From positions 1,644,501 to 1,708,500 of the forward strand of contig NZ_CP045429.1 of assembly GCF_005886805.2 (NCBI RefSeq): DNA of 64,000 nt, given 5' to 3'. The position numbers were made by a program, and so were the translations under genes. This document shows, one piece after another, positions 1-64,000 of this stretch (its first letter is position 1; the number at the start of each line of letters is the position of its first letter). Under the pieces are notes generated by a model that did not search any database, was not told the DNA's origin, and saw only the letters and a list, made by a program, of their open reading frames with translations. This DNA comes from Pseudoalteromonas rubra. Its GTDB lineage: Bacteria > Pseudomonadota > Gammaproteobacteria > Enterobacterales > Alteromonadaceae.

Positions 1-99
1 CAAAGTAAGCTAAAACCGAAGAAAAAACCAACCAAAACAGCAAAGCTCGTCTAATTGTATATTCACTATGCAGTTAGCCGGGCTTTTTAATATTTCCCC

Positions 100-128
100 T
101 TGCAACCAGACGCGAAACTCGCGATAAT
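100..128 (+). promoter_or_regulatory. Sigma70-type promoter of ffs
   Basis: A -35 box TTGCAA (100-105) and a -10 box GATAAT (123-128) are separated by exactly 17 bases and followed by a GC-rich stretch, as in stable-RNA promoters. Initiation near 135 would give a leader of about 22 nt before the mature 4.5S RNA. That matches the known RNase P-trimmed leader of the E. coli gene. Confidence 0.7.
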
Positions 129-156
129 CCCTCCCGCGCCAAACAAGGCCCTCAAT

Positions 157-270
157 GGTAGTCTTATTGGTCCTCTCGCAACGATAGTTCGTGAACCTGG
201 TCAGGTCCGGAAGGAAGCAGCCACAGCGAATGACTCGTGTGCCGGGATGTGGCTGGTAAGACTGCCACCC
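157..270 (+). ncRNA. ffs: 4.5S signal recognition particle RNA
   Basis: This is the RNA scaffold of the bacterial signal recognition particle, which binds Ffh and targets nascent membrane proteins to FtsY. The near-invariant apical loop is present (GGTCAGGTCCGGAAGGAAGC at about 200-219), as is the downstream GTGCCGGGATGT segment. The ends pair with each other: GGTAGTCTTA at 157-166 with TAAGACTGCC at 256-265. The 114 nt length equals that of E. coli 4.5S RNA. Ends were set by the terminal helix and the trailing ACCC. Confidence 0.95.
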
Positions 271-797
271 AAACTCCAAAGTTTGCGGTGTCAGAATTCA
301 CTTCATAAAATTCATATATCATCCAGATTACAATTCCTATTTTTAATACGATACTCAATTACTCTCTAAACTATTTGATCCTGTATATCATCCGGTTAGG
401 TTTTACATCGAGTCAATCGGTGAACACCTTATTTGCGAATGGCAATTGTGCGGTTAGCATCTAGACTAAATAAGCTCTACGCGATTTAATGTCTAGAAGC
501 CCCGGAATGATTGCTTTTAAGCTGTGCTAGCGATGAATTCACTTATGGGAAAACTACAACAATAGGTGTGTAAAACTCAGCCTGATTTTAGCTAAGTGAC
601 AATTAGGTTGATCAAGCGCTGGAAATCGCAGTTAAATCGATAAGCAATTACCTAGATCAACAGTCCGACTCTTAATAAGTGGAAAAATAAAGAAGAGGAT
701 GAGATGCTACTTTGAGAATGTTAATACTCAATTATGTTGCCAAGCTCAAGTCCTGACCTTGAAGTACCTAACCTTTTGGAATAAGGAGAGAAGTATT
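271..797. other. Intergenic stretch, no gene seen
   Basis: About 530 bases between ffs and the HNH gene. Only short open frames that overlap the ffs shadow are present. No T-tailed hairpin strong enough to be the ffs terminator was found; there is only a weak 5-bp hairpin just after 270. Confidence 0.5.
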
Positions 798-1625
798 ATG
801 GTTCGCCTGGAAGAACTCAAGCCATCTAGCAAGCAGCGCGTTTACGATATATTAAACGCGCTTGAATTTGATATGGCCGACTGGACGGAATCACTTGCCG
901 ATAAAGAACGTAGTCCCTCATCAAACCCTAAGTATTGCTATAATTGGTCGTTTGTTCGCGATGATAAAAAAGTGATTGTACTCTTTTTATGGTACGAAGA
1001 AATGGAAACTCTCCATGGTAGGATTTATCAAGAACACAGCTTTAGACAATATGCAGAAGAGCAAGAAAAGGGTAGAAAGAAAAGGTCGCTTGAAATTGAT
1101 TATGCAATAAGACTGGCATATGAGACGAAGTTACCCCTTAACGTTGTAATATGTCAAAGAAGTGCAAATACCAATGGGGTTCTTAAAAGAGAACTAGACA
1201 ACGAGAAGTGGTCTGTTACCGGTTATGATCAAGATACAGGGGCTTGTATTATAGAAAGAGGTTTTAACAAGTCTGATGAAGGATATTTCGATCAATTTGA
1301 AGTAGATGGTATTACCGAAAAAATACACAAATTTGAAAGGCATAGTTTTGAATATACCAGATCAAGCGTTATAAGAAGAAAGGTATTGCTAAGAGCCAAT
1401 GGAAAATGTGAGGTTTGTTCATTAGATGGTTTTACCACAAAAAATGGTGATAAATATCTAGAGACACATCATATTGTACCTTTGAGTGAAGGCGGTGATG
1501 ATTCCTATGAGAATGTGATTGCGTTATGTCCTAATGATCATCGAAAAGCTCACTTCGGAATAGACTCTTCATTAACGAAGGAAAAATTGATCAAAAAAGT
1601 GAAGTCCAAAATTGCTGGTGGTTAA
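798..1625 (+). CDS. HNH endonuclease family protein
   Basis: A 275-residue protein with a C-terminal HNH nuclease domain. Visible elements are a first zinc-knuckle pair (CEVC), then ETHHIVPLSEGG carrying the catalytic His, the Asn of YENVIALC, and a second half CPNDHRKAHF that completes the metal site. The N-terminal two thirds (roughly residues 1-190) is charged and matches no family I can name; it may recognise DNA or regulate the nuclease. The frame is open from 699, but the start at 798 was chosen because AAGGAG lies 9 bases upstream, and the upstream residues look non-coding. It stands alone, with ffs before it and a decayed transposase after it. Similar lone HNH proteins are often accessory or defence genes, but that role is only inferred. 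Confidence 0.75.
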   Translation: MVRLEELKPSSKQRVYDILNALEFDMADWTESLADKERSPSSNPKYCYNWSFVRDDKKVIVLFLWYEEMETLHGRIYQEHSFRQYAEEQEKGRKKRSLEIDYAIRLAYETKLPLNVVICQRSANTNGVLKRELDNEKWSVTGYDQDTGACIIERGFNKSDEGYFDQFEVDGITEKIHKFERHSFEYTRSSVIRRKVLLRANGKCEVCSLDGFTTKNGDKYLETHHIVPLSEGGDDSYENVIALCPNDHRKAHFGIDSSLTKEKLIKKVKSKIAGG

Positions 1626-2252
1626 ACCAAAGTATTGTATAAAAGGATAGTGCTCTACATTCAGCCTTAATGGTGCTGGTTAGTTAGGGCATTTTAATCG
1701 GAGGTAGTATACTTCGAATGAGCTTAAGTGAATACAACGACATTATTTTAAAACATGAGACTGTAATAAAAACTGTGTAACTGCCTGTTATTAATACCGT
1801 GTTGGTATAGGCTGCCCTCAATGCTGAACTGGGTGAGTATTTGGGTTATCGAAAAATGGTAAACCGACTTCTCTAAACAGCCGAATTGGCTACTCCAATA
1901 AAACCATTGTTACTGAAGATGGCGCTATTGATGTAGAGACTCCGAGGGTCCGCCTCAGCACCTTTGAGCCTCAGCCGGTGAAGAAACAACAAACCGGTTT
2001 TACCAGCGTCCACTTCCACTCTAGTGTCTCAGCTTATGTGAAGTGGACACTTTATTTCAGTCATTCATCAGCTCTTAACTACTAACTGACTGTGAAAAAG
2101 CCCGGGATTTTAGACACTAATCAAGGGCTCAGAGCCCAACCTATCTGAAGTACACATCTTAGCAGAAACCACACTGAAAGCCGCTTGCACATTGCTTTTC
2201 GCTGGGTTTGAACTAGCTTGTAATAATCAAAAGATATGAGCCTACGGAAAAT
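1626..2252. other. Intergenic scar region with transposase remnant
   Basis: Besides the IS256 fragment, the only structure seen is a perfect 9-bp inverted repeat, GTCCACTTC at 2008-2016 and GAAGTGGAC at 2040-2048, starting directly after the last recognisable transposase codon. It may be the end of another element. No intact gene was found. The promoter of the 2253 operon presumably lies in the last 200 bases, but I cannot place it. Confidence 0.5.
1811..2007 (+). pseudogene. IS256-family transposase remnant (frameshifted)
   Basis: Translating 1811-1876 gives AALNAELGEYLGYRK ending in a stop. Shifting frame at 1876 continues with NSRIGYSNKTIVTEDG and then IDVETPRVRLSTFEPQ. This is the conserved N-terminal block of IS256/Mutator-type transposases (ELxEHLGY, then NSRNGYSKKT, then IDVPRDRxGTFEPQ). 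Only this short N-terminal piece survives, split by at least one frameshift, with the catalytic DDE region absent. It marks an old insertion and deletion scar. Confidence 0.75.
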
Positions 2253-3758
2253 ATGATAGGGACATTTCACAGCCCTGAGCTAGAAATCGTCATGGATACG
2301 GTCCTGGACGGATTCATCATCATTGATGAACATGGGGTGATTCAGAGTTTTAACAAAGCGGCCGTTAAAATATTTGGCTACGAACCTGCTGAGGTGAGGG
2401 GCCAGAATGTCAAAATGCTAATGCCGGCCCCATATCAGGATGAACATGACCAGTATCTGGTTAACTATCGAGAGACCAGGCAGCCAAAGATCATTGGCAC
2501 TGGCCGGGAAATCATCGCAAAGCGCAAAGATGGGAGTTGTTTTCCCATGGAGCTTGCCGTCAACGAAATGAAGCTTGAGGGCCGCCGACTGTTTTTGGGG
2601 ACCATTCGCGATATTTCTGAAAGGAAAAGTGCAGAGCAATCGATCCGTTACTACTTAGAGTACATCGAGACCATGATGAATACGGTGTTAGATGGGTTAA
2701 TAACGATTGACTCGGAAGGCACCATTCACAGTTTTAACCTTGCCGCAGAAACTATTTTTGGTTATTCCAAATCCCAGGTGGTTGGCCAGAATGTTCGAAT
2801 GCTGATGCCAGAGCCGTATCAGTCAGAGCACGATGTTTACTTGCATCATTATCATCAAACGGGAGAAAAAAAGATCATCGGCCTGGGCCGCGAGATCAAA
2901 GCACTTAAACGTGATGGCACTGTGTTTCCGATGGAGCTGGGCGTGAACGAAATGGTGGTGCAAGGAAAAAAGATGTTTGTGGGCACCATCCGCGATATAT
3001 CCGAGCGTAAAGCGGCTGAGCGTGAGATCCAAGAGTATATCAATAAGCTAAAAATCAGTAACCAGGAATTAGATCAGTTTGCCTATATTGCTTCTCATGA
3101 CCTGAAAGAGCCGCTTCGTGGACTGGCGAATAATGCCATGTTTTTGCAGGAAGATTATGAGGAAACACTCGGCGACGATGGCAAAAAGCGTTTAGGGCGC
3201 ATTCGATTTTTGTGTGGGCGTATGGAGCAGCTCGTTGACAGTTTGCTTTATTACTCTCGCCTGGGCAGGCAAGAGTTAGCGATTGAAGTCGCAGATCTGA
3301 ATACACTCGTTGCGAAAGTTAAAGAGCTCACCGTGCCTGAAGAAATCGGCGAGCATGTTGTGTTGTCTTTACCTGCCAAGTTGCCTCAAATCACCTGTGA
3401 CGTACCCAGAGTCACTGAACTTTTTCGCAACCTCATTTCAAATGCAATTAAATATAACCACAGTGCAATCAAACATATTGAAATAGGAACAATACAGGCG
3501 ACTAATCCGCTAACCGGCACTTCCGAACCCCTGGTTTTTTACGTTAAGGATAACGGAATAGGGATTGAATCTCGTTTTTTTGAAGACATATTTCGTATTT
3601 TCAAGCGCTTAAATGAGGAAAATGACTCAGTAAGAGGCACTGGGGTTGGCCTGACGTATGTTAAAAAAATTGTGGAGCGGCACAACGGTCATGTGTGGCT
3701 TGAGTCTACCCCGGGTAGCGGCTCTTGCTTTTACTTTACATTAAAACTGGAGCGTTAG
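2253..3758 (+). CDS. Tandem-PAS sensor histidine kinase (FixL-like PAS)
   Basis: A 501-residue soluble kinase with no membrane segment. Order: PAS 1 (about 10-125), PAS 2 (about 135-255), a short coiled linker, HisKA with H-box SHDLKEPLR (phospho-acceptor His282), then HATPase_c with N-box NLISNAIKYN and G-boxes DNGIGI and GTGVGL. The two PAS domains are near repeats of each other. Both keep the FixL-type block MPxPYxxEHDxYL...IIGxGR, including the His that ligates haem in FixL (His65 and His193) and the Arg of the distal pocket (Arg85 and Arg213). Haem or oxygen sensing is therefore plausible but unproven, as this PAS subtype is common. First gene of a five-gene operon; the next start is 1 base away. 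Likely phosphorylates the receivers downstream. Confidence 0.88.
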   Translation: MIGTFHSPELEIVMDTVLDGFIIIDEHGVIQSFNKAAVKIFGYEPAEVRGQNVKMLMPAPYQDEHDQYLVNYRETRQPKIIGTGREIIAKRKDGSCFPMELAVNEMKLEGRRLFLGTIRDISERKSAEQSIRYYLEYIETMMNTVLDGLITIDSEGTIHSFNLAAETIFGYSKSQVVGQNVRMLMPEPYQSEHDVYLHHYHQTGEKKIIGLGREIKALKRDGTVFPMELGVNEMVVQGKKMFVGTIRDISERKAAEREIQEYINKLKISNQELDQFAYIASHDLKEPLRGLANNAMFLQEDYEETLGDDGKKRLGRIRFLCGRMEQLVDSLLYYSRLGRQELAIEVADLNTLVAKVKELTVPEEIGEHVVLSLPAKLPQITCDVPRVTELFRNLISNAIKYNHSAIKHIEIGTIQATNPLTGTSEPLVFYVKDNGIGIESRFFEDIFRIFKRLNEENDSVRGTGVGLTYVKKIVERHNGHVWLESTPGSGSCFYFTLKLER

Positions 3759-3759
3759 A

Positions 3760-4221
3760 ATGAGCCAGAATTTGGGATTGATCTTGTTAGTGGATGACAA
3801 TGAGGATGATTATGAAGCCACACTCCGCAGCTTACGTAAAAACCATTTACTGAACCCTGTGCACTGGTGCAAGTCTGGGGGAGATGCCAGAGATTATTTA
3901 TATCGTCAGGGGAAATACACAGATGATGACTCCGTGTGTCGCCCAACGCTGATGCTGTTGGATCTGAATATGCCGGGGTTAGATGGCAGGCAGTTACTGA
4001 GGGAATTAAAATCAGATAGGGATATGCGTGCTATCCCTACAATTATTTTGACCACCTCTAACGACCCAAAAGATATTGAAGAGTGTTATACCCTGGGTGC
4101 AAGCACCTTTATTCAAAAACCTGTCGAGTTTGAAGGACTAACAAAGGCCATACAAACAATGAAAGATTATTGGTTTGGTATTGCTCTGTTGCCAAAAAGT
4201 GACGAGGCGAACAATGGATAA
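3760..4221 (+). CDS. Single-domain response regulator, Rcp1-like
   Basis: A 153-residue stand-alone receiver domain. The acidic pocket (VDDNEDD), phospho-acceptor Asp68 in LLDLNMPG, switch Thr in LTTS and the Lys of QKP are all present. Spacing and the long insert before the Asp strand resemble cyanobacterial Rcp1-type regulators that pair with bacteriophytochrome or PAS kinases. There is no output domain, so it should shuttle phosphate or act by binding a partner. It begins 1 base after the first kinase with GGAG 8 bases ahead, and overlaps the next gene by 8 bases, which implies translational coupling. Confidence 0.88.
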   Translation: MSQNLGLILLVDDNEDDYEATLRSLRKNHLLNPVHWCKSGGDARDYLYRQGKYTDDDSVCRPTLMLLDLNMPGLDGRQLLRELKSDRDMRAIPTIILTTSNDPKDIEECYTLGASTFIQKPVEFEGLTKAIQTMKDYWFGIALLPKSDEANNG

Positions 4222-6133
4222 ACGCCATGTCCTAATTATAGACGATAGCCCTGATGATATTGAGCTGATAGAAAGGTCACTCGGGAAAGTGGCAGATTTA
4301 TGTTATCAAATCGACTCTGCAACCCAACCTGATGAGCTGTGGCAGTGCCTTAAAAAGTCACACTATGATTGCCTTCTTATTGATTACCACCTGCCATCAA
4401 CATCTGGTCTGGAAATTCTGAAAAGGGTCAGGAGGGAGTTCGCTTCTCTGCCTGTTGTTGTGTTAACCGGACAAGCCAATGAGTTACAGGCTGCAAACCT
4501 GATTAAGGCGGGCGCTCAGGATTATATTAATAAAACTCGCATTAATGGCCAGCGCTTACATGAGGTGATATCTGAAGCCATTGCTCGCGTTCAAAAAGAA
4601 TCTCCGAGAAACCTTTTACCGGGAACTCAGTGTAATGTTTTGATAATAGATGATAACCCTGATGATATAGAGTTTTGTGTACGTAGCCTTAAACGTAAAT
4701 CCAAACGTTATCGTTATCAGAGTGCCTCTTCAGGAGAAGAAGGACTATCACTGATAGAAACGTTTTTGCCAGACTGTGTCATCTTAGATCATTCACTTCC
4801 CGGCACCTCCGGGGTCGACTTTCTTCCGCAAATTCTGAATGTTCATCCGCACCTGCCTATCATCATTATGACCGGACAGGGTAATGAGCTGATTGCCGTA
4901 GAGGCAATGAAACGCGGGGCAGAAAATTACCTGATTAAATCAGAGCTTGATGGGGATACGTTGGATCAGAACATCACAGCGGCAGTCCGGAAGAAACAGC
5001 TGGAGCATGAGTTATCAAAAAAGGAGCGGGTGTTGACGAAAAAACAGCAAGAACTCAATGATGCCTATGCATTTCAGGACCTCGTATTTGACTCGTTACC
5101 TGATTATGTTTTTGTCAAAGATCATGAATTCAGGATTGTGCGGGCAAACCGGCCGTTTTTAGATCTATACCCTGACAAAAGTAAGGTCATTGGTTACACA
5201 ACAGTAGAAGATTACCCGAAGGATGAGGCTGACGCCTTTTTGGCAAAAGACCGGGAGGCCTTTGATGTGGGTTTCAGCGAAACACTAGAGACCATTACTT
5301 TTCCTAACGGAGAAGTGCGTATTCTTTCTACGCAGAAGAAGCGATTTGAAAACGCAATAGGGGAAGTGTTTATACTCGGGGTCGCAAATGATGTAACCGA
5401 GCGAGAAACCACACTAAGGGCATTGCAAAAGTCCAATTATGACCTTGAACAGTTTGCTTATGTTGCTTCTCATGATTTGAAGTCACCACTCAATGGTATT
5501 AGAAAGCTGGTTAGTTGGATTGAAGAAGATCATCATGACGAGTTATCTAAAGAAGCCTTGCAGCATTTTACGATGGTAAAAAGCAGAGTTGACCGCATGA
5601 ACCAGCTGCTGACTGATTTACTGGAATATGCCAGGGTCAACACCAAGTTATCTGATAGTGAATCTGTTAATTTCCATGAAATTTGCCACTACCTCCATGG
5701 GTTGAATGAATTTAGTGACGATTTTGTTTTGAAGGTGCCTGAGGTTGAGGTACAGCTGCCCAGGGTTGCATTGCAGCTTGTTATGATGAATCTGATTGGT
5801 AACGCCATTAAGCACCATGACAAGCCAACTGGACAGATTGAAATTGACATCCTTCCGTGCCCAGGAGGGTACAGCCTCACCGTTACTGACGATGGGCCTG
5901 GGATTGAAGCTAAGTACGCAGACAAAGTCTTTGAAATGTTTCAAACATTACAGCCCAGAGATGAAGTGGAAGGCAGTGGTATGGGGCTGGCTATGGTCAA
6001 AAAGGTAGTGGAATATTACTCCGGCCGAGTTGCGCTCGATACAAACTATGTTGCTGGCTGTAAGGTCGCACTTTTTTGGCCATCTAAAGACAATACTTTC
6101 AATCTGTCTAAACAAGCAGAGGTAACCGTATGA
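4214..6133 (+). CDS. REC-REC-PAS hybrid histidine kinase
   Basis: A 639-residue soluble protein. Order: receiver 1 (about 1-125, acceptor Asp in LLIDYHLPST), receiver 2 (about 140-265, Asp in VILDHSLPGT), a coiled coil rich in Lys/Glu/Gln, PAS (about 295-405), HisKA with SHDLKSPLNG, and HATPase with NLIGNAIKHH, DDGPGI and GSGMGL. The receivers precede the kinase core, so it can take phosphate from the upstream kinase or receiver and pass it on. The frame stays open from 4175, but ATG 4214 was chosen because the residues before it do not fit a receiver and 4214 gives the typical ATGGATAA overlap with the previous stop. It overlaps the next gene by 4 bases. Confidence 0.88.
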   Translation: MDKRHVLIIDDSPDDIELIERSLGKVADLCYQIDSATQPDELWQCLKKSHYDCLLIDYHLPSTSGLEILKRVRREFASLPVVVLTGQANELQAANLIKAGAQDYINKTRINGQRLHEVISEAIARVQKESPRNLLPGTQCNVLIIDDNPDDIEFCVRSLKRKSKRYRYQSASSGEEGLSLIETFLPDCVILDHSLPGTSGVDFLPQILNVHPHLPIIIMTGQGNELIAVEAMKRGAENYLIKSELDGDTLDQNITAAVRKKQLEHELSKKERVLTKKQQELNDAYAFQDLVFDSLPDYVFVKDHEFRIVRANRPFLDLYPDKSKVIGYTTVEDYPKDEADAFLAKDREAFDVGFSETLETITFPNGEVRILSTQKKRFENAIGEVFILGVANDVTERETTLRALQKSNYDLEQFAYVASHDLKSPLNGIRKLVSWIEEDHHDELSKEALQHFTMVKSRVDRMNQLLTDLLEYARVNTKLSDSESVNFHEICHYLHGLNEFSDDFVLKVPEVEVQLPRVALQLVMMNLIGNAIKHHDKPTGQIEIDILPCPGGYSLTVTDDGPGIEAKYADKVFEMFQTLQPRDEVEGSGMGLAMVKKVVEYYSGRVALDTNYVAGCKVALFWPSKDNTFNLSKQAEVTV

Positions 6134-6561
6134 CAATAGACGCTAATCAAGTCACTCTGTTTGTTGTAGAAGATGACGATATTGATTATATGACCATTAA
6201 GCGCAGCTTTAAGAAAATGAAAATTGTAAATCCATTAGTCAGAGCGAAAGATGGTCAGGAGGCTCTGGAGCAATTGGAGGCAAATATGATCCGCCTTCCT
6301 TTCATTATGTTACTGGATTTGCAAATGCCAAGATTGTCGGGTTTGGAGCTACTTGGAAAGTTACGTGACAGTGCGCAGTTAAAAGATACCGTGGTGTTTG
6401 TGCTGACCACATCAGCAGATGAACGGGATATTTTCGACAGCTACCAGCATAACGTCGCAGGGTATTTTGTTAAAGATGAGGTAGGCCGGGAGTTTTTGGA
6501 AGTACTTTCATTACTTGATGGATATTGGCGCATCGTCCATATGCCGGGAGAAAAGCAATGA
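6130..6561 (+). CDS. Single-domain response regulator
   Basis: A 143-residue receiver domain without output. Acidic pair in VVEDDDID, phospho-acceptor Asp in LLDLQMPRLSG, switch Thr in LTTS. The usual K-P pair is replaced by VKDE, so the Lys is kept but the following Pro is lost. Fourth gene of the operon, overlapping both neighbours by the ATGA type. It most likely moves phosphate between the second kinase and the GGDEF-EAL protein, inferred from position only. Confidence 0.85.
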   Translation: MTIDANQVTLFVVEDDDIDYMTIKRSFKKMKIVNPLVRAKDGQEALEQLEANMIRLPFIMLLDLQMPRLSGLELLGKLRDSAQLKDTVVFVLTTSADERDIFDSYQHNVAGYFVKDEVGREFLEVLSLLDGYWRIVHMPGEKQ

Positions 6562-8282
6562 AAAAGGGAGACATCAAAGTCTTGTTGGTAGACGACGATG
6601 CGATAGAAAGAAAGTCACTTAAAAGAGAGTTAACACTTAACCGCTGTGAATATCACGTTGTAGAAACCTCGACTGCTGAAGAGGCGTTCGTTTATTTAGA
6701 CAACATGACATTTGATGTCGTGATCATTGATTACCATATGCCAAAAGTGAGCGGTATTGAGGCTGTAATACGTTTGCGTAGCATGCCTAATTTAAAACAC
6801 ACCGCAATTGTAATGGTAAGCAACAACAGTGATGAATCATTAATGCTTGAGTGCATTAATGCAGGTGCTCAGGATTTTTTATTAAAGTCAGAAGTGACAG
6901 AAAGTCAGTTAACCCGGACTATTTTACAGTCCAGGCAGCGTCATGAGTTGGAGCAGCAGCTTTATGAAAGCTATCAGGAGGTTAAAAAACTGGCTGAAAG
7001 GGATAAGCTCACAGGCCTGCACAACCGTTACTATTTTGATGAAGCACTGGTGCAAATGCTGGCACATCAAAAACGTCATCCCGACGAACTTACCGCGGTC
7101 ATGCTGTTTGACTTAGATAAGTTTAAGCATATCAACGACACCTTTGGTCATGAAATGGGGGATAAATTGCTTGTTGCCGTCGCTGAACGACTATTTAAAG
7201 CGTTAAGGGGAGATACGCTGTTTGCTCGCTTTGGCGGTGATGAATTTGTGCTAGCGTGTTCTCAGCTACGTTCAATCAGGCATGTAAAGGGGCTCCTGAA
7301 ACGACTGCTCAAGACATTTGATACCGCTTTTATCGTTGATAACCACGAACTTTTTTGTTCATGTAGCGTAGGAGTGGCTATCGCGCCGGCAAACGGCGAG
7401 TCTAGTGAAGAGCTACTCAAGTTAGCTGATATCGCTATGTATCGGGCTAAAAGGTCGCCTCAACTACAGTATTGTTTCTTTGAAGACAATATGCAGGAAG
7501 CCTTCTTGAGCAAATATAAGATAGAGTCAGAGCTCAGACACGCGGTTGAGCATGGTGAGTTTGTGCTGCATTATCAGCCAATTATCGATATGCAGAGCAA
7601 CAGGGTGGTGGGTGCTGAAGCGCTCATTCGCTGGCCACAAGCGCTAACAAGCAAAAATCCGGGTGTGTTTATTCCTGTCGCTGAGGAGTCAGGGCTGATA
7701 CAAGCGATTGGCAAGTGGGTGCTTCAGCAGGCATTTAAAGACCTTAAAAAAAGACTACGAGAAGGTTTTTCAGCGTATATTTCTGTCAATGTGTCACCAT
7801 GCCAGCTGTGTGAAAGCAGTTTTTTTTCTTATGTAGAGTCTCTAATAAAGCAGCATGGTGTGCCGGCTTCAGCGCTCGTATTTGAAGTAACAGAGACTGC
7901 GCTGCTGAGTGAAGATACTGTTACGCTGAATACTCTGAACAGCTTGCATGAGCTGGGTATTCGAATTGCTTTAGATGACTTTGGAACTGGCTTTTCCTCT
8001 ATTTCACACTTGCTCTCTTGTCCGATTGACATAGTCAAAATCGATAAATCGATTATCCAGAATATTACTTGTCCAAACTCAAAGCATAAGAATATGCTGG
8101 AAGGGCTAACGTATTTATTAAGTCAGTTAAACATCAGCATCATTGCTGAAGGTATAGAAACCCAAGAGCAGTCCGCTTTGTGCCAACGACTTGGTATTAA
8201 GCTGGCTCAGGGCTTTTTGTATTACCGCCCGGCGAGTGAAGTTGAGTTGCAGTCGTTGCTGAACAATACCATTGAACAGTAA
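6558..8282 (+). CDS. REC-GGDEF-EAL cyclic-di-GMP regulator
   Basis: A 574-residue output protein of the operon. A receiver (about 1-125, Asp58 in VIIDYHMPK) leads through a coiled helix to a GGDEF domain (about 150-310) with intact RFGGDEF. An EAL domain (about 325-570) follows, with EALIRW, VNVSP, EVTET, DDFGTGFSS, the Lys of KIDKS, AEGIET and AQGF, i.e. all the usual metal and catalytic residues. Both synthase and phosphodiesterase activity therefore look possible. The inhibitory I-site before GGDEF is degenerate: RGDT instead of RxxD. ATG 6558 was chosen over 6525 because it forms an ATGA overlap and starts right at the receiver. Phosphorylation presumably tunes c-di-GMP and hence motility or biofilm. 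Confidence 0.9.
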   Translation: MKKGDIKVLLVDDDAIERKSLKRELTLNRCEYHVVETSTAEEAFVYLDNMTFDVVIIDYHMPKVSGIEAVIRLRSMPNLKHTAIVMVSNNSDESLMLECINAGAQDFLLKSEVTESQLTRTILQSRQRHELEQQLYESYQEVKKLAERDKLTGLHNRYYFDEALVQMLAHQKRHPDELTAVMLFDLDKFKHINDTFGHEMGDKLLVAVAERLFKALRGDTLFARFGGDEFVLACSQLRSIRHVKGLLKRLLKTFDTAFIVDNHELFCSCSVGVAIAPANGESSEELLKLADIAMYRAKRSPQLQYCFFEDNMQEAFLSKYKIESELRHAVEHGEFVLHYQPIIDMQSNRVVGAEALIRWPQALTSKNPGVFIPVAEESGLIQAIGKWVLQQAFKDLKKRLREGFSAYISVNVSPCQLCESSFFSYVESLIKQHGVPASALVFEVTETALLSEDTVTLNTLNSLHELGIRIALDDFGTGFSSISHLLSCPIDIVKIDKSIIQNITCPNSKHKNMLEGLTYLLSQLNISIIAEGIETQEQSALCQRLGIKLAQGFLYYRPASEVELQSLLNNTIEQ

Positions 8283-8521
8283 TGGCAAATTTGTTGTCAG
8301 GTTTTCTCACATAATTTGTATTTGGCGGGTAAACAGGTCACAAATTTCTCAAATATCGATTCTGAAAATGGCTCTGTCATTTTTCAAGGGCTTGTCTGTG
8401 AGCGCAGAGGGGGGCTTAAAAACCTTCAGGCAATAACGAAAACGCAATTCAAACAGAACCAAATTGCGCTTTGTAAGGGATTGGCTGTTTATCTAGCTAT
8501 AAGCCAGGACAGACCTGCAGA

Positions 8522-9418
8522 TTAATAACACTCTACCGCAACGGTGTTCCAGGTATTCGGGCTACCATCGACGTATTTGTTGCAAATGCCTTTGGCAAAC
8601 AGGTTTTCCAGGTGGTAGCCAAAGCTGGTGAAATGGACCAGATTGCCGAAGAAGGAGAACTGGCCGTAGAATTTCAGTTCGGTAAGCATGTCGTCGAGGT
8701 TGTAATTCGTTTGCTCCGCAATAAAGCTCTGATCAATGGCTTGCAGGTTGATGATGGTTGGATCCGGGAAGCCGGGGACTACGACATGCAGGTATTCTTC
8801 ATCATATTTACCGTCGTAAAACTTCACTGTTTTCATCATTTCAGTTGGTGACAGCTGAGTCATGGCAAGTCTGTAATCGGTGACTTCGAACACTTCCCGC
8901 GTCAGGTTACGGTTCACGTAGATTTTGCCTGGCAAAATATCATGCAGTGCGCGCATTACGCCTTGCTCATCATCCGTGACGCTTTGCGCCAGTGCGTAGT
9001 CAGGGAATCGGGCATTGGTGAAGCGCTCATAAGACTCTTTAACCATACCTATAAAGAAGGCAACCGTTTGCTGGCGGGCGATGATGTGTGCCTGTTCTTC
9101 GGTGACCGTTCTGGACATCAGCAATGCGGCTTTTTTACCCGCATAGAAGCTCACCAGGTTCTGGGTGATTGAATACACTGCTGCATTTGACGAGTTTTTA
9201 GGGTTACCGCCCTGATGAATGCGGGTGCCATCGGCGTAATCAAAAATCGTGCTCAGATCAAAACGACCATTTTCTTCATTTTCGCGGGTGGCGCTGTTCC
9301 ATTGGAATAAGTCGTGAGAGGCAAGCCCCATCACACCCACATCAACCACACGGATTGGCTTTTTAGCAAACGCTGGCAAGGAGCACAGCAAAAGCAACAG
9401 GACAGAGAGTATTTTCAT
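8522..9418 (-). CDS. Secreted protein of unknown family, iron-regulated
   Basis: A 298-residue protein with a clear Sec signal peptide (about 18 residues, ending AFA before KKPIRV). I do not recognise the family. The mature part has several aromatic blocks and two C-terminal cysteines (GICNKY and VECY) that could form a disulfide, and no obvious catalytic motif. The start at 9418 was chosen because the signal peptide begins there and AAGGAA sits about 10 bases ahead; the frame is open to 9442. A strong Fur-type operator (9439-9457) lies 20 bases upstream, so expression should rise under iron limitation. It is divergent from the sphingomyelinase gene, which suggests, but does not show, a shared role in attacking host cells for iron. 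Confidence 0.75.
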   Translation of the reverse strand: MKILSVLLLLLCSLPAFAKKPIRVVDVGVMGLASHDLFQWNSATRENEENGRFDLSTIFDYADGTRIHQGGNPKNSSNAAVYSITQNLVSFYAGKKAALLMSRTVTEEQAHIIARQQTVAFFIGMVKESYERFTNARFPDYALAQSVTDDEQGVMRALHDILPGKIYVNRNLTREVFEVTDYRLAMTQLSPTEMMKTVKFYDGKYDEEYLHVVVPGFPDPTIINLQAIDQSFIAEQTNYNLDDMLTELKFYGQFSFFGNLVHFTSFGYHLENLFAKGICNKYVDGSPNTWNTVAVECY

Positions 9419-9438
9419 TTTGTAACGTTTCCTTTTAT

Positions 9439-9457
9439 GCAAATGAGAATCATTATT
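9439..9457 (-). promoter_or_regulatory. Fur box
   Basis: GCAAATGAGAATCATTATT at 9439-9457 matches the 19-bp Fur consensus GATAATGATAATCATTATC at 15 of 19 positions, with the core AATGAnAATCATTAT intact. It lies about 20 bases before the start at 9418 on the minus strand, where bound Fur would block transcription. Confidence 0.75.
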
Positions 9458-9770
9458 GTATTGCGTTTTTCTGTGTGGATCAATCTAAGTGCCTGAGTAA
9501 ATGTGAAGTTAATTACGCTTGAGGTGTAAAGCTTAGCAACCGCTTGTCTGGCTTTTGGTTTTTCTCTTCTGGTCATTAAAAAGCCTTAAAAACGTCATGC
9601 CACTCCAATAAAACCTTAATTGAAATAATAGTTTGTCGAAATCCAGGTGTCATTTTTTATCACTAATGTGTGCTGCGAAATTTTTTACTCACAGGTCTGT
9701 CTGTGCGGATCCCGGGTGTAAAAAATCATTAACAAAGACAAAAACAATAATGAGATTTCGGAGACGTAAA
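9458..9770. other. Divergent control region
   Basis: About 310 bases between the Fur box and the sphingomyelinase start. It must hold the sphingomyelinase promoter, but no convincing -35/-10 pair or second operator was found. Confidence 0.4.
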
Positions 9771-10769
9771 ATGAAAGCTAAGCATGCGCTGTTATGTGCA
9801 CTGATGCTGAACAGTACACACAGCATGGCCGATTCACTGAAAGTAATGGCATACAATATTATGCAGCTCAATGTGCAGGACTGGGATCAGGAGAACCGGG
9901 CGGAGCGCTTGCCTGCTGTACTGGCCTCAATGAGCGACAGCCCGGATGTAATCTTGATCAGTGAAGCCTTTAACAGCGATGCTGAACAGGCACTGGCTGA
10001 ACTCTCTGCACTTTACCCTTATCAGACGCCCAATGTGGGTCTGGATTGTAGTGGCAGCGGTTGGGATGGCCTGACAGGTAACTGCTCAAACAGTCCGTTT
10101 GTGATCCGCGGCGGTGTGGTGATTTTGTCTAAATACCCGATTGTTACGCAAAAGGCCCATGTGTTTGAAAACAGTCTGAATGGCAGCTGGGATTATCTGT
10201 CAAATAAAGGTTTTGCCTACGTCGAAATCGAGAAAGACAGCCAGCGCTATCACCTGATCGGCACGCACTTGCAGGCAACCCACGACGGCGACACCGCTCA
10301 GGAGCACCGCGTGCGTATGGGTCAGTTAAGTGAAATTCAGTCGTTTATCAGTGCTGAAAACATTCCAGCCAGCGAGCCGGTTATCATTGGCGGCGACATG
10401 AACGTTGAGTGGAGCAAGCAAGACGAAGTGGCCGATATGCTTACAACCTCACGTGCTGAGTTAAATTTTGAGACGCCAGAGGTTGGCTCATTCCCGGCAA
10501 AATACAACTGGTTTACCAAAGCCAACGCGTATTACTTTGATTACAGCCTGGATTACAATGACACGCTGGACTACGTTTTCTGGCATCGCGATCATAAGCA
10601 GCCAACCAATGCACCGAGCATGGCAGTACGTTACCCGAAAGCAGAGCAAAACTGGTACTGGAGCTACCTGCGCGGCAACTGGAACTTAAGCAGTGGCCGT
10701 TACTATCACAATGGCTACTATAACGAATTATCAGATCACTACCCGGTACAAGTTAACTTTGAGTTTTGA
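9771..10769 (+). CDS. Secreted sphingomyelinase C (neutral, EEP family)
   Basis: A 332-residue exported phosphodiesterase that should cleave sphingomyelin to ceramide and phosphocholine, often acting as a haemolysin. A short signal peptide ends near SMA before DSLKV. The DNase I-like fold motifs are in order: YNIMQLN (metal-binding Asn), ISEAF (metal-binding Glu), THLQATHDG, GGDMNVEW (Asp/Asn pair), DTLDYVF and the C-terminal SDHYPV catalytic His. The aromatic stretch NWYWSYLRGNWN resembles the membrane-binding hairpin of bacterial sphingomyelinases. ATG 9771 was chosen over the longer frame from 9633 because GGAG lies 7 bases ahead and the signal peptide begins there. Length fits the family. 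Confidence 0.88.
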   Translation: MKAKHALLCALMLNSTHSMADSLKVMAYNIMQLNVQDWDQENRAERLPAVLASMSDSPDVILISEAFNSDAEQALAELSALYPYQTPNVGLDCSGSGWDGLTGNCSNSPFVIRGGVVILSKYPIVTQKAHVFENSLNGSWDYLSNKGFAYVEIEKDSQRYHLIGTHLQATHDGDTAQEHRVRMGQLSEIQSFISAENIPASEPVIIGGDMNVEWSKQDEVADMLTTSRAELNFETPEVGSFPAKYNWFTKANAYYFDYSLDYNDTLDYVFWHRDHKQPTNAPSMAVRYPKAEQNWYWSYLRGNWNLSSGRYYHNGYYNELSDHYPVQVNFEF

Positions 10770-10797
10770 TAAGTATCACTCGCTGGACTGAGCCCTA

Positions 10798-10829
10798 GTG
10801 TCACCCCGGCCGCGTGCGAGCCGGGATCT
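10798..10829. repeat. REP-like GC-rich repeat, copy 1
   Basis: A palindromic GC-rich unit, ACCCCGGCCGCGTGCGAGCC, followed by GGGAT. A diverged second copy lies about 75 bases downstream. Such units are typically scattered between genes as extragenic palindromes. Confidence 0.5.
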
Positions 10830-10872
10830 ACACAAATTCAGCACAGTTGTATCCGCCAAAAGCAATACTGAC

Positions 10873-10904
10873 AGTCGTTACCCCGGACGCGCGTGAGCCA
10901 GGAC
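10873..10904. repeat. REP-like GC-rich repeat, copy 2
   Basis: A diverged copy of the 10798 unit, reading ACCCCGGACGCGCGTGAGCC then AGGA. A possible third, more degenerate unit (TCATCCCAGACGCATCTGTT) lies at about 10960-10980. Confidence 0.45.
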
Positions 10905-11407
10905 GGCATGAAACCAGTATAGTTGCACCCGTCATAAAGCAAGACAGGCAGCCTCAATCGTCATCCCAGACGCATCTGTTCTGGAATAAACTTGGCCAGC
11001 TAATTCTTCCACATGGTACCAAGCACCTGAGCTAAAGCCTGTTTATATATACAGGTATAAATGAATGTGACCAATAATCATGTCAAATTTCTCGTTTTCT
11101 CCACGCATTCAGGTCTCGTTTAAGTCAGCCATCATTTTTAGTTAAATAGATTCAAAAGGTTAATAGTTTTACATAACGAGACCCCCAAGTCTCGCTATGA
11201 TCACGGCTCGGTTTTAACAGCGCTGTTTTGGCTTGAGCAACTAGTAAAATAGTGGTAGGTTATTGTTCTTATTATGAATAAATATTTCTTAGTGGTGGAT
11301 TAGGTAGGCTTTGGGAGCGGGGTTTAACCGGTATTCACGCTAATAAGCTGTTATAAGTACAATTTGGCCTGTTCGATATTATTTGAATAACAAGTTTAAG
11401 GAAAGTT
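10905..11407. other. Intergenic boundary to the integron-cassette island
   Basis: Base composition drops sharply to AT-rich after about 11050. A hairpin CGAGAC-n6-GTCTCG sits at 11177-11194. No integron integrase, attI site or complete attC could be recognised here, so the left edge of the cassette array is unresolved; GTTATAA at about 11350 is a possible relic core site. AAGGAAAG just before 11408 serves as the ribosome site of the first cassette gene. Confidence 0.45.
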
Positions 11408-12361
11408 ATGGGTGAGCTATCAAGAAAAATTGGTGAAAAAGGAGAAAAGCTTGTTTCTGAATTTCTAACTATTATAGGTTGGGATAATTTTCTAGACGAT
11501 GAATCAATAAGTTGTCATTTTCCAGAAAAACATAAAAGAGCAAGTGCAAAAAAGAATAGAACAACTCATGGTATCGATGTGTTCCATTCATTTAGATCTC
11601 AACTCCAAGATTACACACTCGAAAATATTGTATTATCGGTCAAATATACAAATGATCCTTACCCAGCCAACCCATCATCAAAATTTAAAGAGCATTTAAA
11701 AGACTTAGCCCAAACGGTAGAGTGCTTTATGAAGTCTGACTTGAGGTCGTCTAATAACGAAGACTATGAAATGTCAGGGATTAATAAAGCTAGTGATGTT
11801 GGAGTTCTCTTTTGGCTAAGTAACCATAAAGAGTCAGACCAAGATGTTATAAGTAAAATTGCAAATATAAATTTAGATAAAAGCCTTAACTTCTCAACAG
11901 TACATGTTGTTGATAATAGTCGTGCAGCATTCATTTACGATTCTGTGAATTATATTCGTAATAATTACAGAAACTATGAGTGTTACTTTCATTATGCATT
12001 TAGCTCCTCCAACTTTAAAGATCCTGATATTGATAAATACGGAAGCATCATGCCTGTTGAGTATTTAACTTCAAATTTATTACCATTCAGGATAATTGAT
12101 AAGCAGACAAAAAAAGTATCATTTTGTTTGTCTAGTAGAGAAGATTTTTCCGAAGAAGCTATTAATCGACTCTTGTATTTGGCCAGTGACGTTTCACAAG
12201 ATTTCACCGGTGACTTTATTTTCCTTTTTCCAGAATACGACCCTTTGAAACATGACCCAATCTTAAAAAGAGCAAAACGTTTAAAAAAGGACACTAAAAG
12301 TTCGCTTAATGTAGTTGTAAAGTCTTATAGCTCTGATTTTAGGAATTTAATAAATGAATAA
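11408..12361 (+). CDS. gapS4a: GapS4a family anti-phage protein (PD-(D/E)XK nuclease-like)
   Basis: A 317-residue cytosolic protein. The N-terminal 85 residues fit a restriction-endonuclease fold: a helix with Glu13 and Glu18 (GEKGEKLVSEFL), Asp57 in THGID, and Lys79 in LSVKY. The conserved blocks YPANPSSKFKEH, ECFMKSDLRSS and DVGVLFWLSN agree with my memory of GapS4a, the nuclease half of GAPS4, an anti-phage system first described on gamma-mobile-trio islands of Vibrio. It overlaps the next gene by 8 bases (ATGAATAA), so the two are translated together. The DNA is markedly more AT-rich than the flanks, and the pair is followed by an attC site, so it entered as an integron cassette. The family name is from memory. 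Confidence 0.78.
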   Translation: MGELSRKIGEKGEKLVSEFLTIIGWDNFLDDESISCHFPEKHKRASAKKNRTTHGIDVFHSFRSQLQDYTLENIVLSVKYTNDPYPANPSSKFKEHLKDLAQTVECFMKSDLRSSNNEDYEMSGINKASDVGVLFWLSNHKESDQDVISKIANINLDKSLNFSTVHVVDNSRAAFIYDSVNYIRNNYRNYECYFHYAFSSSNFKDPDIDKYGSIMPVEYLTSNLLPFRIIDKQTKKVSFCLSSREDFSEEAINRLLYLASDVSQDFTGDFIFLFPEYDPLKHDPILKRAKRLKKDTKSSLNVVVKSYSSDFRNLINE

Positions 12362-13460
12362 AAAATACCTATTACCATTTGGGGATTCACTAAGAGAGTT
12401 CTTAAATGATTCAGGCGTAGTTAAATCAGATCTTAGAGGATTGGTTCGTAGGAGAGGGATTTTTGTTGCTCTAGAAGAGAAAAGTTCATATATCCCTATC
12501 TTAGTGCGGACAGGAATAACCCCCTTAGAGTTAATTGAACTCAACGAAAACCTAAAGGTAAGAGAAGCTAACCCCAAAAGGCAGACACAATCAATTAAAT
12601 GTGAAGCAGTAGATGTAAATTTAATTGATGCAATACCATTAGGTTACAATGTAAACCAACTTACTAAAAAAGAGTTTGCGAACTATAAGGTTTTGGGGAA
12701 TCCAAGCTTTAAGACCATAGATAACGATCCTAACAATATTGAGTTAGATTTTAGTGTAGAACGATATGACTACACTCAAAGTTGGAATAAGAATACGACT
12801 CAATTTAGTGGAAAAGTTAAACTAAAAAAAGATGGAGATGCTTTAGATATTAATATCAGTTTGTCTCATACGTCAGATGAAACAAAGGAGGTGGCTAATA
12901 AAATAGCCGCTGATGTGATTGGACTTCTAAAGAAATCGGGTCACGTTAAAATTGAAGAAAAAGTGAAAAAGATAAGGTTTTCTGATTTCACTAATGAAAA
13001 AAGAATTAAGTTCTTACAAGAGTTGAGTCAAAAGCAAATAAATAACGAGCTTTACTTCAAAGATACTAAGGATATTGGCTTTAGCCCTGATACATCCCTA
13101 GAACTTCCAGAAGAAATTTCTTGGATGCAAGAAAAAGTTAGTAACTTAGAAATTCAAGGTAAAGAGCTACATTCCACATTTTTCATTAAAAATAAAAGGT
13201 TACATAAAAACATTCAAATGCACAGGATAGAAGCTTCTTATACATTTGATTTTATTAATTATAGTGGAACATGTGTAATATCTTTTGAATTTCCTGAGTT
13301 TGTCGCTAAACAAGATAAAAGTGCAGAACTCATAATTCGAGTAAATAGTGTAAGGTTTAAAGAGAACAAAATAGGCATAAGTCAAAGCAAAATGAAAGAA
13401 GTGCTTTTGAGTCAGTTAGAAAGTTCAAAGTTAGCTTTATACAAAAAGCACTCTGAGTAA
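12354..13460 (+). CDS. gapS4b: GapS4b family anti-phage protein
   Basis: A 368-residue partner of GapS4a. It begins with the motif KYLLPFGDSLREFL, close to the LPYGESLR opening I associate with GapS4b. Later blocks also fit: RRRGIFV near residue 40, ISLSHTSDETKEVANK near 165, FTNEKRIKFLQ near 215 and ISWMQEKV near 260. No catalytic motif or membrane segment is visible, so it may be the sensing or scaffold subunit. The start overlaps the gapS4a stop by 8 bases. The stop is 5 bases before the attC stem, as expected for a cassette gene. Codon use is AT-rich like gapS4a. Confidence 0.75.
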   Translation: MNKKYLLPFGDSLREFLNDSGVVKSDLRGLVRRRGIFVALEEKSSYIPILVRTGITPLELIELNENLKVREANPKRQTQSIKCEAVDVNLIDAIPLGYNVNQLTKKEFANYKVLGNPSFKTIDNDPNNIELDFSVERYDYTQSWNKNTTQFSGKVKLKKDGDALDINISLSHTSDETKEVANKIAADVIGLLKKSGHVKIEEKVKKIRFSDFTNEKRIKFLQELSQKQINNELYFKDTKDIGFSPDTSLELPEEISWMQEKVSNLEIQGKELHSTFFIKNKRLHKNIQMHRIEASYTFDFINYSGTCVISFEFPEFVAKQDKSAELIIRVNSVRFKENKIGISQSKMKEVLLSQLESSKLALYKKHSE

Positions 13461-13465
13461 TGTAC

Positions 13466-13565
13466 TTATAACAAACGCATCAAAAATGACGTAAAACGCT
13501 TGGCTGGCGCTCATTCTTCGTTAATTATAGCCAAGCATTATCCGCATTTTATGCGGGCGTTAGCT
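13466..13565 (+). repeat. Integron attC recombination site 1
   Basis: A 100-nt imperfect palindrome that ends the GAPS4 cassette. It opens with TTATAACAAACGC and closes with GCGGGCGTTAGCT, the same ends as Vibrio cholerae repeats. The arms pair well: left arm ACGCTTGGCT (13494-13503 region) with right arm AGCCAAGCAT, plus TAAC...CGCAT with ATGCG...GTTA. The core site is GTTAGCT at 13559-13565. The orientation puts gapS4a/b upstream as the cassette cargo. Confidence 0.85.
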
Positions 13566-13585
13566 CATCAAGGAGTTTATCATCA

Positions 13586-14605
13586 GTGGAATTATTTCAA
13601 CCATTAGTGAAAGAAGAAGATCTACACAAAAACTATACCTCTATAATGCGACAATCAAAGGAAGGTGATCGACAAGAGCTACTTAGATGGTGCGAGGGTT
13701 TTCCAGATCGAGATAATAAATTTGTAAAAGAATTTCAAACAACTTTTAATTCAAGTTTTTGGGAAATCTATCTCTACGCCCTTTTCCGAGAAATTGGTCA
13801 CTCTATGGAGTGGAGCTATTCTACGCCTGACTTTTTAGTTGAACATAATAGTAAAAAAATTGTTATTGAAGCTACGATAGCTGCTGCTGCATCAGGTAAA
13901 ACCCCAGAGTGGGAAAAGGACTTAATGGAGTCACCTCCAACAAAATTTAAAGAAATGAATATGGAGTCTATTATTCGACTCTCAAATTCTATTATCTCAA
14001 AGTATCGAAAGTATAAAGAAAAATACTCTAAGCTTGAACATGTCAAAGGAAACCCTTTTGTTATAGCTGTAGCTCCGTTCGAACAGCCCCACTTCAATTT
14101 ACAATGTGAAGTTCCCATTATGGCACTGTTATATGATTTTTATGTCGATGAAGATGCTTACAATGACAATCCTCATTTATACCCTAATGGCCCACCAGAT
14201 GTTAATTTAGGCTTTGTTGAAAAGGACAACGGAGCTGAAATACAGCTAGGGTTATTTGAAGATGACCAGCTTTCAGATATAAGTGCGATTTTTTTAAGTA
14301 CAACTGCCACTTGGGGTAAAGTTGAGAGTATGTCAGGTAATAGTGATACCATGAGGTTTGTAAATACCGTCTGGTGGTCGGAAGAGGAAGGTTCGCCTAT
14401 AACCAAACAAGCTGCAAAGGAGAATATTCGTGATGGTTTATTTGTATTCCATAACCCGTATGCAAAAAGACCTTTAGATCCAGAAATGTATAACCATTCT
14501 GGTATTACTCAAGTATTTGTAGATCCAGAAACGAAAATAATAGATAAGAAAAGAAACGGCTTGTTTTTAATGCATAGGCAATCAATAAATATTGGAATAA
14601 AGTGA
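13586..14605 (+). CDS. Integron-cassette protein with PD-(D/E)XK-like fold, unknown role
   Basis: A 339-residue protein lying between two attC sites. Residues 50-100 show a restriction-fold signature: a helix with Glu60 (SSFWEIYLYALFREIG), then Asp82 in TPDFLVEH, then Glu95 in VIEATIA. The Lys usually two residues after that Glu is a Thr, as in some divergent members, so activity is uncertain. The C-terminal 240 residues are unknown to me; they include VIAVAPFEQPHF and a DGLFVFHNPYAKRPL block. It uses a GTG start with AAGGAG 11 bases ahead. It is AT-rich like the other cassettes. Next to GAPS4, an anti-phage role is a reasonable guess only. Confidence 0.65.
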   Translation: MELFQPLVKEEDLHKNYTSIMRQSKEGDRQELLRWCEGFPDRDNKFVKEFQTTFNSSFWEIYLYALFREIGHSMEWSYSTPDFLVEHNSKKIVIEATIAAAASGKTPEWEKDLMESPPTKFKEMNMESIIRLSNSIISKYRKYKEKYSKLEHVKGNPFVIAVAPFEQPHFNLQCEVPIMALLYDFYVDEDAYNDNPHLYPNGPPDVNLGFVEKDNGAEIQLGLFEDDQLSDISAIFLSTTATWGKVESMSGNSDTMRFVNTVWWSEEEGSPITKQAAKENIRDGLFVFHNPYAKRPLDPEMYNHSGITQVFVDPETKIIDKKRNGLFLMHRQSINIGIK

Positions 14606-14704
14606 GCTAACAAGTGCGTTAAACCGGACAAATTTCAGTTGGCTGGCCCCGCTTCGCTCCACATTATAGCCAACTAAAATTAGCCGTTTACGCAAGCGTT
14701 ATGT
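14605..14704 (+). repeat. Integron attC recombination site 2
   Basis: A second 100-nt imperfect palindrome. It starts AGCTAACAAGTGCG inside the stop of the previous gene and ends CGCAAGCGTTATGT, with core GTTATGT at 14698-14704. The arms AGTTGGCT and AGCCAACT pair, as do GTGCGTTAAACCGG and the CCGTTTACGCA side. Same orientation and length as site 1, with a different sequence in the middle, as expected for attC sites. Confidence 0.85.
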
Positions 14705-14720
14705 GCCAAGGAGAGTGTGG

Positions 14721-15158
14721 ATGAAAGTTTTAGCCTTTTTGTTTTCTTTAATCTCTTTCCATTCTTTAGCTTGTAGTTGCATGGGTTACGACATTGAAGA
14801 AGCATTTAAAGATTATCCAGTGGTTTTCTCTGGAGTTGTCGAATCCATCGACACTATAAAAATGAAAGAAGATGGCTGGTTTGAGTATTCAAATTTGAAA
14901 GCTGTCACTTTAATTGTAGAGCAAAGTTATAAAGGTATGACAGCTGAAAAAGTTAAGGTCACAACAAGAATGGATTCTGCTGCATGTGGTTTTCCATTCG
15001 AAGAAGAAGTTAAATATGTTGTGTTTGCTATTCCTGATGAAAATGGACTTTTTGTTGGCTCTTGTGGGCCGACTATCCATATGGAAAAACGTGAAGAATA
15101 CTATGAACAGGAACGTCTGAGAGTATTACATTTCTTGTCAAAGCAAATTGGCACATAA
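14721..15158 (+). CDS. Secreted TIMP/netrin-like (NTR-fold) protein in integron cassette
   Basis: A 145-residue protein with a Sec signal peptide ending SLA, so the mature chain starts near Cys-Ser-Cys. An N-terminal CxC followed by about 9 residues and an AF..YPVVFSG strand is the hallmark of TIMP-like NTR domains, and the paired later cysteines (AACGFPF and GSCGPT) fit their disulfides. In animals the free N-terminal Cys of TIMP chelates protease zinc; the role of bacterial versions is not known to me. ATG 14721 follows GGAGAG closely and sits 17 bases after the attC2 core, typical cassette spacing. The frame is also open from a GTG at 14703. Confidence 0.7.
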   Translation: MKVLAFLFSLISFHSLACSCMGYDIEEAFKDYPVVFSGVVESIDTIKMKEDGWFEYSNLKAVTLIVEQSYKGMTAEKVKVTTRMDSAACGFPFEEEVKYVVFAIPDENGLFVGSCGPTIHMEKREEYYEQERLRVLHFLSKQIGT

Positions 15159-15190
15159 CAAGAGACAATGGCGTCAATAGCTAACTTAAA
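15154..15190 (+). repeat. Truncated attC site (left half)
   Basis: The third cassette gene runs into ACATAACAAGAGACAATGG, which resembles the opening ACATAAC/TAACAA half of an attC, but no matching right arm or GTTRRRY core follows before the next terminator. The array therefore appears cut off here. Confidence 0.45.
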
Positions 15191-15198
15191 CCACATCA

Positions 15199-15235
15199 GC
15201 CATCCCAAAGACGTCATCCGGGATGGCTATTTTGT
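15199..15235 (+). terminator. Hairpin terminator at right edge of cassette island
   Basis: An 8-bp perfect stem, GCCATCCC (15199-15206) with GGGATGGC (15220-15227), followed by TATTTTGTCCTTT. It lies between the last cassette gene and the convergent LytTR regulator. Confidence 0.6.
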
Positions 15236-15253
15236 CCTTTAAATCTGTGTGAC

Positions 15254-16006
15254 TCAGTCCTCAGTGTGCGTCCGTTCAGCGATCCGCGCCTTCAATGTTT
15301 GTACAAAACTCCGTGATACCGGGATTGGGTTATCTGCGCCTGCCAGCAGTACAAAGTGTTTGCGAGTCTGGTATTTGAGCGCTAGCAGCTGAGTGGCATT
15401 AATAATGTAGCTGCGGTGCAGCCGGTAAAATTGTGACTCGGGCAATTGGCTGCAAAAGCCATCAAGCGTTTGCTCAGAAATAATAGTCTCTGTGTTGTGA
15501 ATCTCTGCCCCGGGTTGGGTCAGGTGCACCCGCCGATAGCGGCCAATACTTTCAATGTAATTGATGTGATCAAATTCAATGATTTTTTGCTGTGCATGAT
15601 CACTGAGCGTCAGGCACGCTGTGGAGCCCGACGGCTTAATCTGAGTCTGCTGACGAATGATTTTGCCTATGCTTTTGGCAATCAGCTCCGGCCTGGCGGG
15701 TTTGACTAAGTAGTCGATAGCATTGGTGTCAAAGGCTTTCAGTGCGTATTGCTCGTAAGCTGTCATAAAAACCAGCTGATACTGTAAATCCTGTGTCGCT
15801 TTGGCAACATCAAAACCATTGAGTTCTGGCATTTCAATATCCAGAAACACAATATCCGGGCGCATAAGCATGATCTGTTCAATGGCGGATTTGCCATCGG
15901 CTGCCTCGGCAACAAGGGTAAGCTCATCAAAGCCACTGATCACTTCTTTCAACTGTTGTCTGGCTGCCTGTTCGTCGTCGACGATGATCACGGTTTTCTT
16001 AGTCAT
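15254..16006 (-). CDS. LytTR-family response regulator
   Basis: A 250-residue regulator. The receiver domain (about 1-120) has acidic pair VDDE, phospho-acceptor Asp in VFLDIEMPELNG, switch MTAYEQY and Lys in LVKPARPE. A LytTR DNA-binding domain follows (about 145-245) with the family blocks IEFDHINYIES, FYRLHRSYIIN and PVSRSFV. LytTR proteins bind promoters as beta-sheet dimers. It starts 16 bases after the stop of the cognate kinase. The frame stays open to 16060, but ATG 16006 places the receiver at the N-terminus as usual. It is the second gene of a kinase-regulator operon; its targets cannot be told from the sequence. Confidence 0.88.
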   Translation of the reverse strand: MTKKTVIIVDDEQAARQQLKEVISGFDELTLVAEAADGKSAIEQIMLMRPDIVFLDIEMPELNGFDVAKATQDLQYQLVFMTAYEQYALKAFDTNAIDYLVKPARPELIAKSIGKIIRQQTQIKPSGSTACLTLSDHAQQKIIEFDHINYIESIGRYRRVHLTQPGAEIHNTETIISEQTLDGFCSQLPESQFYRLHRSYIINATQLLALKYQTRKHFVLLAGADNPIPVSRSFVQTLKARIAERTHTED

Positions 16007-16022
16007 ACACGGCTCGGTTTGG

Positions 16023-17069
16023 TTATCGGGGTAGCTGGATAAATGCACTGGTGCCTTCATCGCAGGAGATCAGTCTGAAACTCGCGGCGCCCCGATAATG
16101 CAGATTCAGGGTTTCACTAATAATGCGCAGTCCCTCGCCCTGACTGAGCTGGGTGTCATCAAAAGGCGCGCCCGTATCCTGCACTTCAATGAGCAGGTCA
16201 TGCTCCGTTGTTTCAATAATGATACTGATATGGCCTGCGCGTGCGTAGGGTGCAATGCCATATTTCACGGCGTTTTCAACAATCGGCAGCAACAGCAAAG
16301 AGGGGACCGGCAGCGGGTCAAGTTCACCCGGGCAATCCAGGTCAAATGTCAGCCGATCGACGAACCGTTTTTGTTGCAGCACAAGGTAAAGCTCCACCAG
16401 TTTGAGCTCCTGCTCAAGCGTAACGAATTGCTGTTTGGCCAGTTCAACGGTGTGGCGCAGCAGATCACTCAGATCGTAAATCAGCGCTTTTGCTTTGTGC
16501 GGGTGCTGGGTTACTTCACTGGCGATCAGGTTAAGCGTGTTGAACAAAAAGTGCGGATTCGACTGCATTTTCAGCATTTGTAACTCAGCTTGTTGTGCCT
16601 GTAGCTGCGACTGAAAGTGATAGGTTTGTTGCTTGAGCATCAGCATGACCGCAATGTAGACCAGGGTCTCAAGTAACATAATCACTATGGGCAAAAAGGT
16701 CACCTGGGTCACTGCATTGCTGGTGGGCAAGCTGACGATAGGACCAATCAGCACGTACAGCAGAATGATGGAAAACGGCCTGAGTAGCCAGATGTTATGA
16801 CGATACCACGCAGGCAAAAACTGGGACGGCAAAAACCGCGCACAGATTGACTCACACAGGTTAAACAGCAGGTAGCCTGCACAAAACCCGCTCCATATTT
16901 TCACTATCACCTGAGCAAACAGGGTCAGCGTAAATATATCGAGCAGCAGCAAGACACAGGACAGCAGCAAGATATTGAACCAGGGCCAGATCAGTAAAAA
17001 TATCCAGGCCTGGGTGGTGCTTTTGTTATAAAGCCCGGTCTGGCTCGCTGTGGTAGGTGCTGTATTCAC
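16023..17069 (-). CDS. LytS/YehU-type sensor histidine kinase
   Basis: A 348-residue membrane kinase with GTG start. About four hydrophobic segments fill residues 20-165, with no large periplasmic sensor. They are followed by a coiled coil and the His_kinase domain: H-box LKMQSNPHFLFNTLNLI and N-box LLLPIVENAVKYGIAP. The ATPase G-box region is short, ending with EGLRIISETL. This is the kinase type that pairs with LytTR regulators, matching its downstream neighbour. The signal is unknown. Confidence 0.87.
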   Translation of the reverse strand: MNTAPTTASQTGLYNKSTTQAWIFLLIWPWFNILLLSCVLLLLDIFTLTLFAQVIVKIWSGFCAGYLLFNLCESICARFLPSQFLPAWYRHNIWLLRPFSIILLYVLIGPIVSLPTSNAVTQVTFLPIVIMLLETLVYIAVMLMLKQQTYHFQSQLQAQQAELQMLKMQSNPHFLFNTLNLIASEVTQHPHKAKALIYDLSDLLRHTVELAKQQFVTLEQELKLVELYLVLQQKRFVDRLTFDLDCPGELDPLPVPSLLLLPIVENAVKYGIAPYARAGHISIIIETTEHDLLIEVQDTGAPFDDTQLSQGEGLRIISETLNLHYRGAASFRLISCDEGTSAFIQLPR

Positions 17070-17262
17070 TCGGTGATCCGCTCGTCATTGATGGAGTAAA
17101 TGGTACAAGCAAATTTGCCTGGATGAAACGTTGCCACGACACCATTGGCGCAGACTTTTACACCATCTGCACGCAACAGGCTGGGGCGGCCAATTGTGCG
17201 GTGTTATTCCTGTGTCCCGGTAAGACAAGTCATTGTCATCTGATACATAAGGAAAAACAAAC

Positions 17263-19113
17263 ATGGTTTACAACATCCGAACATCACAATTCAAATTAAA
17301 GCAGTCAGTTATGACGTTGAGTAAGGTCATCGGCGTGTGCTTGCTTAGCAGCATATTGGTGGCCTGTAGTGACAACGATGATGACACGGCCAGTGTCGAA
17401 GAAACGGTCAGCGCAGATACCCCGGTAGAAACCCGGCCGGCAAGCGGGCCGCTCAGCGAGGCCTGCCTGGAGGCAGAAATGGTGCCATCAACCACCAGCA
17501 AAGGCGTGGAATTTATTCGCACTCCGGATGCGTGTTTTGATGAGTTACCCGGCTATGACTTTGCGGCGAATTATCTGGACATTGAAGGGTTAAGGCTGCA
17601 CTACGTGGATGAAGGACCAAAAGACGGTGAAGTGGTACTCATGCTGCACGGCCAGCCGAGCTGGTCGTACTTATATCGAAAAATGATCCCCATTTTGGCT
17701 GAGGCCGGTTATCGTGTGATTGCCCTTGATAATATGGGTATGGGTAAGTCAGATAAACCCCTCAATGTGGCAGTGCATCAGTACGAACATCATGTCGCCT
17801 GGACTAAGGCGTTTATTACTCAGCTACAACTCACTGATATCAATTTATTTGTGCAAGACTGGGGCAGCCTGATCGGGTTGAGAGTGGCAGGGAATATGTC
17901 TGAGCGCTTTGCCAGGATTGTCGTCGCAAATGGTGACATGCCAATTGTTCCGACCGGTACTAACCCCTATCACTTGCCCAGCTTTGAGATAGACGAGTCA
18001 CAAACTGCGGATGCCAGCACTTTTTTTGATACCCGTTCAAGCGATCACATAGAAGGGTTTCAGCAGTGGATCGATTATGCAGCCAGTGTGCCGGAGCTGA
18101 TGGCGGGCGATGTGGTGCAAAAGCTCTCCGTGATTGAACTGAGCGAAGATGAAGTCACTGCATACAACGCGCCATATCCTAATGTGCAGTACAAAGCCGC
18201 TATTCGGGCGTTTCCTTCCATGCTCTCCGGGATAGAAATGCAAACGCTACCGGCATGGCAAACCCTGGGCGCTTATCATAACCCGTTTATGTTCAATGCA
18301 GGCGAGTATGATAAAGGGCTGGGCAGTGAAGTCATTCAGGCCAAATGGGTGGATCATGTACCTGGCTCAGAGGGGGTAGATCACAGGCGCTTTCAGGCCG
18401 GACACTTTATTCAGGATGATGTAGGAGAGGACCTGGCGCTGCATGTGTTAGATTTTCTGCAAACTACTGTGCCACAGGTACCGTTGGTTACGGGTGGACC
18501 AAGCTACAACATGCGTTACTGTGAGATCTTATTACCCTACCTGCAAGATGACAAAGTAGTTGCCCAGGTGTGGGGGACGCCGGGCGTGGACATGTGTCGA
18601 CAGGCTCAATGGGATGCCATTGATTTTGAAAACATTGCCGCAGAATACGGCGCACTAAGTGCGATCCCTAACGGTCCACGCTTTTTTGTGGTGGACGAAA
18701 GTCGCGGCGCGGAGGTGATAGCGCAAGAGGCTGAAACGCAAATTCGCCAGTTCGGAGAGATAAACATGCGTTTATTAACCACCGCTGATTTGAGCGCTGC
18801 GCAGGGCGAGCAACTTCCTTATGTTGCCGGTGAGGTGTCGAGAAGCAATACCTGGCACTTCTATAAAGGCAGACGCATTTATGAGCTAACCGATAACACA
18901 GGTCAGGTTTTTGTGATGCAGTCGTTCAGCCGTATTTCGGACGCTTCATTGCAAATGGATGACTTGGCAAACCTGGGAGATCGGCTCACGCTGCCTGAAG
19001 GCTGGACGTTTTCCAGTCGTATCCTGACGGAAGCGCTGGATATGACGCCCGCAGAGGGCATTGCTTATGTATTGCAGGATGAATTAGGCAATAGTTATCA
19101 GCTGGTGCAGTAG
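17263..19113 (+). CDS. Haloalkane dehalogenase-like lipoprotein with extra C-terminal domain
   Basis: A 616-residue protein. The N-terminal signal ends in a lipobox (LVAC, Cys35), so it should be an anchored lipoprotein. Residues about 100-402 are an alpha/beta hydrolase of haloalkane-dehalogenase type: HGQPSWSYLYR oxyanion block, DNMGMGKSDKP, nucleophile Asp199 in VQDWG with the halide-side Trp200, and catalytic His381 in AGHFIQDD. Residues about 410-616 are an additional domain (YCEILLPYLQ, VWGTPGVDMCRQAQWDA, NGPRFFVVDES) that I cannot name. Classical dehalogenases are about 300 residues and cytoplasmic or periplasmic, so the fusion and lipidation are unusual. AAGGA lies 10 bases before 17263; ATG 17311 is an alternative start. 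Confidence 0.75.
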   Translation: MVYNIRTSQFKLKQSVMTLSKVIGVCLLSSILVACSDNDDDTASVEETVSADTPVETRPASGPLSEACLEAEMVPSTTSKGVEFIRTPDACFDELPGYDFAANYLDIEGLRLHYVDEGPKDGEVVLMLHGQPSWSYLYRKMIPILAEAGYRVIALDNMGMGKSDKPLNVAVHQYEHHVAWTKAFITQLQLTDINLFVQDWGSLIGLRVAGNMSERFARIVVANGDMPIVPTGTNPYHLPSFEIDESQTADASTFFDTRSSDHIEGFQQWIDYAASVPELMAGDVVQKLSVIELSEDEVTAYNAPYPNVQYKAAIRAFPSMLSGIEMQTLPAWQTLGAYHNPFMFNAGEYDKGLGSEVIQAKWVDHVPGSEGVDHRRFQAGHFIQDDVGEDLALHVLDFLQTTVPQVPLVTGGPSYNMRYCEILLPYLQDDKVVAQVWGTPGVDMCRQAQWDAIDFENIAAEYGALSAIPNGPRFFVVDESRGAEVIAQEAETQIRQFGEINMRLLTTADLSAAQGEQLPYVAGEVSRSNTWHFYKGRRIYELTDNTGQVFVMQSFSRISDASLQMDDLANLGDRLTLPEGWTFSSRILTEALDMTPAEGIAYVLQDELGNSYQLVQ

Positions 19114-19157
19114 TCTTATCAGATCACTTACCTGAGACAACTATTCGCTTGACATGG

Positions 19158-19189
19158 CTCAGACACCAACATTGGAGTCGGTGTCTGAG
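19158..19189. repeat. Perfect 10-bp inverted repeat
   Basis: CTCAGACACC (19158-19167) and GGTGTCTGAG (19180-19189) form a strong hairpin with a 12-base loop, 45 bases after the dehalogenase-like gene. There is no T-run, so intrinsic termination is uncertain. Confidence 0.5.
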
Positions 19190-19644
19190 TCAGGGCTCTG
19201 CAAACCATGACAAGGACCAAAGTCAAGGAGACCGATACTCAGCGAAGCGGTTTTTTTTGAGTGAATTCGCTATGGCTTTGGCCGGTCAGCGCGGTGAGAA
19301 AATTGACACGTCTATCGTTGAACAGTGGCATCCTCGCATTAGTTAAACTATCCCGTTTTGATTAATAAACTGCAAGACAGTATGAGCGTTACTTAGTATC
19401 TTTTTTGGGTTCAGATTGACACTTTTAATTACAGGAACAGCGTTCTGAGTTTGCGTATCGAAGTGTCAGGTTTGATCGAAATTAATGTATATTTTCATAG
19501 GGGAAGCGTCAGATTTCAATATTTAATCCATGTGCAGTAGTGTCTTATGCGTTTTCAATTAAAGTACATTGATGGTTACTTTCCAACCAATAATCTTGCA
19601 GGTATAATGCGCCCAATTTTGCAATTATAATGGAAGTTCATTTA
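19190..19644. other. Intergenic stretch, no gene supported
   Basis: About 455 bases. Open frames such as the one ending at 19346 lack a start with a ribosome site and match nothing I know. A TATAAT hexamer at 19603-19608 with a poor TTTCCA 17 bases ahead may be the promoter of the lipoprotein gene at 19645. Confidence 0.4.
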
Positions 19645-22011
19645 ATGAATAAAACAACTCTACCACTGAGTCTGGTAATGTGTTTAGCTCTGGCAGGATG
19701 CGGTTCAGGGTCAGGTGATGATAACAAACAAACTAATGTCGGTTCTGAAGAGCAAAAAGTGACAGAGCCGGAGACTAACTCAACAACAAAGCCAGAAGAG
19801 TCTAAAGAGTCAGAAACTGAAGACGCTGAAGAGTCGAAAGAGACTGAATCTGAAGAGCCGGAAAAAGAGTCTGAAGAGCAGCCTCTGTCTATCTCAGTCA
19901 CTTCTTTATCCAGCACAAGTATTGTCAGCGCAGCTTCAACTGAAGTAAAAGTTGCCGTCTCTGATGAAAGCTTGGTAAAAGAACTGTCTTTGCTGGTTAA
20001 CGGTGAGAAAATCAGTACTATCAAGACGGCTCCCTGGACATTTGACTGGAATGCGTACTTTTGGGGCAATTCATCACCGACTATTACAATTGAAGCCGTG
20101 GACCAACAGGATCAACGTCACCTTCTGAATAACCCGTTCACCGTAGAAGTGACAAACGAAGTGATTGACCCGTTGGTGTTTAATGCATTGCAGGCTGAGG
20201 TGCGCAATGTCGATGCGCTGCAACTTGCGCTAAATCCAGTCGAAGGCGCTACTAATTACGAGGTAAAGGTCGCGTTTAATGACGAAGAAACATTCGTTAC
20301 ATCTGATAGTGTCAATGTTGGACTGAGCGACTTATCCCCTGGCGACTACAGTATTAGCTACCGTGCAAAAAATGCACATGACCATACCGGCCCTTGGTCT
20401 GCACCAGCTGAATTCAGCTTATTGAACCCTCTTGCTCCAGCAGCACTGGATGAACCCGAAATCGAGTTCAGCGAACAGGGCTACAAATTGACTTTTGCAG
20501 CGCCGGAGCTTGAAGACGGATTTTACATGCAACTGTCCGTGTCAGGTTATGACCAACTGATGGCCACAACTCAAGATGGCGGTGCTTTAGTGTTTGAAGG
20601 GCTCAATCCAGGTTACATGCAATTTGAGGCTAGGATCGTAAATGCTTACGGTCATATCTCTGAACCCGCTATGACTTTAGTGAACCTTGCCGCGCCACAG
20701 ACGCCAAACAACTTCTCCGTTAACATGACACCAGAAGCTTCTCAGCATCGTGTGGCATTCAGTTGGGATGGCGTTCAGAATATTGATTCATACACGTTGA
20801 CAGCGATTAATACTAAGACTCAACAGTCTTTTACTGAGTCAGTTAGCGGTGCGAACAATATCGAATTGTTATTGCCTGCGGGTAACTACAGATGGCAGAT
20901 GCAAGCGACTGACATTGCAGGTAACCAGTCACTCTGGAGTGAATCATGGTATATCGACGTTGCGCAATATGATGTTAGCTTTCCAAACGACGGTCACTCG
21001 TTTACCAGTATAGAGACTCAGGATAAAGGGCTTGTCATCCTATCTTCAGTACGAAATGACAACTGGCTTACAAAGCTAGATGCTTATGGGGGTGTTGAAT
21101 GGGAAAAAACCATTGAGAAGCCCGGAAGTGCGCCTCTGAGGGAGATTCATGAACTTGCCAATGGGGAGTTGATCGCCAGTGGTGACATTTATGATGGGAC
21201 TGTTAGAGCCTATTTTTCAGTAAGTGCTAAGTTCAGTGCGAGAGGCGAGTTAATCTGGTACAGCGAAGCGGAAAGCGCAACCGACATGGATCACATAGGT
21301 AATATGCACTCTGCGGTTGTGTGGAATGATCAGTATTATCGCCTGAAAGTGTATAAGCCACAAGATGGAGACTACGATGCGCAAATACAGCAACTGGACT
21401 TGTCCACGGGGGAGATAGTCAAAAGCACAGCGCTGACTAACCCGAACGCTGCTTACCATAACATCCCGGAGCAGCTATTGGTCGTAAACTCTGAGCAACT
21501 GGCAATTGGCGGTGTGTTGAGCTCGCGTTCGGACTTTAGTAGTGGTCTGTATGTTGTTAAAGTTGATACTGACTTTCAGCAGACACACTTCTGGGAAGGC
21601 ATTCTCAATTACGTAGAGCTTTTCACAACATTTAAGTTGGATAATCAAAATAACCTGTTACTTTTTGGCGCTGATCATGCTTCGAGTGACATTAGAATCA
21701 AGTTGGATCCTGACCTAAGTTTGCTGTCGGAGGTTCGTGAGTATGATGATTTCGATATTAATTTTGAACATGCGACTTATGTCAATGAAGATGGCTCAGT
21801 TTCCGGGATAGGTTATAACCACAGCAACGACGAAGTCGTGGAAGTAAAACTTAATAGCAACCTCAACTATGTATTTGCTAATCCCATTGCGGAGCTAGAC
21901 TTACCTAGGGAACCAGTATGGGTACATAAATCCGCAGATGGTACAACGAATATCGGGAGCAAGAATTATAGTACTAATACCCTGCGTGTAATACGCAAAG
22001 TGCTAAATTAA
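19645..22011 (+). CDS. Large surface lipoprotein with acidic linker and FN3-like repeats
   Basis: A 788-residue lipoprotein with signal peptide and lipobox (LAGC, then GSGSGDDN). A low-complexity stalk of Glu/Ser/Lys (roughly residues 25-75) leads to beta-rich repeats at about 80-440. These recur as SLLVNGEKI, YEVKVAFND and YRWQMQATDIAGN units, which look like fibronectin III or Ig-like modules. The C-terminal 340 residues contain repeated WLTKLDAYGGVEWEK-type strands that suggest a beta-propeller. No catalytic motif was seen. It probably acts as an outer-surface binding or adhesion protein. ATG 19645 was chosen because the signal peptide begins there and GGAAG lies about 9 bases upstream; the frame is open from 19630. 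Confidence 0.7.
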   Translation: MNKTTLPLSLVMCLALAGCGSGSGDDNKQTNVGSEEQKVTEPETNSTTKPEESKESETEDAEESKETESEEPEKESEEQPLSISVTSLSSTSIVSAASTEVKVAVSDESLVKELSLLVNGEKISTIKTAPWTFDWNAYFWGNSSPTITIEAVDQQDQRHLLNNPFTVEVTNEVIDPLVFNALQAEVRNVDALQLALNPVEGATNYEVKVAFNDEETFVTSDSVNVGLSDLSPGDYSISYRAKNAHDHTGPWSAPAEFSLLNPLAPAALDEPEIEFSEQGYKLTFAAPELEDGFYMQLSVSGYDQLMATTQDGGALVFEGLNPGYMQFEARIVNAYGHISEPAMTLVNLAAPQTPNNFSVNMTPEASQHRVAFSWDGVQNIDSYTLTAINTKTQQSFTESVSGANNIELLLPAGNYRWQMQATDIAGNQSLWSESWYIDVAQYDVSFPNDGHSFTSIETQDKGLVILSSVRNDNWLTKLDAYGGVEWEKTIEKPGSAPLREIHELANGELIASGDIYDGTVRAYFSVSAKFSARGELIWYSEAESATDMDHIGNMHSAVVWNDQYYRLKVYKPQDGDYDAQIQQLDLSTGEIVKSTALTNPNAAYHNIPEQLLVVNSEQLAIGGVLSSRSDFSSGLYVVKVDTDFQQTHFWEGILNYVELFTTFKLDNQNNLLLFGADHASSDIRIKLDPDLSLLSEVREYDDFDINFEHATYVNEDGSVSGIGYNHSNDEVVEVKLNSNLNYVFANPIAELDLPREPVWVHKSADGTTNIGSKNYSTNTLRVIRKVLN

Positions 22012-22673
22012 CGGCTTCCATACCAAAACGAAACCCGGAGCAAAAGTAATAAAGACGCTCCGGGTGACGTTTACGGACCGGCCTTTAGCAGCAGGCAGTT
22101 TTTCCAGATTATATCGTTTCATATTCCTATCTTTGGCTGGTTTTTTTCCCATAGGGCCAGAAAGCACATCGACCGCTTCCATCACTTTGATTTTCAACTT
22201 TTAATTCGCCTCTTAAATCGGGACTAAGCTGAAAACGTCGTACTTACCGGGTTTTGTGTTGCAACGTCCTGAAATGCGCAGAGTTCATCATAAATATAGT
22301 TACCATAAACAAATTATGGGTTAGCTATCAGGGGTCTATTGTTTGGCACATTGTCGAACCCAAAAGACTATGTCCAGCTAGTCGGTTTTGATGAAACACG
22401 TAAAAACAGAGTCTACGACATGCGCAAGACCAGGGACGTCTATAAATCATAACCACTAGTCTATAAGTCAATTAGCTTAGTGATTCATGGCGGTTGATTG
22501 AGCACACGCTGAGCGTGCTTTTTAGTCTCGTTTTTCTCATTGTGATTTTCATCCTGCATTGCGTATTGCAATAACGCAAATCAGCAAAATAAAAACCTTT
22601 AAAAATCAGTGTCATAAAGTTGGCCTCATGCTTGCAATCTCTCTAGCAGCAAATCAAAACGTTGGAGAGTCAC
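22012..22673. other. Intergenic stretch with one strong hairpin
   Basis: About 660 bases. An inverted repeat ACCCGGAGC (22033-22041) with GCTCCGGGT (22057-22065) may terminate the upstream lipoprotein gene, although no T-run follows on the plus strand. Short frames on both strands (22003-22197 minus, 22333-22452 plus) could not be supported as genes. Confidence 0.45.
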
Positions 22674-24740
22674 ATGAAAAAGATATTGTTTGGAGCTTGC
22701 GTATTTTCGGCAGGACTATCAGCCGCCCCGTTCGACACATGCCCGTCAAAAGCCTTTTTGGTCCAGGGTAGTACAGCAACTATGTATGGGGTTAACCTGG
22801 TCTCAGGTTCGTACACTACGTTCGCTGAAAATGTTGGTACCAACAACAAGCTTAATGGCATCGGGTTTAGTGTTCACGACCGTTACATTTACGGCTGGGA
22901 TTACAGCAACAAAGACATCGGTCGGGTGGGAAAAGACTACGTTCTTGAGCCCATCATGACGTCGGGATTCCCCGATACCAACTTTTACGTGGGTGATGTC
23001 GCCATTCACGAGAATGCATTTTACGTTTATAAAAAGGGCGGTAGCTTAGGCCTGTATCGTGTATCGCTTGATGAAAACAGCGATGATTATTTACAGGCAG
23101 AGCGCATCATCGATGGTAGCGCGCTGAACCTGAATATCTTTGACATGGCATTTGCGCCTAATGAAAATGCCAGCCTGGCGTATAGCGTAGACAGCAATGG
23201 TAATCTACACCGCATTGACGTATCAAACGGCACCAGCACCAACCTGGGCAATGTGGGCCAGTCCGGGACCTTCGGTGCCGTCTATTTTGATGTAGAGAGT
23301 AATTTTTACATCAGCAGAAATCAGGACGGGCATGTTTATAAAATAGATATAAACGATACAAATAATACCCAGCTTTTCGCGTATGGTCCGGTTTCAAATA
23401 CTAACGATGGCGCACGCTGTGCAACAGCCCCGATTATTGATGATACAGAAGACCCAACCATAGACTACGGCGACGCACCGGATAGCTATGGTACCTCGCT
23501 TAACGCCAATGGTGCGCGTCATAATGTGGGTGACTTATTTTTCGGCCAGAGTGTCAGTGCAGAATATGTACCTAAAGCCACAGATGACGACAACGGCATT
23601 AGCTTTTTAACTAACCTTGAAACAGGCTATGAAACGCTGGTTTCGTTCACGTTATCGAAATCCGGATATGTGAATGCCTGGGTTGACTGGAACGGTGATG
23701 GCCAGTTCCAGGAGTCAGAGCGTGTGATCAGCGAGTATCAGGGGGTTGCCGGTGAAAACCGTGTGCTCATTCCCGTGCCTGTTGATGCTGTTGCAGGTAG
23801 CACCTGGGCCAGATTCCGGGTCTCGAACACCAGTGATATTGCACCACAGGGCGGGATTGATAATGGTGAAGTGGAAGATTTGAATGTCTCTGTTGTTGCC
23901 AGCAGCCTGATCCAGAACTCGACCTCGTGGAAAACCGCCGCGTTTGAAGATTTATGGCCGCAAAAAGGTGACTATGACTTTAATGACGTGGTAGTGAGAT
24001 ATCGTGTGACGACCAGCCAGATTGGTAACCAGGTTGTGCGCTACAACATTGAAGGCGCGCTGATCGCAGTCGGGGCCGGTTATCACAATGCCTTTGCCAT
24101 TCGTTTAAAAGACATTGCCCGTAAGCATGTGGATGAAGCCCAGGTTGAACTGACTGTTGACGGCACGTTACAGGATGGCAGTCCGCTGGAAGCCAACCGA
24201 AATGAAGCCATTGTCGTCATCTTTGCCGATACCAGAGAGATGGTGCCGGTGCAGCCAGGCTGCAAGTTCTTCAGAACTGAAACGGGCTGTAGTGACATCC
24301 AAAGAGCGCCTTATTCGTTTGAAATCAGCATTCCGCTCGCGACTAGTTACAACGCGAATGTGGCGACCAACAGCAAAGTTGACCCGTTTATCTTCGCGGT
24401 AGATGGTCATTACCATGGGCCATTCGTAGACCAGAACAACGGTCGTGGCTGGGAAGTCCACCTTAAAAATCATGCGCCAACCGAAGCGTTTGACAGTAGT
24501 TACCTGGACCAGGGCGATGACACTTCATCAACCAATGGTTACTTCCAAACGTCAACGGGTTTGCCCTGGGCACTTATCATCAACTCTCAGTGGGACCATC
24601 CAATGGAGCGTGTTGATATGTCACTTGCGTATCCTCAATTTGTGGAATTCGCCCAGTCAGCAGGCGCACAGAACGCAACCTGGTTTGAGAATCCAGTAGC
24701 CGACTATCAATACACCATCAGCAACGCAGCGCAAAACTAG
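22674..24740 (+). CDS. Secreted LruC-domain protein
   Basis: A 688-residue exported protein with signal peptide ending GLSAAP. Residues about 25-255 form a beta-propeller-like module with repeated short strands. A middle domain (about 265-410) begins with DYGDAPDSYGTS and ends at GEVEDLNV, a GEVEDY-type module common in surface proteins. The C-terminal region (about 415-685) is a LruC domain: FEDLWPQKGDYDFNDVVVRY near 425, then the WALIINSQWDHPMERVDMS block and AYPQFVEFAQSAG near the end. LruC proteins are found in marine and gut bacteria; the function is unknown. GGAG precedes ATG 22674 by 7 bases. It is co-transcribed with the lipoprotein 9 bases downstream. Confidence 0.82.
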   Translation: MKKILFGACVFSAGLSAAPFDTCPSKAFLVQGSTATMYGVNLVSGSYTTFAENVGTNNKLNGIGFSVHDRYIYGWDYSNKDIGRVGKDYVLEPIMTSGFPDTNFYVGDVAIHENAFYVYKKGGSLGLYRVSLDENSDDYLQAERIIDGSALNLNIFDMAFAPNENASLAYSVDSNGNLHRIDVSNGTSTNLGNVGQSGTFGAVYFDVESNFYISRNQDGHVYKIDINDTNNTQLFAYGPVSNTNDGARCATAPIIDDTEDPTIDYGDAPDSYGTSLNANGARHNVGDLFFGQSVSAEYVPKATDDDNGISFLTNLETGYETLVSFTLSKSGYVNAWVDWNGDGQFQESERVISEYQGVAGENRVLIPVPVDAVAGSTWARFRVSNTSDIAPQGGIDNGEVEDLNVSVVASSLIQNSTSWKTAAFEDLWPQKGDYDFNDVVVRYRVTTSQIGNQVVRYNIEGALIAVGAGYHNAFAIRLKDIARKHVDEAQVELTVDGTLQDGSPLEANRNEAIVVIFADTREMVPVQPGCKFFRTETGCSDIQRAPYSFEISIPLATSYNANVATNSKVDPFIFAVDGHYHGPFVDQNNGRGWEVHLKNHAPTEAFDSSYLDQGDDTSSTNGYFQTSTGLPWALIINSQWDHPMERVDMSLAYPQFVEFAQSAGAQNATWFENPVADYQYTISNAAQN

Positions 24741-24749
24741 GAGAGCATC

Positions 24750-25313
24750 ATGAACAAATTAATCGTAACGCTAATGACACTTTTACTGACAGCATGTGGC
24801 GGCGGATCTGGTGGCTCTGAAGGCAGTAGCAATAGCCAGCCAGCCAGCAATACGGCCCAGGCCAGTGTAACGAATACAACGCAAACCCAATCGAGTAACC
24901 AGGTTCAGCAAGATAACGTGACTGAGCAGCAAGCGAGTAGCACCGAAGAGCAGGTATCTGAGGAGCAACCTGTAGACGAGGTACCAGTTGGGGAAGGGAT
25001 GGAGGCTGTGGTCGTAGACGGCGGGTTTGATTTCCAGACCGATGTGCCGGTTACTGTTTCAGTTGCACCGGATGTGGTCAATGGTCGTGCCTACATCAAT
25101 GTGTGTCAGCAAGATGCCGCGCTCACCAACGACGATACCTGTTTTTTGAGAGCGCCAGTTGATAGCAATGGACTAACGGTTCAGCTTGAACTGCCGCATT
25201 CGGAGCAAAAGTTAAAAGCTGAAATTTGGTATTACAGTACTGGCGTCGAGCCGCTTGTATACACCTGGGAGTTTGATGGCACTCAGCAACAGCAAGCGTG
25301 GACAATTAACTAG
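24750..25313 (+). CDS. Small Ser/Gln-rich lipoprotein partner of LruC protein
   Basis: A 187-residue lipoprotein with lipobox LTAC and a long disordered Ser/Asn/Gln/Glu stalk (about residues 17-85). It ends in a compact domain of about 100 residues with two cysteines (YINVCQQDA and DTCFLRAP) that may form a disulfide. Family not recognised. It starts 9 bases after the LruC gene with AGGAGAG ahead and is followed by a terminator, so the two genes form one transcript. It could anchor or present the LruC protein at the surface (inference). Confidence 0.65.
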   Translation: MNKLIVTLMTLLLTACGGGSGGSEGSSNSQPASNTAQASVTNTTQTQSSNQVQQDNVTEQQASSTEEQVSEEQPVDEVPVGEGMEAVVVDGGFDFQTDVPVTVSVAPDVVNGRAYINVCQQDAALTNDDTCFLRAPVDSNGLTVQLELPHSEQKLKAEIWYYSTGVEPLVYTWEFDGTQQQQAWTIN

Positions 25314-25360
25314 CCAGTATGCATGAGCAAGATTCGTGGTGACTCACGATAGTCCAACGT

Positions 25361-25394
25361 AAAGCATATCTCAGCAGTGAGGTATGCTTTTTTC
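25361..25394 (+). terminator. Rho-independent terminator of the LruC operon
   Basis: A 13-bp near-perfect stem, AAAGCATATCTCA (25361-25373) and TGAGGTATGCTTT (25378-25390), with a 4-base loop and a following T-run. Confidence 0.88.
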
Positions 25395-25635
25395 TTTGTG
25401 TTAATCGTGCAGCTCATGATCTGATGTGGTTATGCTGAGGAGCCGCAATCTTATGGTGTTTCTGGCCTTCTGCTAAATGTACCTTAAGCGTATTATTTTC
25501 CTCTGCCATTCATTCTGGCCTGCTATGCTTGATAGGCTGGGTGTGGCTGTGCAGTCGCGTTGTGCGAGCTTTAATGCGGCGTCAGATCTGGATTAGGTTC
25601 ACGATATGTGAAAGGCCAAGGTAAAGGAGAGGAAG
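25395..25635. other. Intergenic stretch, no gene seen
   Basis: About 240 bases after the terminator up to the DUF1428 gene. No operator or small gene was recognised. Confidence 0.4.
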
Positions 25636-25989
25636 ATGTCATATGTAGATTGTTTTGTCGCAGCAGTACCGAATGACAATAAAGAAAAATACATTGCGCA
25701 CGCAGAAGTATCCGCATTGGTGTTTAAAGAACATGGTGCGTTAGAAGTGGTAGAAAATTGGGGTGATGATGTGCCGCAAGGAGAAGTGACTTCTCTGCCT
25801 CTGGCGGTCAAAGCTCAGGACAATGAAACTGTGGTCTTTTCGTGGGTGGTGTGGCCGTCTAAAGAGGTGCGTGACACAGGCTGGGGTGCCATTATGGAAG
25901 ACCCAAGAATGTCTGCGGAAAATAACCCTATGCCATTTGATGGCAAGCGCCTAATCTACGGTGGGTTTAATACGATACTTACCGCATAG
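25636..25989 (+). CDS. DUF1428 family protein
   Basis: A 117-residue protein of the DUF1428 (YbaA-like) family, a dimeric alpha/beta-barrel fold of unknown function. The signature is clear: SYVDCFVAAVP at the start, VFKEHGALEVVENWGDDVP in the middle, FSWVVWPSKEVRD and the terminal PFDGKRLIYGGF. AGGAAG precedes the ATG. Full length and single-gene unit. No catalytic role is known. Confidence 0.9.
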   Translation: MSYVDCFVAAVPNDNKEKYIAHAEVSALVFKEHGALEVVENWGDDVPQGEVTSLPLAVKAQDNETVVFSWVVWPSKEVRDTGWGAIMEDPRMSAENNPMPFDGKRLIYGGFNTILTA

Positions 25990-26135
25990 TTGTCAGGCAA
26001 AAAGAGCATGCAAAGCACTTACACTGTGAAACCTCACCACTCACTAAGCTAACAGGCTGTTTCGCAGTGTAATCTTGAGTTTTGTGGTATCGTCTGAGCT
26101 TAATTTTGTGATTGGTTGCAGGGAAACATAAACGT

Positions 26136-26552
26136 ATGAAAAATGAATATCATGGCTCGTGTTTATGCGGACAAGTTACCTTCTCCGTCTCCGGTTTCAG
26201 CACCAAAGTGGCTAATTGCCACTGCACTATGTGTCGTAAATTTCATGGTGCTGCTTTTGGCACTTTGGTGTCCGTGACTGATTTAAACTGGTTGTCGGGT
26301 AAAGAGTGCTTAAAAGAGTTCACAGCCCCCAATGGTACCACGCGTACATTTTGTCATACCTGTGGGTCCAGCCTCGGTTTTCGAAGTAAAGGAGTGTTAC
26401 CAGAAGACATAGAAATCGCCATATCCACATTCGATACAGATATTCCAGTGAAAGTGGATGCGCAGATTTTTACCAGCAGCAAAGCAAATTGGTGTTCACT
26501 ACAGGCTGATATTCCAACCTTTAAAAACGCCCGAACGTCATCCCGTATGTAA
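26136..26552 (+). CDS. GFA family (CENP-V/GFA domain) zinc protein
   Basis: A 138-residue protein of the glutathione-dependent formaldehyde-activating-enzyme-like family. Zinc-ligand cysteines are seen in CLCG (residues 9-12), CHCTMC (about 29-34) and CHTCGS (about 74-79), in the standard order. Members bind two zinc ions. Few have a proven reaction, and formaldehyde-glutathione chemistry is doubtful for most. ATG 26136 was chosen over the TTG at 26112. It is convergent with the phosphotransferase gene. Confidence 0.85.
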   Translation: MKNEYHGSCLCGQVTFSVSGFSTKVANCHCTMCRKFHGAAFGTLVSVTDLNWLSGKECLKEFTAPNGTTRTFCHTCGSSLGFRSKGVLPEDIEIAISTFDTDIPVKVDAQIFTSSKANWCSLQADIPTFKNARTSSRM

Positions 26553-26555
26553 AAC

Positions 26556-26579
26556 CGGCCATGTGATTTTAGCTGGCCG
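26556..26579. terminator. Possible bidirectional hairpin between convergent genes
   Basis: CGGCCA (26556-26561) pairs with TGGCCG (26574-26579) across a T-rich loop between two convergent genes. The stem is short and no clear T-run follows, so this is tentative. Confidence 0.35.
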
Positions 26580-27444
26580 CATTCAGAAGCACTGATGTGG
26601 TCTCTTCAAAGTGAGCCAGTTTATCGACCTTCAGCCCGTTGCTGGTGAGATATAAATAATCGTTGAACAGGCGCACTAAACTCCAACATATAACGCGTTT
26701 TTGTAACTGTATTTGTTCTGCCGGACACTGAGTGTAGAGCGCAATTGCACGGGCTTGCAGGGCAGGATTAACGATGGGACCCTGGCCATGCCAGTTGATC
26801 AGGGCTAAGTCAAAAGCCGGGTCGCCGAAATGTGCACGCTCCCAGTCAATCGGAACAAGCTGCTGCCCGGGTGTCGCAATCAGGTTGCCGGGGTGGAAGT
26901 CGCCATGGTTGAGTGTAAAAGTGCTAAGCGAATTAAAGAGGCTCTGTCGGTCCTGCAAAATCGTGCTGAGCTTGCCATAGATATTCGTCATTTTGGCACG
27001 TTGAGAGGTACGGCTACGGAAATATCGCCAGATGACCCTAAGCTGGTTAACCGGGCTTAGAGTGAGGCCGGTGGGGTGACTTACCTTGCCATGGTGTGTT
27101 GCTGTGATCTGATGGATATCTTTGAGCATAAGGATTACCTGCTCAATATTGAGTTGTGCCCAGCTCGTTGTGGTTGTCCCTTCGATATAAGGGCGAAGCA
27201 GCATCTGGCTGGCGTTATCTGAGTGTATTAGCCTGGATGGCAGCGCGAAACGTGTGTTAGCGAGCAGCAAATAGGTGTTTGCTTCGGTGGCAAGTCCACT
27301 TTGATGTCGGCCAAGGGAGTGTTTACATACCCATTGGCTGCCGTCGGCGCAGATCAGCAAGGAATTGTCGTGGGTCAGGCCACCCTGGAGTGGCCTTTGA
27401 CTTGTGATGCACTGTTTTAATGTGTCTGATGAGTCCAATTGCAT
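26569..27444 (-). CDS. APH/choline kinase-family phosphotransferase
   Basis: A 291-residue protein kinase-like small-molecule kinase. The key motifs are LNHGDFHPGNLI (catalytic Asp of the Brenner motif, about residue 180) and PIDWERAHFGDPAFDLA (metal-binding Asp). An N-terminal nucleotide lobe has Lys in WVCKHS. This fold covers aminoglycoside, choline, thiamine (ThiK) and fructosamine kinases. The substrate cannot be told from sequence, though size and motif spacing resemble the ThiK/choline kinase group. It is encoded as the last gene of a minus-strand run, 15 bases after the AhpD-like gene. Confidence 0.78.
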   Translation of the reverse strand: MQLDSSDTLKQCITSQRPLQGGLTHDNSLLICADGSQWVCKHSLGRHQSGLATEANTYLLLANTRFALPSRLIHSDNASQMLLRPYIEGTTTTSWAQLNIEQVILMLKDIHQITATHHGKVSHPTGLTLSPVNQLRVIWRYFRSRTSQRAKMTNIYGKLSTILQDRQSLFNSLSTFTLNHGDFHPGNLIATPGQQLVPIDWERAHFGDPAFDLALINWHGQGPIVNPALQARAIALYTQCPAEQIQLQKRVICWSLVRLFNDYLYLTSNGLKVDKLAHFEETTSVLLNAAS

Positions 27445-27459
27445 AGTTGATGCGGACGA

Positions 27460-28017
27460 TTAACGTGAATCCGGATGGGTCCACTGATAGGCTTGCATCG
27501 GTGGGTCCAGTTCGGTTTTGGCCAGTGCATTGGTAAAGTTGGAAATGAGTTTAGCGGCCAGGCCGGTTAGCACTTCCAGTGCTTGCTGTTTGCTGTATCC
27601 GGCACTCAAAAAGGCTGCCAGCGCGTCATCGCCAATATGCCCCTGTTTTGCCAGCAGCGCTTTTACAAAGTCCTGCAGTGCCTGAAGTTTACTGTCTGGC
27701 AGTGGGGTCCCTTCGCGCAGTGCGCTAATCAGATCGTCGGGCATGCCGGCAGATTTCATCATCCAGGTATGACCGGGAACACAATAGTGACAGTTATTTT
27801 CATAGTTGGCGGTCATAAACACCACCTGCTGTTCAACGGCCGACAAACTGGTGTCTTGCATAAAAGCGTTAAAGGTATCGTTATAAGCTTTGTAGGTCAC
27901 GGCCGACTCTGCCAGCACTTTATGCAGGTTGGGCAGCATGCCAAAACTGGCCAGTGATTGCGCCATGAGGGGTTTAGAGTCTTGTGGTGCAGTGTCGGGC
28001 TCATAATAAGTAAACAT
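27460..28017 (-). CDS. AhpD-like carboxymuconolactone decarboxylase family protein
   Basis: A 185-residue helical protein of the CMD/AhpD superfamily. The redox motif is CHYCVPGH (NNCHYC, about residue 83), with the His two residues later as in AhpD peroxidase-reductase sites. AhpD proteins reduce a partner peroxiredoxin. Here a peroxiredoxin-like gene lies directly upstream in the same operon, 22 bases away, which supports a redox pair. ATG 28017 follows AGGAGCAC; the longer frame to 28101 overlaps the upstream gene and is rejected. Confidence 0.85.
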   Translation of the reverse strand: MFTYYEPDTAPQDSKPLMAQSLASFGMLPNLHKVLAESAVTYKAYNDTFNAFMQDTSLSAVEQQVVFMTANYENNCHYCVPGHTWMMKSAGMPDDLISALREGTPLPDSKLQALQDFVKALLAKQGHIGDDALAAFLSAGYSKQQALEVLTGLAAKLISNFTNALAKTELDPPMQAYQWTHPDSR

Positions 28018-28039
28018 GTGTGCTCCTGTTAAAAGGTGG

Positions 28040-28588
28040 TTAGTTATGCATACCGCGAATGGGGTAGTTGTTGTCTGGGTCCCGGATCCAGCCAAGACCA
28101 TTTACCAAAGAAGTCAGATCCGGGCGAACAAAGGGGTTGTTAGAAATATCTGTCACCTGAATGTTTCCGGCTTCATTGACCACAAAGAGCCCAGGCTCGG
28201 CAAAGGGATGATCGGTTTCCTGAGCTGATCGGGGATCAGAAATAAACAAGCCCAGGGTTTTCATGTCCGCAAGGTGCAGACCATACCCCAGCGCAAACGA
28301 TACGTTGAGCTGCTCGCTGTGGCTTTGCAGTTGTGCCAGGCTGTCTCCGGATACCGCAACTATGTCGACTTTGATATCAGCCAGCTGCTCCTTGAATTGT
28401 TCCAGTTTATTGAGGTAACGCGTGCATAACGGGCAGTGTCGACCCCGATAAATCAGTACCAGCTGCCACCTGCCAGCATTATTGGCCTGCGCCAGGTGAC
28501 GCGTACGCCCATCGGCCAGATTAACCTGGATGTCCGGAAATGGGCTGCCGGGGTGCAGTTTTTGAGTGTACTGGTTAGTGTGGCTCAT
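28040..28588 (-). CDS. Peroxiredoxin-like (AhpC/TSA family) protein
   Basis: A 182-residue thioredoxin-fold protein. The motif YRGRHCPLCTRYLNKL near residue 50 is the active site of the Prx-like/AhpC-TSA group, with a CxxC pair in place of the single peroxidatic Cys. It is preceded by DGRTRHLAQ and followed by VDIVAVSGDS, as usual in the family. It likely reduces peroxides, with the AhpD-like protein as partner. Second gene of a minus-strand operon after mdaB, 9 bases downstream of it. Confidence 0.85.
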   Translation of the reverse strand: MSHTNQYTQKLHPGSPFPDIQVNLADGRTRHLAQANNAGRWQLVLIYRGRHCPLCTRYLNKLEQFKEQLADIKVDIVAVSGDSLAQLQSHSEQLNVSFALGYGLHLADMKTLGLFISDPRSAQETDHPFAEPGLFVVNEAGNIQVTDISNNPFVRPDLTSLVNGLGWIRDPDNNYPIRGMHN

Positions 28589-28597
28589 GGTGCGTCC

Positions 28598-29179
28598 TTA
28601 AAAGTAGGTGTTTAAATGGGTGTCGAGGCGCGCAAGGTCGCCCTCTATGTCTGCATTTTTCATCACATCGAAGCAGCTAAACGTAGGTATAGACTGCATA
28701 GCAAAGAACTTAAAGTTCATATGGGCCGGGAGCAGCAAGTCGTCCACGCTTTTACCCTCAAAAAACTCATTCACGTCATTAAACGACTCCTTTGGTGCAT
28801 TAAAGGTGACGGAGAGCATGTAACGGGTGCCGCTAAGCGTTCCACCTCGTCCGTAATTGGCTTTAGGCTGGTCGGCTGAGCGTCCGTCGCCATTGCACAG
28901 CGCCCCCCCCATACCTGCGGTATACACCTCGTCCATATACTTTTTAAATGACCAGGGCAGACCCATCCAGTTAATTGGGGATTGCAGGATCACGACATCA
29001 GCCCAGCGGTGCAGATCTAGTTGGTGCTCAATGTCGAGTGGTTCAGCCATTGTTACCACTCGGGTTTCGTATCCCTTGGTAGTCAGGTGAGAGACCATAC
29101 TATTAACCAGCGTGGCATTGAGTTTCCCTTCAGAAAAGGGGTAGTACTGATGTGCGTTAATGATCAGGGCTTTGTTCAT
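28598..29179 (-). CDS. mdaB: MdaB-like NAD(P)H:quinone oxidoreductase
   Basis: A 193-residue flavodoxin-fold reductase. It matches E. coli MdaB throughout: LIINAHQYYPFSEGKLN phosphate loop region, WADVVILQSPINWMGLPWSFKKYMDEVYTAGMG, YGRGGTLSGTRYMLSVTFNAPKESF, and the C-terminal FSCFDVMK. MdaB reduces quinones by two electrons with bound FAD, avoiding radicals. First gene of a three-gene redox operon. The divergent HxlR regulator 108 bases away probably controls it. Confidence 0.88.
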   Translation of the reverse strand: MNKALIINAHQYYPFSEGKLNATLVNSMVSHLTTKGYETRVVTMAEPLDIEHQLDLHRWADVVILQSPINWMGLPWSFKKYMDEVYTAGMGGALCNGDGRSADQPKANYGRGGTLSGTRYMLSVTFNAPKESFNDVNEFFEGKSVDDLLLPAHMNFKFFAMQSIPTFSCFDVMKNADIEGDLARLDTHLNTYF

Positions 29180-29287
29180 GTTGATTCTCCGGTAGGCTTA
29201 ATTGCTATCGTGGTTTATAATAGTAACCTGTGACCTTTATTCAATTAGTTTACTTTTGGTAACCACCCTGATTTTGGAGTCCTGACT

Positions 29288-29647
29288 GTGGAAAGTGTTG
29301 TTAAAACAGATAGTAAGGGAAGAAAAAAAGTTTTAAATGCGTGTCTGGAGCCTTGTGCCATCGAAAAAGGCATGCGTCTCATTGGTGGAAAATGGACGGG
29401 ATCTATCATCTATCATCTTAAAGATGAGCCGGTGAGATTTAACGATCTGGCCAGAATGCTCGGTGGTGCCAGCAAAAAGATGATCGATCAGCGCCTCAAA
29501 GAGCTGGAATCCCAGGGCATGGTGCTACGTACGGTTGTTAATGAACGGCCAGTGGCAGTCACGTATGAGCTGACCGAGTTTGGCCGCTCAGCACTGCATA
29601 TTCTGGAGCAACTGCGAGTCTGGTCCGAATCTCACCAACTCGACTAA
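29288..29647 (+). CDS. HxlR-family transcriptional regulator
   Basis: A 119-residue winged-helix regulator: CAIEKGMRLIGGKWTGSIIYHL (helix 1-2), RFNDLARMLGGASKKMIDQRLKELE (recognition helix) and a wing ending VTYELTEFGRSAL. Two N-terminal cysteines (CLEPC, residues 19 and 23) recall YodB/QorR-type members that sense quinones or oxidants by thiol chemistry. It uses GTG with GGAG 11 bases ahead. It is divergent from mdaB, the usual arrangement for a quinone-responsive repressor. Confidence 0.87.
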   Translation: MESVVKTDSKGRKKVLNACLEPCAIEKGMRLIGGKWTGSIIYHLKDEPVRFNDLARMLGGASKKMIDQRLKELESQGMVLRTVVNERPVAVTYELTEFGRSALHILEQLRVWSESHQLD

Positions 29648-29985
29648 GAGAAAAGCATGAACTGGCGATGAGCAAGTCATCAGGGAGTGCATAAAAAAGC
29701 GACATGCCCGGATCCAGATCAATTTTTGTTTATTCAATGTAAATAAATATAGCTTAATTGTTTATTCCGGGTTAATCTTCTCTCGTTCACAGGAAATGAG
29801 CTGAATGTGCCTGAAATAGGGCATAGACGAGCGAAAGGAACCGGGAAAACGGTTGTACACTTTTTAGTAGTTAACTTTTAATTATCATTTCAAGTTACCC
29901 TCAACGTCACTGGCTCTTACCTGTCCTGTATATCAAGCGTACATGCTGCGCTCGATGATGTATCACTACATGAGAGAGACAAGTT
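29648..29985. other. hcn promoter region
   Basis: About 340 AT-rich bases upstream of hcnA. By analogy with Pseudomonas I looked for an ANR/FNR box (TTGAT-n4-ATCAA) and a lux-type box and saw neither clearly. GAGAGAG serves as the hcnA ribosome site. Confidence 0.4.
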
Positions 29986-30306
29986 ATGAAACCACTTAAG
30001 CGCACCCGAGACATTACGCCTCTGCCTTCGCGCAATTTTAAAATTACCGTCGATGATCAATCTGTTGAGGCCTGTGAAGGGGAAACCGTGTTGTCGGTTT
30101 TACTTGCCGCCAACTATGCCAAAGTGATGGAAAACGACCGCAATGTTGCATCAGGTGCCTACTGTGGCATGGGGGTATGCCATTGTTGCCAGGTTAAGAT
30201 CAATGCCAAACACAAGCAACGCGCCTGCCAGACCTTAGTTAAGCCACACATGTCAGTTGAAACCCTGACCAACCGCTTCAAAGAAGAGGGGATCAAGCAT
30301 GACTAG
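29986..30306 (+). CDS. hcnA: Hydrogen cyanide synthase subunit HcnA (2Fe-2S)
   Basis: A 106-residue ferredoxin-like subunit of the membrane-associated glycine dehydrogenase that makes HCN and CO2 from glycine. The 2Fe-2S ligands are Cys60, Cys65, Cys68 and Cys81 in GAYCGMGVCHCC...RACQT. An N-terminal RNFKITVDDQ strand matches HcnA and related amino-acid dehydrogenase small subunits. It overlaps hcnB by 8 bases, so translation is coupled. Identity as HcnA rather than another small ferredoxin subunit rests on the unmistakable HcnC encoded two genes later. Confidence 0.9.
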   Translation: MKPLKRTRDITPLPSRNFKITVDDQSVEACEGETVLSVLLAANYAKVMENDRNVASGAYCGMGVCHCCQVKINAKHKQRACQTLVKPHMSVETLTNRFKEEGIKHD

Positions 30307-31687
30307 CCAGACGCACGACAAAGTGGTGATCGTCGGTGGCGGTCCTGCGGGGACTGCTGCGGCAGCTGAATTAGCATGTCATGGCTTAAAGTCAGTGATC
30401 ATTGACGAAGCACCTAAGCTGGGTGGGGTGATATATCGCGGGCCGCTGCGCAAGACGGATTCATTGCCGCACCTGGATGACAACCTGAAGCGCGCCATGA
30501 CGGCATTGCAAACCCGCTATCAGGCGCACCGAGAATCCATTGAAGTCAAAACGCAGACCCGGGTGCTTGGCCCGGAAGGCAGTAATCAACTTTTACTTAG
30601 TGATGACTCGGGATTGAGTCGTCAACCATATGGGCATCTGATCCTGGCAACCGGTTGTCACGAGCGCAGCGTTCCGTTTCCTGGCTGGCAGTTACCCGGC
30701 GTTATGTTATTGGGCGGTGTGCAGCTACAGCTTAAAAGTGGTCTGGTCAGACCGGGGCAGCGCATGGCCTTGGTGGGCACCGGGCCTTTATTACCTCTGG
30801 TCGCCTGCCAGTTGCATAAAGCCGGTGTTGATGTAGTTGGCGTGTATGAAGCCAGCCCATTTGCCAAGCTGGCAAAAGAGGCCGTTGCTTTGCTTAATAA
30901 GCCCAAGTTAACGCTGTCGGGCATGAGCATGATGAGTTACCTCAAAAAACACAAAATCCCGTTCAAATATGGTTGGGGAATTGTCAGTGCGCAGGGCGAG
31001 GAACAGCTTAGCAGTATTCATGTTGCGCCATACGATAGCCAGTGGCGACCTCAACGTGACCTGGCTGAGCAGGTGGCAGTCGATGCCATTGGGGTGGGGT
31101 ACGGATTCGTGGCACGGACCCAGCTTGCTATGTTACTGGGCCTGGAACACACCTATAGTAAAGTCAGTGGTTATGTGCCTGCACTGGATGAGTGGCATCA
31201 AAGCCAGAATCACAGTGCTTTTGTAGTGGGCGACAGTAATGGCTTGCTGGGGGCTGATGCTGCCATTTGTGAAGGTCAATTGGCGGCATTACGTCTGGCC
31301 TGGCAGTGTGGAAAGATCACAGAATCTGAGCTGTTCTCACGGGCTACAAAAGTTAACAACAAGCTGGCGCGGATTAAAAAATTCCGTTTTGGCTTTGACC
31401 GGTTCTCGGATCGTCAACCCGGCTTATTGTCTCTGGCGCAGCCACAGACCGTGGTTTGCCGCTGTGAGCAAGTACGCAAAGAGCAGCTGGATGAGGCCAT
31501 TGCGCAAGGCGTTAAAGACATCACGAGCCTGAAGATGCGAACCCGCATTGGTATGGGTGACTGCCAGGGGAAAACCTGTAGTTCCTACGCGCTGGACTAC
31601 CTGCATCAGGCAGGTCTGACAGAGAATATTGGCGTGATCAAACCACGTTTTCCCCTTGATCCTATCCCCTTTACCTTAATGGAATGA
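30299..31687 (+). CDS. hcnB: Hydrogen cyanide synthase subunit HcnB
   Basis: A 462-residue FAD-linked oxidoreductase subunit. The dinucleotide-binding fold is at the N-terminus (VVIVGGGPAGTAAAAEL), with a second nucleotide motif at about 165 (ALVGTGPLLPLVA) and FVVGDSNGLLGADAAICEGQLAAL near 310. The C-terminal BFD-like 2Fe-2S region has CRCEQV and later GDCQGKTCS. It passes electrons from glycine oxidation in the HcnABC complex. It is joined to hcnA by an 8-base overlap and to hcnC by ATGA. Confidence 0.93.
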   Translation: MTSQTHDKVVIVGGGPAGTAAAAELACHGLKSVIIDEAPKLGGVIYRGPLRKTDSLPHLDDNLKRAMTALQTRYQAHRESIEVKTQTRVLGPEGSNQLLLSDDSGLSRQPYGHLILATGCHERSVPFPGWQLPGVMLLGGVQLQLKSGLVRPGQRMALVGTGPLLPLVACQLHKAGVDVVGVYEASPFAKLAKEAVALLNKPKLTLSGMSMMSYLKKHKIPFKYGWGIVSAQGEEQLSSIHVAPYDSQWRPQRDLAEQVAVDAIGVGYGFVARTQLAMLLGLEHTYSKVSGYVPALDEWHQSQNHSAFVVGDSNGLLGADAAICEGQLAALRLAWQCGKITESELFSRATKVNNKLARIKKFRFGFDRFSDRQPGLLSLAQPQTVVCRCEQVRKEQLDEAIAQGVKDITSLKMRTRIGMGDCQGKTCSSYALDYLHQAGLTENIGVIKPRFPLDPIPFTLME

Positions 31688-32919
31688 ACACAATGAAAAA
31701 ATATGATGTTGTCATCGCTGGTGGCGGTGCAGTGGGTGCGGCGTGCGCATACTTTTTGAGTCGCGATACAGATTTAAAAATCGCATTAATTGATTTAAAA
31801 AAACCTGGCAATGCGTCGCGCGCGTCAGCCGGCGGGTTGTGGGCCATTGGTGAGTCGGTTGGTCTTGGATGCGGGGTTATTTTCTTTAAAACTCTTTCTA
31901 AATTGCACAGTGAGGCACAAGGTAAGGAAGTGCCGGTCATGCGTCCGCACCAGTTGCCGGATTGCTTTTTTGAGTTTGCTTTGACGTCTAACAACATGTA
32001 TCCGGCATTGCATCAGGAGATGCTGGAGAAGCACGATGTTGATTTCAAATTTGAGCGCACTGGGCTGAAATTTATCATGTACAACGAAGAAGACAGGTTG
32101 TACGCCGAGCAGATCACTCAGGGGATCCCTCACCTGGCCGATCAGGTACGCTGGCTGGACGCCGAGCAACTCAAAAAAGAAGAGCCTTATGTGACCGACG
32201 ATGCCATCGGTGCCATTGATTTTATTTGTGATCACCAGGTAAATCCGTATCGGCTGGTCGACGCTTATCTGGAAGGCGCACGTCAAAATGGGGTGTCTTT
32301 GTATCTGAATACTGAAGTCACCTCGGTGATCCGCAACGGCAATGTTGTGGAAGGGGTGAAAACGAGCGATGAAGTTTTTTTCTGCGATACCCTGATCAAT
32401 GCCTCCGGTGCCTGGGCCAACGAGTTATATCAGCAAGCCACTGGTCGTACTATGCCGGTGTATCCGGTGAAAGGACAAATCGTGCTGTCGGAGCGCATGC
32501 CAAAGATCATGAACGGCTGTATCAGTACCAGTGACTGTTACATTGCACAAAAGGACAACGGCGAAATCCTGATCGGTTCATCGACAGAAGAAAAAGGCTT
32601 TGATACCACCAATAGCCTGGACAAAATTCAGGAGCTGTCGCAGGGGGCGATGAAGTGTTTGCCGATATTAAAAGAGTCGAGCATCAAGCGTTGCTGGGCT
32701 GGGTTACGTCCGGGGACACCGGATGAGTTGCCAATCCTTGGTCCGGTCGAAGGGGTAGAAGGTTACCTTAATGCTTGTGGCCATTTCCGTACCGGTATTC
32801 TGACATCGGCTATCACGGGTCAGCTGATGACTGAACTGATTATGGGTAAAACACCGTCATTGGATCTGACGCCGTTTAGTGTCGAGCGCTTTGAAGAGGC
32901 GGAGCAAAAGGCTGGTTAA
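31684..32919 (+). CDS. hcnC: Hydrogen cyanide synthase subunit HcnC
   Basis: A 411-residue D-amino-acid-oxidase-type flavoprotein, the catalytic glycine-oxidising subunit of HCN synthase. It keeps long stretches identical to Pseudomonas HcnC as I remember it: GNASRASAGGLWAIGESVG, GLGCGVIFF, FKFERTGLKF, YPVKGQIVLSERMPK, CYIAQKDNGEILIGS, WAGLRPGTPDELPILGPV and the C-terminal CGHFRTGILTSAITG. The N-terminal FAD fold is YDVVIAGGGAVGAACAY. It starts by ATGA overlap with hcnB; a second ATG lies 9 bases on. Cyanide would act as a toxin toward grazers or competitors. Confidence 0.95.
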   Translation: MNTMKKYDVVIAGGGAVGAACAYFLSRDTDLKIALIDLKKPGNASRASAGGLWAIGESVGLGCGVIFFKTLSKLHSEAQGKEVPVMRPHQLPDCFFEFALTSNNMYPALHQEMLEKHDVDFKFERTGLKFIMYNEEDRLYAEQITQGIPHLADQVRWLDAEQLKKEEPYVTDDAIGAIDFICDHQVNPYRLVDAYLEGARQNGVSLYLNTEVTSVIRNGNVVEGVKTSDEVFFCDTLINASGAWANELYQQATGRTMPVYPVKGQIVLSERMPKIMNGCISTSDCYIAQKDNGEILIGSSTEEKGFDTTNSLDKIQELSQGAMKCLPILKESSIKRCWAGLRPGTPDELPILGPVEGVEGYLNACGHFRTGILTSAITGQLMTELIMGKTPSLDLTPFSVERFEEAEQKAG

Positions 32920-33080
32920 AACCGATTAACAGGGAAGAGGAATTGGGTGCAAGGATGTACCTGAACTCACTCTATTTATTGCGATTTAATTAATAAAAAT
33001 AAAAGTAATAATCAGTATAAAAACTTCATTGATTACACCTTAACACCTGGCTGCATTCGTGGTACAGTCCCCGCGCATAG

Positions 33081-33097
33081 TTGTTATAATATATCAT
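33081..33097 (+). promoter_or_regulatory. Zur-like operator before TonB receptor
   Basis: TTGTTATAATATATCAT matches the gammaproteobacterial Zur core ATGTTATANTATAACAT at 14 of 16 defined positions. It sits 15 bases before the receptor start and contains a TATAAT -10-like hexamer, so bound Zur would block transcription. Confidence 0.6.
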
Positions 33098-33112
33098 AAT
33101 GAAGGACTGATA

Positions 33113-35236
33113 ATGAAACCCTTACACTCTGCGTGTCGTTTAAGTGTACTCTCTTTGTCTCTCGCTGCGGCGTTTTCCGTGTCTGCTGACAGTACTATTG
33201 AAAAAATTGAAGTAACCGGCGAGCGCCAGGCCTACCGTGGTGACTTTACACATTTGCAATCACCAGAATCTTTGTTCGAGTTCGACTCTGAATTAATTGA
33301 ACAAGCCGGTGTGACAGGATTAACTCAGGTATTGGATATGTCGGCGTCGGTCAGTCGCCAAAATAGCCTGGGTGGCCTGTGGGATAGCTTTGCGATCCGC
33401 GGCTTCTTCGGTGATGAGAATGTGCCCAGTGGTTATCTGGTTAATGGATTTAATGCGGGCCGTGGATTCTCTGGCCCTCGTGATATTTCGGGTATTGAGC
33501 GGGTTGAAGTGCTTAAGGGTCCAAAAGCGGCCTTGTTTGGCCGTGGTGAGCCGGGTGGCTCAATTAACCTGGTAACCAAAAAGCCGACTTTCCAGTCTTC
33601 CAGCGAATTTGAACTGACAGCGGGCAGCCGCGCCCATCGCCGCCTGGAAGGTGACGTGAATGCGGTGTTGTCTGAGTCGGTCGCTGGTCGCTTTATTGGC
33701 TTCTATCAGGAAGAAGACAGCTTCCGTGACACCATAGAAACACAAAAGCATGGCGTGATGGCATCATTCGTGTTCGACCAAAGTGCCGACTCAACCTGGC
33801 ATTATGACTTTGAGTATGCCGAGCAGGAAATCCCGTTTGACCGCGGTATCATCGCACCAAATGGCAACTTTGACTTTATGCCCATCGAGCGTTTCCTGGG
33901 CGAGCCGGGTGATGGCCCGACAACGACTATGGTACATGGCCATCAGCTTAACTGGTTGTACGACCTGAACAGTGACTGGCAGCTTAGCTCTGCACTGGCA
34001 TATAGACAAACTGAGCTGGACAGTCTGTCAAGCGATGCTGATATTGCGCCGTCCAGACAAAAGCTTTACTTAGATTTTCAGACCCTGACGCGTCAGCACA
34101 GACAGCGCGCTTATGATACCGACCAATATGTGGCACGGTTTGAATTGGCAGGGGATGTCACGACAGGCTCAATCAAGCACCACATCATCGTAGGTGTTGA
34201 CTATGACCGTTTTGAGTTTGACAGAGACTATCGGGTTGCCCGCGCACCAGCACTTAGCACCAACCCAACCGATGCACAGCTTTATGCCATCAATATTCAT
34301 CAGCCAGTGTATGGTCAGCATACACCACCGACGCCGACCCCGGTGATTGTGCGCCAGCAAAACCAATGGGCAACCGGTTTTTATATCCAGGATCAGATAG
34401 CGCTGACGGACGCATTTCAGGTGCGTATTGGCGGTCGTTTTGACTGGCTGAAACAAACCACAGACGACAAGATCAGAATGCAGAGCGCAGATCAGTCTGA
34501 GCAACACTTTAGTCCGCAGCTGGGTCTGGTCTATCAGTTCAGTGATAACTGGTCACTGTACTCAACCTATGGCGAAGGTTACCGTCTGAACTTTGGTACT
34601 GACTACAAAGGGGATGGCTTCGATCCGAACCAGAGTGAGTCAATTGAGTTCGGCAGTAAGTGGTCTCTGCTCGACAATAACCTCGATATCACGCTGGCCT
34701 ATTTTGACAGTGAGCAGACCAACATCATTGTTGCTGATATCAATAACCCAGGCTTTAGTGCTGCCATTGGTCAGGCTACAAGCGAGGGCATTGAGGTGGA
34801 CGTGGTCGGTCAGTTACCGGCAGATGCGCAGATCCAGTTCTCATTTACTCACCTGGATGCACAGGTTGATAAAGATTCCATTGATACCGGCCTGGGTGTT
34901 GCCATTAAAAAAGGCGACGACCTGGTAAACATCCCTGAGAATGCAGCCAGCATTCAGCTGAGCCAGCAATATTCGGTATTTGGTAATGCTTTGTCAGCGG
35001 GTGTGGGGGCTCAGTATGTGGATGAGCGACTGGGCCAGCGTGGTACTGATTTCTACCTGCCTTCCTACGTTACTGTGAACCTGTTTGCAGAGTATGCAAT
35101 CAACGATCGCTGGTCGGTAAAGGCGCAGGTACATAACGCCTTTGATCGCAAGCACTTCACCAACTCATATTCTCAGATGTGGGTGCAGCCGGGTGAGCCG
35201 CGTAAGGTACTAGTGTCGACCTCATATCAGTTCTAA
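33113..35236 (+). CDS. TonB-dependent siderophore/metallophore receptor
   Basis: A 707-residue outer-membrane receptor. A signal peptide of about 25 residues ends FSVSA. The plug domain follows (about 35-160) with TonB-box-like IEKIEVTGE, SFAIRGF, IERVEVLKGPKAALFGRGEPGGSINLVTKKP. A 22-strand barrel ends in the canonical Phe (VLVSTSYQF). The plug is of the siderophore-receptor type. The Zur-like box just upstream and the neighbouring nicotianamine-synthase-like operon suggest a zinc-metallophore ligand rather than ferric siderophore (inference). ATG 33113 has AAGGA ahead and begins the signal peptide; the frame is open from 33059. Confidence 0.88.
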   Translation: MKPLHSACRLSVLSLSLAAAFSVSADSTIEKIEVTGERQAYRGDFTHLQSPESLFEFDSELIEQAGVTGLTQVLDMSASVSRQNSLGGLWDSFAIRGFFGDENVPSGYLVNGFNAGRGFSGPRDISGIERVEVLKGPKAALFGRGEPGGSINLVTKKPTFQSSSEFELTAGSRAHRRLEGDVNAVLSESVAGRFIGFYQEEDSFRDTIETQKHGVMASFVFDQSADSTWHYDFEYAEQEIPFDRGIIAPNGNFDFMPIERFLGEPGDGPTTTMVHGHQLNWLYDLNSDWQLSSALAYRQTELDSLSSDADIAPSRQKLYLDFQTLTRQHRQRAYDTDQYVARFELAGDVTTGSIKHHIIVGVDYDRFEFDRDYRVARAPALSTNPTDAQLYAINIHQPVYGQHTPPTPTPVIVRQQNQWATGFYIQDQIALTDAFQVRIGGRFDWLKQTTDDKIRMQSADQSEQHFSPQLGLVYQFSDNWSLYSTYGEGYRLNFGTDYKGDGFDPNQSESIEFGSKWSLLDNNLDITLAYFDSEQTNIIVADINNPGFSAAIGQATSEGIEVDVVGQLPADAQIQFSFTHLDAQVDKDSIDTGLGVAIKKGDDLVNIPENAASIQLSQQYSVFGNALSAGVGAQYVDERLGQRGTDFYLPSYVTVNLFAEYAINDRWSVKAQVHNAFDRKHFTNSYSQMWVQPGEPRKVLVSTSYQF

Positions 35237-35267
35237 TTTTGCCCACAGACCTTTTGAGTCGTTTAAT

Positions 35268-35305
35268 GTGTCCCGGTGCTCCCTGCCTGGGCACATTTTT
35301 TTTTT
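35268..35305 (+). terminator. Terminator of TonB receptor gene
   Basis: An imperfect stem, GTGTCCCGG (35268-35276) and CCTGGGCAC (35286-35294), followed by ten Ts. Confidence 0.75.
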
Positions 35306-35334
35306 AGAATTCTGCTTTTTTAAAGCCTGAATAG

Positions 35335-35365
35335 AAAAAGCCCGGCACTGATTGCCGGGCTTTTT
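35335..35365. terminator. Bidirectional terminator between TonB receptor and RND genes
   Basis: A perfect 13-bp stem, AAAAAGCCCGGCA and TGCCGGGCTTTTT, with a 5-base loop. It is flanked by A and T runs, so it works on both strands for the convergent genes. Confidence 0.92.
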
Positions 35366-35369
35366 GATG

Positions 35370-38300
35370 CTAGGCCAACAGACGCCTGATTGGTCTCAGC
35401 AAGGAGCCAGACACCCCTTTAATATCTTCGAGCATCACATACATACAAGGCACCATAATCAGTGTTACCCCGGTTGCAAACAACACTGAAAAGCTCAATG
35501 ATATGGCCGTTGGGATAACAAATTGCGCCTGCAGGCTCGACTCAAACATAATGGGTACCAGCCCCAAAAAGGTGGTCAGTGAGGTGAGCAAGATGGCCCG
35601 GAAGCGACTAATACCAGCGCGGATAACCGAAGTTTTGATATCCAGGCCTGCTGATCTGTGGCGGTTGATCACATCCGTCATGATCAGGGAGTCATTGATC
35701 ACCACTCCAGCTGCCGCAACAATACCAAAGACTGACATCATGCTCAGGCTATAGCCAAGCAGATAATGTCCCCACAGTGCGCCGACCACGGAAAAGGGGA
35801 TCACTGACATGACCAGGACAGGTTGCAGATAGTTTTGCAGCGGCAGTGCGAGCAAACAATAGACGACCAGTAACCCAACCAGACCAAAAACCAGTACCTG
35901 ACTTTGTTCTTGTCGCTGTGCTTGCAGTGTGACGCCGGGCTGAGTAGTTAACCCTGGGTGGGCCTGAGTCAGTTCGCTCAGCAGCTGTGACTCTATGTGT
36001 TCGGTTACGTGGGCGATACTTGTGTATTGTTCGTCTACATTGGCACTGATGGTAGCGACCTGATAGCCCTGCTCACGACTGATGCTCGAAAAGCCGGGTA
36101 CTTCAATGGTACGCGCCACATCGCCAAAGAACACCTGCTCGCCATTTGGCAAAGTGATCAGCGTGTGGTTGAGGGCACTCAATTGCTGACGGTCTGCCTG
36201 TGCACCTCGCACCTTGAAAACGACTTCCTGACCTTCACGCATGACGCGCTGCACTTCAAGCCCATAGAATCGCGCCCCCACTTGTCGGGTAACGTCTTTT
36301 GCGCTCAGGTTAAGCTGATACGCCAGTGGCTTAAGTTGGATCTGATACTCAGTCTGTGCACTATCAAGCGAGGAGTAGACGCTGTGAACACCGCTGATCC
36401 TATTCAGTTTGTCGATCATTGCCCGGCTGGCCTGATAAAGGGTTTCAGCATCGCTGGCAAACAGGCGGTACTCCAGATCCGTTTTCTCAGCAATGTCGAT
36501 CACATCAGATTCTATGGTCAGCTTTTTTACACCAGGTATATCAGGTAACTGTTCCCGCCAACGTCTGGCCAGTTCAAAGGTATCAAACGGGCGCTCTGCT
36601 TCTGGCACCAGAGGAACGACTACTTCGGCCTCCGTCAGGTGATCGATGCGGGTATACATCACGTCCATCATAGGCTTACCGGTCTGGGTTCGGATATCTT
36701 GCTCAACACGATTAATCAGGGTTTCTATTTGCTCAACGGCGGCCAGGGTGTGTGCTTCAGACACACTGTGATCCATCTGAATATTAATTGACGGATAATC
36801 ATGAGGTACTTTTGGAACGGGCGTAAAGCGCAATAAACCACTGATGATGAGACAAATTGCCAGAACCAGCAAACACATAAATCCAACGATGACCGCATAG
36901 CGATAGTGAATACAGTGCTTGAGTAACGGGGCATAATGGTTGTTCAGCAGTTGTTGAAGTTTGCTGTTAAAGCGATTGCGCCAGTGCTCAGCTGGCTTGG
37001 GCGGTAAACGCGTTGCAGCCAGGTGTGCAGGCAAGATGAGCTTAGATTCAATTAAGCTGAAAAACAGGCATAAAATACACACACCAGCGATGGCTATGAA
37101 CTGTCCTGAGTTAGGACCGCTGCTGAACATAAAGGGCATAAAGACGGCGATGGTGGTCAGTACGCCGAAGGTGGCCGGCATAGCCACTTTTTGTGCTCCT
37201 CTTATCACCTGCTGTGGAGAGTGGCCATTTGACTCAACTTCCTCGCAGACGCTTTCGCCTATTACTATGGCGTCGTCCACAACAATACCCAGCACCATGA
37301 TAAAAGCAAATAAGGACACCAGATTCATGGTGATCCCGAATAGCGGCATCAGCCAGAAAGCACCCAGCATGGAAACCGGCAGGCCCAGCATCACCCAGAT
37401 AGCAAGTCGGGTACGCAAAAATACGGCGAGCACGATAAACACCAGAATGGCACCCTGAGCGAGGTTTTCCAGCATCATATTGAGGCGACCCTGCAAGTAG
37501 AAGGTCACATCAACAAACTCGTAGATGTTGATGTGCTCAGGCAGTGCCTGACTTTTGTAGTCAACATAGGCTTTAATCTGAGCAACGACATCGGTCAGTG
37601 ACTGTTCTTTGGCCGCCAGAACCATGATGTACACTGCCTGTTCACCATTAAAGCGCCCGGCATCCAGGGTTTCACGGAATCCATCTTTGATGGTTGCGAT
37701 ATCGCGCAATTGTACAGTTTCACCTAAAGGGCCAGTGATAACGGGTGTGCTGGCCAGGGCTGAGCCCTGATAGCCTCGTTGTGCCAGTCTGAGGTAGATG
37801 TTACCGCGCGCGGTTTTTATTTCACCAGCTGACACATTATCGGCCTGTGTCTGAATTGCACGCACTACATCTGACAGGCTGAGATTGTATTCTCGTAATC
37901 GAAGTGGTGACAGCTCAATCGCGACTTCATAATCGGGAATGGCCGAGAGATCGACGTGTGCAATCCCCTCAAGTTGCAGTAACTCTTCTTTTAATTCATT
38001 TCCGAGCTTTCTCAGTTCGAGTGGGTTATCCGGACCGGATAACACAACGCTCAGCGCGCGCTGACGCTGTGCGCGCTCAACAATTTGCAGTGGCTCCATG
38101 GCGGGTGGAAAGGTGGCAATGGCATCCAGCTTCATTTTGATTTCATCAAGACGATGGGCTAGAACCTGATCGTGTTCCAGCTCTATTTCAACTCGCCCAC
38201 GCGACGGCGTTGCCTGGCTGGTGAGGCGTTTAATGCCGACCTGAGGTTTGAGTGCCTGTTCAATCTTAAGCAGTATATTTTCTTCTACTTCTTTGACCGA

Positions 38301-38474
38301 TGCGCCCAGCTCGGTGGCAGTGACAATAATTTTATTGTTGTCGGAGACAGGGAAGGTTTGTCTCTGGATCCCCTGATAGCTCAGCAAACCCATGCAAACG
38401 ATAAACAGCATCAGCAGGTTCGCGGCGACCGGGTGATGAACAAAATAGCCGATCAGTTTACTTGGCTGGCTCAT
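35370..38474 (-). CDS. RND efflux pump inner-membrane permease
   Basis: A 1034-residue AcrB/HAE-type permease with two repeats of six membrane segments and large periplasmic loops. The proton-relay block in the fourth segment is intact (LGIVVDDAIVIGESV), and the second-half counterpart reads GVVINDSLIMTDVINRH. The N-terminal FVHHPVAANLLMLF start is typical of the heterotrimeric-like HAE subgroup found in marine gammaproteobacteria. It starts by a 4-base overlap with the stop of the adaptor gene. No outer-membrane TolC gene lies nearby. Substrate unknown; by location it could export a metallophore or protect from one. Confidence 0.9.
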   Translation of the reverse strand: MSQPSKLIGYFVHHPVAANLLMLFIVCMGLLSYQGIQRQTFPVSDNNKIIVTATELGASVKEVEENILLKIEQALKPQVGIKRLTSQATPSRGRVEIELEHDQVLAHRLDEIKMKLDAIATFPPAMEPLQIVERAQRQRALSVVLSGPDNPLELRKLGNELKEELLQLEGIAHVDLSAIPDYEVAIELSPLRLREYNLSLSDVVRAIQTQADNVSAGEIKTARGNIYLRLAQRGYQGSALASTPVITGPLGETVQLRDIATIKDGFRETLDAGRFNGEQAVYIMVLAAKEQSLTDVVAQIKAYVDYKSQALPEHINIYEFVDVTFYLQGRLNMMLENLAQGAILVFIVLAVFLRTRLAIWVMLGLPVSMLGAFWLMPLFGITMNLVSLFAFIMVLGIVVDDAIVIGESVCEEVESNGHSPQQVIRGAQKVAMPATFGVLTTIAVFMPFMFSSGPNSGQFIAIAGVCILCLFFSLIESKLILPAHLAATRLPPKPAEHWRNRFNSKLQQLLNNHYAPLLKHCIHYRYAVIVGFMCLLVLAICLIISGLLRFTPVPKVPHDYPSINIQMDHSVSEAHTLAAVEQIETLINRVEQDIRTQTGKPMMDVMYTRIDHLTEAEVVVPLVPEAERPFDTFELARRWREQLPDIPGVKKLTIESDVIDIAEKTDLEYRLFASDAETLYQASRAMIDKLNRISGVHSVYSSLDSAQTEYQIQLKPLAYQLNLSAKDVTRQVGARFYGLEVQRVMREGQEVVFKVRGAQADRQQLSALNHTLITLPNGEQVFFGDVARTIEVPGFSSISREQGYQVATISANVDEQYTSIAHVTEHIESQLLSELTQAHPGLTTQPGVTLQAQRQEQSQVLVFGLVGLLVVYCLLALPLQNYLQPVLVMSVIPFSVVGALWGHYLLGYSLSMMSVFGIVAAAGVVINDSLIMTDVINRHRSAGLDIKTSVIRAGISRFRAILLTSLTTFLGLVPIMFESSLQAQFVIPTAISLSFSVLFATGVTLIMVPCMYVMLEDIKGVSGSLLRPIRRLLA

Positions 38475-39643
38475 TGCTTGTCTCCTTTAACAGCCAGCTG
38501 GGTATGTGGGGCAGAGGCGCGCACTTGCATACCCGTTTGCGGATAATCAGGTAGTTGAGTGACCAGCTGATAATCTGAGTGGGGTGGTGCACTGATCAGC
38601 ACACTGTTGTGCTCTCTGCGCAGCACGTTAGCGGAATATTTCAGTAGCTTTTGCTCCGGGCTTAGTAACCAGAGCGTGTCGTTTTTAACCCATTCCTGAG
38701 GTACTTTCAGGACGTTTTTGAGTGTGATACCGGCTATTTCAGCCTGTAAAAACTGCCCAAAGTGTACGGCAGACAAAGTGCTGTGCAGTGCATAGGGGTC
38801 GTCTATTCTGATCACATAGTAGGCCATTCGGGTGGTATCGCTGAGCAGGCCGGTATGGCGCGTGAGTGTGCCGGTGCGCTGGTTGTTTCCAGCTGCTATC
38901 CTGACATCTGCTGCTGGCAGGGGTGGCAAAAAAGGCTGGTCAAACTGAGCGACGGGCACATGCAGTTCACCATAACTTAGGTTGACCAGCTGGCCAAGTG
39001 GCTGACCTGCCTGAATAACCTGACCAAGGCCGGTATCGCGTTTTGCAACCAATGCATCGTAAGGGGCGTAGTAGTGAGTACGTGCCAGGTTCTTTTGGGC
39101 CTGTGCCAATTCTGCTTCCGCTGCTTTTAGGTGCGCCCGGGCGCTGGCAACCTGAGGTTTTCTGAGTGCAAGGTCGGTGACATGTGCAGTGGCAGCCCAT
39201 TCTTTTTTTGCCACATCAGCCAATGCAATTTGCTCAGACAAACGAGCCTGCGCCAGTGCAAGCTCTGCCTGTTTATTGAGTAACTGAGTTTGATAATCAA
39301 ATGGGTCAAGCCTGGCCAGCACGTCCCCTTTTTTTATAATCCCACCTTCAATGAATCCGGCGTTGAGCCAGGCAATTTTGCCCGGGAGTTCAAAGGCAAT
39401 GTCTGTTTGCTCGGCTGGTTTTAAGACCCCTGACAAGTTTAACGTGGTTTGATGATCTGTGGGTATCAAGGCTGTACTCGATACTTTTGGCAGCACGGCT
39501 TGCTGAACCTGATCCTCTTTATGGGGTTTAGCGAGCGTAACTAAAGCAACACAGGCTGAACTGCCCATAAACAGGACCAGGAGCAGGGCAACAGAACGAT
39601 GCTTAAGTAGATGATAAAAAGACTTATTTTTATTTGTGTCCAT
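38471..39643 (-). CDS. RND efflux membrane-fusion (adaptor) protein
   Basis: A 390-residue HlyD/AcrA-type adaptor. One N-terminal membrane anchor (about 15-35), then the lipoyl and coiled-coil hairpin with LSGVLKPAEQTDIAFELPGKI, ARLDPFDYQTQLLNKQAELALAQARL and YYAPYDALVAKRDTGLGQVIQAGQPLGQLV. A beta-barrel and membrane-proximal domain follow. It links the permease to a TolC-type outer-membrane channel. ATG 39643 was chosen because AGGGA lies 8 bases ahead; the frame is open to 39664. It is divergent from the nicotianamine-synthase-like operon across a 166-base control region with palindromes. Confidence 0.9.
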   Translation of the reverse strand: MDTNKNKSFYHLLKHRSVALLLVLFMGSSACVALVTLAKPHKEDQVQQAVLPKVSSTALIPTDHQTTLNLSGVLKPAEQTDIAFELPGKIAWLNAGFIEGGIIKKGDVLARLDPFDYQTQLLNKQAELALAQARLSEQIALADVAKKEWAATAHVTDLALRKPQVASARAHLKAAEAELAQAQKNLARTHYYAPYDALVAKRDTGLGQVIQAGQPLGQLVNLSYGELHVPVAQFDQPFLPPLPAADVRIAAGNNQRTGTLTRHTGLLSDTTRMAYYVIRIDDPYALHSTLSAVHFGQFLQAEIAGITLKNVLKVPQEWVKNDTLWLLSPEQKLLKYSANVLRREHNSVLISAPPHSDYQLVTQLPDYPQTGMQVRASAPHTQLAVKGDKQ

Positions 39644-39660
39644 GGTAATTTCCCTGCTTG

Positions 39661-39720
39661 TCACTTAACTTTCGTCGTAAATTAATTGTTTCGTAATTTT
39701 ATTAAGTGACTCACTTAACT
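39661..39720. promoter_or_regulatory. Palindromic operator of RND operon
   Basis: A perfect palindrome TTAAGTGA-C-TCACTTAA lies at 39702-39718. Its right half, TCACTTAACT, recurs as a direct repeat at 39661-39670, exactly 50 bases away, just upstream of the adaptor start. Dyad sites of this size usually bind TetR- or MarR-type repressors, but no such gene is in the vicinity. Confidence 0.55.
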
Positions 39721-39763
39721 AAAAATTGTTGAATAAAGTGGTTTACACATAAATAACCCATGA

Positions 39764-39782
39764 GTTATGTTATAACATAAAA
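39764..39782 (+). promoter_or_regulatory. Zur-like operator before nicotianamine-synthase-like operon
   Basis: It contains the perfect 16-bp palindrome TTATGTTATAACATAA and the 13-mer GTTATGTTATAAC (39764-39776), which recurs before the ABC operon. Read against the Zur core ATGTTATANTATAACAT it matches 14 of 16 positions (39767-39783 register). It also resembles the shorter alphaproteobacterial Zur palindrome. It lies 28-46 bases before the start codon. Confidence 0.6.
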
Positions 39783-39809
39783 TCGGAACAGTACAGCAGT
39801 GACTTACTT

Positions 39810-40631
39810 ATGACTATCGCGAATCACGTAGGGATCCACGCCTCGCAAATTGTGGACGTTTATGAACAAATTCATAGCATGGAAACGCTGACCATCAACG
39901 CCCAAACCATGGCCGTCTTTGATCGTTTTCTGGGTTTACTATCCAATGAACACGGCAGTGAGTTTGCTGAGCAGGTTCTGGCACAAGCCAAAATTAAGGC
40001 TATTAAACCTCAGATCCAGCACTTGTTTAGCCTGGCTTCCAGTATGTACGAGCGACACTGGGCGGAGCGCATTGTTAACAGCGATGCACCTGAGCAGGTA
40101 CAGCGTGAGGAGTATCCGTACTTCAAGCACTATCAACGCGCCACGGGTCTGGAAATTAACGCCATTAATTCGCTGGCGGATGAGCCGGTAAAACGGGTCC
40201 TGATGGTGGGTTCCGGTGCATTACCACTGACTTCTATGGCTTTGTATAACGCAGGGTTACAGGTTGATAACCTTGATATTCAGCAGGATGATCTGTTGCT
40301 TGGTAAGCAAGTCTGCGGCGCGTTGTCGGCTGATAATCAGATGGACTTTATCCACAATGATATCTGTGAACAGGCAGATCTGGCCCAGTACGATGTGATC
40401 TGGCTCGCCGCCTTGGTCGGAGATGCGCAGCTCAAAGATAAAATTATTGCGCACTTATATGAGCAAATGCGCCCAGGGGCGCAACTGGTGGTCCGCACTG
40501 CTTTTAACCTGCGCACCTTGTTATATCCGAGTGTAGATGAGGCCGGGCTGGCACCATTTCAGCTGAAACTGAAGATCCAGACCTACGCCGATAACTTTCA
40601 TTCTATTTTGATTGCACACAAACCGGTTTAG
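39810..40631 (+). CDS. Nicotianamine synthase-like (metallophore) enzyme
   Basis: A 273-residue protein of the nicotianamine synthase/CntL family, which transfers aminobutyrate from S-adenosylmethionine to build metal chelators such as nicotianamine or staphylopine. Seen: the helical N-terminal region YEQIHSMETLTINAQT, the substrate-side block YPYFKHYQRATGLEINAI (about 102-119), and the SAM fold VKRVLMVGSGALPLTSMAL (about 127-145). NLDIQQD, YDVIWLAALVG (about 194-204) and the terminal RTAFNLRTLLYP follow. It is the first gene of a three-gene operon with an exporter 5 bases downstream. No histidine racemase or opine dehydrogenase is present, so the product may be nicotianamine-like or novel. 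The ribosome site is weak; the start fits the family. Confidence 0.8.
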   Translation: MTIANHVGIHASQIVDVYEQIHSMETLTINAQTMAVFDRFLGLLSNEHGSEFAEQVLAQAKIKAIKPQIQHLFSLASSMYERHWAERIVNSDAPEQVQREEYPYFKHYQRATGLEINAINSLADEPVKRVLMVGSGALPLTSMALYNAGLQVDNLDIQQDDLLLGKQVCGALSADNQMDFIHNDICEQADLAQYDVIWLAALVGDAQLKDKIIAHLYEQMRPGAQLVVRTAFNLRTLLYPSVDEAGLAPFQLKLKIQTYADNFHSILIAHKPV

Positions 40632-40636
40632 CTGAT

Positions 40637-41902
40637 ATGTCGATAGTTACCTCTTATCTGAGGCTCAGCGCGGAATACCGCTGGATGCTCATCGCAGCCT
40701 TTGTGTTTAATCTTGGTTTTTACATGCTTATCCCATTTTTAGCGGGTTACCTTAAACAAGACTTGCTGCTGAGCGCCACCCTGGTTGGACTGGTTTTGGG
40801 TGTGCGCTCTTTTTGCCAGCAAGGATTGTTTTTGGTTGGCGGTCTGCTGGCCGACTTGTTTGGGGTGAAGAAGCTGATAGTGATCGGGTGTTTACTTCGG
40901 GCACTTGGATTTTGCCTGTTTCTGTTCTCTCAGATCACAGAAGTGCTGTTCTTAGCGGCTTTTCTGACCGGGTTTGCTGGTGCCTTGTTTACGCCTGCTG
41001 CACAGTCTTATTTTTCTAAACAAACAGAGCTGAGTCGTGCGCAAATGTTTGCGCTGGTAGGCGTGGCCAGAAATGGCGGTGAGTTACTGGGTCCGGTGTG
41101 CGGCTTATTGCTTTTGAGTGTCAGCTTTGACGTGTTATGTGTGGTGTCGGCGTTACCTTTCGCGGTGTTTGCGTTACTGTTTACCGTGCTGTTGCCGGGT
41201 AAACAGGCTAAAACGAGCAATGCGTCGGTAAAGGAAACCTCAAAAGAAGGCGGCGTATCGGCCATGATTGCAGGTGTGCTGGGCAACCGCACATTCATCA
41301 CTTTTTCGCTGATTATGTCGGGCTACTTTATGTTGATTAATCAGATCTCATTTGCTATCCCGTTACATATCGTCAATCAATCAGGTGCACCCGGAGATGT
41401 CGCCTGGGTACTGACCTTGTGTGCACTTATCTCTATTTGTTTTCAATTTCCGGTCACGCGTCTGTGCGAGCGTTTTCTGTCTCCTGATCAGTGGATCAGT
41501 ATCGGCATAGCCCTGATGGGGCTGTCTTTCGCCACCTTGATCCCGACCTGGCCCTACCAGGGCGGTGTATTGTATTACCTGCCAATGAGCCTGCTTGCTG
41601 TCCTGTTTACGCTTGGCACTATGGTGAGCTTTCCTTTTATCATGAGCCAGATTTCGGTGCTGGCAAAGGATAAGTCGGTTGCCACACACTACGGATTTTT
41701 CTATTTGTTTGCCGGAGTCGGATTGATAGCAGGCAGCGCTGTGGTGGGAGTGGCATTCGATTATGCCAGCTTAAGTGATGATCTGGCCTGGTATTGCCTG
41801 GTCGTCATAGGCTTAGGGACTGCCATATGCAACACACTGTTTATGTCGACACGCGATGTCCATTCCCAAATTCAAACAACCAGCCCAACCACATCAAAGT
41901 AA
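40637..41902 (+). CDS. MFS transporter, putative metallophore exporter
   Basis: A 421-residue major facilitator with about 12 membrane segments and a charged central loop (KQAKTSNASVKETSKEGG, about 190-207). The MFS loop motif after segment 2 reads GGLLADLFGVKKL. It starts 5 bases after the nicotianamine-synthase-like gene and is followed 9 bases later by the hotdog protein. In staphylopine, pseudopaline and related loci an MFS or EamA exporter sits in the same place and secretes the metallophore, so this role is inferred from context. Confidence 0.8.
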   Translation: MSIVTSYLRLSAEYRWMLIAAFVFNLGFYMLIPFLAGYLKQDLLLSATLVGLVLGVRSFCQQGLFLVGGLLADLFGVKKLIVIGCLLRALGFCLFLFSQITEVLFLAAFLTGFAGALFTPAAQSYFSKQTELSRAQMFALVGVARNGGELLGPVCGLLLLSVSFDVLCVVSALPFAVFALLFTVLLPGKQAKTSNASVKETSKEGGVSAMIAGVLGNRTFITFSLIMSGYFMLINQISFAIPLHIVNQSGAPGDVAWVLTLCALISICFQFPVTRLCERFLSPDQWISIGIALMGLSFATLIPTWPYQGGVLYYLPMSLLAVLFTLGTMVSFPFIMSQISVLAKDKSVATHYGFFYLFAGVGLIAGSAVVGVAFDYASLSDDLAWYCLVVIGLGTAICNTLFMSTRDVHSQIQTTSPTTSK

Positions 41903-41911
41903 GGATTAACC

Positions 41912-42364
41912 ATGATTCAACTTACTCAAGCGCAGCAACGAGCCTATATGTCAGACTATCTCGAAAATGGCTGGCGTGAGGAGCGTATGTCGTTTAGTTC
42001 CGTCTCTTTAGAGCCCGGTTATATTGACGGTCGCATTAATGTTGAGCATTTTCAAATGCCCGGAGATGGCCGTTTTCATTTCAGTGCGCAAAGTGCCATG
42101 ATCTGGATCTCTCAGCTTGGCATTATTTACGGCTGTTGGGACAACCAGCTGACCGAAAAAGTGGGGGAAGTCTACCTCAGAGATCTCGACATTAAATTCA
42201 AGCGCACTATCAATACAACCGAAGAGGTTCGCTTTGAAGGCTTCTTCCCTAAGCACTGTAAAAAGCGTTTGTCTGATAATCTCGTGTATTACAAGAATGG
42301 TCAGATCCACGTTGAAGGCGGCGCTTTTACTGGGACTGCGAGCTTTTTGGTACCAATAGGTTAA
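41912..42364 (+). CDS. Hotdog-fold protein, possibly FcoT-like thioesterase
   Basis: A 150-residue protein with the pattern of a single hotdog domain: a long central helix (FSAQSAMIWISQLGIIYGC, about 60-78) followed by beta strands YLRDLDIKFKRTI, EEVRFEGFF and GQIHVEGGAFTGTASFLV. It resembles FabZ/FcoT-type acyl thioesterases or dehydratases. FcoT itself works in mycobacterial isonitrile metallophore synthesis, which is a suggestive but weak parallel. Third gene of the operon. It could act on an acyl group of the metallophore. Family assignment is tentative. Confidence 0.55.
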   Translation: MIQLTQAQQRAYMSDYLENGWREERMSFSSVSLEPGYIDGRINVEHFQMPGDGRFHFSAQSAMIWISQLGIIYGCWDNQLTEKVGEVYLRDLDIKFKRTINTTEEVRFEGFFPKHCKKRLSDNLVYYKNGQIHVEGGAFTGTASFLVPIG

Positions 42365-42406
42365 TACCTCAGGGAAATAAAAACTGTTCCTATTTAGTTA
42401 ATTGGT

Positions 42407-42419
42407 GTTATGTTATAAC
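42407..42419 (+). promoter_or_regulatory. Zur-like half-operator before ABC operon
   Basis: The 13-mer GTTATGTTATAAC is identical to the one at 39764-39776 before the nicotianamine-synthase-like gene. It has an internal GTTAT/ATAAC dyad and lies about 110 bases upstream of the ABC ATPase start. It matches the Zur core less fully (about 12 of 16). Confidence 0.5.
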
Positions 42420-42527
42420 TAAACGTGACGTTGATTACGTCTTACCAAACCGCCCATGCTTAGTGTTCAGGTCTTTATCTAGACAACACGGCGTGCGCGG
42501 TTTTTATTGTATCAGGGAGTACTATTT

Positions 42528-43250
42528 GTGTTAGAAGCCATACAGTTAACCAAATCATTTGCAGATAAACAGGTGATCAGCGAACTGAGCTTTAAAGTCG
42601 AGCAGGGCGAGATAATGTGTCTGCTGGGTGCCAATGGCGCGGGGAAAAGCACCACGCTGAATATCTTTCTCAATTTTTTACAGCCTGACAGTGGTCAGGC
42701 ATTGATCGATTCAGTGGATGTGCATCAGGGAGCCAGTTGTAAAGATAAGCTGGTGTACTTGCCTGAGCAGGTTAATTTGTATCAGGAATTCAATGCCATT
42801 GATAACCTGAAGTATCTGGCGAGCCTGTCGGGACTGTCCGTTAATGAGGCACAGATCCATGCGGCGCTCGATGAAACCGGGCTGGAACAAAATGCCCGTA
42901 AACAGTCGTTAAAAAACTACTCAAAAGGCATGCGGCAAAAGGTTGGTATCGCCTTTGCGATTATGCGCCAGGCCAAAGTGTTACTGCTGGACGAGCCGAC
43001 ATCCGGACTGGATCCCAGTGCGACGCTGGAATTTATCCGCATTATCGAGCGACTGGCAAAAAAGGGCGCTGCTATCTTGATGGTGACACACGATTTTTAC
43101 TGCGCGCATACACTGGCCGACAAAATCGGCATTATGGATAAAGGCAAACTGCTGACCCTGCTGGATAACAACAAGTTGCCGCTGAGCAGCCTGGAAACCA
43201 CCTATCACGAACTTATTTCAGGGAAAACGGCGATACGTGCAGCCAGCTAA
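42528..43250 (+). CDS. ABC transporter ATP-binding protein
   Basis: A 240-residue ATPase. Walker A GANGAGKST (about residue 36), Q-loop region YLPEQVNLY, signature YSKGMRQK, Walker B VLLLDEPTSGLDP and switch His in VTHDF. The CcmA/NatA type works with ABC-2 permeases, and two such genes follow. GTG 42528 was chosen with GGGAG 9 bases ahead; the frame opens with a TTG at 42507. It forms an operon with the two permeases and probably shares the Zur-like control of the metallophore genes. Confidence 0.9.
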   Translation: MLEAIQLTKSFADKQVISELSFKVEQGEIMCLLGANGAGKSTTLNIFLNFLQPDSGQALIDSVDVHQGASCKDKLVYLPEQVNLYQEFNAIDNLKYLASLSGLSVNEAQIHAALDETGLEQNARKQSLKNYSKGMRQKVGIAFAIMRQAKVLLLDEPTSGLDPSATLEFIRIIERLAKKGAAILMVTHDFYCAHTLADKIGIMDKGKLLTLLDNNKLPLSSLETTYHELISGKTAIRAAS

Positions 43251-43289
43251 TGCTGCAACGTCGATGTTTAAACAGGAATTGTCTTATCT

Positions 43290-44729
43290 ATGAATAATAA
43301 AATAATGCAGATCTGTCGCCATGAATTGGCCAGTAAACGCAAAAGTCCCAGCCTGTGGCTGCTCTTTTTGATGATCCAGTTATTACTGGCGATTGCCTTA
43401 TTTACTGGCTGGCAGCAATACCAACACAGCGTGCATACCCAAACTAAAGCGCAGGAAATTGTCGAGCAACAATGGAATGCACAACCAGACAGGCACCCTC
43501 ATCGGGTGGCGCATTTTGGTCACTTTGCGTTCCGTCCTCCCAGTGCGCTTAGCTTTTTTGATCTGGGTGTGAATGCCTGGGTGGGTGACAGTATCTTTTT
43601 GGAGGCGCATAAACAAAACAGCGCCAATTTTGCCAACGATCAGGATGGCGGCACCTTGTTACGGTTTTCCGAGCTCAGTAGTGCCAACATTTTGCTGATC
43701 ATCTGGCCACTGCTGATTATTGCGCTGGGGTTTGCCAGCGTCAGTGGAGAGCAAAAAAGTGGCACGCTCAGACAGCTTATGTCTATGGGCGTGTCGTTTC
43801 GTGAGTTGATCACCGGTAAAAGCCTTAGCTACCTGTTTGTATCTGTGGTGTTTATCTTACCTGTGTTTGTTCTGGCTCTGGGCCTTGCCGCCGGTACCGG
43901 CGCTCAGTTTTCGGCAGAAGCACCACTCAGGCTGTTGCTGTTATTTGGGGCTTACCTGCTATATTGCCTGTTCTGGATCGCAGTAACCCTGTTGATTTCA
44001 AGCCTGGTGAAAGCCCCTAAGCAAGCGCTCATACTGCTGACGTCAATCTGGTTTATTCTGACCATATTGATGCCGCGTATGCTGGCGGAATTTGCCCATC
44101 ATCAGTATCCACATCAAAAACGCAATGACTTTGATCTGGCCATTAAGCTGGACAACCGTAAAGTCGGAGACAGTCACAACCCGGACGACCCCTACTTCAG
44201 TAAATTCCGCGAAGAAACCCTGAAAAAGTATGGCGTATCTTCAGTCGAGGAGTTACCGGTTAACTACAAAGGGTTGGTGATGCAGGAAGGTGAAAAGCTC
44301 AATGCCGAGATTTACAAGAAGCATTATCAGCAGCAAGTCGCACAATTTGACGCGCAACGCCAGTTTGTCAGTCAGTTTTATTGGATCAATCCCTATTTGT
44401 TTGTGCGCGATTTTTCAATGGCATTGACCCGGACAGATACCCGACACTTTTTGGATTTTGAGCAGCAAGCTGAAGCGCACCGATACGCGCGTATTCAAAA
44501 ATTAAATAAGTTACACACTCATGAGATCCATCATCACGATGACAGAGCACAGCGGGTTGATAAATCCTATTGGCAGGAGTTTGATGCGTTTCATTACACC
44601 TTGCCGAAGCTGAGCTGGTCATTGAGCGCGTTTTCTCTGGCCTGGGCTTTGCCGCTGCTGGCGGTTATTGCCCTGTTTATTTTCCTGAACTCAAACGGGA
44701 TGCAGAGGAGGATCTATGCTGCTGTTTAA
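43290..44729 (+). CDS. ABC-2 permease with DUF3526-type periplasmic domain
   Basis: A 479-residue permease. One N-terminal membrane segment, then a periplasmic stretch with the DUF3526 signature (HRVAHFGHFAFRPPSALSFFDLGVNAWVG and FLEAHKQN). Five or so further segments follow, then a second large soluble loop (about 265-425) and a final segment. The motif SGEQKSGTLRQLMSMG is the usual ABC-2 coupling helix. It overlaps the next permease gene by 14 bases. Such permease pairs are often found beside TonB receptors; their substrates are unknown. Confidence 0.82.
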   Translation: MNNKIMQICRHELASKRKSPSLWLLFLMIQLLLAIALFTGWQQYQHSVHTQTKAQEIVEQQWNAQPDRHPHRVAHFGHFAFRPPSALSFFDLGVNAWVGDSIFLEAHKQNSANFANDQDGGTLLRFSELSSANILLIIWPLLIIALGFASVSGEQKSGTLRQLMSMGVSFRELITGKSLSYLFVSVVFILPVFVLALGLAAGTGAQFSAEAPLRLLLLFGAYLLYCLFWIAVTLLISSLVKAPKQALILLTSIWFILTILMPRMLAEFAHHQYPHQKRNDFDLAIKLDNRKVGDSHNPDDPYFSKFREETLKKYGVSSVEELPVNYKGLVMQEGEKLNAEIYKKHYQQQVAQFDAQRQFVSQFYWINPYLFVRDFSMALTRTDTRHFLDFEQQAEAHRYARIQKLNKLHTHEIHHHDDRAQRVDKSYWQEFDAFHYTLPKLSWSLSAFSLAWALPLLAVIALFIFLNSNGMQRRIYAAV

Positions 44730-46074
44730 ACTCGAATGCAAGCGTTTGTTTGCTGGCACCATTAACAAACTGGTTTTGGTGTTATTTATCATTTCGGGGG
44801 TGTTTGCCATCTACCAGGGAGCACTTGGTTATAAGTCGGTACGCATCGACCAGTATAAATCTATGGTGGTGTTTCAAAAAGAGCGGGAACATGTTAACAG
44901 CCGTGAAACGCTGCCCGCTGCGGGATCTTTGGCGTACTATGCCAGTGCCCCGACTGAGTGGAAGTTGAGCCCCTGGGCCGCTTTGTTTGTAGGCGAGACC
45001 CCGTCGTCTATGGTGGCCACGAAAATTCGCGCAACGGCATTGCAAAGCCAGATTTTCAATCGTGAGATTGTCAATCCGGCTCAGCAACGGGCAGGAGGCT
45101 TGGATCTGGGCTTTGTGCTGGTTTATTTTCTGCCTCTGGTGATAGGCATATTAACGGTGACTTTGATCTCAGACGAGCAACATGCGGGCCGCTGGCGATT
45201 GCTTAACGCGCTGCCTAACAGCGCATTTGGGCTACTTGCCAAGCAGATTGCGCTGCGCTTTATGGTTATCTGGTTGCTGGTGGTTACCTTGCTACTCAGC
45301 GCTGCACTGATATTGTCTTTGCCGTTTGATGGCTTGTTCTGGATAGTGCTGGGGGCGACCAGTTTGTATATGGTGTTCTGGTTTGCACTGGCAACTTTAA
45401 TCATGAGTTTTGGTAAAAACAGTGTGGTGAATAGTCTGGCTTATCTGAGTAGCTGGGTGGTACTGGCGCTGCTGATCCCCGGGGCTGTGCACTTGTATTT
45501 GTCTGGTCAGTACCAAAGCGATGCGCCACTAGAGATCACACTGCAACAGCGCATGACACTCAACGATGGCTGGGACAAGGACAAGCAAGCCACGCTGGAC
45601 GAATTTCTGACGCACGAAACACCGTGGCAGAATACCGCGCCTCTGGGCGAGGCATTCGACTGGAAATGGTATTATGCGCAGCAGCATATGAGCGATCTGG
45701 CGGTGCAGACTCTTGTTGAAGAGCATATCCAGAATAATCAGGCTCGCCAGGCCCGGTTGCAAACACTGAGTGTGTTGTCTCCGGCTTTGTTCTTTCAGCT
45801 TTCGCTGAATGAACTGGCCCATACCAGTAGCGGCTATCAGCTGAAGTACCGGCAACAGGTGGCTGACTACCACCGTGCCATGCGTCATTTTTTCTATGAC
45901 TTTATGTTTTTTGATAAGCCAGTGACACGTCAAGATGTGGAAGATTTTCCACTGTTTAAAGCGCAGGCGATGGAAGCAGCCAGTGGCCTGTGGAAATTGC
46001 TGATCAGCGCATTATTCGTGCTGGCTATTTCTGCCTTGTCGATCGTCAGGATCCGACAGCTAAAACCGCTTTAA
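44716..46074 (+). CDS. ABC-2 type permease, second subunit
   Basis: A 452-residue permease paralogous to the upstream gene, with N-terminal membrane segment, periplasmic loop, a membrane core from about 135-265 and a long soluble loop (about 270-415) before a last segment. The coupling motif reads DEQHAGRWRLLNALP. It starts inside the previous gene (14-base overlap), so the two are coupled and should form a heterodimer with the ATPase. Last gene of the operon, followed by a hairpin terminator. Confidence 0.8.
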   Translation: MLLFKLECKRLFAGTINKLVLVLFIISGVFAIYQGALGYKSVRIDQYKSMVVFQKEREHVNSRETLPAAGSLAYYASAPTEWKLSPWAALFVGETPSSMVATKIRATALQSQIFNREIVNPAQQRAGGLDLGFVLVYFLPLVIGILTVTLISDEQHAGRWRLLNALPNSAFGLLAKQIALRFMVIWLLVVTLLLSAALILSLPFDGLFWIVLGATSLYMVFWFALATLIMSFGKNSVVNSLAYLSSWVVLALLIPGAVHLYLSGQYQSDAPLEITLQQRMTLNDGWDKDKQATLDEFLTHETPWQNTAPLGEAFDWKWYYAQQHMSDLAVQTLVEEHIQNNQARQARLQTLSVLSPALFFQLSLNELAHTSSGYQLKYRQQVADYHRAMRHFFYDFMFFDKPVTRQDVEDFPLFKAQAMEAASGLWKLLISALFVLAISALSIVRIRQLKPL

Positions 46075-46087
46075 CCCTCCTCAAATC

Positions 46088-46116
46088 ATACGGGCGGTAT
46101 TCGCCCGTATTTACTT
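46088..46116 (+). terminator. Terminator of ABC operon
   Basis: A perfect 9-bp stem, ATACGGGCG (46088-46096) and CGCCCGTAT (46102-46110), with a 5-base loop and a T-rich tail TTACTTTT. Confidence 0.75.
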
Positions 46117-46218
46117 TTAGCTAGCATGAATTATTTGTGAAAAAGGGTGTTGTCGAATTAGGTGACGCACAGTAGGATGACTGTTTCCAACATTTATCCA
46201 ATTCGCTAAGGGACGTGC

Positions 46219-46716
46219 ATGTTATCACTCAGATTATTTGAACCTTCAGATGAACAATATCTGGTTCGTTATTTAAACAACCCTGCTACGGTACGGTATC
46301 TTTCGCCTAAAGTGCCTTTTCCTTACACTGCGGCTGATGCACATTGGTGGATCAATACGGGGAGCAAAGAAGGGATAACGCGTGCCATTATTCTGGACGG
46401 TGTGTTGATCGGGTGTATCGGGGCGCGGCCAGGTACGTTCGAGTATTGCCGAAGTGCAGAAATCGGCTATTGGCTGGCTGAGGAATATTGGGGACAGGGC
46501 ATTACAGGACAGGCACTTGATTTGTTGATCGCCGATGTTGAAGCCACGACAGAGATGGTCCGGCTGGAAGCGGTTGTTTTCGAACAAAATACTCGCTCAG
46601 CCCGGGTATTAGAAAAAGCGGGGTTTGAATTTGAAGGCGTGCGCCGCAAAGCAATTTATAAAGATGGCGAGCTGTTTGATGCGCGTTTGTTTGGCAAGGT
46701 ATTTGAACTAAATTAG
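46219..46716 (+). CDS. GNAT acetyltransferase (RimJ/RimL-like)
   Basis: A 165-residue N-acetyltransferase. The acetyl-CoA loop is EEYWGQGITGQALDLLI (Q-x-x-G-x-G type, about residue 90), followed by LEAVVFEQNTRSARVLEKAGFEFEGVRR, the typical C-terminal half of the RimJ/RimL subgroup. These enzymes acetylate protein N-termini or small amines; the substrate is unknown. Monocistronic. Confidence 0.87.
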   Translation: MLSLRLFEPSDEQYLVRYLNNPATVRYLSPKVPFPYTAADAHWWINTGSKEGITRAIILDGVLIGCIGARPGTFEYCRSAEIGYWLAEEYWGQGITGQALDLLIADVEATTEMVRLEAVVFEQNTRSARVLEKAGFEFEGVRRKAIYKDGELFDARLFGKVFELN

Positions 46717-46902
46717 CAATCAGCTTACGTAAAAAGCGGAGTTTTCAGCCTGCGTTTTGTCTGTCACTTTGCTGAGCTGACCTAACTCACTTGAAGCGGT
46801 GTACTTCACAGAACTCAAATAAATAGTAGGATTATCGCTTCACTACGAGTCTCCCATCAAGGACGGACTACATGCCCGGCAGTCCGTCAGTACATCGCTT
46901 TT

Positions 46903-48039
46903 TTATTGCCCAAGGTTAAACTTGAAGGCTTTAGGGCTTAGCTGCTTTACCTTCGGAATAAAATAACGAATATCGTAAATGTCGTCGTAATGATGCCAGT
47001 GCAGGCCTTCATCATCTGTGTCGGAAGCATCGCTGTGCCAGGGCTCCAGAGGCTCACTCAGAAAGCTCACATGTAAATGGTTTTTGTGATTGGCTTTGAT
47101 CTGGGTCACCCCTGTCAGATTATCAGCAAAGATGATTTGGGTTGCGCCAAGTTGCACCAGTGCATCAACCAGACTTTGTGTAGCCTGACGATCATACGCC
47201 GCATCACCAACGCTAATGGGGCCTGCTTGTGTGCCAATTGGGCGAATGTCGATAGTGCCGCCAAACTTATGAGTAAAGTGGGGAGGATTTATGCCGCCCC
47301 AGCGCATGGTCGCACCAGTAATGGTTAAGTAGTCTGGCATACCTGTGGGTTTACCCGGCTGGGCGTGCCAGGCGCGGCCGAGGCTTTGTAGTGCCGACAA
47401 TAAATCCGGGTGCAAATGACGGCCGACTAACCCTGCGGTAGTGAGCCCCTGAGAGGGCGTGTCCGGGATGGCAACCAGCCCGGTTACTGCACATTTAACG
47501 GTTAGGGTGAGTTGCTGCGTGCCTGCCCGGGCAACAAACTGATCTGAGCCCGGTACGCTGTCGTTACCGCAACTGTGAAAATTGTTTATCGAGACGCTGA
47601 TTTGTCCACGCGCATCTGTCATCGGGCTTGATATCTCAAACGGTGCTTTCAGACGAAACAGGCCCTGTTCAATGCGGGTAAGTACCTTAGTCCGCACGCT
47701 GCTGCTAAATCGCGCAGCCATGTCACTAGGTTCACGCCACTGTGGTGCAATCAGGGTAAGCGGTGCTGCGCTGATTTCGACTGGCTCGCCCACAATAGGC
47801 TGACCCTGAGCATTCGTTAATGTGAGCGTCCACAAGGCGGTATTGCCATTTTTAGGGAAGAGGGTAACCTCAGTGGCATTTTCAACCCAATTCTGGCCAA
47901 AGTAGCCTTTGCCGTCTGGCGTCATGATCAGGCCGTCGTAGTAAAACTGACTGGTAAGGGCTGGGGTGTTTAGTGTGTGTGCAAAAGTGGGGCTGCACAA
48001 ACCCAGTGCTACGCTTAACAGCGCAATCCGTGCTTTCAT
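46903..48039 (-). CDS. Secreted LAS-family metallopeptidase (MepA/M15-like)
   Basis: A 378-residue exported protein with signal peptide ending TFAH. The N-terminal half (about 35-185) is Ig/transthyretin-like, with WTLTLTNAQGQPIVGEPVEI and GQISVSINNFHS. The C-terminal catalytic domain carries the zinc motif HKFGGTIDIRP (His257, Asp264) and NHKNHLHVSF (His321, His323), as in LAS peptidases that cut peptidoglycan peptides (MepA, VanX and D-Ala-D-Ala peptidase relatives). The added Ig-like half is not part of MepA itself. It has GGAGAG 6 bases ahead of the ATG. A role in cell-wall turnover or predation is inferred. Confidence 0.75.
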   Translation of the reverse strand: MKARIALLSVALGLCSPTFAHTLNTPALTSQFYYDGLIMTPDGKGYFGQNWVENATEVTLFPKNGNTALWTLTLTNAQGQPIVGEPVEISAAPLTLIAPQWREPSDMAARFSSSVRTKVLTRIEQGLFRLKAPFEISSPMTDARGQISVSINNFHSCGNDSVPGSDQFVARAGTQQLTLTVKCAVTGLVAIPDTPSQGLTTAGLVGRHLHPDLLSALQSLGRAWHAQPGKPTGMPDYLTITGATMRWGGINPPHFTHKFGGTIDIRPIGTQAGPISVGDAAYDRQATQSLVDALVQLGATQIIFADNLTGVTQIKANHKNHLHVSFLSEPLEPWHSDASDTDDEGLHWHHYDDIYDIRYFIPKVKQLSPKAFKFNLGQ

Positions 48040-48150
48040 GATGACTCTCCTTGAGTGACTCTCTCAAGGCTAGCAGCTCAGGTCTGTGTGACAAATTTAT
48101 GAAGATGCATATTTTTCATGCATTGGAACTGCGGTGAGGAATTAGAAACG

Positions 48151-48177
48151 AAAAAAGCGAGCCTTAGCTCGCTTTTC
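48151..48177 (-). terminator. Terminator of cold-shock gene
   Basis: A strong stem on the minus strand, AGCGAGC pairing with GCTCGCT and flanked by A and T runs, immediately after the cold-shock gene. Confidence 0.8.
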
Positions 48178-48195
48178 TTGCAAAATGCGTAGTAA

Positions 48196-48405
48196 TTAAA
48201 GAACTACGATTTTGTCAGCCTGAGGACCTTTTTGACCCTGAGACACTGTGAATTCTACGCTCTGGCCTTCAACCAAAGTTTTGAAGCCGTCGCCTTGGAT
48301 AGCGCTGAAGTGAGCGAATACGTCAGGGCCATTTTCCTGAGAAATGAAACCAAAACCTTTAGACTCGTTGAACCACTTAACTGTACCAGTAACTGTGTTA
48401 GACAT
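48196..48405 (-). CDS. Cold-shock domain protein (CspA family)
   Basis: A 69-residue single cold-shock domain that binds single-stranded RNA and DNA. RNP1 KGFGFI and RNP2 VFAHF are intact, with the usual [11 protein letters not shown] start. The 280-base untranslated stretch upstream is consistent with the long cold-shock leaders of this family. Monocistronic with its own terminator. Confidence 0.95.
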
Positions 48406-48682
48406 AGTATTAACCTGTAATATAAATAAAAATTAACCTTCGATAGGTGTGAATGCATCAAAAGTAGTGGTGAAACTTAAATACTGCAGGTTGCGTTACG
48501 AAGTGTAATACAACGAATTGTAGGATGTAAATATCGACTTTCTTTCTAGCGGCCTTAACTTTACAGAGACTAACCGGACCTGTCTAGTATTATTTGTACA
48601 AATTTTAAATTTATCGTTTGGTGTGCTGTGCACAAAGCTGCTTAAAGCACACCAGAAAACTCGCTGAACATCAGGTTGTTGA

Positions 48683-50143
48683 TTATATTTCGTCAATGAC
48701 CTGAAACGCACGATACTCATCAAAGGCAAATTGATCAGTCATACCACTGATGTAGTCAATGATTAATCGGACTCTAAGGTAAAACTCCTGTTCCTGAGGA
48801 TCAGGGATAATGGCATTCATCGTGTCACTGTTGAGTGCGCTCCGGTAGGCCTGCTTGTGTTTCTCAGGTAACTTTTTGAACAGTCTGGCGGAGTATATCG
48901 GGATCCTGGAAACATAAGTCGTTGCCGGTATCTCGATGTTCATGAGTGTGGCAAATTGATTTTTACCCAGCTGCAGCAGTGGTTCATATACGCTCAGCAG
49001 CCCACTGATAACCCGATAGCCCTGTAATTCTCGCCCTTCGACCTCTGGGTGGGCAAAGGCCAGCTCTCTGGCGACCTCTTTAAAGGTTTTGATAAGCAGA
49101 TGGCAGTCACTGCCATCTTCAATCAGGGCCTGATTAAACTGGCCACGCATCACGGCGTCAAAATTATCGACAAATTGCCTTGCGGCATGTTGTGGTAGTT
49201 TCTGGTTAACCTGAACCCGCAAGAAAACAAAGAACTGGCTATGGTTGCCCGCAATTTTTTCTGTTCTTTCTGTAGCTTTTTTAATGATGTCGGCCATCAA
49301 TGTTTGCTCTGAAGCGGGCAAACTGGCACTGAGCGCCTGATAGGTGTCCTGCAGAGCGATTTTGAGTTGCTGGTAACTCAGGATGTTTTTTTCAACGGCA
49401 TCTTCCAGATCGGCCATGCCATAAGAGATGTCGTCTGCGGCTTCCATGATGTACGAAAAAGGAGAGCGGCAACCCGGCGCAATATCCAGTGCACGTCTGA
49501 GTTTGCTAATGTATTCCTGCTCACTGAGGTAAAAGCCCACTTTCTTTTTAAGATAACTGAGTGTGTCACCCTCTTCCGGGGCGGCCTCAGTGCCGCAACG
49601 GGTGTATTTCATGATCCCTGAGGCCTGCGAATAGGTCAGGTTCAGGTTCAACAGTGTGTGCACCAGACGGATCCCCTGCGCGTTGCCCTCAAAGTGAGTC
49701 AGGTCTCTGAGTACGTCGGGGCTCATTGCCTTACCACTGAGCTTTTTGTAGATACCGGCAATATGCTGCCCCAGCCAGTCACTCAGCGCTGCCTCGCCAA
49801 AGTGCCCAAAGGGTGGGTTACCTATGTCATGCATTAGGCAGGCCATCTCGACAATGGACTCCAGCATACGTTCATACTCGCCGACACTGGTTTGCTCGTC
49901 AAGCTGTTCACAGATCAGCTGACAGATATAGCGCCCGGCCTGCTGTACTTCTAAAGAGTGCGTCAGTCTGGAGCGTACCGCTGCGTTTCGCTCTAGCGGA
50001 AAAACCTGGGTTTTTTGCTGTAACCGACGGATTGCAGCCGAGGTAATAATGCGATTTCGGTCACTTTCAAATTGTTTGCTTAGCTTGCTTGAAAACTCGA
50101 AGGGGCGATCCGCGCGGATCTTACAGTTGAAGGTCGTCACCAT
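48683..50143 (-). CDS. dgt: dGTP triphosphohydrolase
   Basis: A 486-residue HD-domain enzyme that cleaves dGTP to deoxyguanosine and triphosphate. Metal ligands: His62 in RLTHSLEV, His105-Asp106 in MHDIGNPPFGHFGE, and a later Asp in ADDISYGMADLEDA. The length and the DRNRIITSAAIRRLQQKTQVFPLE opening fit the E. coli Dgt type (about 505 residues) rather than the shorter dNTPase group. It controls the dGTP pool and can limit phage replication. The ATG has AAGGAA just ahead. Confidence 0.93.
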   Translation of the reverse strand: MVTTFNCKIRADRPFEFSSKLSKQFESDRNRIITSAAIRRLQQKTQVFPLERNAAVRSRLTHSLEVQQAGRYICQLICEQLDEQTSVGEYERMLESIVEMACLMHDIGNPPFGHFGEAALSDWLGQHIAGIYKKLSGKAMSPDVLRDLTHFEGNAQGIRLVHTLLNLNLTYSQASGIMKYTRCGTEAAPEEGDTLSYLKKKVGFYLSEQEYISKLRRALDIAPGCRSPFSYIMEAADDISYGMADLEDAVEKNILSYQQLKIALQDTYQALSASLPASEQTLMADIIKKATERTEKIAGNHSQFFVFLRVQVNQKLPQHAARQFVDNFDAVMRGQFNQALIEDGSDCHLLIKTFKEVARELAFAHPEVEGRELQGYRVISGLLSVYEPLLQLGKNQFATLMNIEIPATTYVSRIPIYSARLFKKLPEKHKQAYRSALNSDTMNAIIPDPQEQEFYLRVRLIIDYISGMTDQFAFDEYRAFQVIDEI

Positions 50144-50212
50144 GTTTCCTTATGATTTAATTCATACCCTTATGTTGTCTGTTTTTTATCCACAAAGCAA
50201 CACCTTAGAGTT

Positions 50213-51088
50213 TTATGCTAAGGGTTGCTTAAGCAAGTCTAGCAGGGCCTGCGGGACAAATTTACGGGATGTCGTAATGGCGTAAAAGTGCTCAAAAATG
50301 GGCAGCTGACTGTGATACTGCTCCAGCACACCCTGAGCAATTTCATCTTTAACTACTACAGGGGGCAATACTGCAAGCGCGCCACTGTCTCTGGCCAGCA
50401 GGCGCAGCATCGCCATATCATCTACTTCGGCCTGAATATCCGGTGTGTATTGATGAGTGGCGCATAAGGCATTGAAAGCGGAGCGGATCTCTGTGGTGGG
50501 CCCGGGCAGTACCCAGCGCACTTTGTCATACCCTTCTGGAAAGTCACTTTTAATGCCGGCACCTTTAGGGCCGACAATGGCAACCTGCTGGCGCGACACC
50601 AGTTGCGTATGCCAGCGGGTTTCATTCTGGCTGGCGAGACGGTTGGTCAGCACCAGATCCAGTTCATGGTTGCTTAATCCTTGTAGCAGGGTATCCATGT
50701 CGCGGGTGGTGAGGGTAAAGCTGATATGAGGGTCACAAAGCAAGGGGCTGATAAAGCTTTCAATGAAATTTCGCGACAGGGTGGTTTGCACGCCGATCGA
50801 CAGATGTTGCCGTTCGGTGGCCACACCTTTAAGTAAAAAGGATTCGAGCTCTTCGCCTTTGTAAAAGATATCGTCAGCATAAACCAACACCTGCTTGCCG
50901 GCATCGGTCAGGATCAGCTTGCGTCCTTGTTTTTCAAATAATGAGACACCCATCGTATGTTCCAGTCGTTTGATCTGAATTGACAGGGCTGACTGCGAGA
51001 TGTGCACATCCTGAGCGACCTGTGTCAGGCTACCAGCCTTCGCAACGCGCCAGAAATAATAGAGGTGGTGATAGTTAAGCCGGCTCAT
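50213..51088 (-). CDS. LysR-family regulator divergent from dabBA
   Basis: A 291-residue regulator. The N-terminal winged helix reads MSRLNYHHLYYFWRVAKAGSLTQVAQDVHISQSALS, then IKRLEHTMGVSLFEKQGR, very like the NhaR/CcmR subgroup. The effector domain covers about 90-290. ATG 51088 was chosen because it gives the family-typical N-terminus; the frame is open to 51148. It is divergent from dabB across about 100 AT-rich bases that must hold both promoters, the classic layout for a LysR activator of an inorganic-carbon transporter operon. Confidence 0.88.
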   Translation of the reverse strand: MSRLNYHHLYYFWRVAKAGSLTQVAQDVHISQSALSIQIKRLEHTMGVSLFEKQGRKLILTDAGKQVLVYADDIFYKGEELESFLLKGVATERQHLSIGVQTTLSRNFIESFISPLLCDPHISFTLTTRDMDTLLQGLSNHELDLVLTNRLASQNETRWHTQLVSRQQVAIVGPKGAGIKSDFPEGYDKVRWVLPGPTTEIRSAFNALCATHQYTPDIQAEVDDMAMLRLLARDSGALAVLPPVVVKDEIAQGVLEQYHSQLPIFEHFYAITTSRKFVPQALLDLLKQPLA

Positions 51089-51190
51089 ATTAATGTTATA
51101 TAAAATATATAGTTTAGTTAGAATATATATATTTTTTATATCTTTCAACGTCTGACATACTGTGCCTGTTCTGAATGGAGTGGGATAATT

Positions 51191-52765
51191 ATGTCAATAT
51201 CGTTAATGATGATGCTCGCCATCACGCTCAGTTTTGCGCTCAGCGCCTGGTATTGCGGCCGTGCCAGTCGCATCAACAGGCGGTTTGTCAATGTATTGTC
51301 TGGTTGGTTACTGGTTTTATTGATCACGGCCGTCGCCGGGCAGGGCGTTGAGACCCTTTTTCTCTCTGAAAGTACGCTTACGCAGTGGATACATGTGACG
51401 TCGCTGGGCCTGATCATGTTTGCCCTGGTGGTGTTTATGGCCATTATTCTGATGCGCTTTTCTCTCAATTACATGGCCGGTGAGCCGCGCCTGGGCGTTT
51501 ACTGGCGCTGGTTACTGGGCACGCTTGCGGCTGTCTCATTGGTGGTGATGAGTAATCATTTGCTCTTGCTGCTGCTGGGCTGGACTGTGATTAGTCTGGC
51601 GCTTCACCAGTTATTACTTTTCTATCCCGAGCGTCCCCGAGCTGCACTGGGGGCACATAAAAAGTTTATTCTGGCCCGCCTGGCTGAGCTGGCGTTGCTG
51701 ATTGCCGTGCTGTGCTTGTACCAGGCGCACGGTACCTTTTTGCTGACCGAGATTCTGGCACATTATCAGGCTCCTAACCCTGACGTCAGTGTTTACACCC
51801 AGATTGCCGCAGTCATGCTGGTAATAGTCGCACTGATGAAATGTGCGCAGCTGCCGGTGCACGGCTGGCTAATGCAGGTGGTCGAAGCCCCTACGCCAGT
51901 CAGTGCTTTATTACATGCGGGTGTTATCAATCTGGGTGGTTTTTTAATGATAGTGTTTGCGCCTGTGGTGATGCAGGTTGCTGCCGCTCAGTGGTTGCTG
52001 TTACTGGCAGGCGGTCTGACAACGGTACTGGCGGCGCTGATCATGACAACCCGGGTAAGCGTTAAAGTGCGGCTTGCCTGGTCGACCAGTGCACAGATGG
52101 GTTTGATGCTGGTTGAGTGTGCACTGGGATTATATGAATTGGCATTGCTACATTTATTAGCGCATTCAGCATACAAAGCGCATGCTTTTCTTAATTCCGG
52201 GCACGCGGTTCGGGATAACCTGCAAGCACGTCTGGCGGTCCCTGTTACGCCGTCTCGGGCACGCTGGCTGGGTGCGGCATTGCTGAGTATGAGTCTGGTT
52301 GCCATGACGTATTGGTTCGTGGGGCAGGGCACAGCGCTGAGTATGTGGGTCTTGCTGGCAATGTCATTTACGCTGCTCCTGGCACAGCGCAGCAGTGCGC
52401 ATCATAGCCTACCCTGGGCAGGTGTGCTGGCGTTCTGTGTCGTGTTGTTGACCAGCTATGCTGCTATGAAAACGCTGCTTGCTCATACTGTGTTTGCTGA
52501 AGTATCTCTGCATGAAACTCCTCTGAGTGCAGCCGATAGTGTGGTGATGATGTTGTTTGTCAGCTTGTTTGTATTGAACTGGTTATTGACCTACAAGACT
52601 GCGCACCCTGGGGTGCAGAGGCTATCAGTGGTGCTGTTTGCTGGTTTGTATCTGGATGAGTGGTGGACCCGTCTGACACTAAAAATCTGGCCCGTGAAGC
52701 TACCTGCCCCTGTTAAAGCGCAGCGTACGGCCAAGCGCCCGTATGGATTAATTCAGGAGTCTTAA
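51191..52765 (+). CDS. dabB: Inorganic carbon transporter membrane subunit DabB
   Basis: A 524-residue membrane protein of the NuoL/MrpA proton-translocating family with about 13-14 segments. Diagnostic are LPVHGWLMQVVEAPTPVSALLHAG (about 220-243) and the charged residues of the half-channels. Without other complex I genes and directly before dabA, it is DabB, which couples proton flow to CO2 hydration by DabA. It ends 1 base before dabA. Confidence 0.9.
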   Translation: MSISLMMMLAITLSFALSAWYCGRASRINRRFVNVLSGWLLVLLITAVAGQGVETLFLSESTLTQWIHVTSLGLIMFALVVFMAIILMRFSLNYMAGEPRLGVYWRWLLGTLAAVSLVVMSNHLLLLLLGWTVISLALHQLLLFYPERPRAALGAHKKFILARLAELALLIAVLCLYQAHGTFLLTEILAHYQAPNPDVSVYTQIAAVMLVIVALMKCAQLPVHGWLMQVVEAPTPVSALLHAGVINLGGFLMIVFAPVVMQVAAAQWLLLLAGGLTTVLAALIMTTRVSVKVRLAWSTSAQMGLMLVECALGLYELALLHLLAHSAYKAHAFLNSGHAVRDNLQARLAVPVTPSRARWLGAALLSMSLVAMTYWFVGQGTALSMWVLLAMSFTLLLAQRSSAHHSLPWAGVLAFCVVLLTSYAAMKTLLAHTVFAEVSLHETPLSAADSVVMMLFVSLFVLNWLLTYKTAHPGVQRLSVVLFAGLYLDEWWTRLTLKIWPVKLPAPVKAQRTAKRPYGLIQES

Positions 52766-52766
52766 G

Positions 52767-55208
52767 ATGGCAAGAGATATTCGCACACTCACCCAACCAC
52801 AACTTAGCGCGATTCAAACCGCTTGTCTGAAGCTTGCACCCAGCTGGCCGCTGGACCAGATGATAGCGGTCAGTCCATACTGGCCAATGCGTGATGAGCC
52901 AATTGAGCAGGTCAGTGCCCGGCTCAGTGCGCTGGCTGGCATTTCGATGTTGATGCCAGCCAGTGACTATCTGGATTGGTATCGCCGTGGCCTTATCACC
53001 GAGCAGGCCCTGCAAACGGCACTGGCGGAATCAGGGCTTGGGATCAGTCAGGGGGAGCTGGTTCAGGCACTCGAGCGGATACCGGAGCAGGTGCCATGGC
53101 AGCCGTTGTCGGGGTTGCTGGACGAGCACAGAGCGCGTCACAAAATGGCTTGGCGCGATGAGATAACACATCAGATCAGTCAGTTTTGTGCGGCGCATTT
53201 TCAGCAGGCTCAGCCCATGTTACACAGCAACGAAAAGCCTGATCTTTATGCCCACTGGCTGGCGGTGAGTCAGCGTGATAGGGGACTCAGCATTGTGCTG
53301 GATGAGCCCGACCTGCACCGCTATTTTGCGCAGTTACCGGATGACCCGCATGCTTTGATAGCGCAGGCATTAGACACCTTTGGTATACAAAATGAACAGG
53401 TTGAGTTATACGCACATGCGATGTTGCTGGATATCAGTGGGTGGGGAGCCTGGGTCGCCTACCTACGCTGGCAAGGTGAACTCAGCAATACGCCACAGGA
53501 TCAGACGCTGGAGCTGCTGGCAATTCGGATGGCCTGGGAGCTGGTGTTGTGGCGTTATCAAGAATCACAGTTTCCTGGCTTCTTTGCAACTTTGACGCAT
53601 GCATGGAAGCAATCGATGGCACGGTTGACGGATTTGCCTGTGCAACATCAAACACAACAAAAACCGCTGTGGATCTGGGCCAGAGCGGCTGAGCTGAGTT
53701 ACCAGCAGCAGCTACACAGCATGTTGAGCCGCCCGGTAAATTTATCGGCACGTGCCATTCAGTGTCAGGTTGCATTTTGTATCGATGTGCGCTCCGAAGT
53801 TTATCGTCGGGCACTGGAAGGTCAAAGCGATGCCATACAGACTATGGGGTTTGCGGGCTTTTTTGGCTTACCCATTTCATACCAGCCACAACAGGCTGAT
53901 GTAAGCCGCCCTCAGTGCCCAGGCTTGTTGATGCCCAGTCTGGTGGCCTCTCATGCGCAAACAGACAAGCATGGTGCCGCCTCGCTAAACGCCGGTGCTC
54001 GTTGGCAGGCATTTTCGAAGTCGGCCACGGCGTCATTTTCCATGGTGGAGTCGGCTGGGTGGATAGATACATTTAAATTGCTGAAAAAAGCGTTTTTTGC
54101 CTCTGAGCAAGTGCATCCAGTCGACAAGTTATCAAACAGTCAGAGCTGGTCGTTGACGCAAAATGGCGAGGAGTTAAGCGCACAGCAAAAGGCTGAACTG
54201 GCTGCTGGCGTATTGCATGCGATGGGGTTTGAGCAATTCGCTCCTACCGTACTACTGGTTGGCCATGGCAGCCACTCTACCAACAACTTACAGGAAGCCG
54301 GGCTTGGATGCGGCGCATGTGGTGGACAAAGTGGTGAAGTCAATGTCAAAGTGCTGGCTTGGTTACTGAATGATAAGGCGGTACGAGCTGCATTACCTGA
54401 ACTTGGGGTTGAGATCCCTGAGCAAACCCGGTTTATTGCGGCACTGCATAATACCACTACAGACCACATTCGCTGTTACGGCGAAAAACCCGATGCTCAG
54501 ATAGAATCCTGGCTGTCGAGCGCAACGGCTGTGGCACAAAAAGAGCGTGCGGCAAAGCTGGATACACAGCTGGCTGACTTTGATCGAGAAGCGCTGGATC
54601 AGGCTTTGATAGCCCGTAGCCTGGATTGGTCTCAGACTCGCCCGGAGTGGGGGCTGGCCAATAATGCTGCATTTGTTGTGGCACCTCGTGACTGGACCCG
54701 GGGAGTTGATCTGCAGGGGCGCAGCTTTTTACATGATTATCAATGGCAGCATGATACTGATTTTAAGGTGCTCGAAACTATCATGACCGCACCTATGCTG
54801 GTAACCCATTGGATCAACATGCAGTACAACGCCTCGACCACAGATAATCTGCATTTTGGTAGTGGCAATAAAGTGTTACATAACGCGGTCGGCGGCAATA
54901 TTGGTGTTTTTGAGGGCAATGGCGGAGATCTCAGAACAGGCCTTGCGATGCAGTCGTTACATAACGGACATGACTGGATGCACCAGGTACAACGATTGTC
55001 CGTTTATCTGGCAGCACCTAAATCGGCAATTAAAGATATTGCATCTCGCCACGAAGTGGTTCAGCAGTTGATCGATAACGAATGGTTGTACGTATTTCAG
55101 TGGCAATCGTCGGGCGAGATAAGTCGTTTTTTCCAGCAGCGCTGGTGGCCTGTGTCTGCGCCCGCAGACAGACAAGGTGAAGAACAGAAAATAGTACAGT
55201 GTCTTTGA
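52767..55208 (+). CDS. dabA: Inorganic carbon transporter subunit DabA (DUF2309)
   Basis: An 813-residue DUF2309 protein, the soluble zinc subunit of the DAB system that hydrates CO2 to bicarbonate unidirectionally using the proton motive force. The carbonic-anhydrase-like zinc site is intact: Cys338 and Asp340 in FCIDVRSE, His500 in VGHGSHSTNN and Cys515 in LGCGACGG. The spacings (2 and 15) equal those I recall for Halothiobacillus DabA (C351/D353, H524/C539). AGGAG precedes the start and a strong terminator follows. In a heterotroph it would feed anaplerotic carboxylations at low CO2. Confidence 0.93.
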   Translation: MARDIRTLTQPQLSAIQTACLKLAPSWPLDQMIAVSPYWPMRDEPIEQVSARLSALAGISMLMPASDYLDWYRRGLITEQALQTALAESGLGISQGELVQALERIPEQVPWQPLSGLLDEHRARHKMAWRDEITHQISQFCAAHFQQAQPMLHSNEKPDLYAHWLAVSQRDRGLSIVLDEPDLHRYFAQLPDDPHALIAQALDTFGIQNEQVELYAHAMLLDISGWGAWVAYLRWQGELSNTPQDQTLELLAIRMAWELVLWRYQESQFPGFFATLTHAWKQSMARLTDLPVQHQTQQKPLWIWARAAELSYQQQLHSMLSRPVNLSARAIQCQVAFCIDVRSEVYRRALEGQSDAIQTMGFAGFFGLPISYQPQQADVSRPQCPGLLMPSLVASHAQTDKHGAASLNAGARWQAFSKSATASFSMVESAGWIDTFKLLKKAFFASEQVHPVDKLSNSQSWSLTQNGEELSAQQKAELAAGVLHAMGFEQFAPTVLLVGHGSHSTNNLQEAGLGCGACGGQSGEVNVKVLAWLLNDKAVRAALPELGVEIPEQTRFIAALHNTTTDHIRCYGEKPDAQIESWLSSATAVAQKERAAKLDTQLADFDREALDQALIARSLDWSQTRPEWGLANNAAFVVAPRDWTRGVDLQGRSFLHDYQWQHDTDFKVLETIMTAPMLVTHWINMQYNASTTDNLHFGSGNKVLHNAVGGNIGVFEGNGGDLRTGLAMQSLHNGHDWMHQVQRLSVYLAAPKSAIKDIASRHEVVQQLIDNEWLYVFQWQSSGEISRFFQQRWWPVSAPADRQGEEQKIVQCL

Positions 55209-55250
55209 CTTCTGGTGTGCATGATACCAGAACAAAGCTGTGGGGCACGA

Positions 55251-55281
55251 AGCGGCAACCTCCGGGTTGCCGCTTTTTTTA
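55251..55281 (+). terminator. Rho-independent terminator of dabBA
   Basis: A perfect 10-bp stem, AGCGGCAACC (55251-55260) and GGTTGCCGCT (55265-55274), a 4-base loop and a run of Ts. Confidence 0.93.
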
Positions 55282-55400
55282 TTGTCAATCGCCTTGGTAT
55301 ATTTGCCTGAGTCTGCCAGAGTTAAGAGTACCTGTGTTAATGTCAGCATGGGCAGAAGGAATGAATGCGAGTGGCATCAGCACATAATTTGGGAGTGAGC

Positions 55401-55622
55401 ATGTCGGGAGATATCGTTAAAATTCAGGCCGGGCACTGGTTAGAAACACAGCGAAAACTCAAAGCACTTAGCGATAAAATGGCTGAACTGGAGCCTTTGG
55501 TACTTGAAGCGGTTGAGCTACTCAACTCCGATAATTGCAACCCTGATATTGAGGAACGCCGGGCACTGGCACAGCAATTAAAAGCCGTGTTATTTAAAGA
55601 TATGCCTGCCGCTGAGAGGTGA
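55401..55622 (+). CDS. Small helical protein of unknown function
   Basis: A 73-residue acidic, helix-forming protein (ETQRKLKALSDKMAELEPLVLEAVELLN, then EERRALAQQLKAVLF). No cysteine, signal or known motif. GGGAG lies 6 bases before ATG 55401, and the frame opens earlier at 55365. The strong heptad-like Leu pattern suggests a coiled-coil dimer. Family not recognised. Confidence 0.6.
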   Translation: MSGDIVKIQAGHWLETQRKLKALSDKMAELEPLVLEAVELLNSDNCNPDIEERRALAQQLKAVLFKDMPAAER

Positions 55623-56019
55623 GCTGCGAAAGAAGCGCGGCGATTACGCATCTTTTTAAGTTTGGATAAGGCTGACAGGGTTTCTCTGGTCAGCCATAAA
55701 CCCGTCATTTATTGGTCTGTGCGGCGTCGGTTGCCTGATTAGGCTCAGGCCCGAAATACTGCCATTCTAATTCAAATTGCAGTGTTCCTCGTTCAATCGA
55801 AACATTTTGTCACTTCAACTATCATTTATTTAACAGAAGCATAGCCAAAAAATATCGTATTGTGTGTGCGGCTGAGGTGTGCCTATAAAAGGAATTTGCG
55901 ATCTCCTCTATGAATGACGTCATTATGTCAGAATAAAAGGGATTTCAGGTGGGTATAGGTCACTATCGCAGTGTTCCCAACACGGGATTTTATTAATAAT
56001 CTAAGGATAAGGTTTTAAA
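55623..56019. other. Intergenic stretch, no gene seen
   Basis: About 400 bases between two small genes. No convincing open frame or operator was found. AAGG about 8 bases before 56020 is the ribosome site of the next gene. Confidence 0.4.
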
Positions 56020-56382
56020 ATGAACAAATTAATTAAAGCAGGACTTGTAGTTGCTTCGACATTCATTGGTGCTCAGGCGATGGCTGCCTCTATGGATTGC
56101 GAAATTGGTGAAGCGCAGTATAACCGTGAGTACGGCGGTTACACCTGTTATACGGTTGAGTTTGGTTCGCAAACTGCCAGCACAACCTATAAAATTGTAT
56201 CGGACAAAGCAGTAAGTAATGTCGTTTGGGATGGCGCTGCTGCCAGCTGTGGTGTGTCTAGCAGCACATCATGTACGGTACAAACTTCTGCAAACACGGT
56301 ACACGCAGCCACTGCTATTATCTTGTTCCAGGATGGTTCATGGGAAAAAGCATGGGCGACTAGCTTGTTTAATAATATCTAA
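56020..56382 (+). CDS. Small secreted cysteine-containing protein
   Basis: A 120-residue precursor with a clean signal peptide (about 23 residues, AQAMA then ASMDC). The mature protein of about 97 residues is Ser/Thr/Tyr-rich and has four cysteines (MDCEIG, YTCYTV, ASCGVS, TSCTVQ), so two disulfides are likely in a beta-rich fold. I do not recognise the family. It forms a monocistronic unit about 190 bases before a binding-protein gene. Confidence 0.65.
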   Translation: MNKLIKAGLVVASTFIGAQAMAASMDCEIGEAQYNREYGGYTCYTVEFGSQTASTTYKIVSDKAVSNVVWDGAAASCGVSSSTSCTVQTSANTVHAATAIILFQDGSWEKAWATSLFNNI

Positions 56383-56569
56383 ACTGGCGCCGTATTGTAT
56401 TTCAGGGCTGCACAGCCGGCCCTGTATTGAGTTTTTACATCACTTCCTTTCTCACAAGCCGCGTCACCTCTGCGTCCTTGCCCTAAATAAAAATCTTCTT
56501 GCGACAAGGTATTGCAGCGTGTGTAAACCCCTCTAAAATAATAAGCATAGAAGGAAATTGGTAGGTGCA

Positions 56570-57316
56570 ATGAACTCATCGCAGTGGCTTATTATTTGTA
56601 GCATTTTGATATCGGCGTTGTCGTTCGGCAAACTTGCAGTAGCTGACGTATTGGATGTTTCCGTTGGCTGGACTAAACCCCCGTATGTGATTGAACAGGG
56701 TGATACTGGCTTCGAACTGGATATGGTAAAGGCCATTTTTGCCTTGCTGGGCCATGACCTGCGGTTTGTGTATGTTCCCTTTGGCCGTTCAGATTCACTG
56801 TTGAAAACATACAAAGTCGACGCGGCACTGACCATGAACCGGCGCATGGATCTGGCCGGCGCGGTATTATCTGAGCCTTATATCACCTACCACAATACTG
56901 CCATCAGTTTAAAAAGTCGGAAGTTAATAATACCCAGTATCAGCGCTCTAGAAAATTACGCTGTGATTGGCTTTCAGAATGCTTCTTTGGTACTGGGCAT
57001 GGAGTATCGACTGGCGACTGCCAGCAGCCCTTTGTACATTGAGCTACCCGATCAGCAAAAACAGGTAGAATTGCTGTTGCAGGGGAAAGTAGATGTGGTG
57101 GTTATGGATATCAATATTTTTAATCATCTGAGTAAAGCCGTTGTCGGCCAGGATCAGATGCCCAATGTATCAGTGCACAATTTGTTCCCTGCATCGCCAT
57201 ACCGTATTGCCTTTCGGGACCCAGATCTTAAAGAGGCCTTTAATCTTAAAATGGTGCAGTTTAAACGTAGTGCTGCTTATCAAACGTTGTTGAACAAGTA
57301 CGAATTTCTTCAGTGA
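56570..57316 (+). CDS. Periplasmic solute-binding protein-like (SBP_bac_3)
   Basis: A 248-residue protein with signal peptide (to about LAVAD). The fold signature is that of amino-acid-type binding proteins: VGWTKPPYVIEQGDTGFELDMVKAIFALLGHDLRFVYVPFGR, YKVDAALTMNRR and LLQGKVDVVVMDINIF. No transporter genes are adjacent, so it may serve as a sensor or orphan receptor, as is common in Pseudoalteromonas. ATG 56570 was chosen over TTG 56558, whose spacing to AAGGA would be only 2 bases. Confidence 0.75.
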   Translation: MNSSQWLIICSILISALSFGKLAVADVLDVSVGWTKPPYVIEQGDTGFELDMVKAIFALLGHDLRFVYVPFGRSDSLLKTYKVDAALTMNRRMDLAGAVLSEPYITYHNTAISLKSRKLIIPSISALENYAVIGFQNASLVLGMEYRLATASSPLYIELPDQQKQVELLLQGKVDVVVMDINIFNHLSKAVVGQDQMPNVSVHNLFPASPYRIAFRDPDLKEAFNLKMVQFKRSAAYQTLLNKYEFLQ

Positions 57317-57471
57317 ACTCCAAACCCCCTGTCTCTGTGAACGCGGCTGTCTGATACAGCCACACTGGGTCTTATCTTGCGATTTCACCATTCAAGATGT
57401 CTCTTTTTGTCGTTAAAATGCATTAAGCGACGTGTCAGGGTGAGCTATGATGTGTGCCAAAGGAGTAAAGC

Positions 57472-58422
57472 ATGACAAGAAAACAAGTATATTTTATCGC
57501 TGACGGATTTCAGGCACTGGATTTATTTGGGCCTTTAGATGCGTTTATGGAGACTAACTCCCATGTGTCTCATGCGTATGAATGTAAGCTATTGAGTTTA
57601 GGGGCTGGACCTGTAAAAACTGTTTATGGCCAGCAAGTTCAGGCGGATTATGGCCTCGGAGACGAGTTCGCTCTAGACGACCTGATCATATGTGGGGGCA
57701 ATGGTATGCGCACGTTGTCGCTCAGTGCCAGGCAGGTTGAGAGACTGTCTGAACTGGCGGGCAGAGCTCAGCGCGTTTTCAGTATATGTACCGGCGCATT
57801 CGTGCTCGCCCGGCTTTTTCCACAAAAGGCCTTAACGTTAACTACCCACTGGCGACATTGTGATAGCCTGGCCCGGTTGCATGGCCACTGTACCATTTCA
57901 CCCGATCCGCTCTACATACAGGACAAGCACATCTGGTCGTCAGCCGGTGTACTGTCTGGGGTTGATTTAGCACTTGCTATTGTCCGTGAGGATCACGGTA
58001 ACAGTGTTGCTGCGCAAGTTGCCAAAGATCTGGTGGTTTATTTGCAGCGTTCTGGGAATCAGCGTCAGTATTCAGATGCCCTGGCATTGCAATCGGGTGA
58101 CAGTTTAAAGCTCTCACCACTTATGGAATGGTTAAGTACGCAGCTCAACCAATCTGTTTCTGTTGCCAGGATGGCGGAGTATTGTCACCTCAGCGAGCGA
58201 CAGCTTACCCGTTTGTTTAAACAGCACCTGAACTGTACACCGAGTCATTATTTTAAAGTGCTCAAGCTAAATCATGCCCGAGACCTTTTATCTGAGGAAA
58301 ACATTAGTCTGCGCCATGTGGCCGGTAAGCTGGGGTTTAATAACTACGACAGTTTCAGGCGCGCGTTTATCAGACAGTTTGGGGTAACGCCGTCACACTA
58401 TACTAAAGGAATTAATCGATGA
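57472..58422 (+). CDS. GlxA-type AraC regulator with DJ-1/PfpI domain
   Basis: A 316-residue regulator. Residues 1-170 form a DJ-1/PfpI-like domain with the nucleophile-elbow Cys in SICTGAFVLA and TTHWRH after it. Residues about 210-316 carry two AraC helix-turn-helix motifs (VARMAEYCHLSERQLTRLFKQHL and LRHVAGKLGFNNYDSFRRAFIRQFGVTPSHY). GlxA-like proteins often control amine or methylated amino-acid use. It overlaps the S41 protease gene by ATGA, so the two share a transcript. Confidence 0.88.
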   Translation: MTRKQVYFIADGFQALDLFGPLDAFMETNSHVSHAYECKLLSLGAGPVKTVYGQQVQADYGLGDEFALDDLIICGGNGMRTLSLSARQVERLSELAGRAQRVFSICTGAFVLARLFPQKALTLTTHWRHCDSLARLHGHCTISPDPLYIQDKHIWSSAGVLSGVDLALAIVREDHGNSVAAQVAKDLVVYLQRSGNQRQYSDALALQSGDSLKLSPLMEWLSTQLNQSVSVARMAEYCHLSERQLTRLFKQHLNCTPSHYFKVLKLNHARDLLSEENISLRHVAGKLGFNNYDSFRRAFIRQFGVTPSHYTKGINR

Positions 58423-59693
58423 GCCAGAGGGTGAAAGCGTTACTATTGGGCTGTTGTGCGATGCATGTTACAGCGGCGCCGCTTAATGAAGCAGAGCAAC
58501 AAGCCTGGACCACAGACATTGATTTTTATGCAGAGCAGATGAAAGCCCGGCATATTCACCCATTTCATACGCTGACGGAAGAGGATTTCAAGCACAATAT
58601 TGAAGCACTTAAAGTTGAACTGCCCAGACTGAGTGAAGCTCAGGTTGAAACCCGATTGATGGCAATCAGCCGGGCGATAGGAGACGGGCACAGCAACTAT
58701 TTGATGATGTCGGGACCGCATCAACACTTTCCGTTTCGCTTTAAGTTTTTTGGCGATACTTTGAAAGTGGTAGATGCTACTGCGGAGCATCATGAGTTAA
58801 TCGGTACACAGCTTCATTCAATTAATGGCTTGAGTGTGGCTGAGATGTTCACTCAACTTGCACCTGTGCTCCCAGGCGTGGACAACCAGTTTAGTGAGCA
58901 CAATAGTTTTGAATACTATCTGTCTTTACATAAGTTGCTAGTGGGCCTTGGGATCGTTGAGCAGGGTAGACCGGCCTCATTTCACTTTATTGAGGGCAAG
59001 GGCGCAAAAACCTTACAGGTTTCTCCGGTCAGCATGCGAGAGTTCGGCAAGTTGAGCTCTGCCTACTCGCGTGTGGAACCTAAGTTAACCAAGCAAGATA
59101 TCGGGATGCCCGGGATCACATTGAGCCTGTTAGAAAGTCAAAAAGCAGCCTATTTTGACTTTGCCTCTTATCCAGCGCCTGAGCAGGTAATGTCGCATTG
59201 TGATGCATTGCAAACAACACTTAGGTCGGCTGGCTCACGGTATCTGATCATCGACTTCAGGGGAAATAGCGGCGGGAACTTTTACTCGGGTTTGGCATTA
59301 TCAGCTTGCTTACAGCCTTTGGATCAGATTGACTGGATGCAGGGTGTCTATGTGCTGACGGATGGTGCGACATTTTCTGCCGCAATGTCGAATACGGCCC
59401 AGTTCAGGCAAATTCTAAACGCCCAGGTTGTGGGGACCCCAACCGGAGGCGACCCAAATCATTTTGCGGAAAATAGCCAGTTTTTAATGCCTAACTCTGG
59501 TCGTCGATTCACTTTGTCTAAACGCTACTATCCGTTTATCGCAGAGCAAAGCGATGCTGTGTATCCCGATATTTATATTGAACCGAGCTGGGATGATTAT
59601 CGGCACGGTAAGGATACGGTACTCACTGAGCTGCTGGTGCGATTGAATGGCATGCTGATTACGGGCAAAACCGTGCCAGCATTAGCTGAATAA
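58419..59693 (+). CDS. S41 family peptidase-like secreted protein
   Basis: A 424-residue protein with a short N-terminal signal (LLLGCCAMHVTAAP). The tail-specific protease core is visible: RAIGDGHSNY near 86, LHSINGLSV (PDZ-like) near 132, LIIDFRGNSGGN near 277 and catalytic Ser320 in TDGATFSAAM. VGTPTGGDPN is the last family block. The N-terminal half fits the S41 helical module. It should cut peptides in the periplasm or outside. It is coupled by ATGA to the upstream regulator and ends at a bidirectional terminator. Confidence 0.82.
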   Translation: MSQRVKALLLGCCAMHVTAAPLNEAEQQAWTTDIDFYAEQMKARHIHPFHTLTEEDFKHNIEALKVELPRLSEAQVETRLMAISRAIGDGHSNYLMMSGPHQHFPFRFKFFGDTLKVVDATAEHHELIGTQLHSINGLSVAEMFTQLAPVLPGVDNQFSEHNSFEYYLSLHKLLVGLGIVEQGRPASFHFIEGKGAKTLQVSPVSMREFGKLSSAYSRVEPKLTKQDIGMPGITLSLLESQKAAYFDFASYPAPEQVMSHCDALQTTLRSAGSRYLIIDFRGNSGGNFYSGLALSACLQPLDQIDWMQGVYVLTDGATFSAAMSNTAQFRQILNAQVVGTPTGGDPNHFAENSQFLMPNSGRRFTLSKRYYPFIAEQSDAVYPDIYIEPSWDDYRHGKDTVLTELLVRLNGMLITGKTVPALAE

Positions 59694-59699
59694 AGCAAA

Positions 59700-59735
59700 G
59701 CTCTGTCGCGTACTTAGTTGCGACAGAGCACTTTT
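59700..59735. terminator. Bidirectional terminator between S41 peptidase and RiPP-like gene
   Basis: A perfect 10-bp stem, GCTCTGTCGC (59700-59709) and GCGACAGAGC (59720-59729), with short T-rich tails on both strands. It lies between a plus-strand gene and the minus-strand small gene at 59754-59915. Confidence 0.75.
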
Positions 59736-59753
59736 GCGCGACGAGCTACGTGG

Positions 59754-59915
59754 TTATGAGCAGATAAAGCGGCTATGGCATAAAGAAGTGGCACAGGCAT
59801 AAAGCACAGTCGGACTCCAGGTGCCACCAGCAATGTGTGGTGTTTCTGCCTGTTGAATTTGCTTAGCGTTTGTTGAGAGGTGTTTAATTGATGTTTTTTT
59901 CAGCGTAAGTTTCAT
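59754..59915 (-). CDS. Putative RiPP precursor (GG-leader, lanthipeptide-like)
   Basis: A 53-residue peptide gene. It starts at ATG 59915 with AAGGA 7 bases ahead and ends with TAA at 59754-59756. The leader (1-31) is Lys-rich at the start (MKLTLKKTSIKHLS) and ends in TPHIAGG, the TPxIAGG-type processing site of class I lanthipeptide and Bacteroidales-type GG leaders. The core (32-53) holds three Cys (41, 46, 52), Ser/Thr at 32, 34, 36, 43, 44, 48 and 53, and Trp33, which fits thioether rings. A terminator lies downstream in convergent position. No dehydratase, cyclase or peptidase-transporter is in the window, so maturation enzymes must be elsewhere if it is active. Confidence 0.7.
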   Translation of the reverse strand: MKLTLKKTSIKHLSTNAKQIQQAETPHIAGGTWSPTVLYACATSLCHSRFICS

Positions 59916-60164
59916 TGTTCATTCCTTTAGTTGTTACGTTCACCTGATTGAACGCGCACTTAATGTACAGCACAAGTAGTCTGGTTACATCTTTTTTCCA
60001 TTAATTTTTAATTAACCTTTCTTTGCGTTTTTTCTCTAATGTTATGATTTAGAATGACATAAATAAATGTTTCAAAATTTAATTTGTTAAATTTATTTTT
60101 TATTTATGTGAAATTTTTTTGTGGGTGTCAGGTCTCTTTGTAAGAATTCAAAAGGAGATACAAC

Positions 60165-61208
60165 ATGACCACATTATGCAAACCTGCGACTTTTTACCCT
60201 GAACACCTTGTCAATGCAGATGACATCATGACAGTAATTGAGATTTGTCACCCGGACAGCCCATATAAGCAACGGGCTTTTGAAATGATCCAAAACACAG
60301 AGGTAAAGAATCGGCATCTGATTTTACCTCTGACGGAGATTGTGAAACTTCAGGATTTTGGCGCGCGGGCCACTCGCTATAAGGAGGCCGCCATTGAAAT
60401 GGCTGAAACAGTAGCCGTTGAAGCGATGGAAAATGCGCTGGTGGCTCCTGAGGACATCGATATGGTGATCGCGACGTCCTGTACCGGCTTTATGATGCCT
60501 TCACTAACAGCGCATCTGATCAATCGGCTGGGGTTACGCAACGAAACTAAGCAAATCCCGGTTGCACAATTAGGGTGTGTGGCGGGCGCGTCGGCAATCG
60601 GGCGGGCATTTGAATATTGTCAGAGTCGTAAAGACAGCAATGTGTTGATCGTCTGCGTTGAGACATCCTCATTGTGCTTTCACAAAGAGGCCGATAGATT
60701 ACAGGACTTTATCAGTGACGCTCTATTTGCTGATGGCGCAGCGGCGGTGGTAATGAGGGGCGACAGTCTGGTGTCCGGCCTTAAGCTTATTAACAACCAA
60801 AGTGTGACGATTAAAGACACCATTCCTTACATTGAATATGACATTACGCATCAGGGCTTTAAGTTTTCTCTGGATAAGGAAGTTATGCACTCTATTCCAC
60901 ATGTTGCGCCATATTTGCAATCGTTTTGCCAACGCAGTTTATCGCGTAATGCAAACCAGGTAGACAGCACGATTTTTCATACCGGTGGTAAGCGTATTTT
61001 GGATGAGCTAGTACGTTGTTTGTCGCTTGAGCCTGATATGGTAGCACGCTCACGTGATTGTCTGGCCGAAACGGGTAACACCTCCAGCGTAGCGGTCATT
61101 GATGTATTAAAACGTACCTTTGACTCTGCCAGGTGCGGTGATGCCAGTCTGCTTGCTGCGTTTGGCCCCGGTTTCACCTCAGAAATGAGCATTGGCGTAT
61201 GGCATTGA
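60165..61208 (+). CDS. phlD: PhlD-like type III polyketide synthase
   Basis: A 347-residue type III polyketide synthase. The catalytic triad is Cys138 in AQLGCVAGA, His272 in FHTGGKRILDEL and Asn305 in AETGNTSSV. It resembles Pseudomonas PhlD (phloroglucinol synthase, about 349 residues) along its length: TLCxP start, MIxNTEVxxRHLxLP, TSCTGFMMPSLTAHLIN and AAFGPGFTSEM end, with Cys at the same position 138. PhlD makes phloroglucinol from three malonyl-CoA. No phlACB acetyltransferase genes are near, so the product may be free phloroglucinol or an acyl-resorcinol type. AAGGAG precedes the ATG by 8 bases. Confidence 0.85.
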   Translation: MTTLCKPATFYPEHLVNADDIMTVIEICHPDSPYKQRAFEMIQNTEVKNRHLILPLTEIVKLQDFGARATRYKEAAIEMAETVAVEAMENALVAPEDIDMVIATSCTGFMMPSLTAHLINRLGLRNETKQIPVAQLGCVAGASAIGRAFEYCQSRKDSNVLIVCVETSSLCFHKEADRLQDFISDALFADGAAAVVMRGDSLVSGLKLINNQSVTIKDTIPYIEYDITHQGFKFSLDKEVMHSIPHVAPYLQSFCQRSLSRNANQVDSTIFHTGGKRILDELVRCLSLEPDMVARSRDCLAETGNTSSVAVIDVLKRTFDSARCGDASLLAAFGPGFTSEMSIGVWH

Positions 61209-61412
61209 AGTGCGGCTAGGAGTTAGCTTTAGACAACAGGAGCTGACTTGCAGCTGATCGAATATACTCCTCAGCGCGAGTCAAATCTTCCCATTCGTTG
61301 CTGGCTGATTGCTACGCCAGACTAAAATTTGACGCTGACCCTTGTTAGTTTGGGGATTTATAATCTCAGGCAAGACTGTGGCTTTATTGTATAATTTAGC
61401 AATTATCATTTA

Positions 61413-63356
61413 ATGATCAGGGCCATGTACAAAAAAGCCTTTCTTGCGCTGAGCGTATTCTTTATTTCGGTGTTAATTGTGGCAACACTGGACACGTTTT
61501 GGTTTCACAGTGCCGCCACACAACGGCCAGCCGTGGTGTCGTCAGTAATACCCCCCGAGGCTCAGTTAAAGCAATTGCAATCTGCACACCCACTGCTCGA
61601 TATTTATGAACTGGCTTCAGACTCCCCGCAAGCGGCGTTAGCACAACTGACGCACTGGCAACAAGGCGCGCGTGATTTGGCGCCCATTGAACAAGTGTAT
61701 GTGTTGTGGATCCGCAGACGTGCAACCGGTGATGATCCCGAGCGGGCAAGACTAAACCAGCAACTGACAGATCTTGCGAGCCAACATCAGCTCAACTGGC
61801 TGGAAGCCTGGGTGGCTCATGCGCAGGCAAAAGCGGCCTTACGTATCGGTGATCTTGAAGCAGCGCGCTCTGCCATCTTAAAAGCAGTGGCGGTTGCACA
61901 GCAACACCAGATAGGGTTCCTTTTAAAGGAGGTTTATAATACCGCAGGTGTGGTGTTTAACTCGACCAATGAACTGGTTAAATCACAGCAGTACTTTCTA
62001 AAAGGGATTAAACAGATTGAAGCGTTACCTGAGCACCGACTGCGTGCGTTGTTGCACAACAACCTTGGTCTGCTGTACGTGCATCTGGAGCAGTGGGACA
62101 ACGCGTTAAAATATCTGAGTCAGGCTGAAAAACTCTACAGCCAGTATGCCTATGCTACGTCAGAGTACATGTCGTTAATTTTATTTAACCAATCTTTTGC
62201 CCATAACCGTGCAGGTCAGGCCGTTCAGTCCAGAGAAAAATTCGAGCAGGCTCTCAGTTATCTGGATGAGGGGGTGAGTGATTTTTATCGCGTTGTCGCG
62301 CTTAAGAATGAGGCCAGACTACTTAATCTGGAAAAAGACTTGAGTGGTGCGACGCGAAAAGCCAGCCAGTGCGTTGATATGACCAGCGCTGAAAAATACC
62401 CAATGCAGCATGGGATCTGCTTACTAGAGCTGGGTTTTGCTTACTACGCAAATAGTGATTTAGAGGAAGCACACTTGGCGACGCGCTCTGCGATGGCGGC
62501 TTTTAGCAAGCTCAATCATGCACGCTGGCTGATAAAAAGTCGGTTTTTCCTGGCACAAGTGCTGGAGCGCCAGGGGGAGGCGCAAGCGGCACTATCGATA
62601 CTTAAAGAAGCCCGGGCAGCAGAAAAAGCCATGATCATGAATGAATTGATTGCACTGGATACCGCGCTTGAGGTGCAACAAATTACTCAGGAGCGCGACT
62701 TGTTAAGTGCTCAAAGTCGCTTATCTAACCTTGAACTTTTGCTTGATAAACAGCGCTTCAGATTGCTGGTTTTATGGTTGATCCTTGCATTTACGGGGGC
62801 TGGGTGGCTGGCGCTGCGTGCCAGAGCAGTGAGCAAAGAAAATCGTCGCCTGTATGACCTCAGCTTTGTAGACCCGCTCACAAAAGCGTCCAATCGTCGT
62901 TTGTATCAGCAGGAAATGGCTAAGCCGGACAGATTGTGTACTGAGGTCCATTACCGACTGGTCGTGATTGACTTGGATCACTTTAAACAGATCAATGATA
63001 CCTATGGTCATGACAAAGGAGACTGGGTTCTGAGCGAAGCGGCAGCCCGACTGCAAAAGTTCGTAGCCGATGATGAGCTATTTGTACGCTGGGGGGGAGA
63101 AGAATTCCTGATGGTAGTAAAAGAGCGTGATGCATTTCGGGCGTTCGTTCAAAACATGGTTGATGCACTGAGGGAAGTGCCTTTTGAACTGGGAGAAACA
63201 GCGCTGCGCGTAACCGCCTCTTTTGGTGTTAGCGATGCAATGAGCGTGCAACAGTTGGGGGCATCTGATGGGGCATTTAAATGCGCCGACCGCTGTTTGT
63301 ATCAGGCTAAAAACAATGGCCGGGATCGAGTGGTTATGCCGGAAGAAGTGCTTTAG
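61413..63356 (+). CDS. TPR-containing membrane diguanylate cyclase
   Basis: A 647-residue protein. An N-terminal membrane segment (about 5-28) and a second one (about 445-468) bracket a periplasmic helical TPR array (about 100-400, with YNTAGVVFNS, LHNNLGLLYVHLEQWDNALKYL and LLELGFAYYANSDLEEA). The cytoplasmic GGDEF domain (about 485-645) has intact RWGGEEF and LVVIDLDHFKQINDTYGHDKGD, so it should make c-di-GMP. The I-site RxxD upstream is absent. Start 61413 or 61425 is undecided, since neither has a good ribosome site. The TPR sensor domain suggests a peptide or protein signal from the periplasm. Confidence 0.88.
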   Translation: MIRAMYKKAFLALSVFFISVLIVATLDTFWFHSAATQRPAVVSSVIPPEAQLKQLQSAHPLLDIYELASDSPQAALAQLTHWQQGARDLAPIEQVYVLWIRRRATGDDPERARLNQQLTDLASQHQLNWLEAWVAHAQAKAALRIGDLEAARSAILKAVAVAQQHQIGFLLKEVYNTAGVVFNSTNELVKSQQYFLKGIKQIEALPEHRLRALLHNNLGLLYVHLEQWDNALKYLSQAEKLYSQYAYATSEYMSLILFNQSFAHNRAGQAVQSREKFEQALSYLDEGVSDFYRVVALKNEARLLNLEKDLSGATRKASQCVDMTSAEKYPMQHGICLLELGFAYYANSDLEEAHLATRSAMAAFSKLNHARWLIKSRFFLAQVLERQGEAQAALSILKEARAAEKAMIMNELIALDTALEVQQITQERDLLSAQSRLSNLELLLDKQRFRLLVLWLILAFTGAGWLALRARAVSKENRRLYDLSFVDPLTKASNRRLYQQEMAKPDRLCTEVHYRLVVIDLDHFKQINDTYGHDKGDWVLSEAAARLQKFVADDELFVRWGGEEFLMVVKERDAFRAFVQNMVDALREVPFELGETALRVTASFGVSDAMSVQQLGASDGAFKCADRCLYQAKNNGRDRVVMPEEVL

Positions 63357-63488
63357 AGAGTTCAAAGTGTGATTGTTGTCAGAATATAAGCATATGAAGA
63401 TTAGAGGGGGCTTGTGGTGTTGTTTCTAAAGAGATGCTCAAGGAGGCGATGTATGCGGCAGATGCTTTTGGATAGCAGCGAAGACAGT

Positions 63489-63508
63489 GGCCGGAGTGAA
63501 CCGGCCAG
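63489..63508. terminator. Hairpin between convergent genes
   Basis: TGGCCGG and CCGGCCA with a 6-base loop between the GGDEF gene and the convergent discoidin-type gene. No clear T-run, so termination is tentative. Confidence 0.4.
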
Positions 63509-63522
63509 CAATCCACTTGCTT

Positions 63523-64000
63523 TTACTTGTACAGTTCCAGCTCACCTAAACTGAGGTAGTTGCCCAGGTCATTGGAGACATCGAGACGATAGTATTGGTA
63601 ATGTGCTTTTGACTCCAGACAGTACTCAGACATTGCCGGGAAGTCGGGCTTGTCGCCAGAGCCAATGGGTGCCCAGACTTGTTTGTCGTTACTGCCATAC
63701 AGTTTCCAGCTGGTGGTCACCCAGGTCGTGGTGTGATTGTAGCCTTGTGCAAGAGCGATTTTAGACACCGCTTGTGCCTGAGGCAAAGTGACATAGATTG
63801 ACTCTTGCTTCTCTTTAGAGAACCAGACGTGGTTATAGCTATAGACAACGACACCATCATTTAGGTGGTTAATGCTGCCATGACTGGTTGTTGCAACCTC
63901 AAAGCCACTGATATCGACTTTTTCGTCAGCCAGTTGGCAAGCTCGGTTAGGCACCGTGCCGTCACCTATGGTCAGCTCAAAATCACCGCTTTGCTCGTTT
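63523..64000 (-). CDS. C-terminal part of a discoidin (F5/8 type C)-like protein, runs off window
   Basis: The reading frame is open without a stop to the window edge, so the gene starts beyond 64000; about 158 residues are visible. The last 140 residues fit a coagulation-factor 5/8 C-type (discoidin) domain: strands YNHVWFSKEKQESIYVTLP, KIALAQGYNHTTTWVTTSWKLYGSNDKQVWAPIG, and the terminal YRLDVSNDLGNYLSLGELELY. Such domains bind glycans in secreted carbohydrate-active or adhesion proteins. The catalytic or remaining part is outside the window. Confidence 0.75.
   Translation of the reverse strand, partial: NEQSGDFELTIGDGTVPNRACQLADEKVDISGFEVATTSHGSINHLNDGVVVYSYNHVWFSKEKQESIYVTLPQAQAVSKIALAQGYNHTTTWVTTSWKLYGSNDKQVWAPIGSGDKPDFPAMSEYCLESKAHYQYYRLDVSNDLGNYLSLGELELYK

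Follow-up and report, generated by a model that had tools for sequence, protein, structure and literature searches.

The locus examined here raises the question of whether a compact group of genes in a Pseudoalteromonas genome forms a zinc-scavenging system and, if so, of what kind. Within the 64-kb window (the whole stretch of DNA analyzed, part of that genome), the cluster at positions 33081-46110 encodes a TonB receptor, an RND pump with its adaptor, a nicotianamine-synthase-like enzyme (NAS), an MFS protein, a small hotdog-fold protein (HOT), and an ABC-2 transporter with two DUF3526 permeases. The receptor, NAS, MFS, HOT, and ABC genes occurred together in 16/16 related loci, which supports the proposal of the initial annotation that these five parts are one set. 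That list omitted the RND pump and adaptor (35370-39664), although they accompany the set in 15 of the 16 loci; its ABC transporter rightly belonged to the set but is an ABC-2 system with NosY-like permeases and no classical zinc importer. What the sequence shows directly is which genes are present and how well they are conserved, the Zur-type sites, and one genome with producer loss and receptor retention. The cluster is a putative zinc metallophore locus, probably a Zur-repressed zincophore system, apparently turned on by zinc shortage. Open-literature searches, as far as the listings and passages returned extend, yielded no published description of this cluster, and no paper was found that joined nicotianamine synthase with Pseudoalteromonas or DUF3526 with zinc.

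Proteins encoded by the cluster

The proposed metallophore receptor (33113-35236, + strand) scored 266.7 bits with the NCBIfam TonB-siderophor model (cut-off, 223.5), and among receptors of known structure it is nearest to those for siderophores, such as FoxA, FhuA, and the pyochelin receptor, the closest of which transport ferric siderophores. Its gene is followed by a terminator-like stem-loop (35276-35294, +). A receptor relative with 62% identity was named from Colwellia asteriadis, a name absent from the named rows of the NAS listing. On the opposite strand lie the RND permease (35370-38474, -; Pfam ACR_tran, 503 bits), proposed as the second export step, and the periplasmic adaptor (38471-39664, -; NCBIfam RND_mfp, 115.8 bits, cut-off 94.9). 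Both were also present at the two divergent loci, L066 and L067; one of the 16 loci (L040) lacks them, so the unit does not strictly require the pair.

NAS (39810-40631, +) was assigned to its family (PF03059) both by score (Pfam NAS, 141.5 bits, cut-off 27.1) and by the catalytic-type residues Glu81 and Tyr108, which were found in 30/31 and 31/31 aligned sequences, respectively. The archaeal NAS residues at these aligned positions are Glu81 and Tyr107, which we take, by number, to be the counterparts of the residues essential in Arabidopsis. The corresponding Glu and Tyr of Arabidopsis NAS1 are described as essential, and Glu73 and a VGMD motif as required, in the passages available from the source (PMC10248798). 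Archaeal thermonicotianamine synthase (PDB 3FPE and 3O31) and plant NAS belong to the same family as the cluster enzyme. Whereas plant NAS has Glu73 and VGMD, the cluster NAS has Ser77, four residues before the catalytic Glu (Ser in 25/31 aligned sequences), and VG-D, one residue shorter, at matching positions, as judged by residue spacing; these two features would point against plant-type nicotianamine production. Among plasmid records, NAS was found in two distant archaeal ones. The adjacent MFS gene (40637-41902, +; Pfam MFS_1, 129.9 bits), proposed to encode an inner-membrane exporter, was present in 16/16 loci and neighbored NAS in all of them.

HOT (41912-42364, +) is a new small protein with a predicted hotdog fold (AlphaFold2 pLDDT, 93, and structure comparison) resembling FabZ, SAV606, and Rv0098, and across the 16 loci no other protein of the cluster is as well conserved. 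No convincing sequence match was obtained in Pfam, NCBIfam, or PDB: the best PDB sequence match, ATP synthase gamma, had an E value of 0.036, and Pfam matches to Bromo_MP (19/25 members; best E, 0.0014) and DUF1806 (7/25) were taken as chance. Moreover, HOT matched no PADLOC family and was not found among plasmid records. The likeness to SAV606/CmiS1 and FcoT (Rv0098) of beta-amino-acid and isonitrile pathways is one of fold. At least 6 HOT proteins were detected among 395 genomes of the family, with candidates scored in part for some genomes, and all were in the genus Pseudoalteromonas. NAS was present in 23 of 108 Pseudoalteromonas genomes and HOT in 23/23 of these; the only other HOT was a broken one in a 24th genome without an NAS match. 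With the cluster comes a small protein family, HOT, tied to NAS.

The last operon comprises an ABC ATPase (42528-43250, +; Pfam ABC_tran, 108.5 bits; start codon picked by eye), ABC-2 permease 1 (43290-44729, +), and ABC-2 permease 2 (44716-46074, +; Pfam DUF3526, 81 bits; 16/16 loci), both permeases carrying DUF3526, and it is followed by a terminator-like stem-loop (46088-46110, +) with a 10-pair stem and a T-rich tail. Permease 1 has invariant His71, His75, Asp91, Glu105, and His107 after its first long helix. The nearest fold is NosY of NosDFY, a system that serves copper-site assembly; in contrast to NosDFY, there are ∼230 extra residues, including DUF3526, two unlike permeases, and no NosD in the operon.

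Zur-type sites and the putative zinc regulon of the host genome

Each of the three transcription units of the cluster is preceded by a Zur-type site. The receptor operator, TTGTTATAATATATCAT (33081-33097, +), has 1 mismatch to the Zur-type pattern TGTTATANTATAACA, ends 15 bp upstream of the likely receptor ATG (33113), and contains TATAAT; its previously stated match of 14/16 to the gamma Zur core holds. The NAS operon operator (39763-39777, +) has a perfect 16-bp palindrome, TTATGTTATAACATAA, at 39765-39780, and the ABC operon operator lies at 42406-42420 (+), these two sites having 2 mismatches each to TGTTATANTATAACA. As the initial annotation had noticed, an identical 13-mer, GTTATGTTATAAC, occurs upstream of both NAS (39764-39776; ATG at 39810) and the ABC operon (42407-42419; likely GTG at 42528); one more genomic copy is on contig 2. 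In addition, a promoter-like TTTACA-18-TATGTT (39742-39771, +) precedes NAS with its second hexamer inside the dyad, and TTTACA at the 18-bp spacing was seen in 15/16 loci, with promoter-like matches overall being no commoner than in shuffles (17 versus 14.7). Operator and promoter-like elements overlap at NAS (hexamer in dyad) and at the receptor (TATAAT in dyad).

Genome-wide, perfect matches to TGTTATANTATAACA numbered 4 in 5.94 Mb against ∼0 expected, and matches with ≤1 mismatch numbered 12 against 1.3 expected, the expectations being derived from a second-order Markov model fitted to the window. At ≤2 mismatches there was no excess (33 places, overlapping registers counted apart, versus 31 expected), so that the NAS and ABC sites are unremarkable as single hits; the ≤3-mismatch count was discarded as evidence (188 versus 338 for the reversed control pattern). 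A weight matrix (21 bp) was then built from seven Zur-type sites of the same genome outside the window, which the initial annotation had set as its own refutation test. The zinc reading passed, and the three cluster sites came first in the 64 kb: 21.7 bits (receptor), 19.0 bits (NAS), and 14.7 bits (ABC), apart from the NAS site read in a shifted, overlapping register (16.0 bits), with the next-best place at 12.9 bits and 0.22 places of ≥14 bits expected. This motif excluded L005, L006, L011, and L015, four of the 11 sites with ≤1 mismatch outside the window, because no clear adjacent zinc link was seen; with all 11 sites, the scores were 23.4, 19.4, and 17.8 bits, the next place was at 10.3, and the ranking was unchanged.

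The sites were also conserved in the related loci, where 38/48 promoters had a site at ≤2 mismatches and 48/48 at ≤3. Across 330,155 bp of these loci, all 48 matches with ≤2 mismatches (overlapping registers counted apart) fell in the three promoters (12,480 bp), with 1.7 expected, although the 16 loci are related and thus are not 16 independent tests. That the dyads are an AT-rich coincidence and the genes are free of zinc control might be argued from the fact that two of the three sites belong to a 2-mismatch class expected ∼31 times per genome, but the first ranks obtained with an outside-trained motif and the retention of the sites upstream of all three units in 16 loci, where no other stretch matched at ≤2 mismatches, make this hardly tenable. 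Fur control was likewise rejected: the dyads reached at best 10, 8, and 9 of 19 positions of a 19-mer Fur consensus, to which 195 window places score 11 of 19.

The genome encodes two FUR-family proteins. One is Fur; the other, the sole Zur-like one, reached 164.1 bits with the NCBIfam Zur model, slightly short of the curated cut-off of 167. The outside sites from which the motif was built precede a type B L31 gene, a DksA-ZigA-like pair, a MerC-family gene, dihydroorotase and M3 peptidase genes, an AztD-like gene, and a further TonB receptor gene. Profile searches of this genome returned neither ZnuA nor ABC-3, the models of which matched 11/14 and 13/14 control genomes, respectively.

Comparison with known zinc uptake systems

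The cnt/zrm loci (staphylopine, pseudopaline, yersinopine, and bacillopaline) have in common with this cluster an NAS-family enzyme, an exporter, a TonB receptor, and Zur control, a combination described for the P. aeruginosa zincophore locus in the passages available from PMC6103462. Pseudopaline is described as leaving P. aeruginosa through an inner-membrane exporter and MexAB-OprM (PMC10393844, in part), and the two-step export proposed here parallels CntI plus MexAB-OprM (PMC7438024 and PMC10393844, as excerpted). Opine-like zincophore clusters are defined, in the excerpted text of PMC7438024, by an NAS gene followed at once by one for an opine dehydrogenase, with a recognized import system (Opp or FecCD type) and an efflux system (MFS, EamA, or MATE) no more than six genes away. 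Here the gene after NAS encodes the MFS protein, so that an efflux system is present. A scan of six genes in each direction from NAS found no opine dehydrogenase (Staph_opine_DH), in agreement with the earlier claim that the locus lacks one, and the sole ABC system there is ABC-2/DUF3526 in place of an Opp or FecCD importer. The opine dehydrogenase profile matched 0/108 Pseudoalteromonas genomes, and no control genome either. In further contrast to cnt/zrm, the cluster has its own RND pump and HOT, and the NAS profile was nearer to archaeal NAS than to CntL (83.7 versus 47.3 bits), with the staphylopine synthase CntL model (NF033601) giving 35.6 bits, under the curated cut-off of 350. Thus, the system resembles the cnt/zrm zincophores in logic, yet it is no member of that class, and its combination of parts, as read from the genes, differs from that of known zincophore systems.

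A different likeness is with Caulobacter, where, according to the passages available from PMC4176598, the Zur-repressed ABC-2 transporter ZnuGHI adjoins the TonB receptor ZnuK. A Zur-repressed TonB receptor near an ABC-2 ATPase and two permeases is common to both: the ATPase, two ABC-2 permeases, Zur site, and TonB receptor that mark a ZnuGHI-type locus were all found here. The Caulobacter Zur-repressed set, as given in those passages, does not list genes for an NAS, an MFS exporter, or a hotdog protein. The likeness to ZnuGHI (CC1518-CC1520) rests on gene content and on the occurrence of DUF3526 in Caulobacter, the sole match of that profile among 14 control genomes. DUF3526 was found in 59 genomes, 36 of which had no NAS; among the 17 NAS-less DUF3526 loci read, an upstream Zur-type site was seen in 11 at ≤1 mismatch and in 14 at ≤2, the other 3 having no site at ≤2 mismatches.

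Proposed route, alternatives, and meaning for the genus

We infer a route that takes zinc as the metal and proposes the secretion of a product, its chemistry, the HOT reaction, and the direction of the ABC transporter. With zinc present, Zur bound to the promoter-overlapping dyads would keep the three transcription units off. When zinc is short, NAS would move 2-aminobutyrate from SAM onto an amino acid, and HOT might add or trim a group from an acyl thioester in place of the opine dehydrogenase step of cnt; perhaps HOT adds an amine to an unsaturated thioester, in the fashion of SAV606, with NAS building the aminobutyrate arm. The MFS protein would pass the product to the periplasm, the RND pump, adaptor, and an assumed TolC-type channel would carry it outside, and the TonB receptor would retrieve the metal complex. 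Zinc, or the complex, would then be carried onward from the periplasm by the ABC-2 transporter with ATP, the extracytoplasmic His/Asp/Glu site of the permease possibly taking the zinc over. It is a tentative suggestion that the cluster stands for a new nicotianamine-type zincophore class without opine dehydrogenase, in which HOT finishes the molecule and the NosY-like ABC-2 takes zinc over in the periplasm.

ABC-2 and NosY-type folds are mostly exporters or extractors, so that import is not a safe guess. We give appreciable weight, short of even, to the alternative that the ABC-2 is no importer and either carries the metallophore out or pulls zinc off it mechanically in the periplasm, much as NosDFY acts in copper-site assembly; the export variant is unlikely because DUF3526 loci occur without NAS, as in 36/59 genomes, and because most of those read carry Zur-type sites. 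Those mostly Zur-boxed operons, together with Zur-type rather than Fur-type sites at all three units and a genome without a ZnuA or ABC-3 match to supply zinc, also make it unlikely that a Zur-controlled metallophore would chiefly carry a metal other than zinc (nickel, cobalt, copper, or iron), a reading suggested by the ferric siderophore receptors nearest to the TonB receptor and by the fact that nicotianamine-type chelators can bind and carry several metals.

In plants, nicotianamine has an intracellular role. Its function there in metal homeostasis, as described in the passages available from PMC10248798, would suit a product that buffers zinc within the cell or periplasm and is not secreted, with MFS and RND exporting something else. 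This reading seems quite improbable given the constant NAS-MFS adjacency, the near-constant RND pump and adaptor, and the 24th genome. In that genome NAS is gone, and so is most of MFS and RND (the 16 kb that were read had no adaptor and short MFS and RND ends only), yet the receptor is still there (66% identity over 680 residues), preceded by a 1-mismatch Zur site. This is the pattern that a secreted product open to sharing would predict. Such a receptor-only genome suggests a cheater that draws on a shared zinc-binding good.

Seawater is poor in zinc, and ZnuA is nearly absent from the genus Pseudoalteromonas (3/108 genomes), so that the zinc uptake route of the genus becomes a question. A Zur-repressed zincophore system would pair a metallophore apparently lacking the usual finishing enzyme with an ABC type known for zinc through its regulation in Caulobacter, as excerpted above. 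The cluster offers a concrete, testable answer on zinc uptake for about one-fifth of the genus (the 23/108 genomes with NAS).

Organization and conservation of the cluster

In the 5.94-Mb, two-contig host genome, to which Pseudoalteromonas sp. OOF1S-7 and P. rubra were closest among named relatives, the region at 33.1 to 46.1 kb of the window comprised three transcription units and one divergent gene pair: the TonB receptor gene; the nicotianamine-synthase-like gene (NAS) together with the genes for a proposed inner-membrane exporter (MFS) and a small hotdog-fold protein (HOT); an ABC ATPase with two DUF3526 permeases; and, divergently on the minus strand, an RND permease with its adaptor. Stem-loops resembling terminators were located 3' of the receptor gene and of the last permease gene. 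With the NAS protein as query, the GTDB species genomes yielded 16 related loci (15 Pseudoalteromonas and 1 Exilibacterium assembly), in all of which the receptor, NAS, MFS, HOT, and three ABC genes were retained, with the RND and adaptor genes in 15. The operon immediately upstream (29986 to 32919), encoding 2Fe-2S, FAD, and DAO-type oxidoreductases, was not regarded as part of the cluster, since the DAO gene was present in just 5 of these 16 loci. Between the adaptor and NAS genes, a second, non-Zur palindrome, TTAAGTGACTCACTTAA (39702 to 39718), poorly conserved in relatives, is perhaps a candidate operator of the RND pair.

Zur-type sites in the window, the genome, and related loci

The AT-rich dyads that the initial annotation had reported upstream of the receptor, NAS, and ABC genes were found in the window as described. 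Genome-wide, 12 places lay within one mismatch of TGTTATANTATAACA, 11 of them outside the window, several preceding genes of the kind a Zur regulon would contain: those for type B L31, for DksA and a ZigA-like GTPase, for a MerC-family protein next to a COG0523 GTPase, for a dihydroorotase and an M3 peptidase, for an AztD-like protein, and for a TonB receptor. When all 64 kb were scored with a weight matrix trained on seven of these outside sites, the window's three sites took ranks 1, 2, and 4, with rank 3 going to a register that overlaps the NAS site; this bears out the proposed link to the genome's own Zur motif. A matrix from all 11 left the ranking unchanged and widened the gap to the next place. 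Genome-wide, 33 matches with up to two mismatches were seen versus 31 expected, so that single two-mismatch sites are not significant and the case rests on joint position and conservation. Across 330,155 bp of related loci, all 48 matches with ≤2 mismatches fell in receptor, NAS, or ABC promoters, as did all but 10 of the 78 with ≤3 mismatches, and in one locus (L043) the receptor gene had moved, inverted, to the opposite end with its site retained. In 15 of the 16 NAS promoters, TTTACA stood 18 bp 5' of TATGTT, whose bases lie within the dyad; Zur operators overlapping the -10 region have been reported in Caulobacter (PMC4176598) and Pseudomonas (PMC10393844).

Elsewhere in the genome, a perfect site preceded an alkaline-phosphatase-like gene (C1:2235098; L076:3599), and two sites 24 bp apart preceded the AztD-like gene (C1:4280431-4280469; L078:4432-4470). 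On one side of that gene a TonB receptor follows at a distance of two genes; on the other lies a synthase-like gene of 1464 residues.

Distribution in the genus and the ABC unit

Among 108 Pseudoalteromonas genomes, NAS was found in 23, HOT in 24, DUF3526 in 59, and ZnuA in 3, and all 23 NAS genomes carried both HOT and DUF3526. In the 49 genomes lacking DUF3526, zinc import was unaccounted for by the families searched. Two NAS genomes were divergent: G103 had all parts together, while in G036 NAS, RND, HOT, and receptor lay at contig ends, apart from its own ABC operon.

The remaining HOT genome, G074, had no NAS match anywhere and a broken HOT, beside which an intact receptor gene with a one-mismatch Zur-type site was found (L074:5694-9180); within the 16-kb stretch read, the adaptor was absent and MFS and RND were reduced to short ends. 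Judged by its gene content, G074 is a receptor-only genotype. The joint loss of producer genes with uptake kept hints that NAS, MFS, HOT, and RND form a producing half and the receptor a using half, this being one genome and one event rather than a statistic.

Loci were read in 17 of the 36 DUF3526-positive, NAS-negative genomes. An upstream Zur-type site was present with ≤1 mismatch in 11 and ≤2 in 14, with none in 3, and a receptor-like gene adjoined the ABC genes in 13. Because of these sites and receptor-like genes, the ABC unit looks like a separate zinc module, not part of synthesis, to which the metallophore genes were an addition. In G103, a second TonB receptor lay inside the ABC operon, between ATPase and permeases (L067:11622-17270), in addition to the metallophore receptor. 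Residues His71, His75, Asp91, Glu105, and His107 of permease 1 were invariant in 27/27 aligned DUF3526 permeases, and the segment of residues 71 to 107 (43500 to 43610) is a possible extracytoplasmic metal site.

The NAS product and the nature of the cluster

A profile of 31 NAS relatives scored higher against archaeal NAS (83.7 bits) than against CntL (47.3 bits). It paired Glu81 of the cluster NAS with archaeal Glu81 and Tyr108 with archaeal Tyr107 (a plain search left Tyr108 one place off), the archaeal numbers being taken to correspond to those of the essential Arabidopsis residues. In Arabidopsis NAS1, the counterparts of Glu81 and Tyr108 are reported to be essential, and making nicotianamine takes both Glu73 and VGMD (PMC10248798). 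Compared by spacing alone, the Glu73 position in the 31 sequences was Ser in 25 (including the cluster NAS), Ala in 1, and Glu in the 5 distant ones, and the NAS VG-D is one residue short of VGMD. Both plant features thus seem to be missing, so NAS probably uses a different starter and yields a NAS-like compound other than nicotianamine.

Overall, the sequence evidence indicates a Zur-controlled metallophore cluster, with zinc as its probable metal. Its working would resemble that of the opine-like cnt/zrm zincophore systems, but it lacks two of their defining features, and the cluster is therefore not classed among them.
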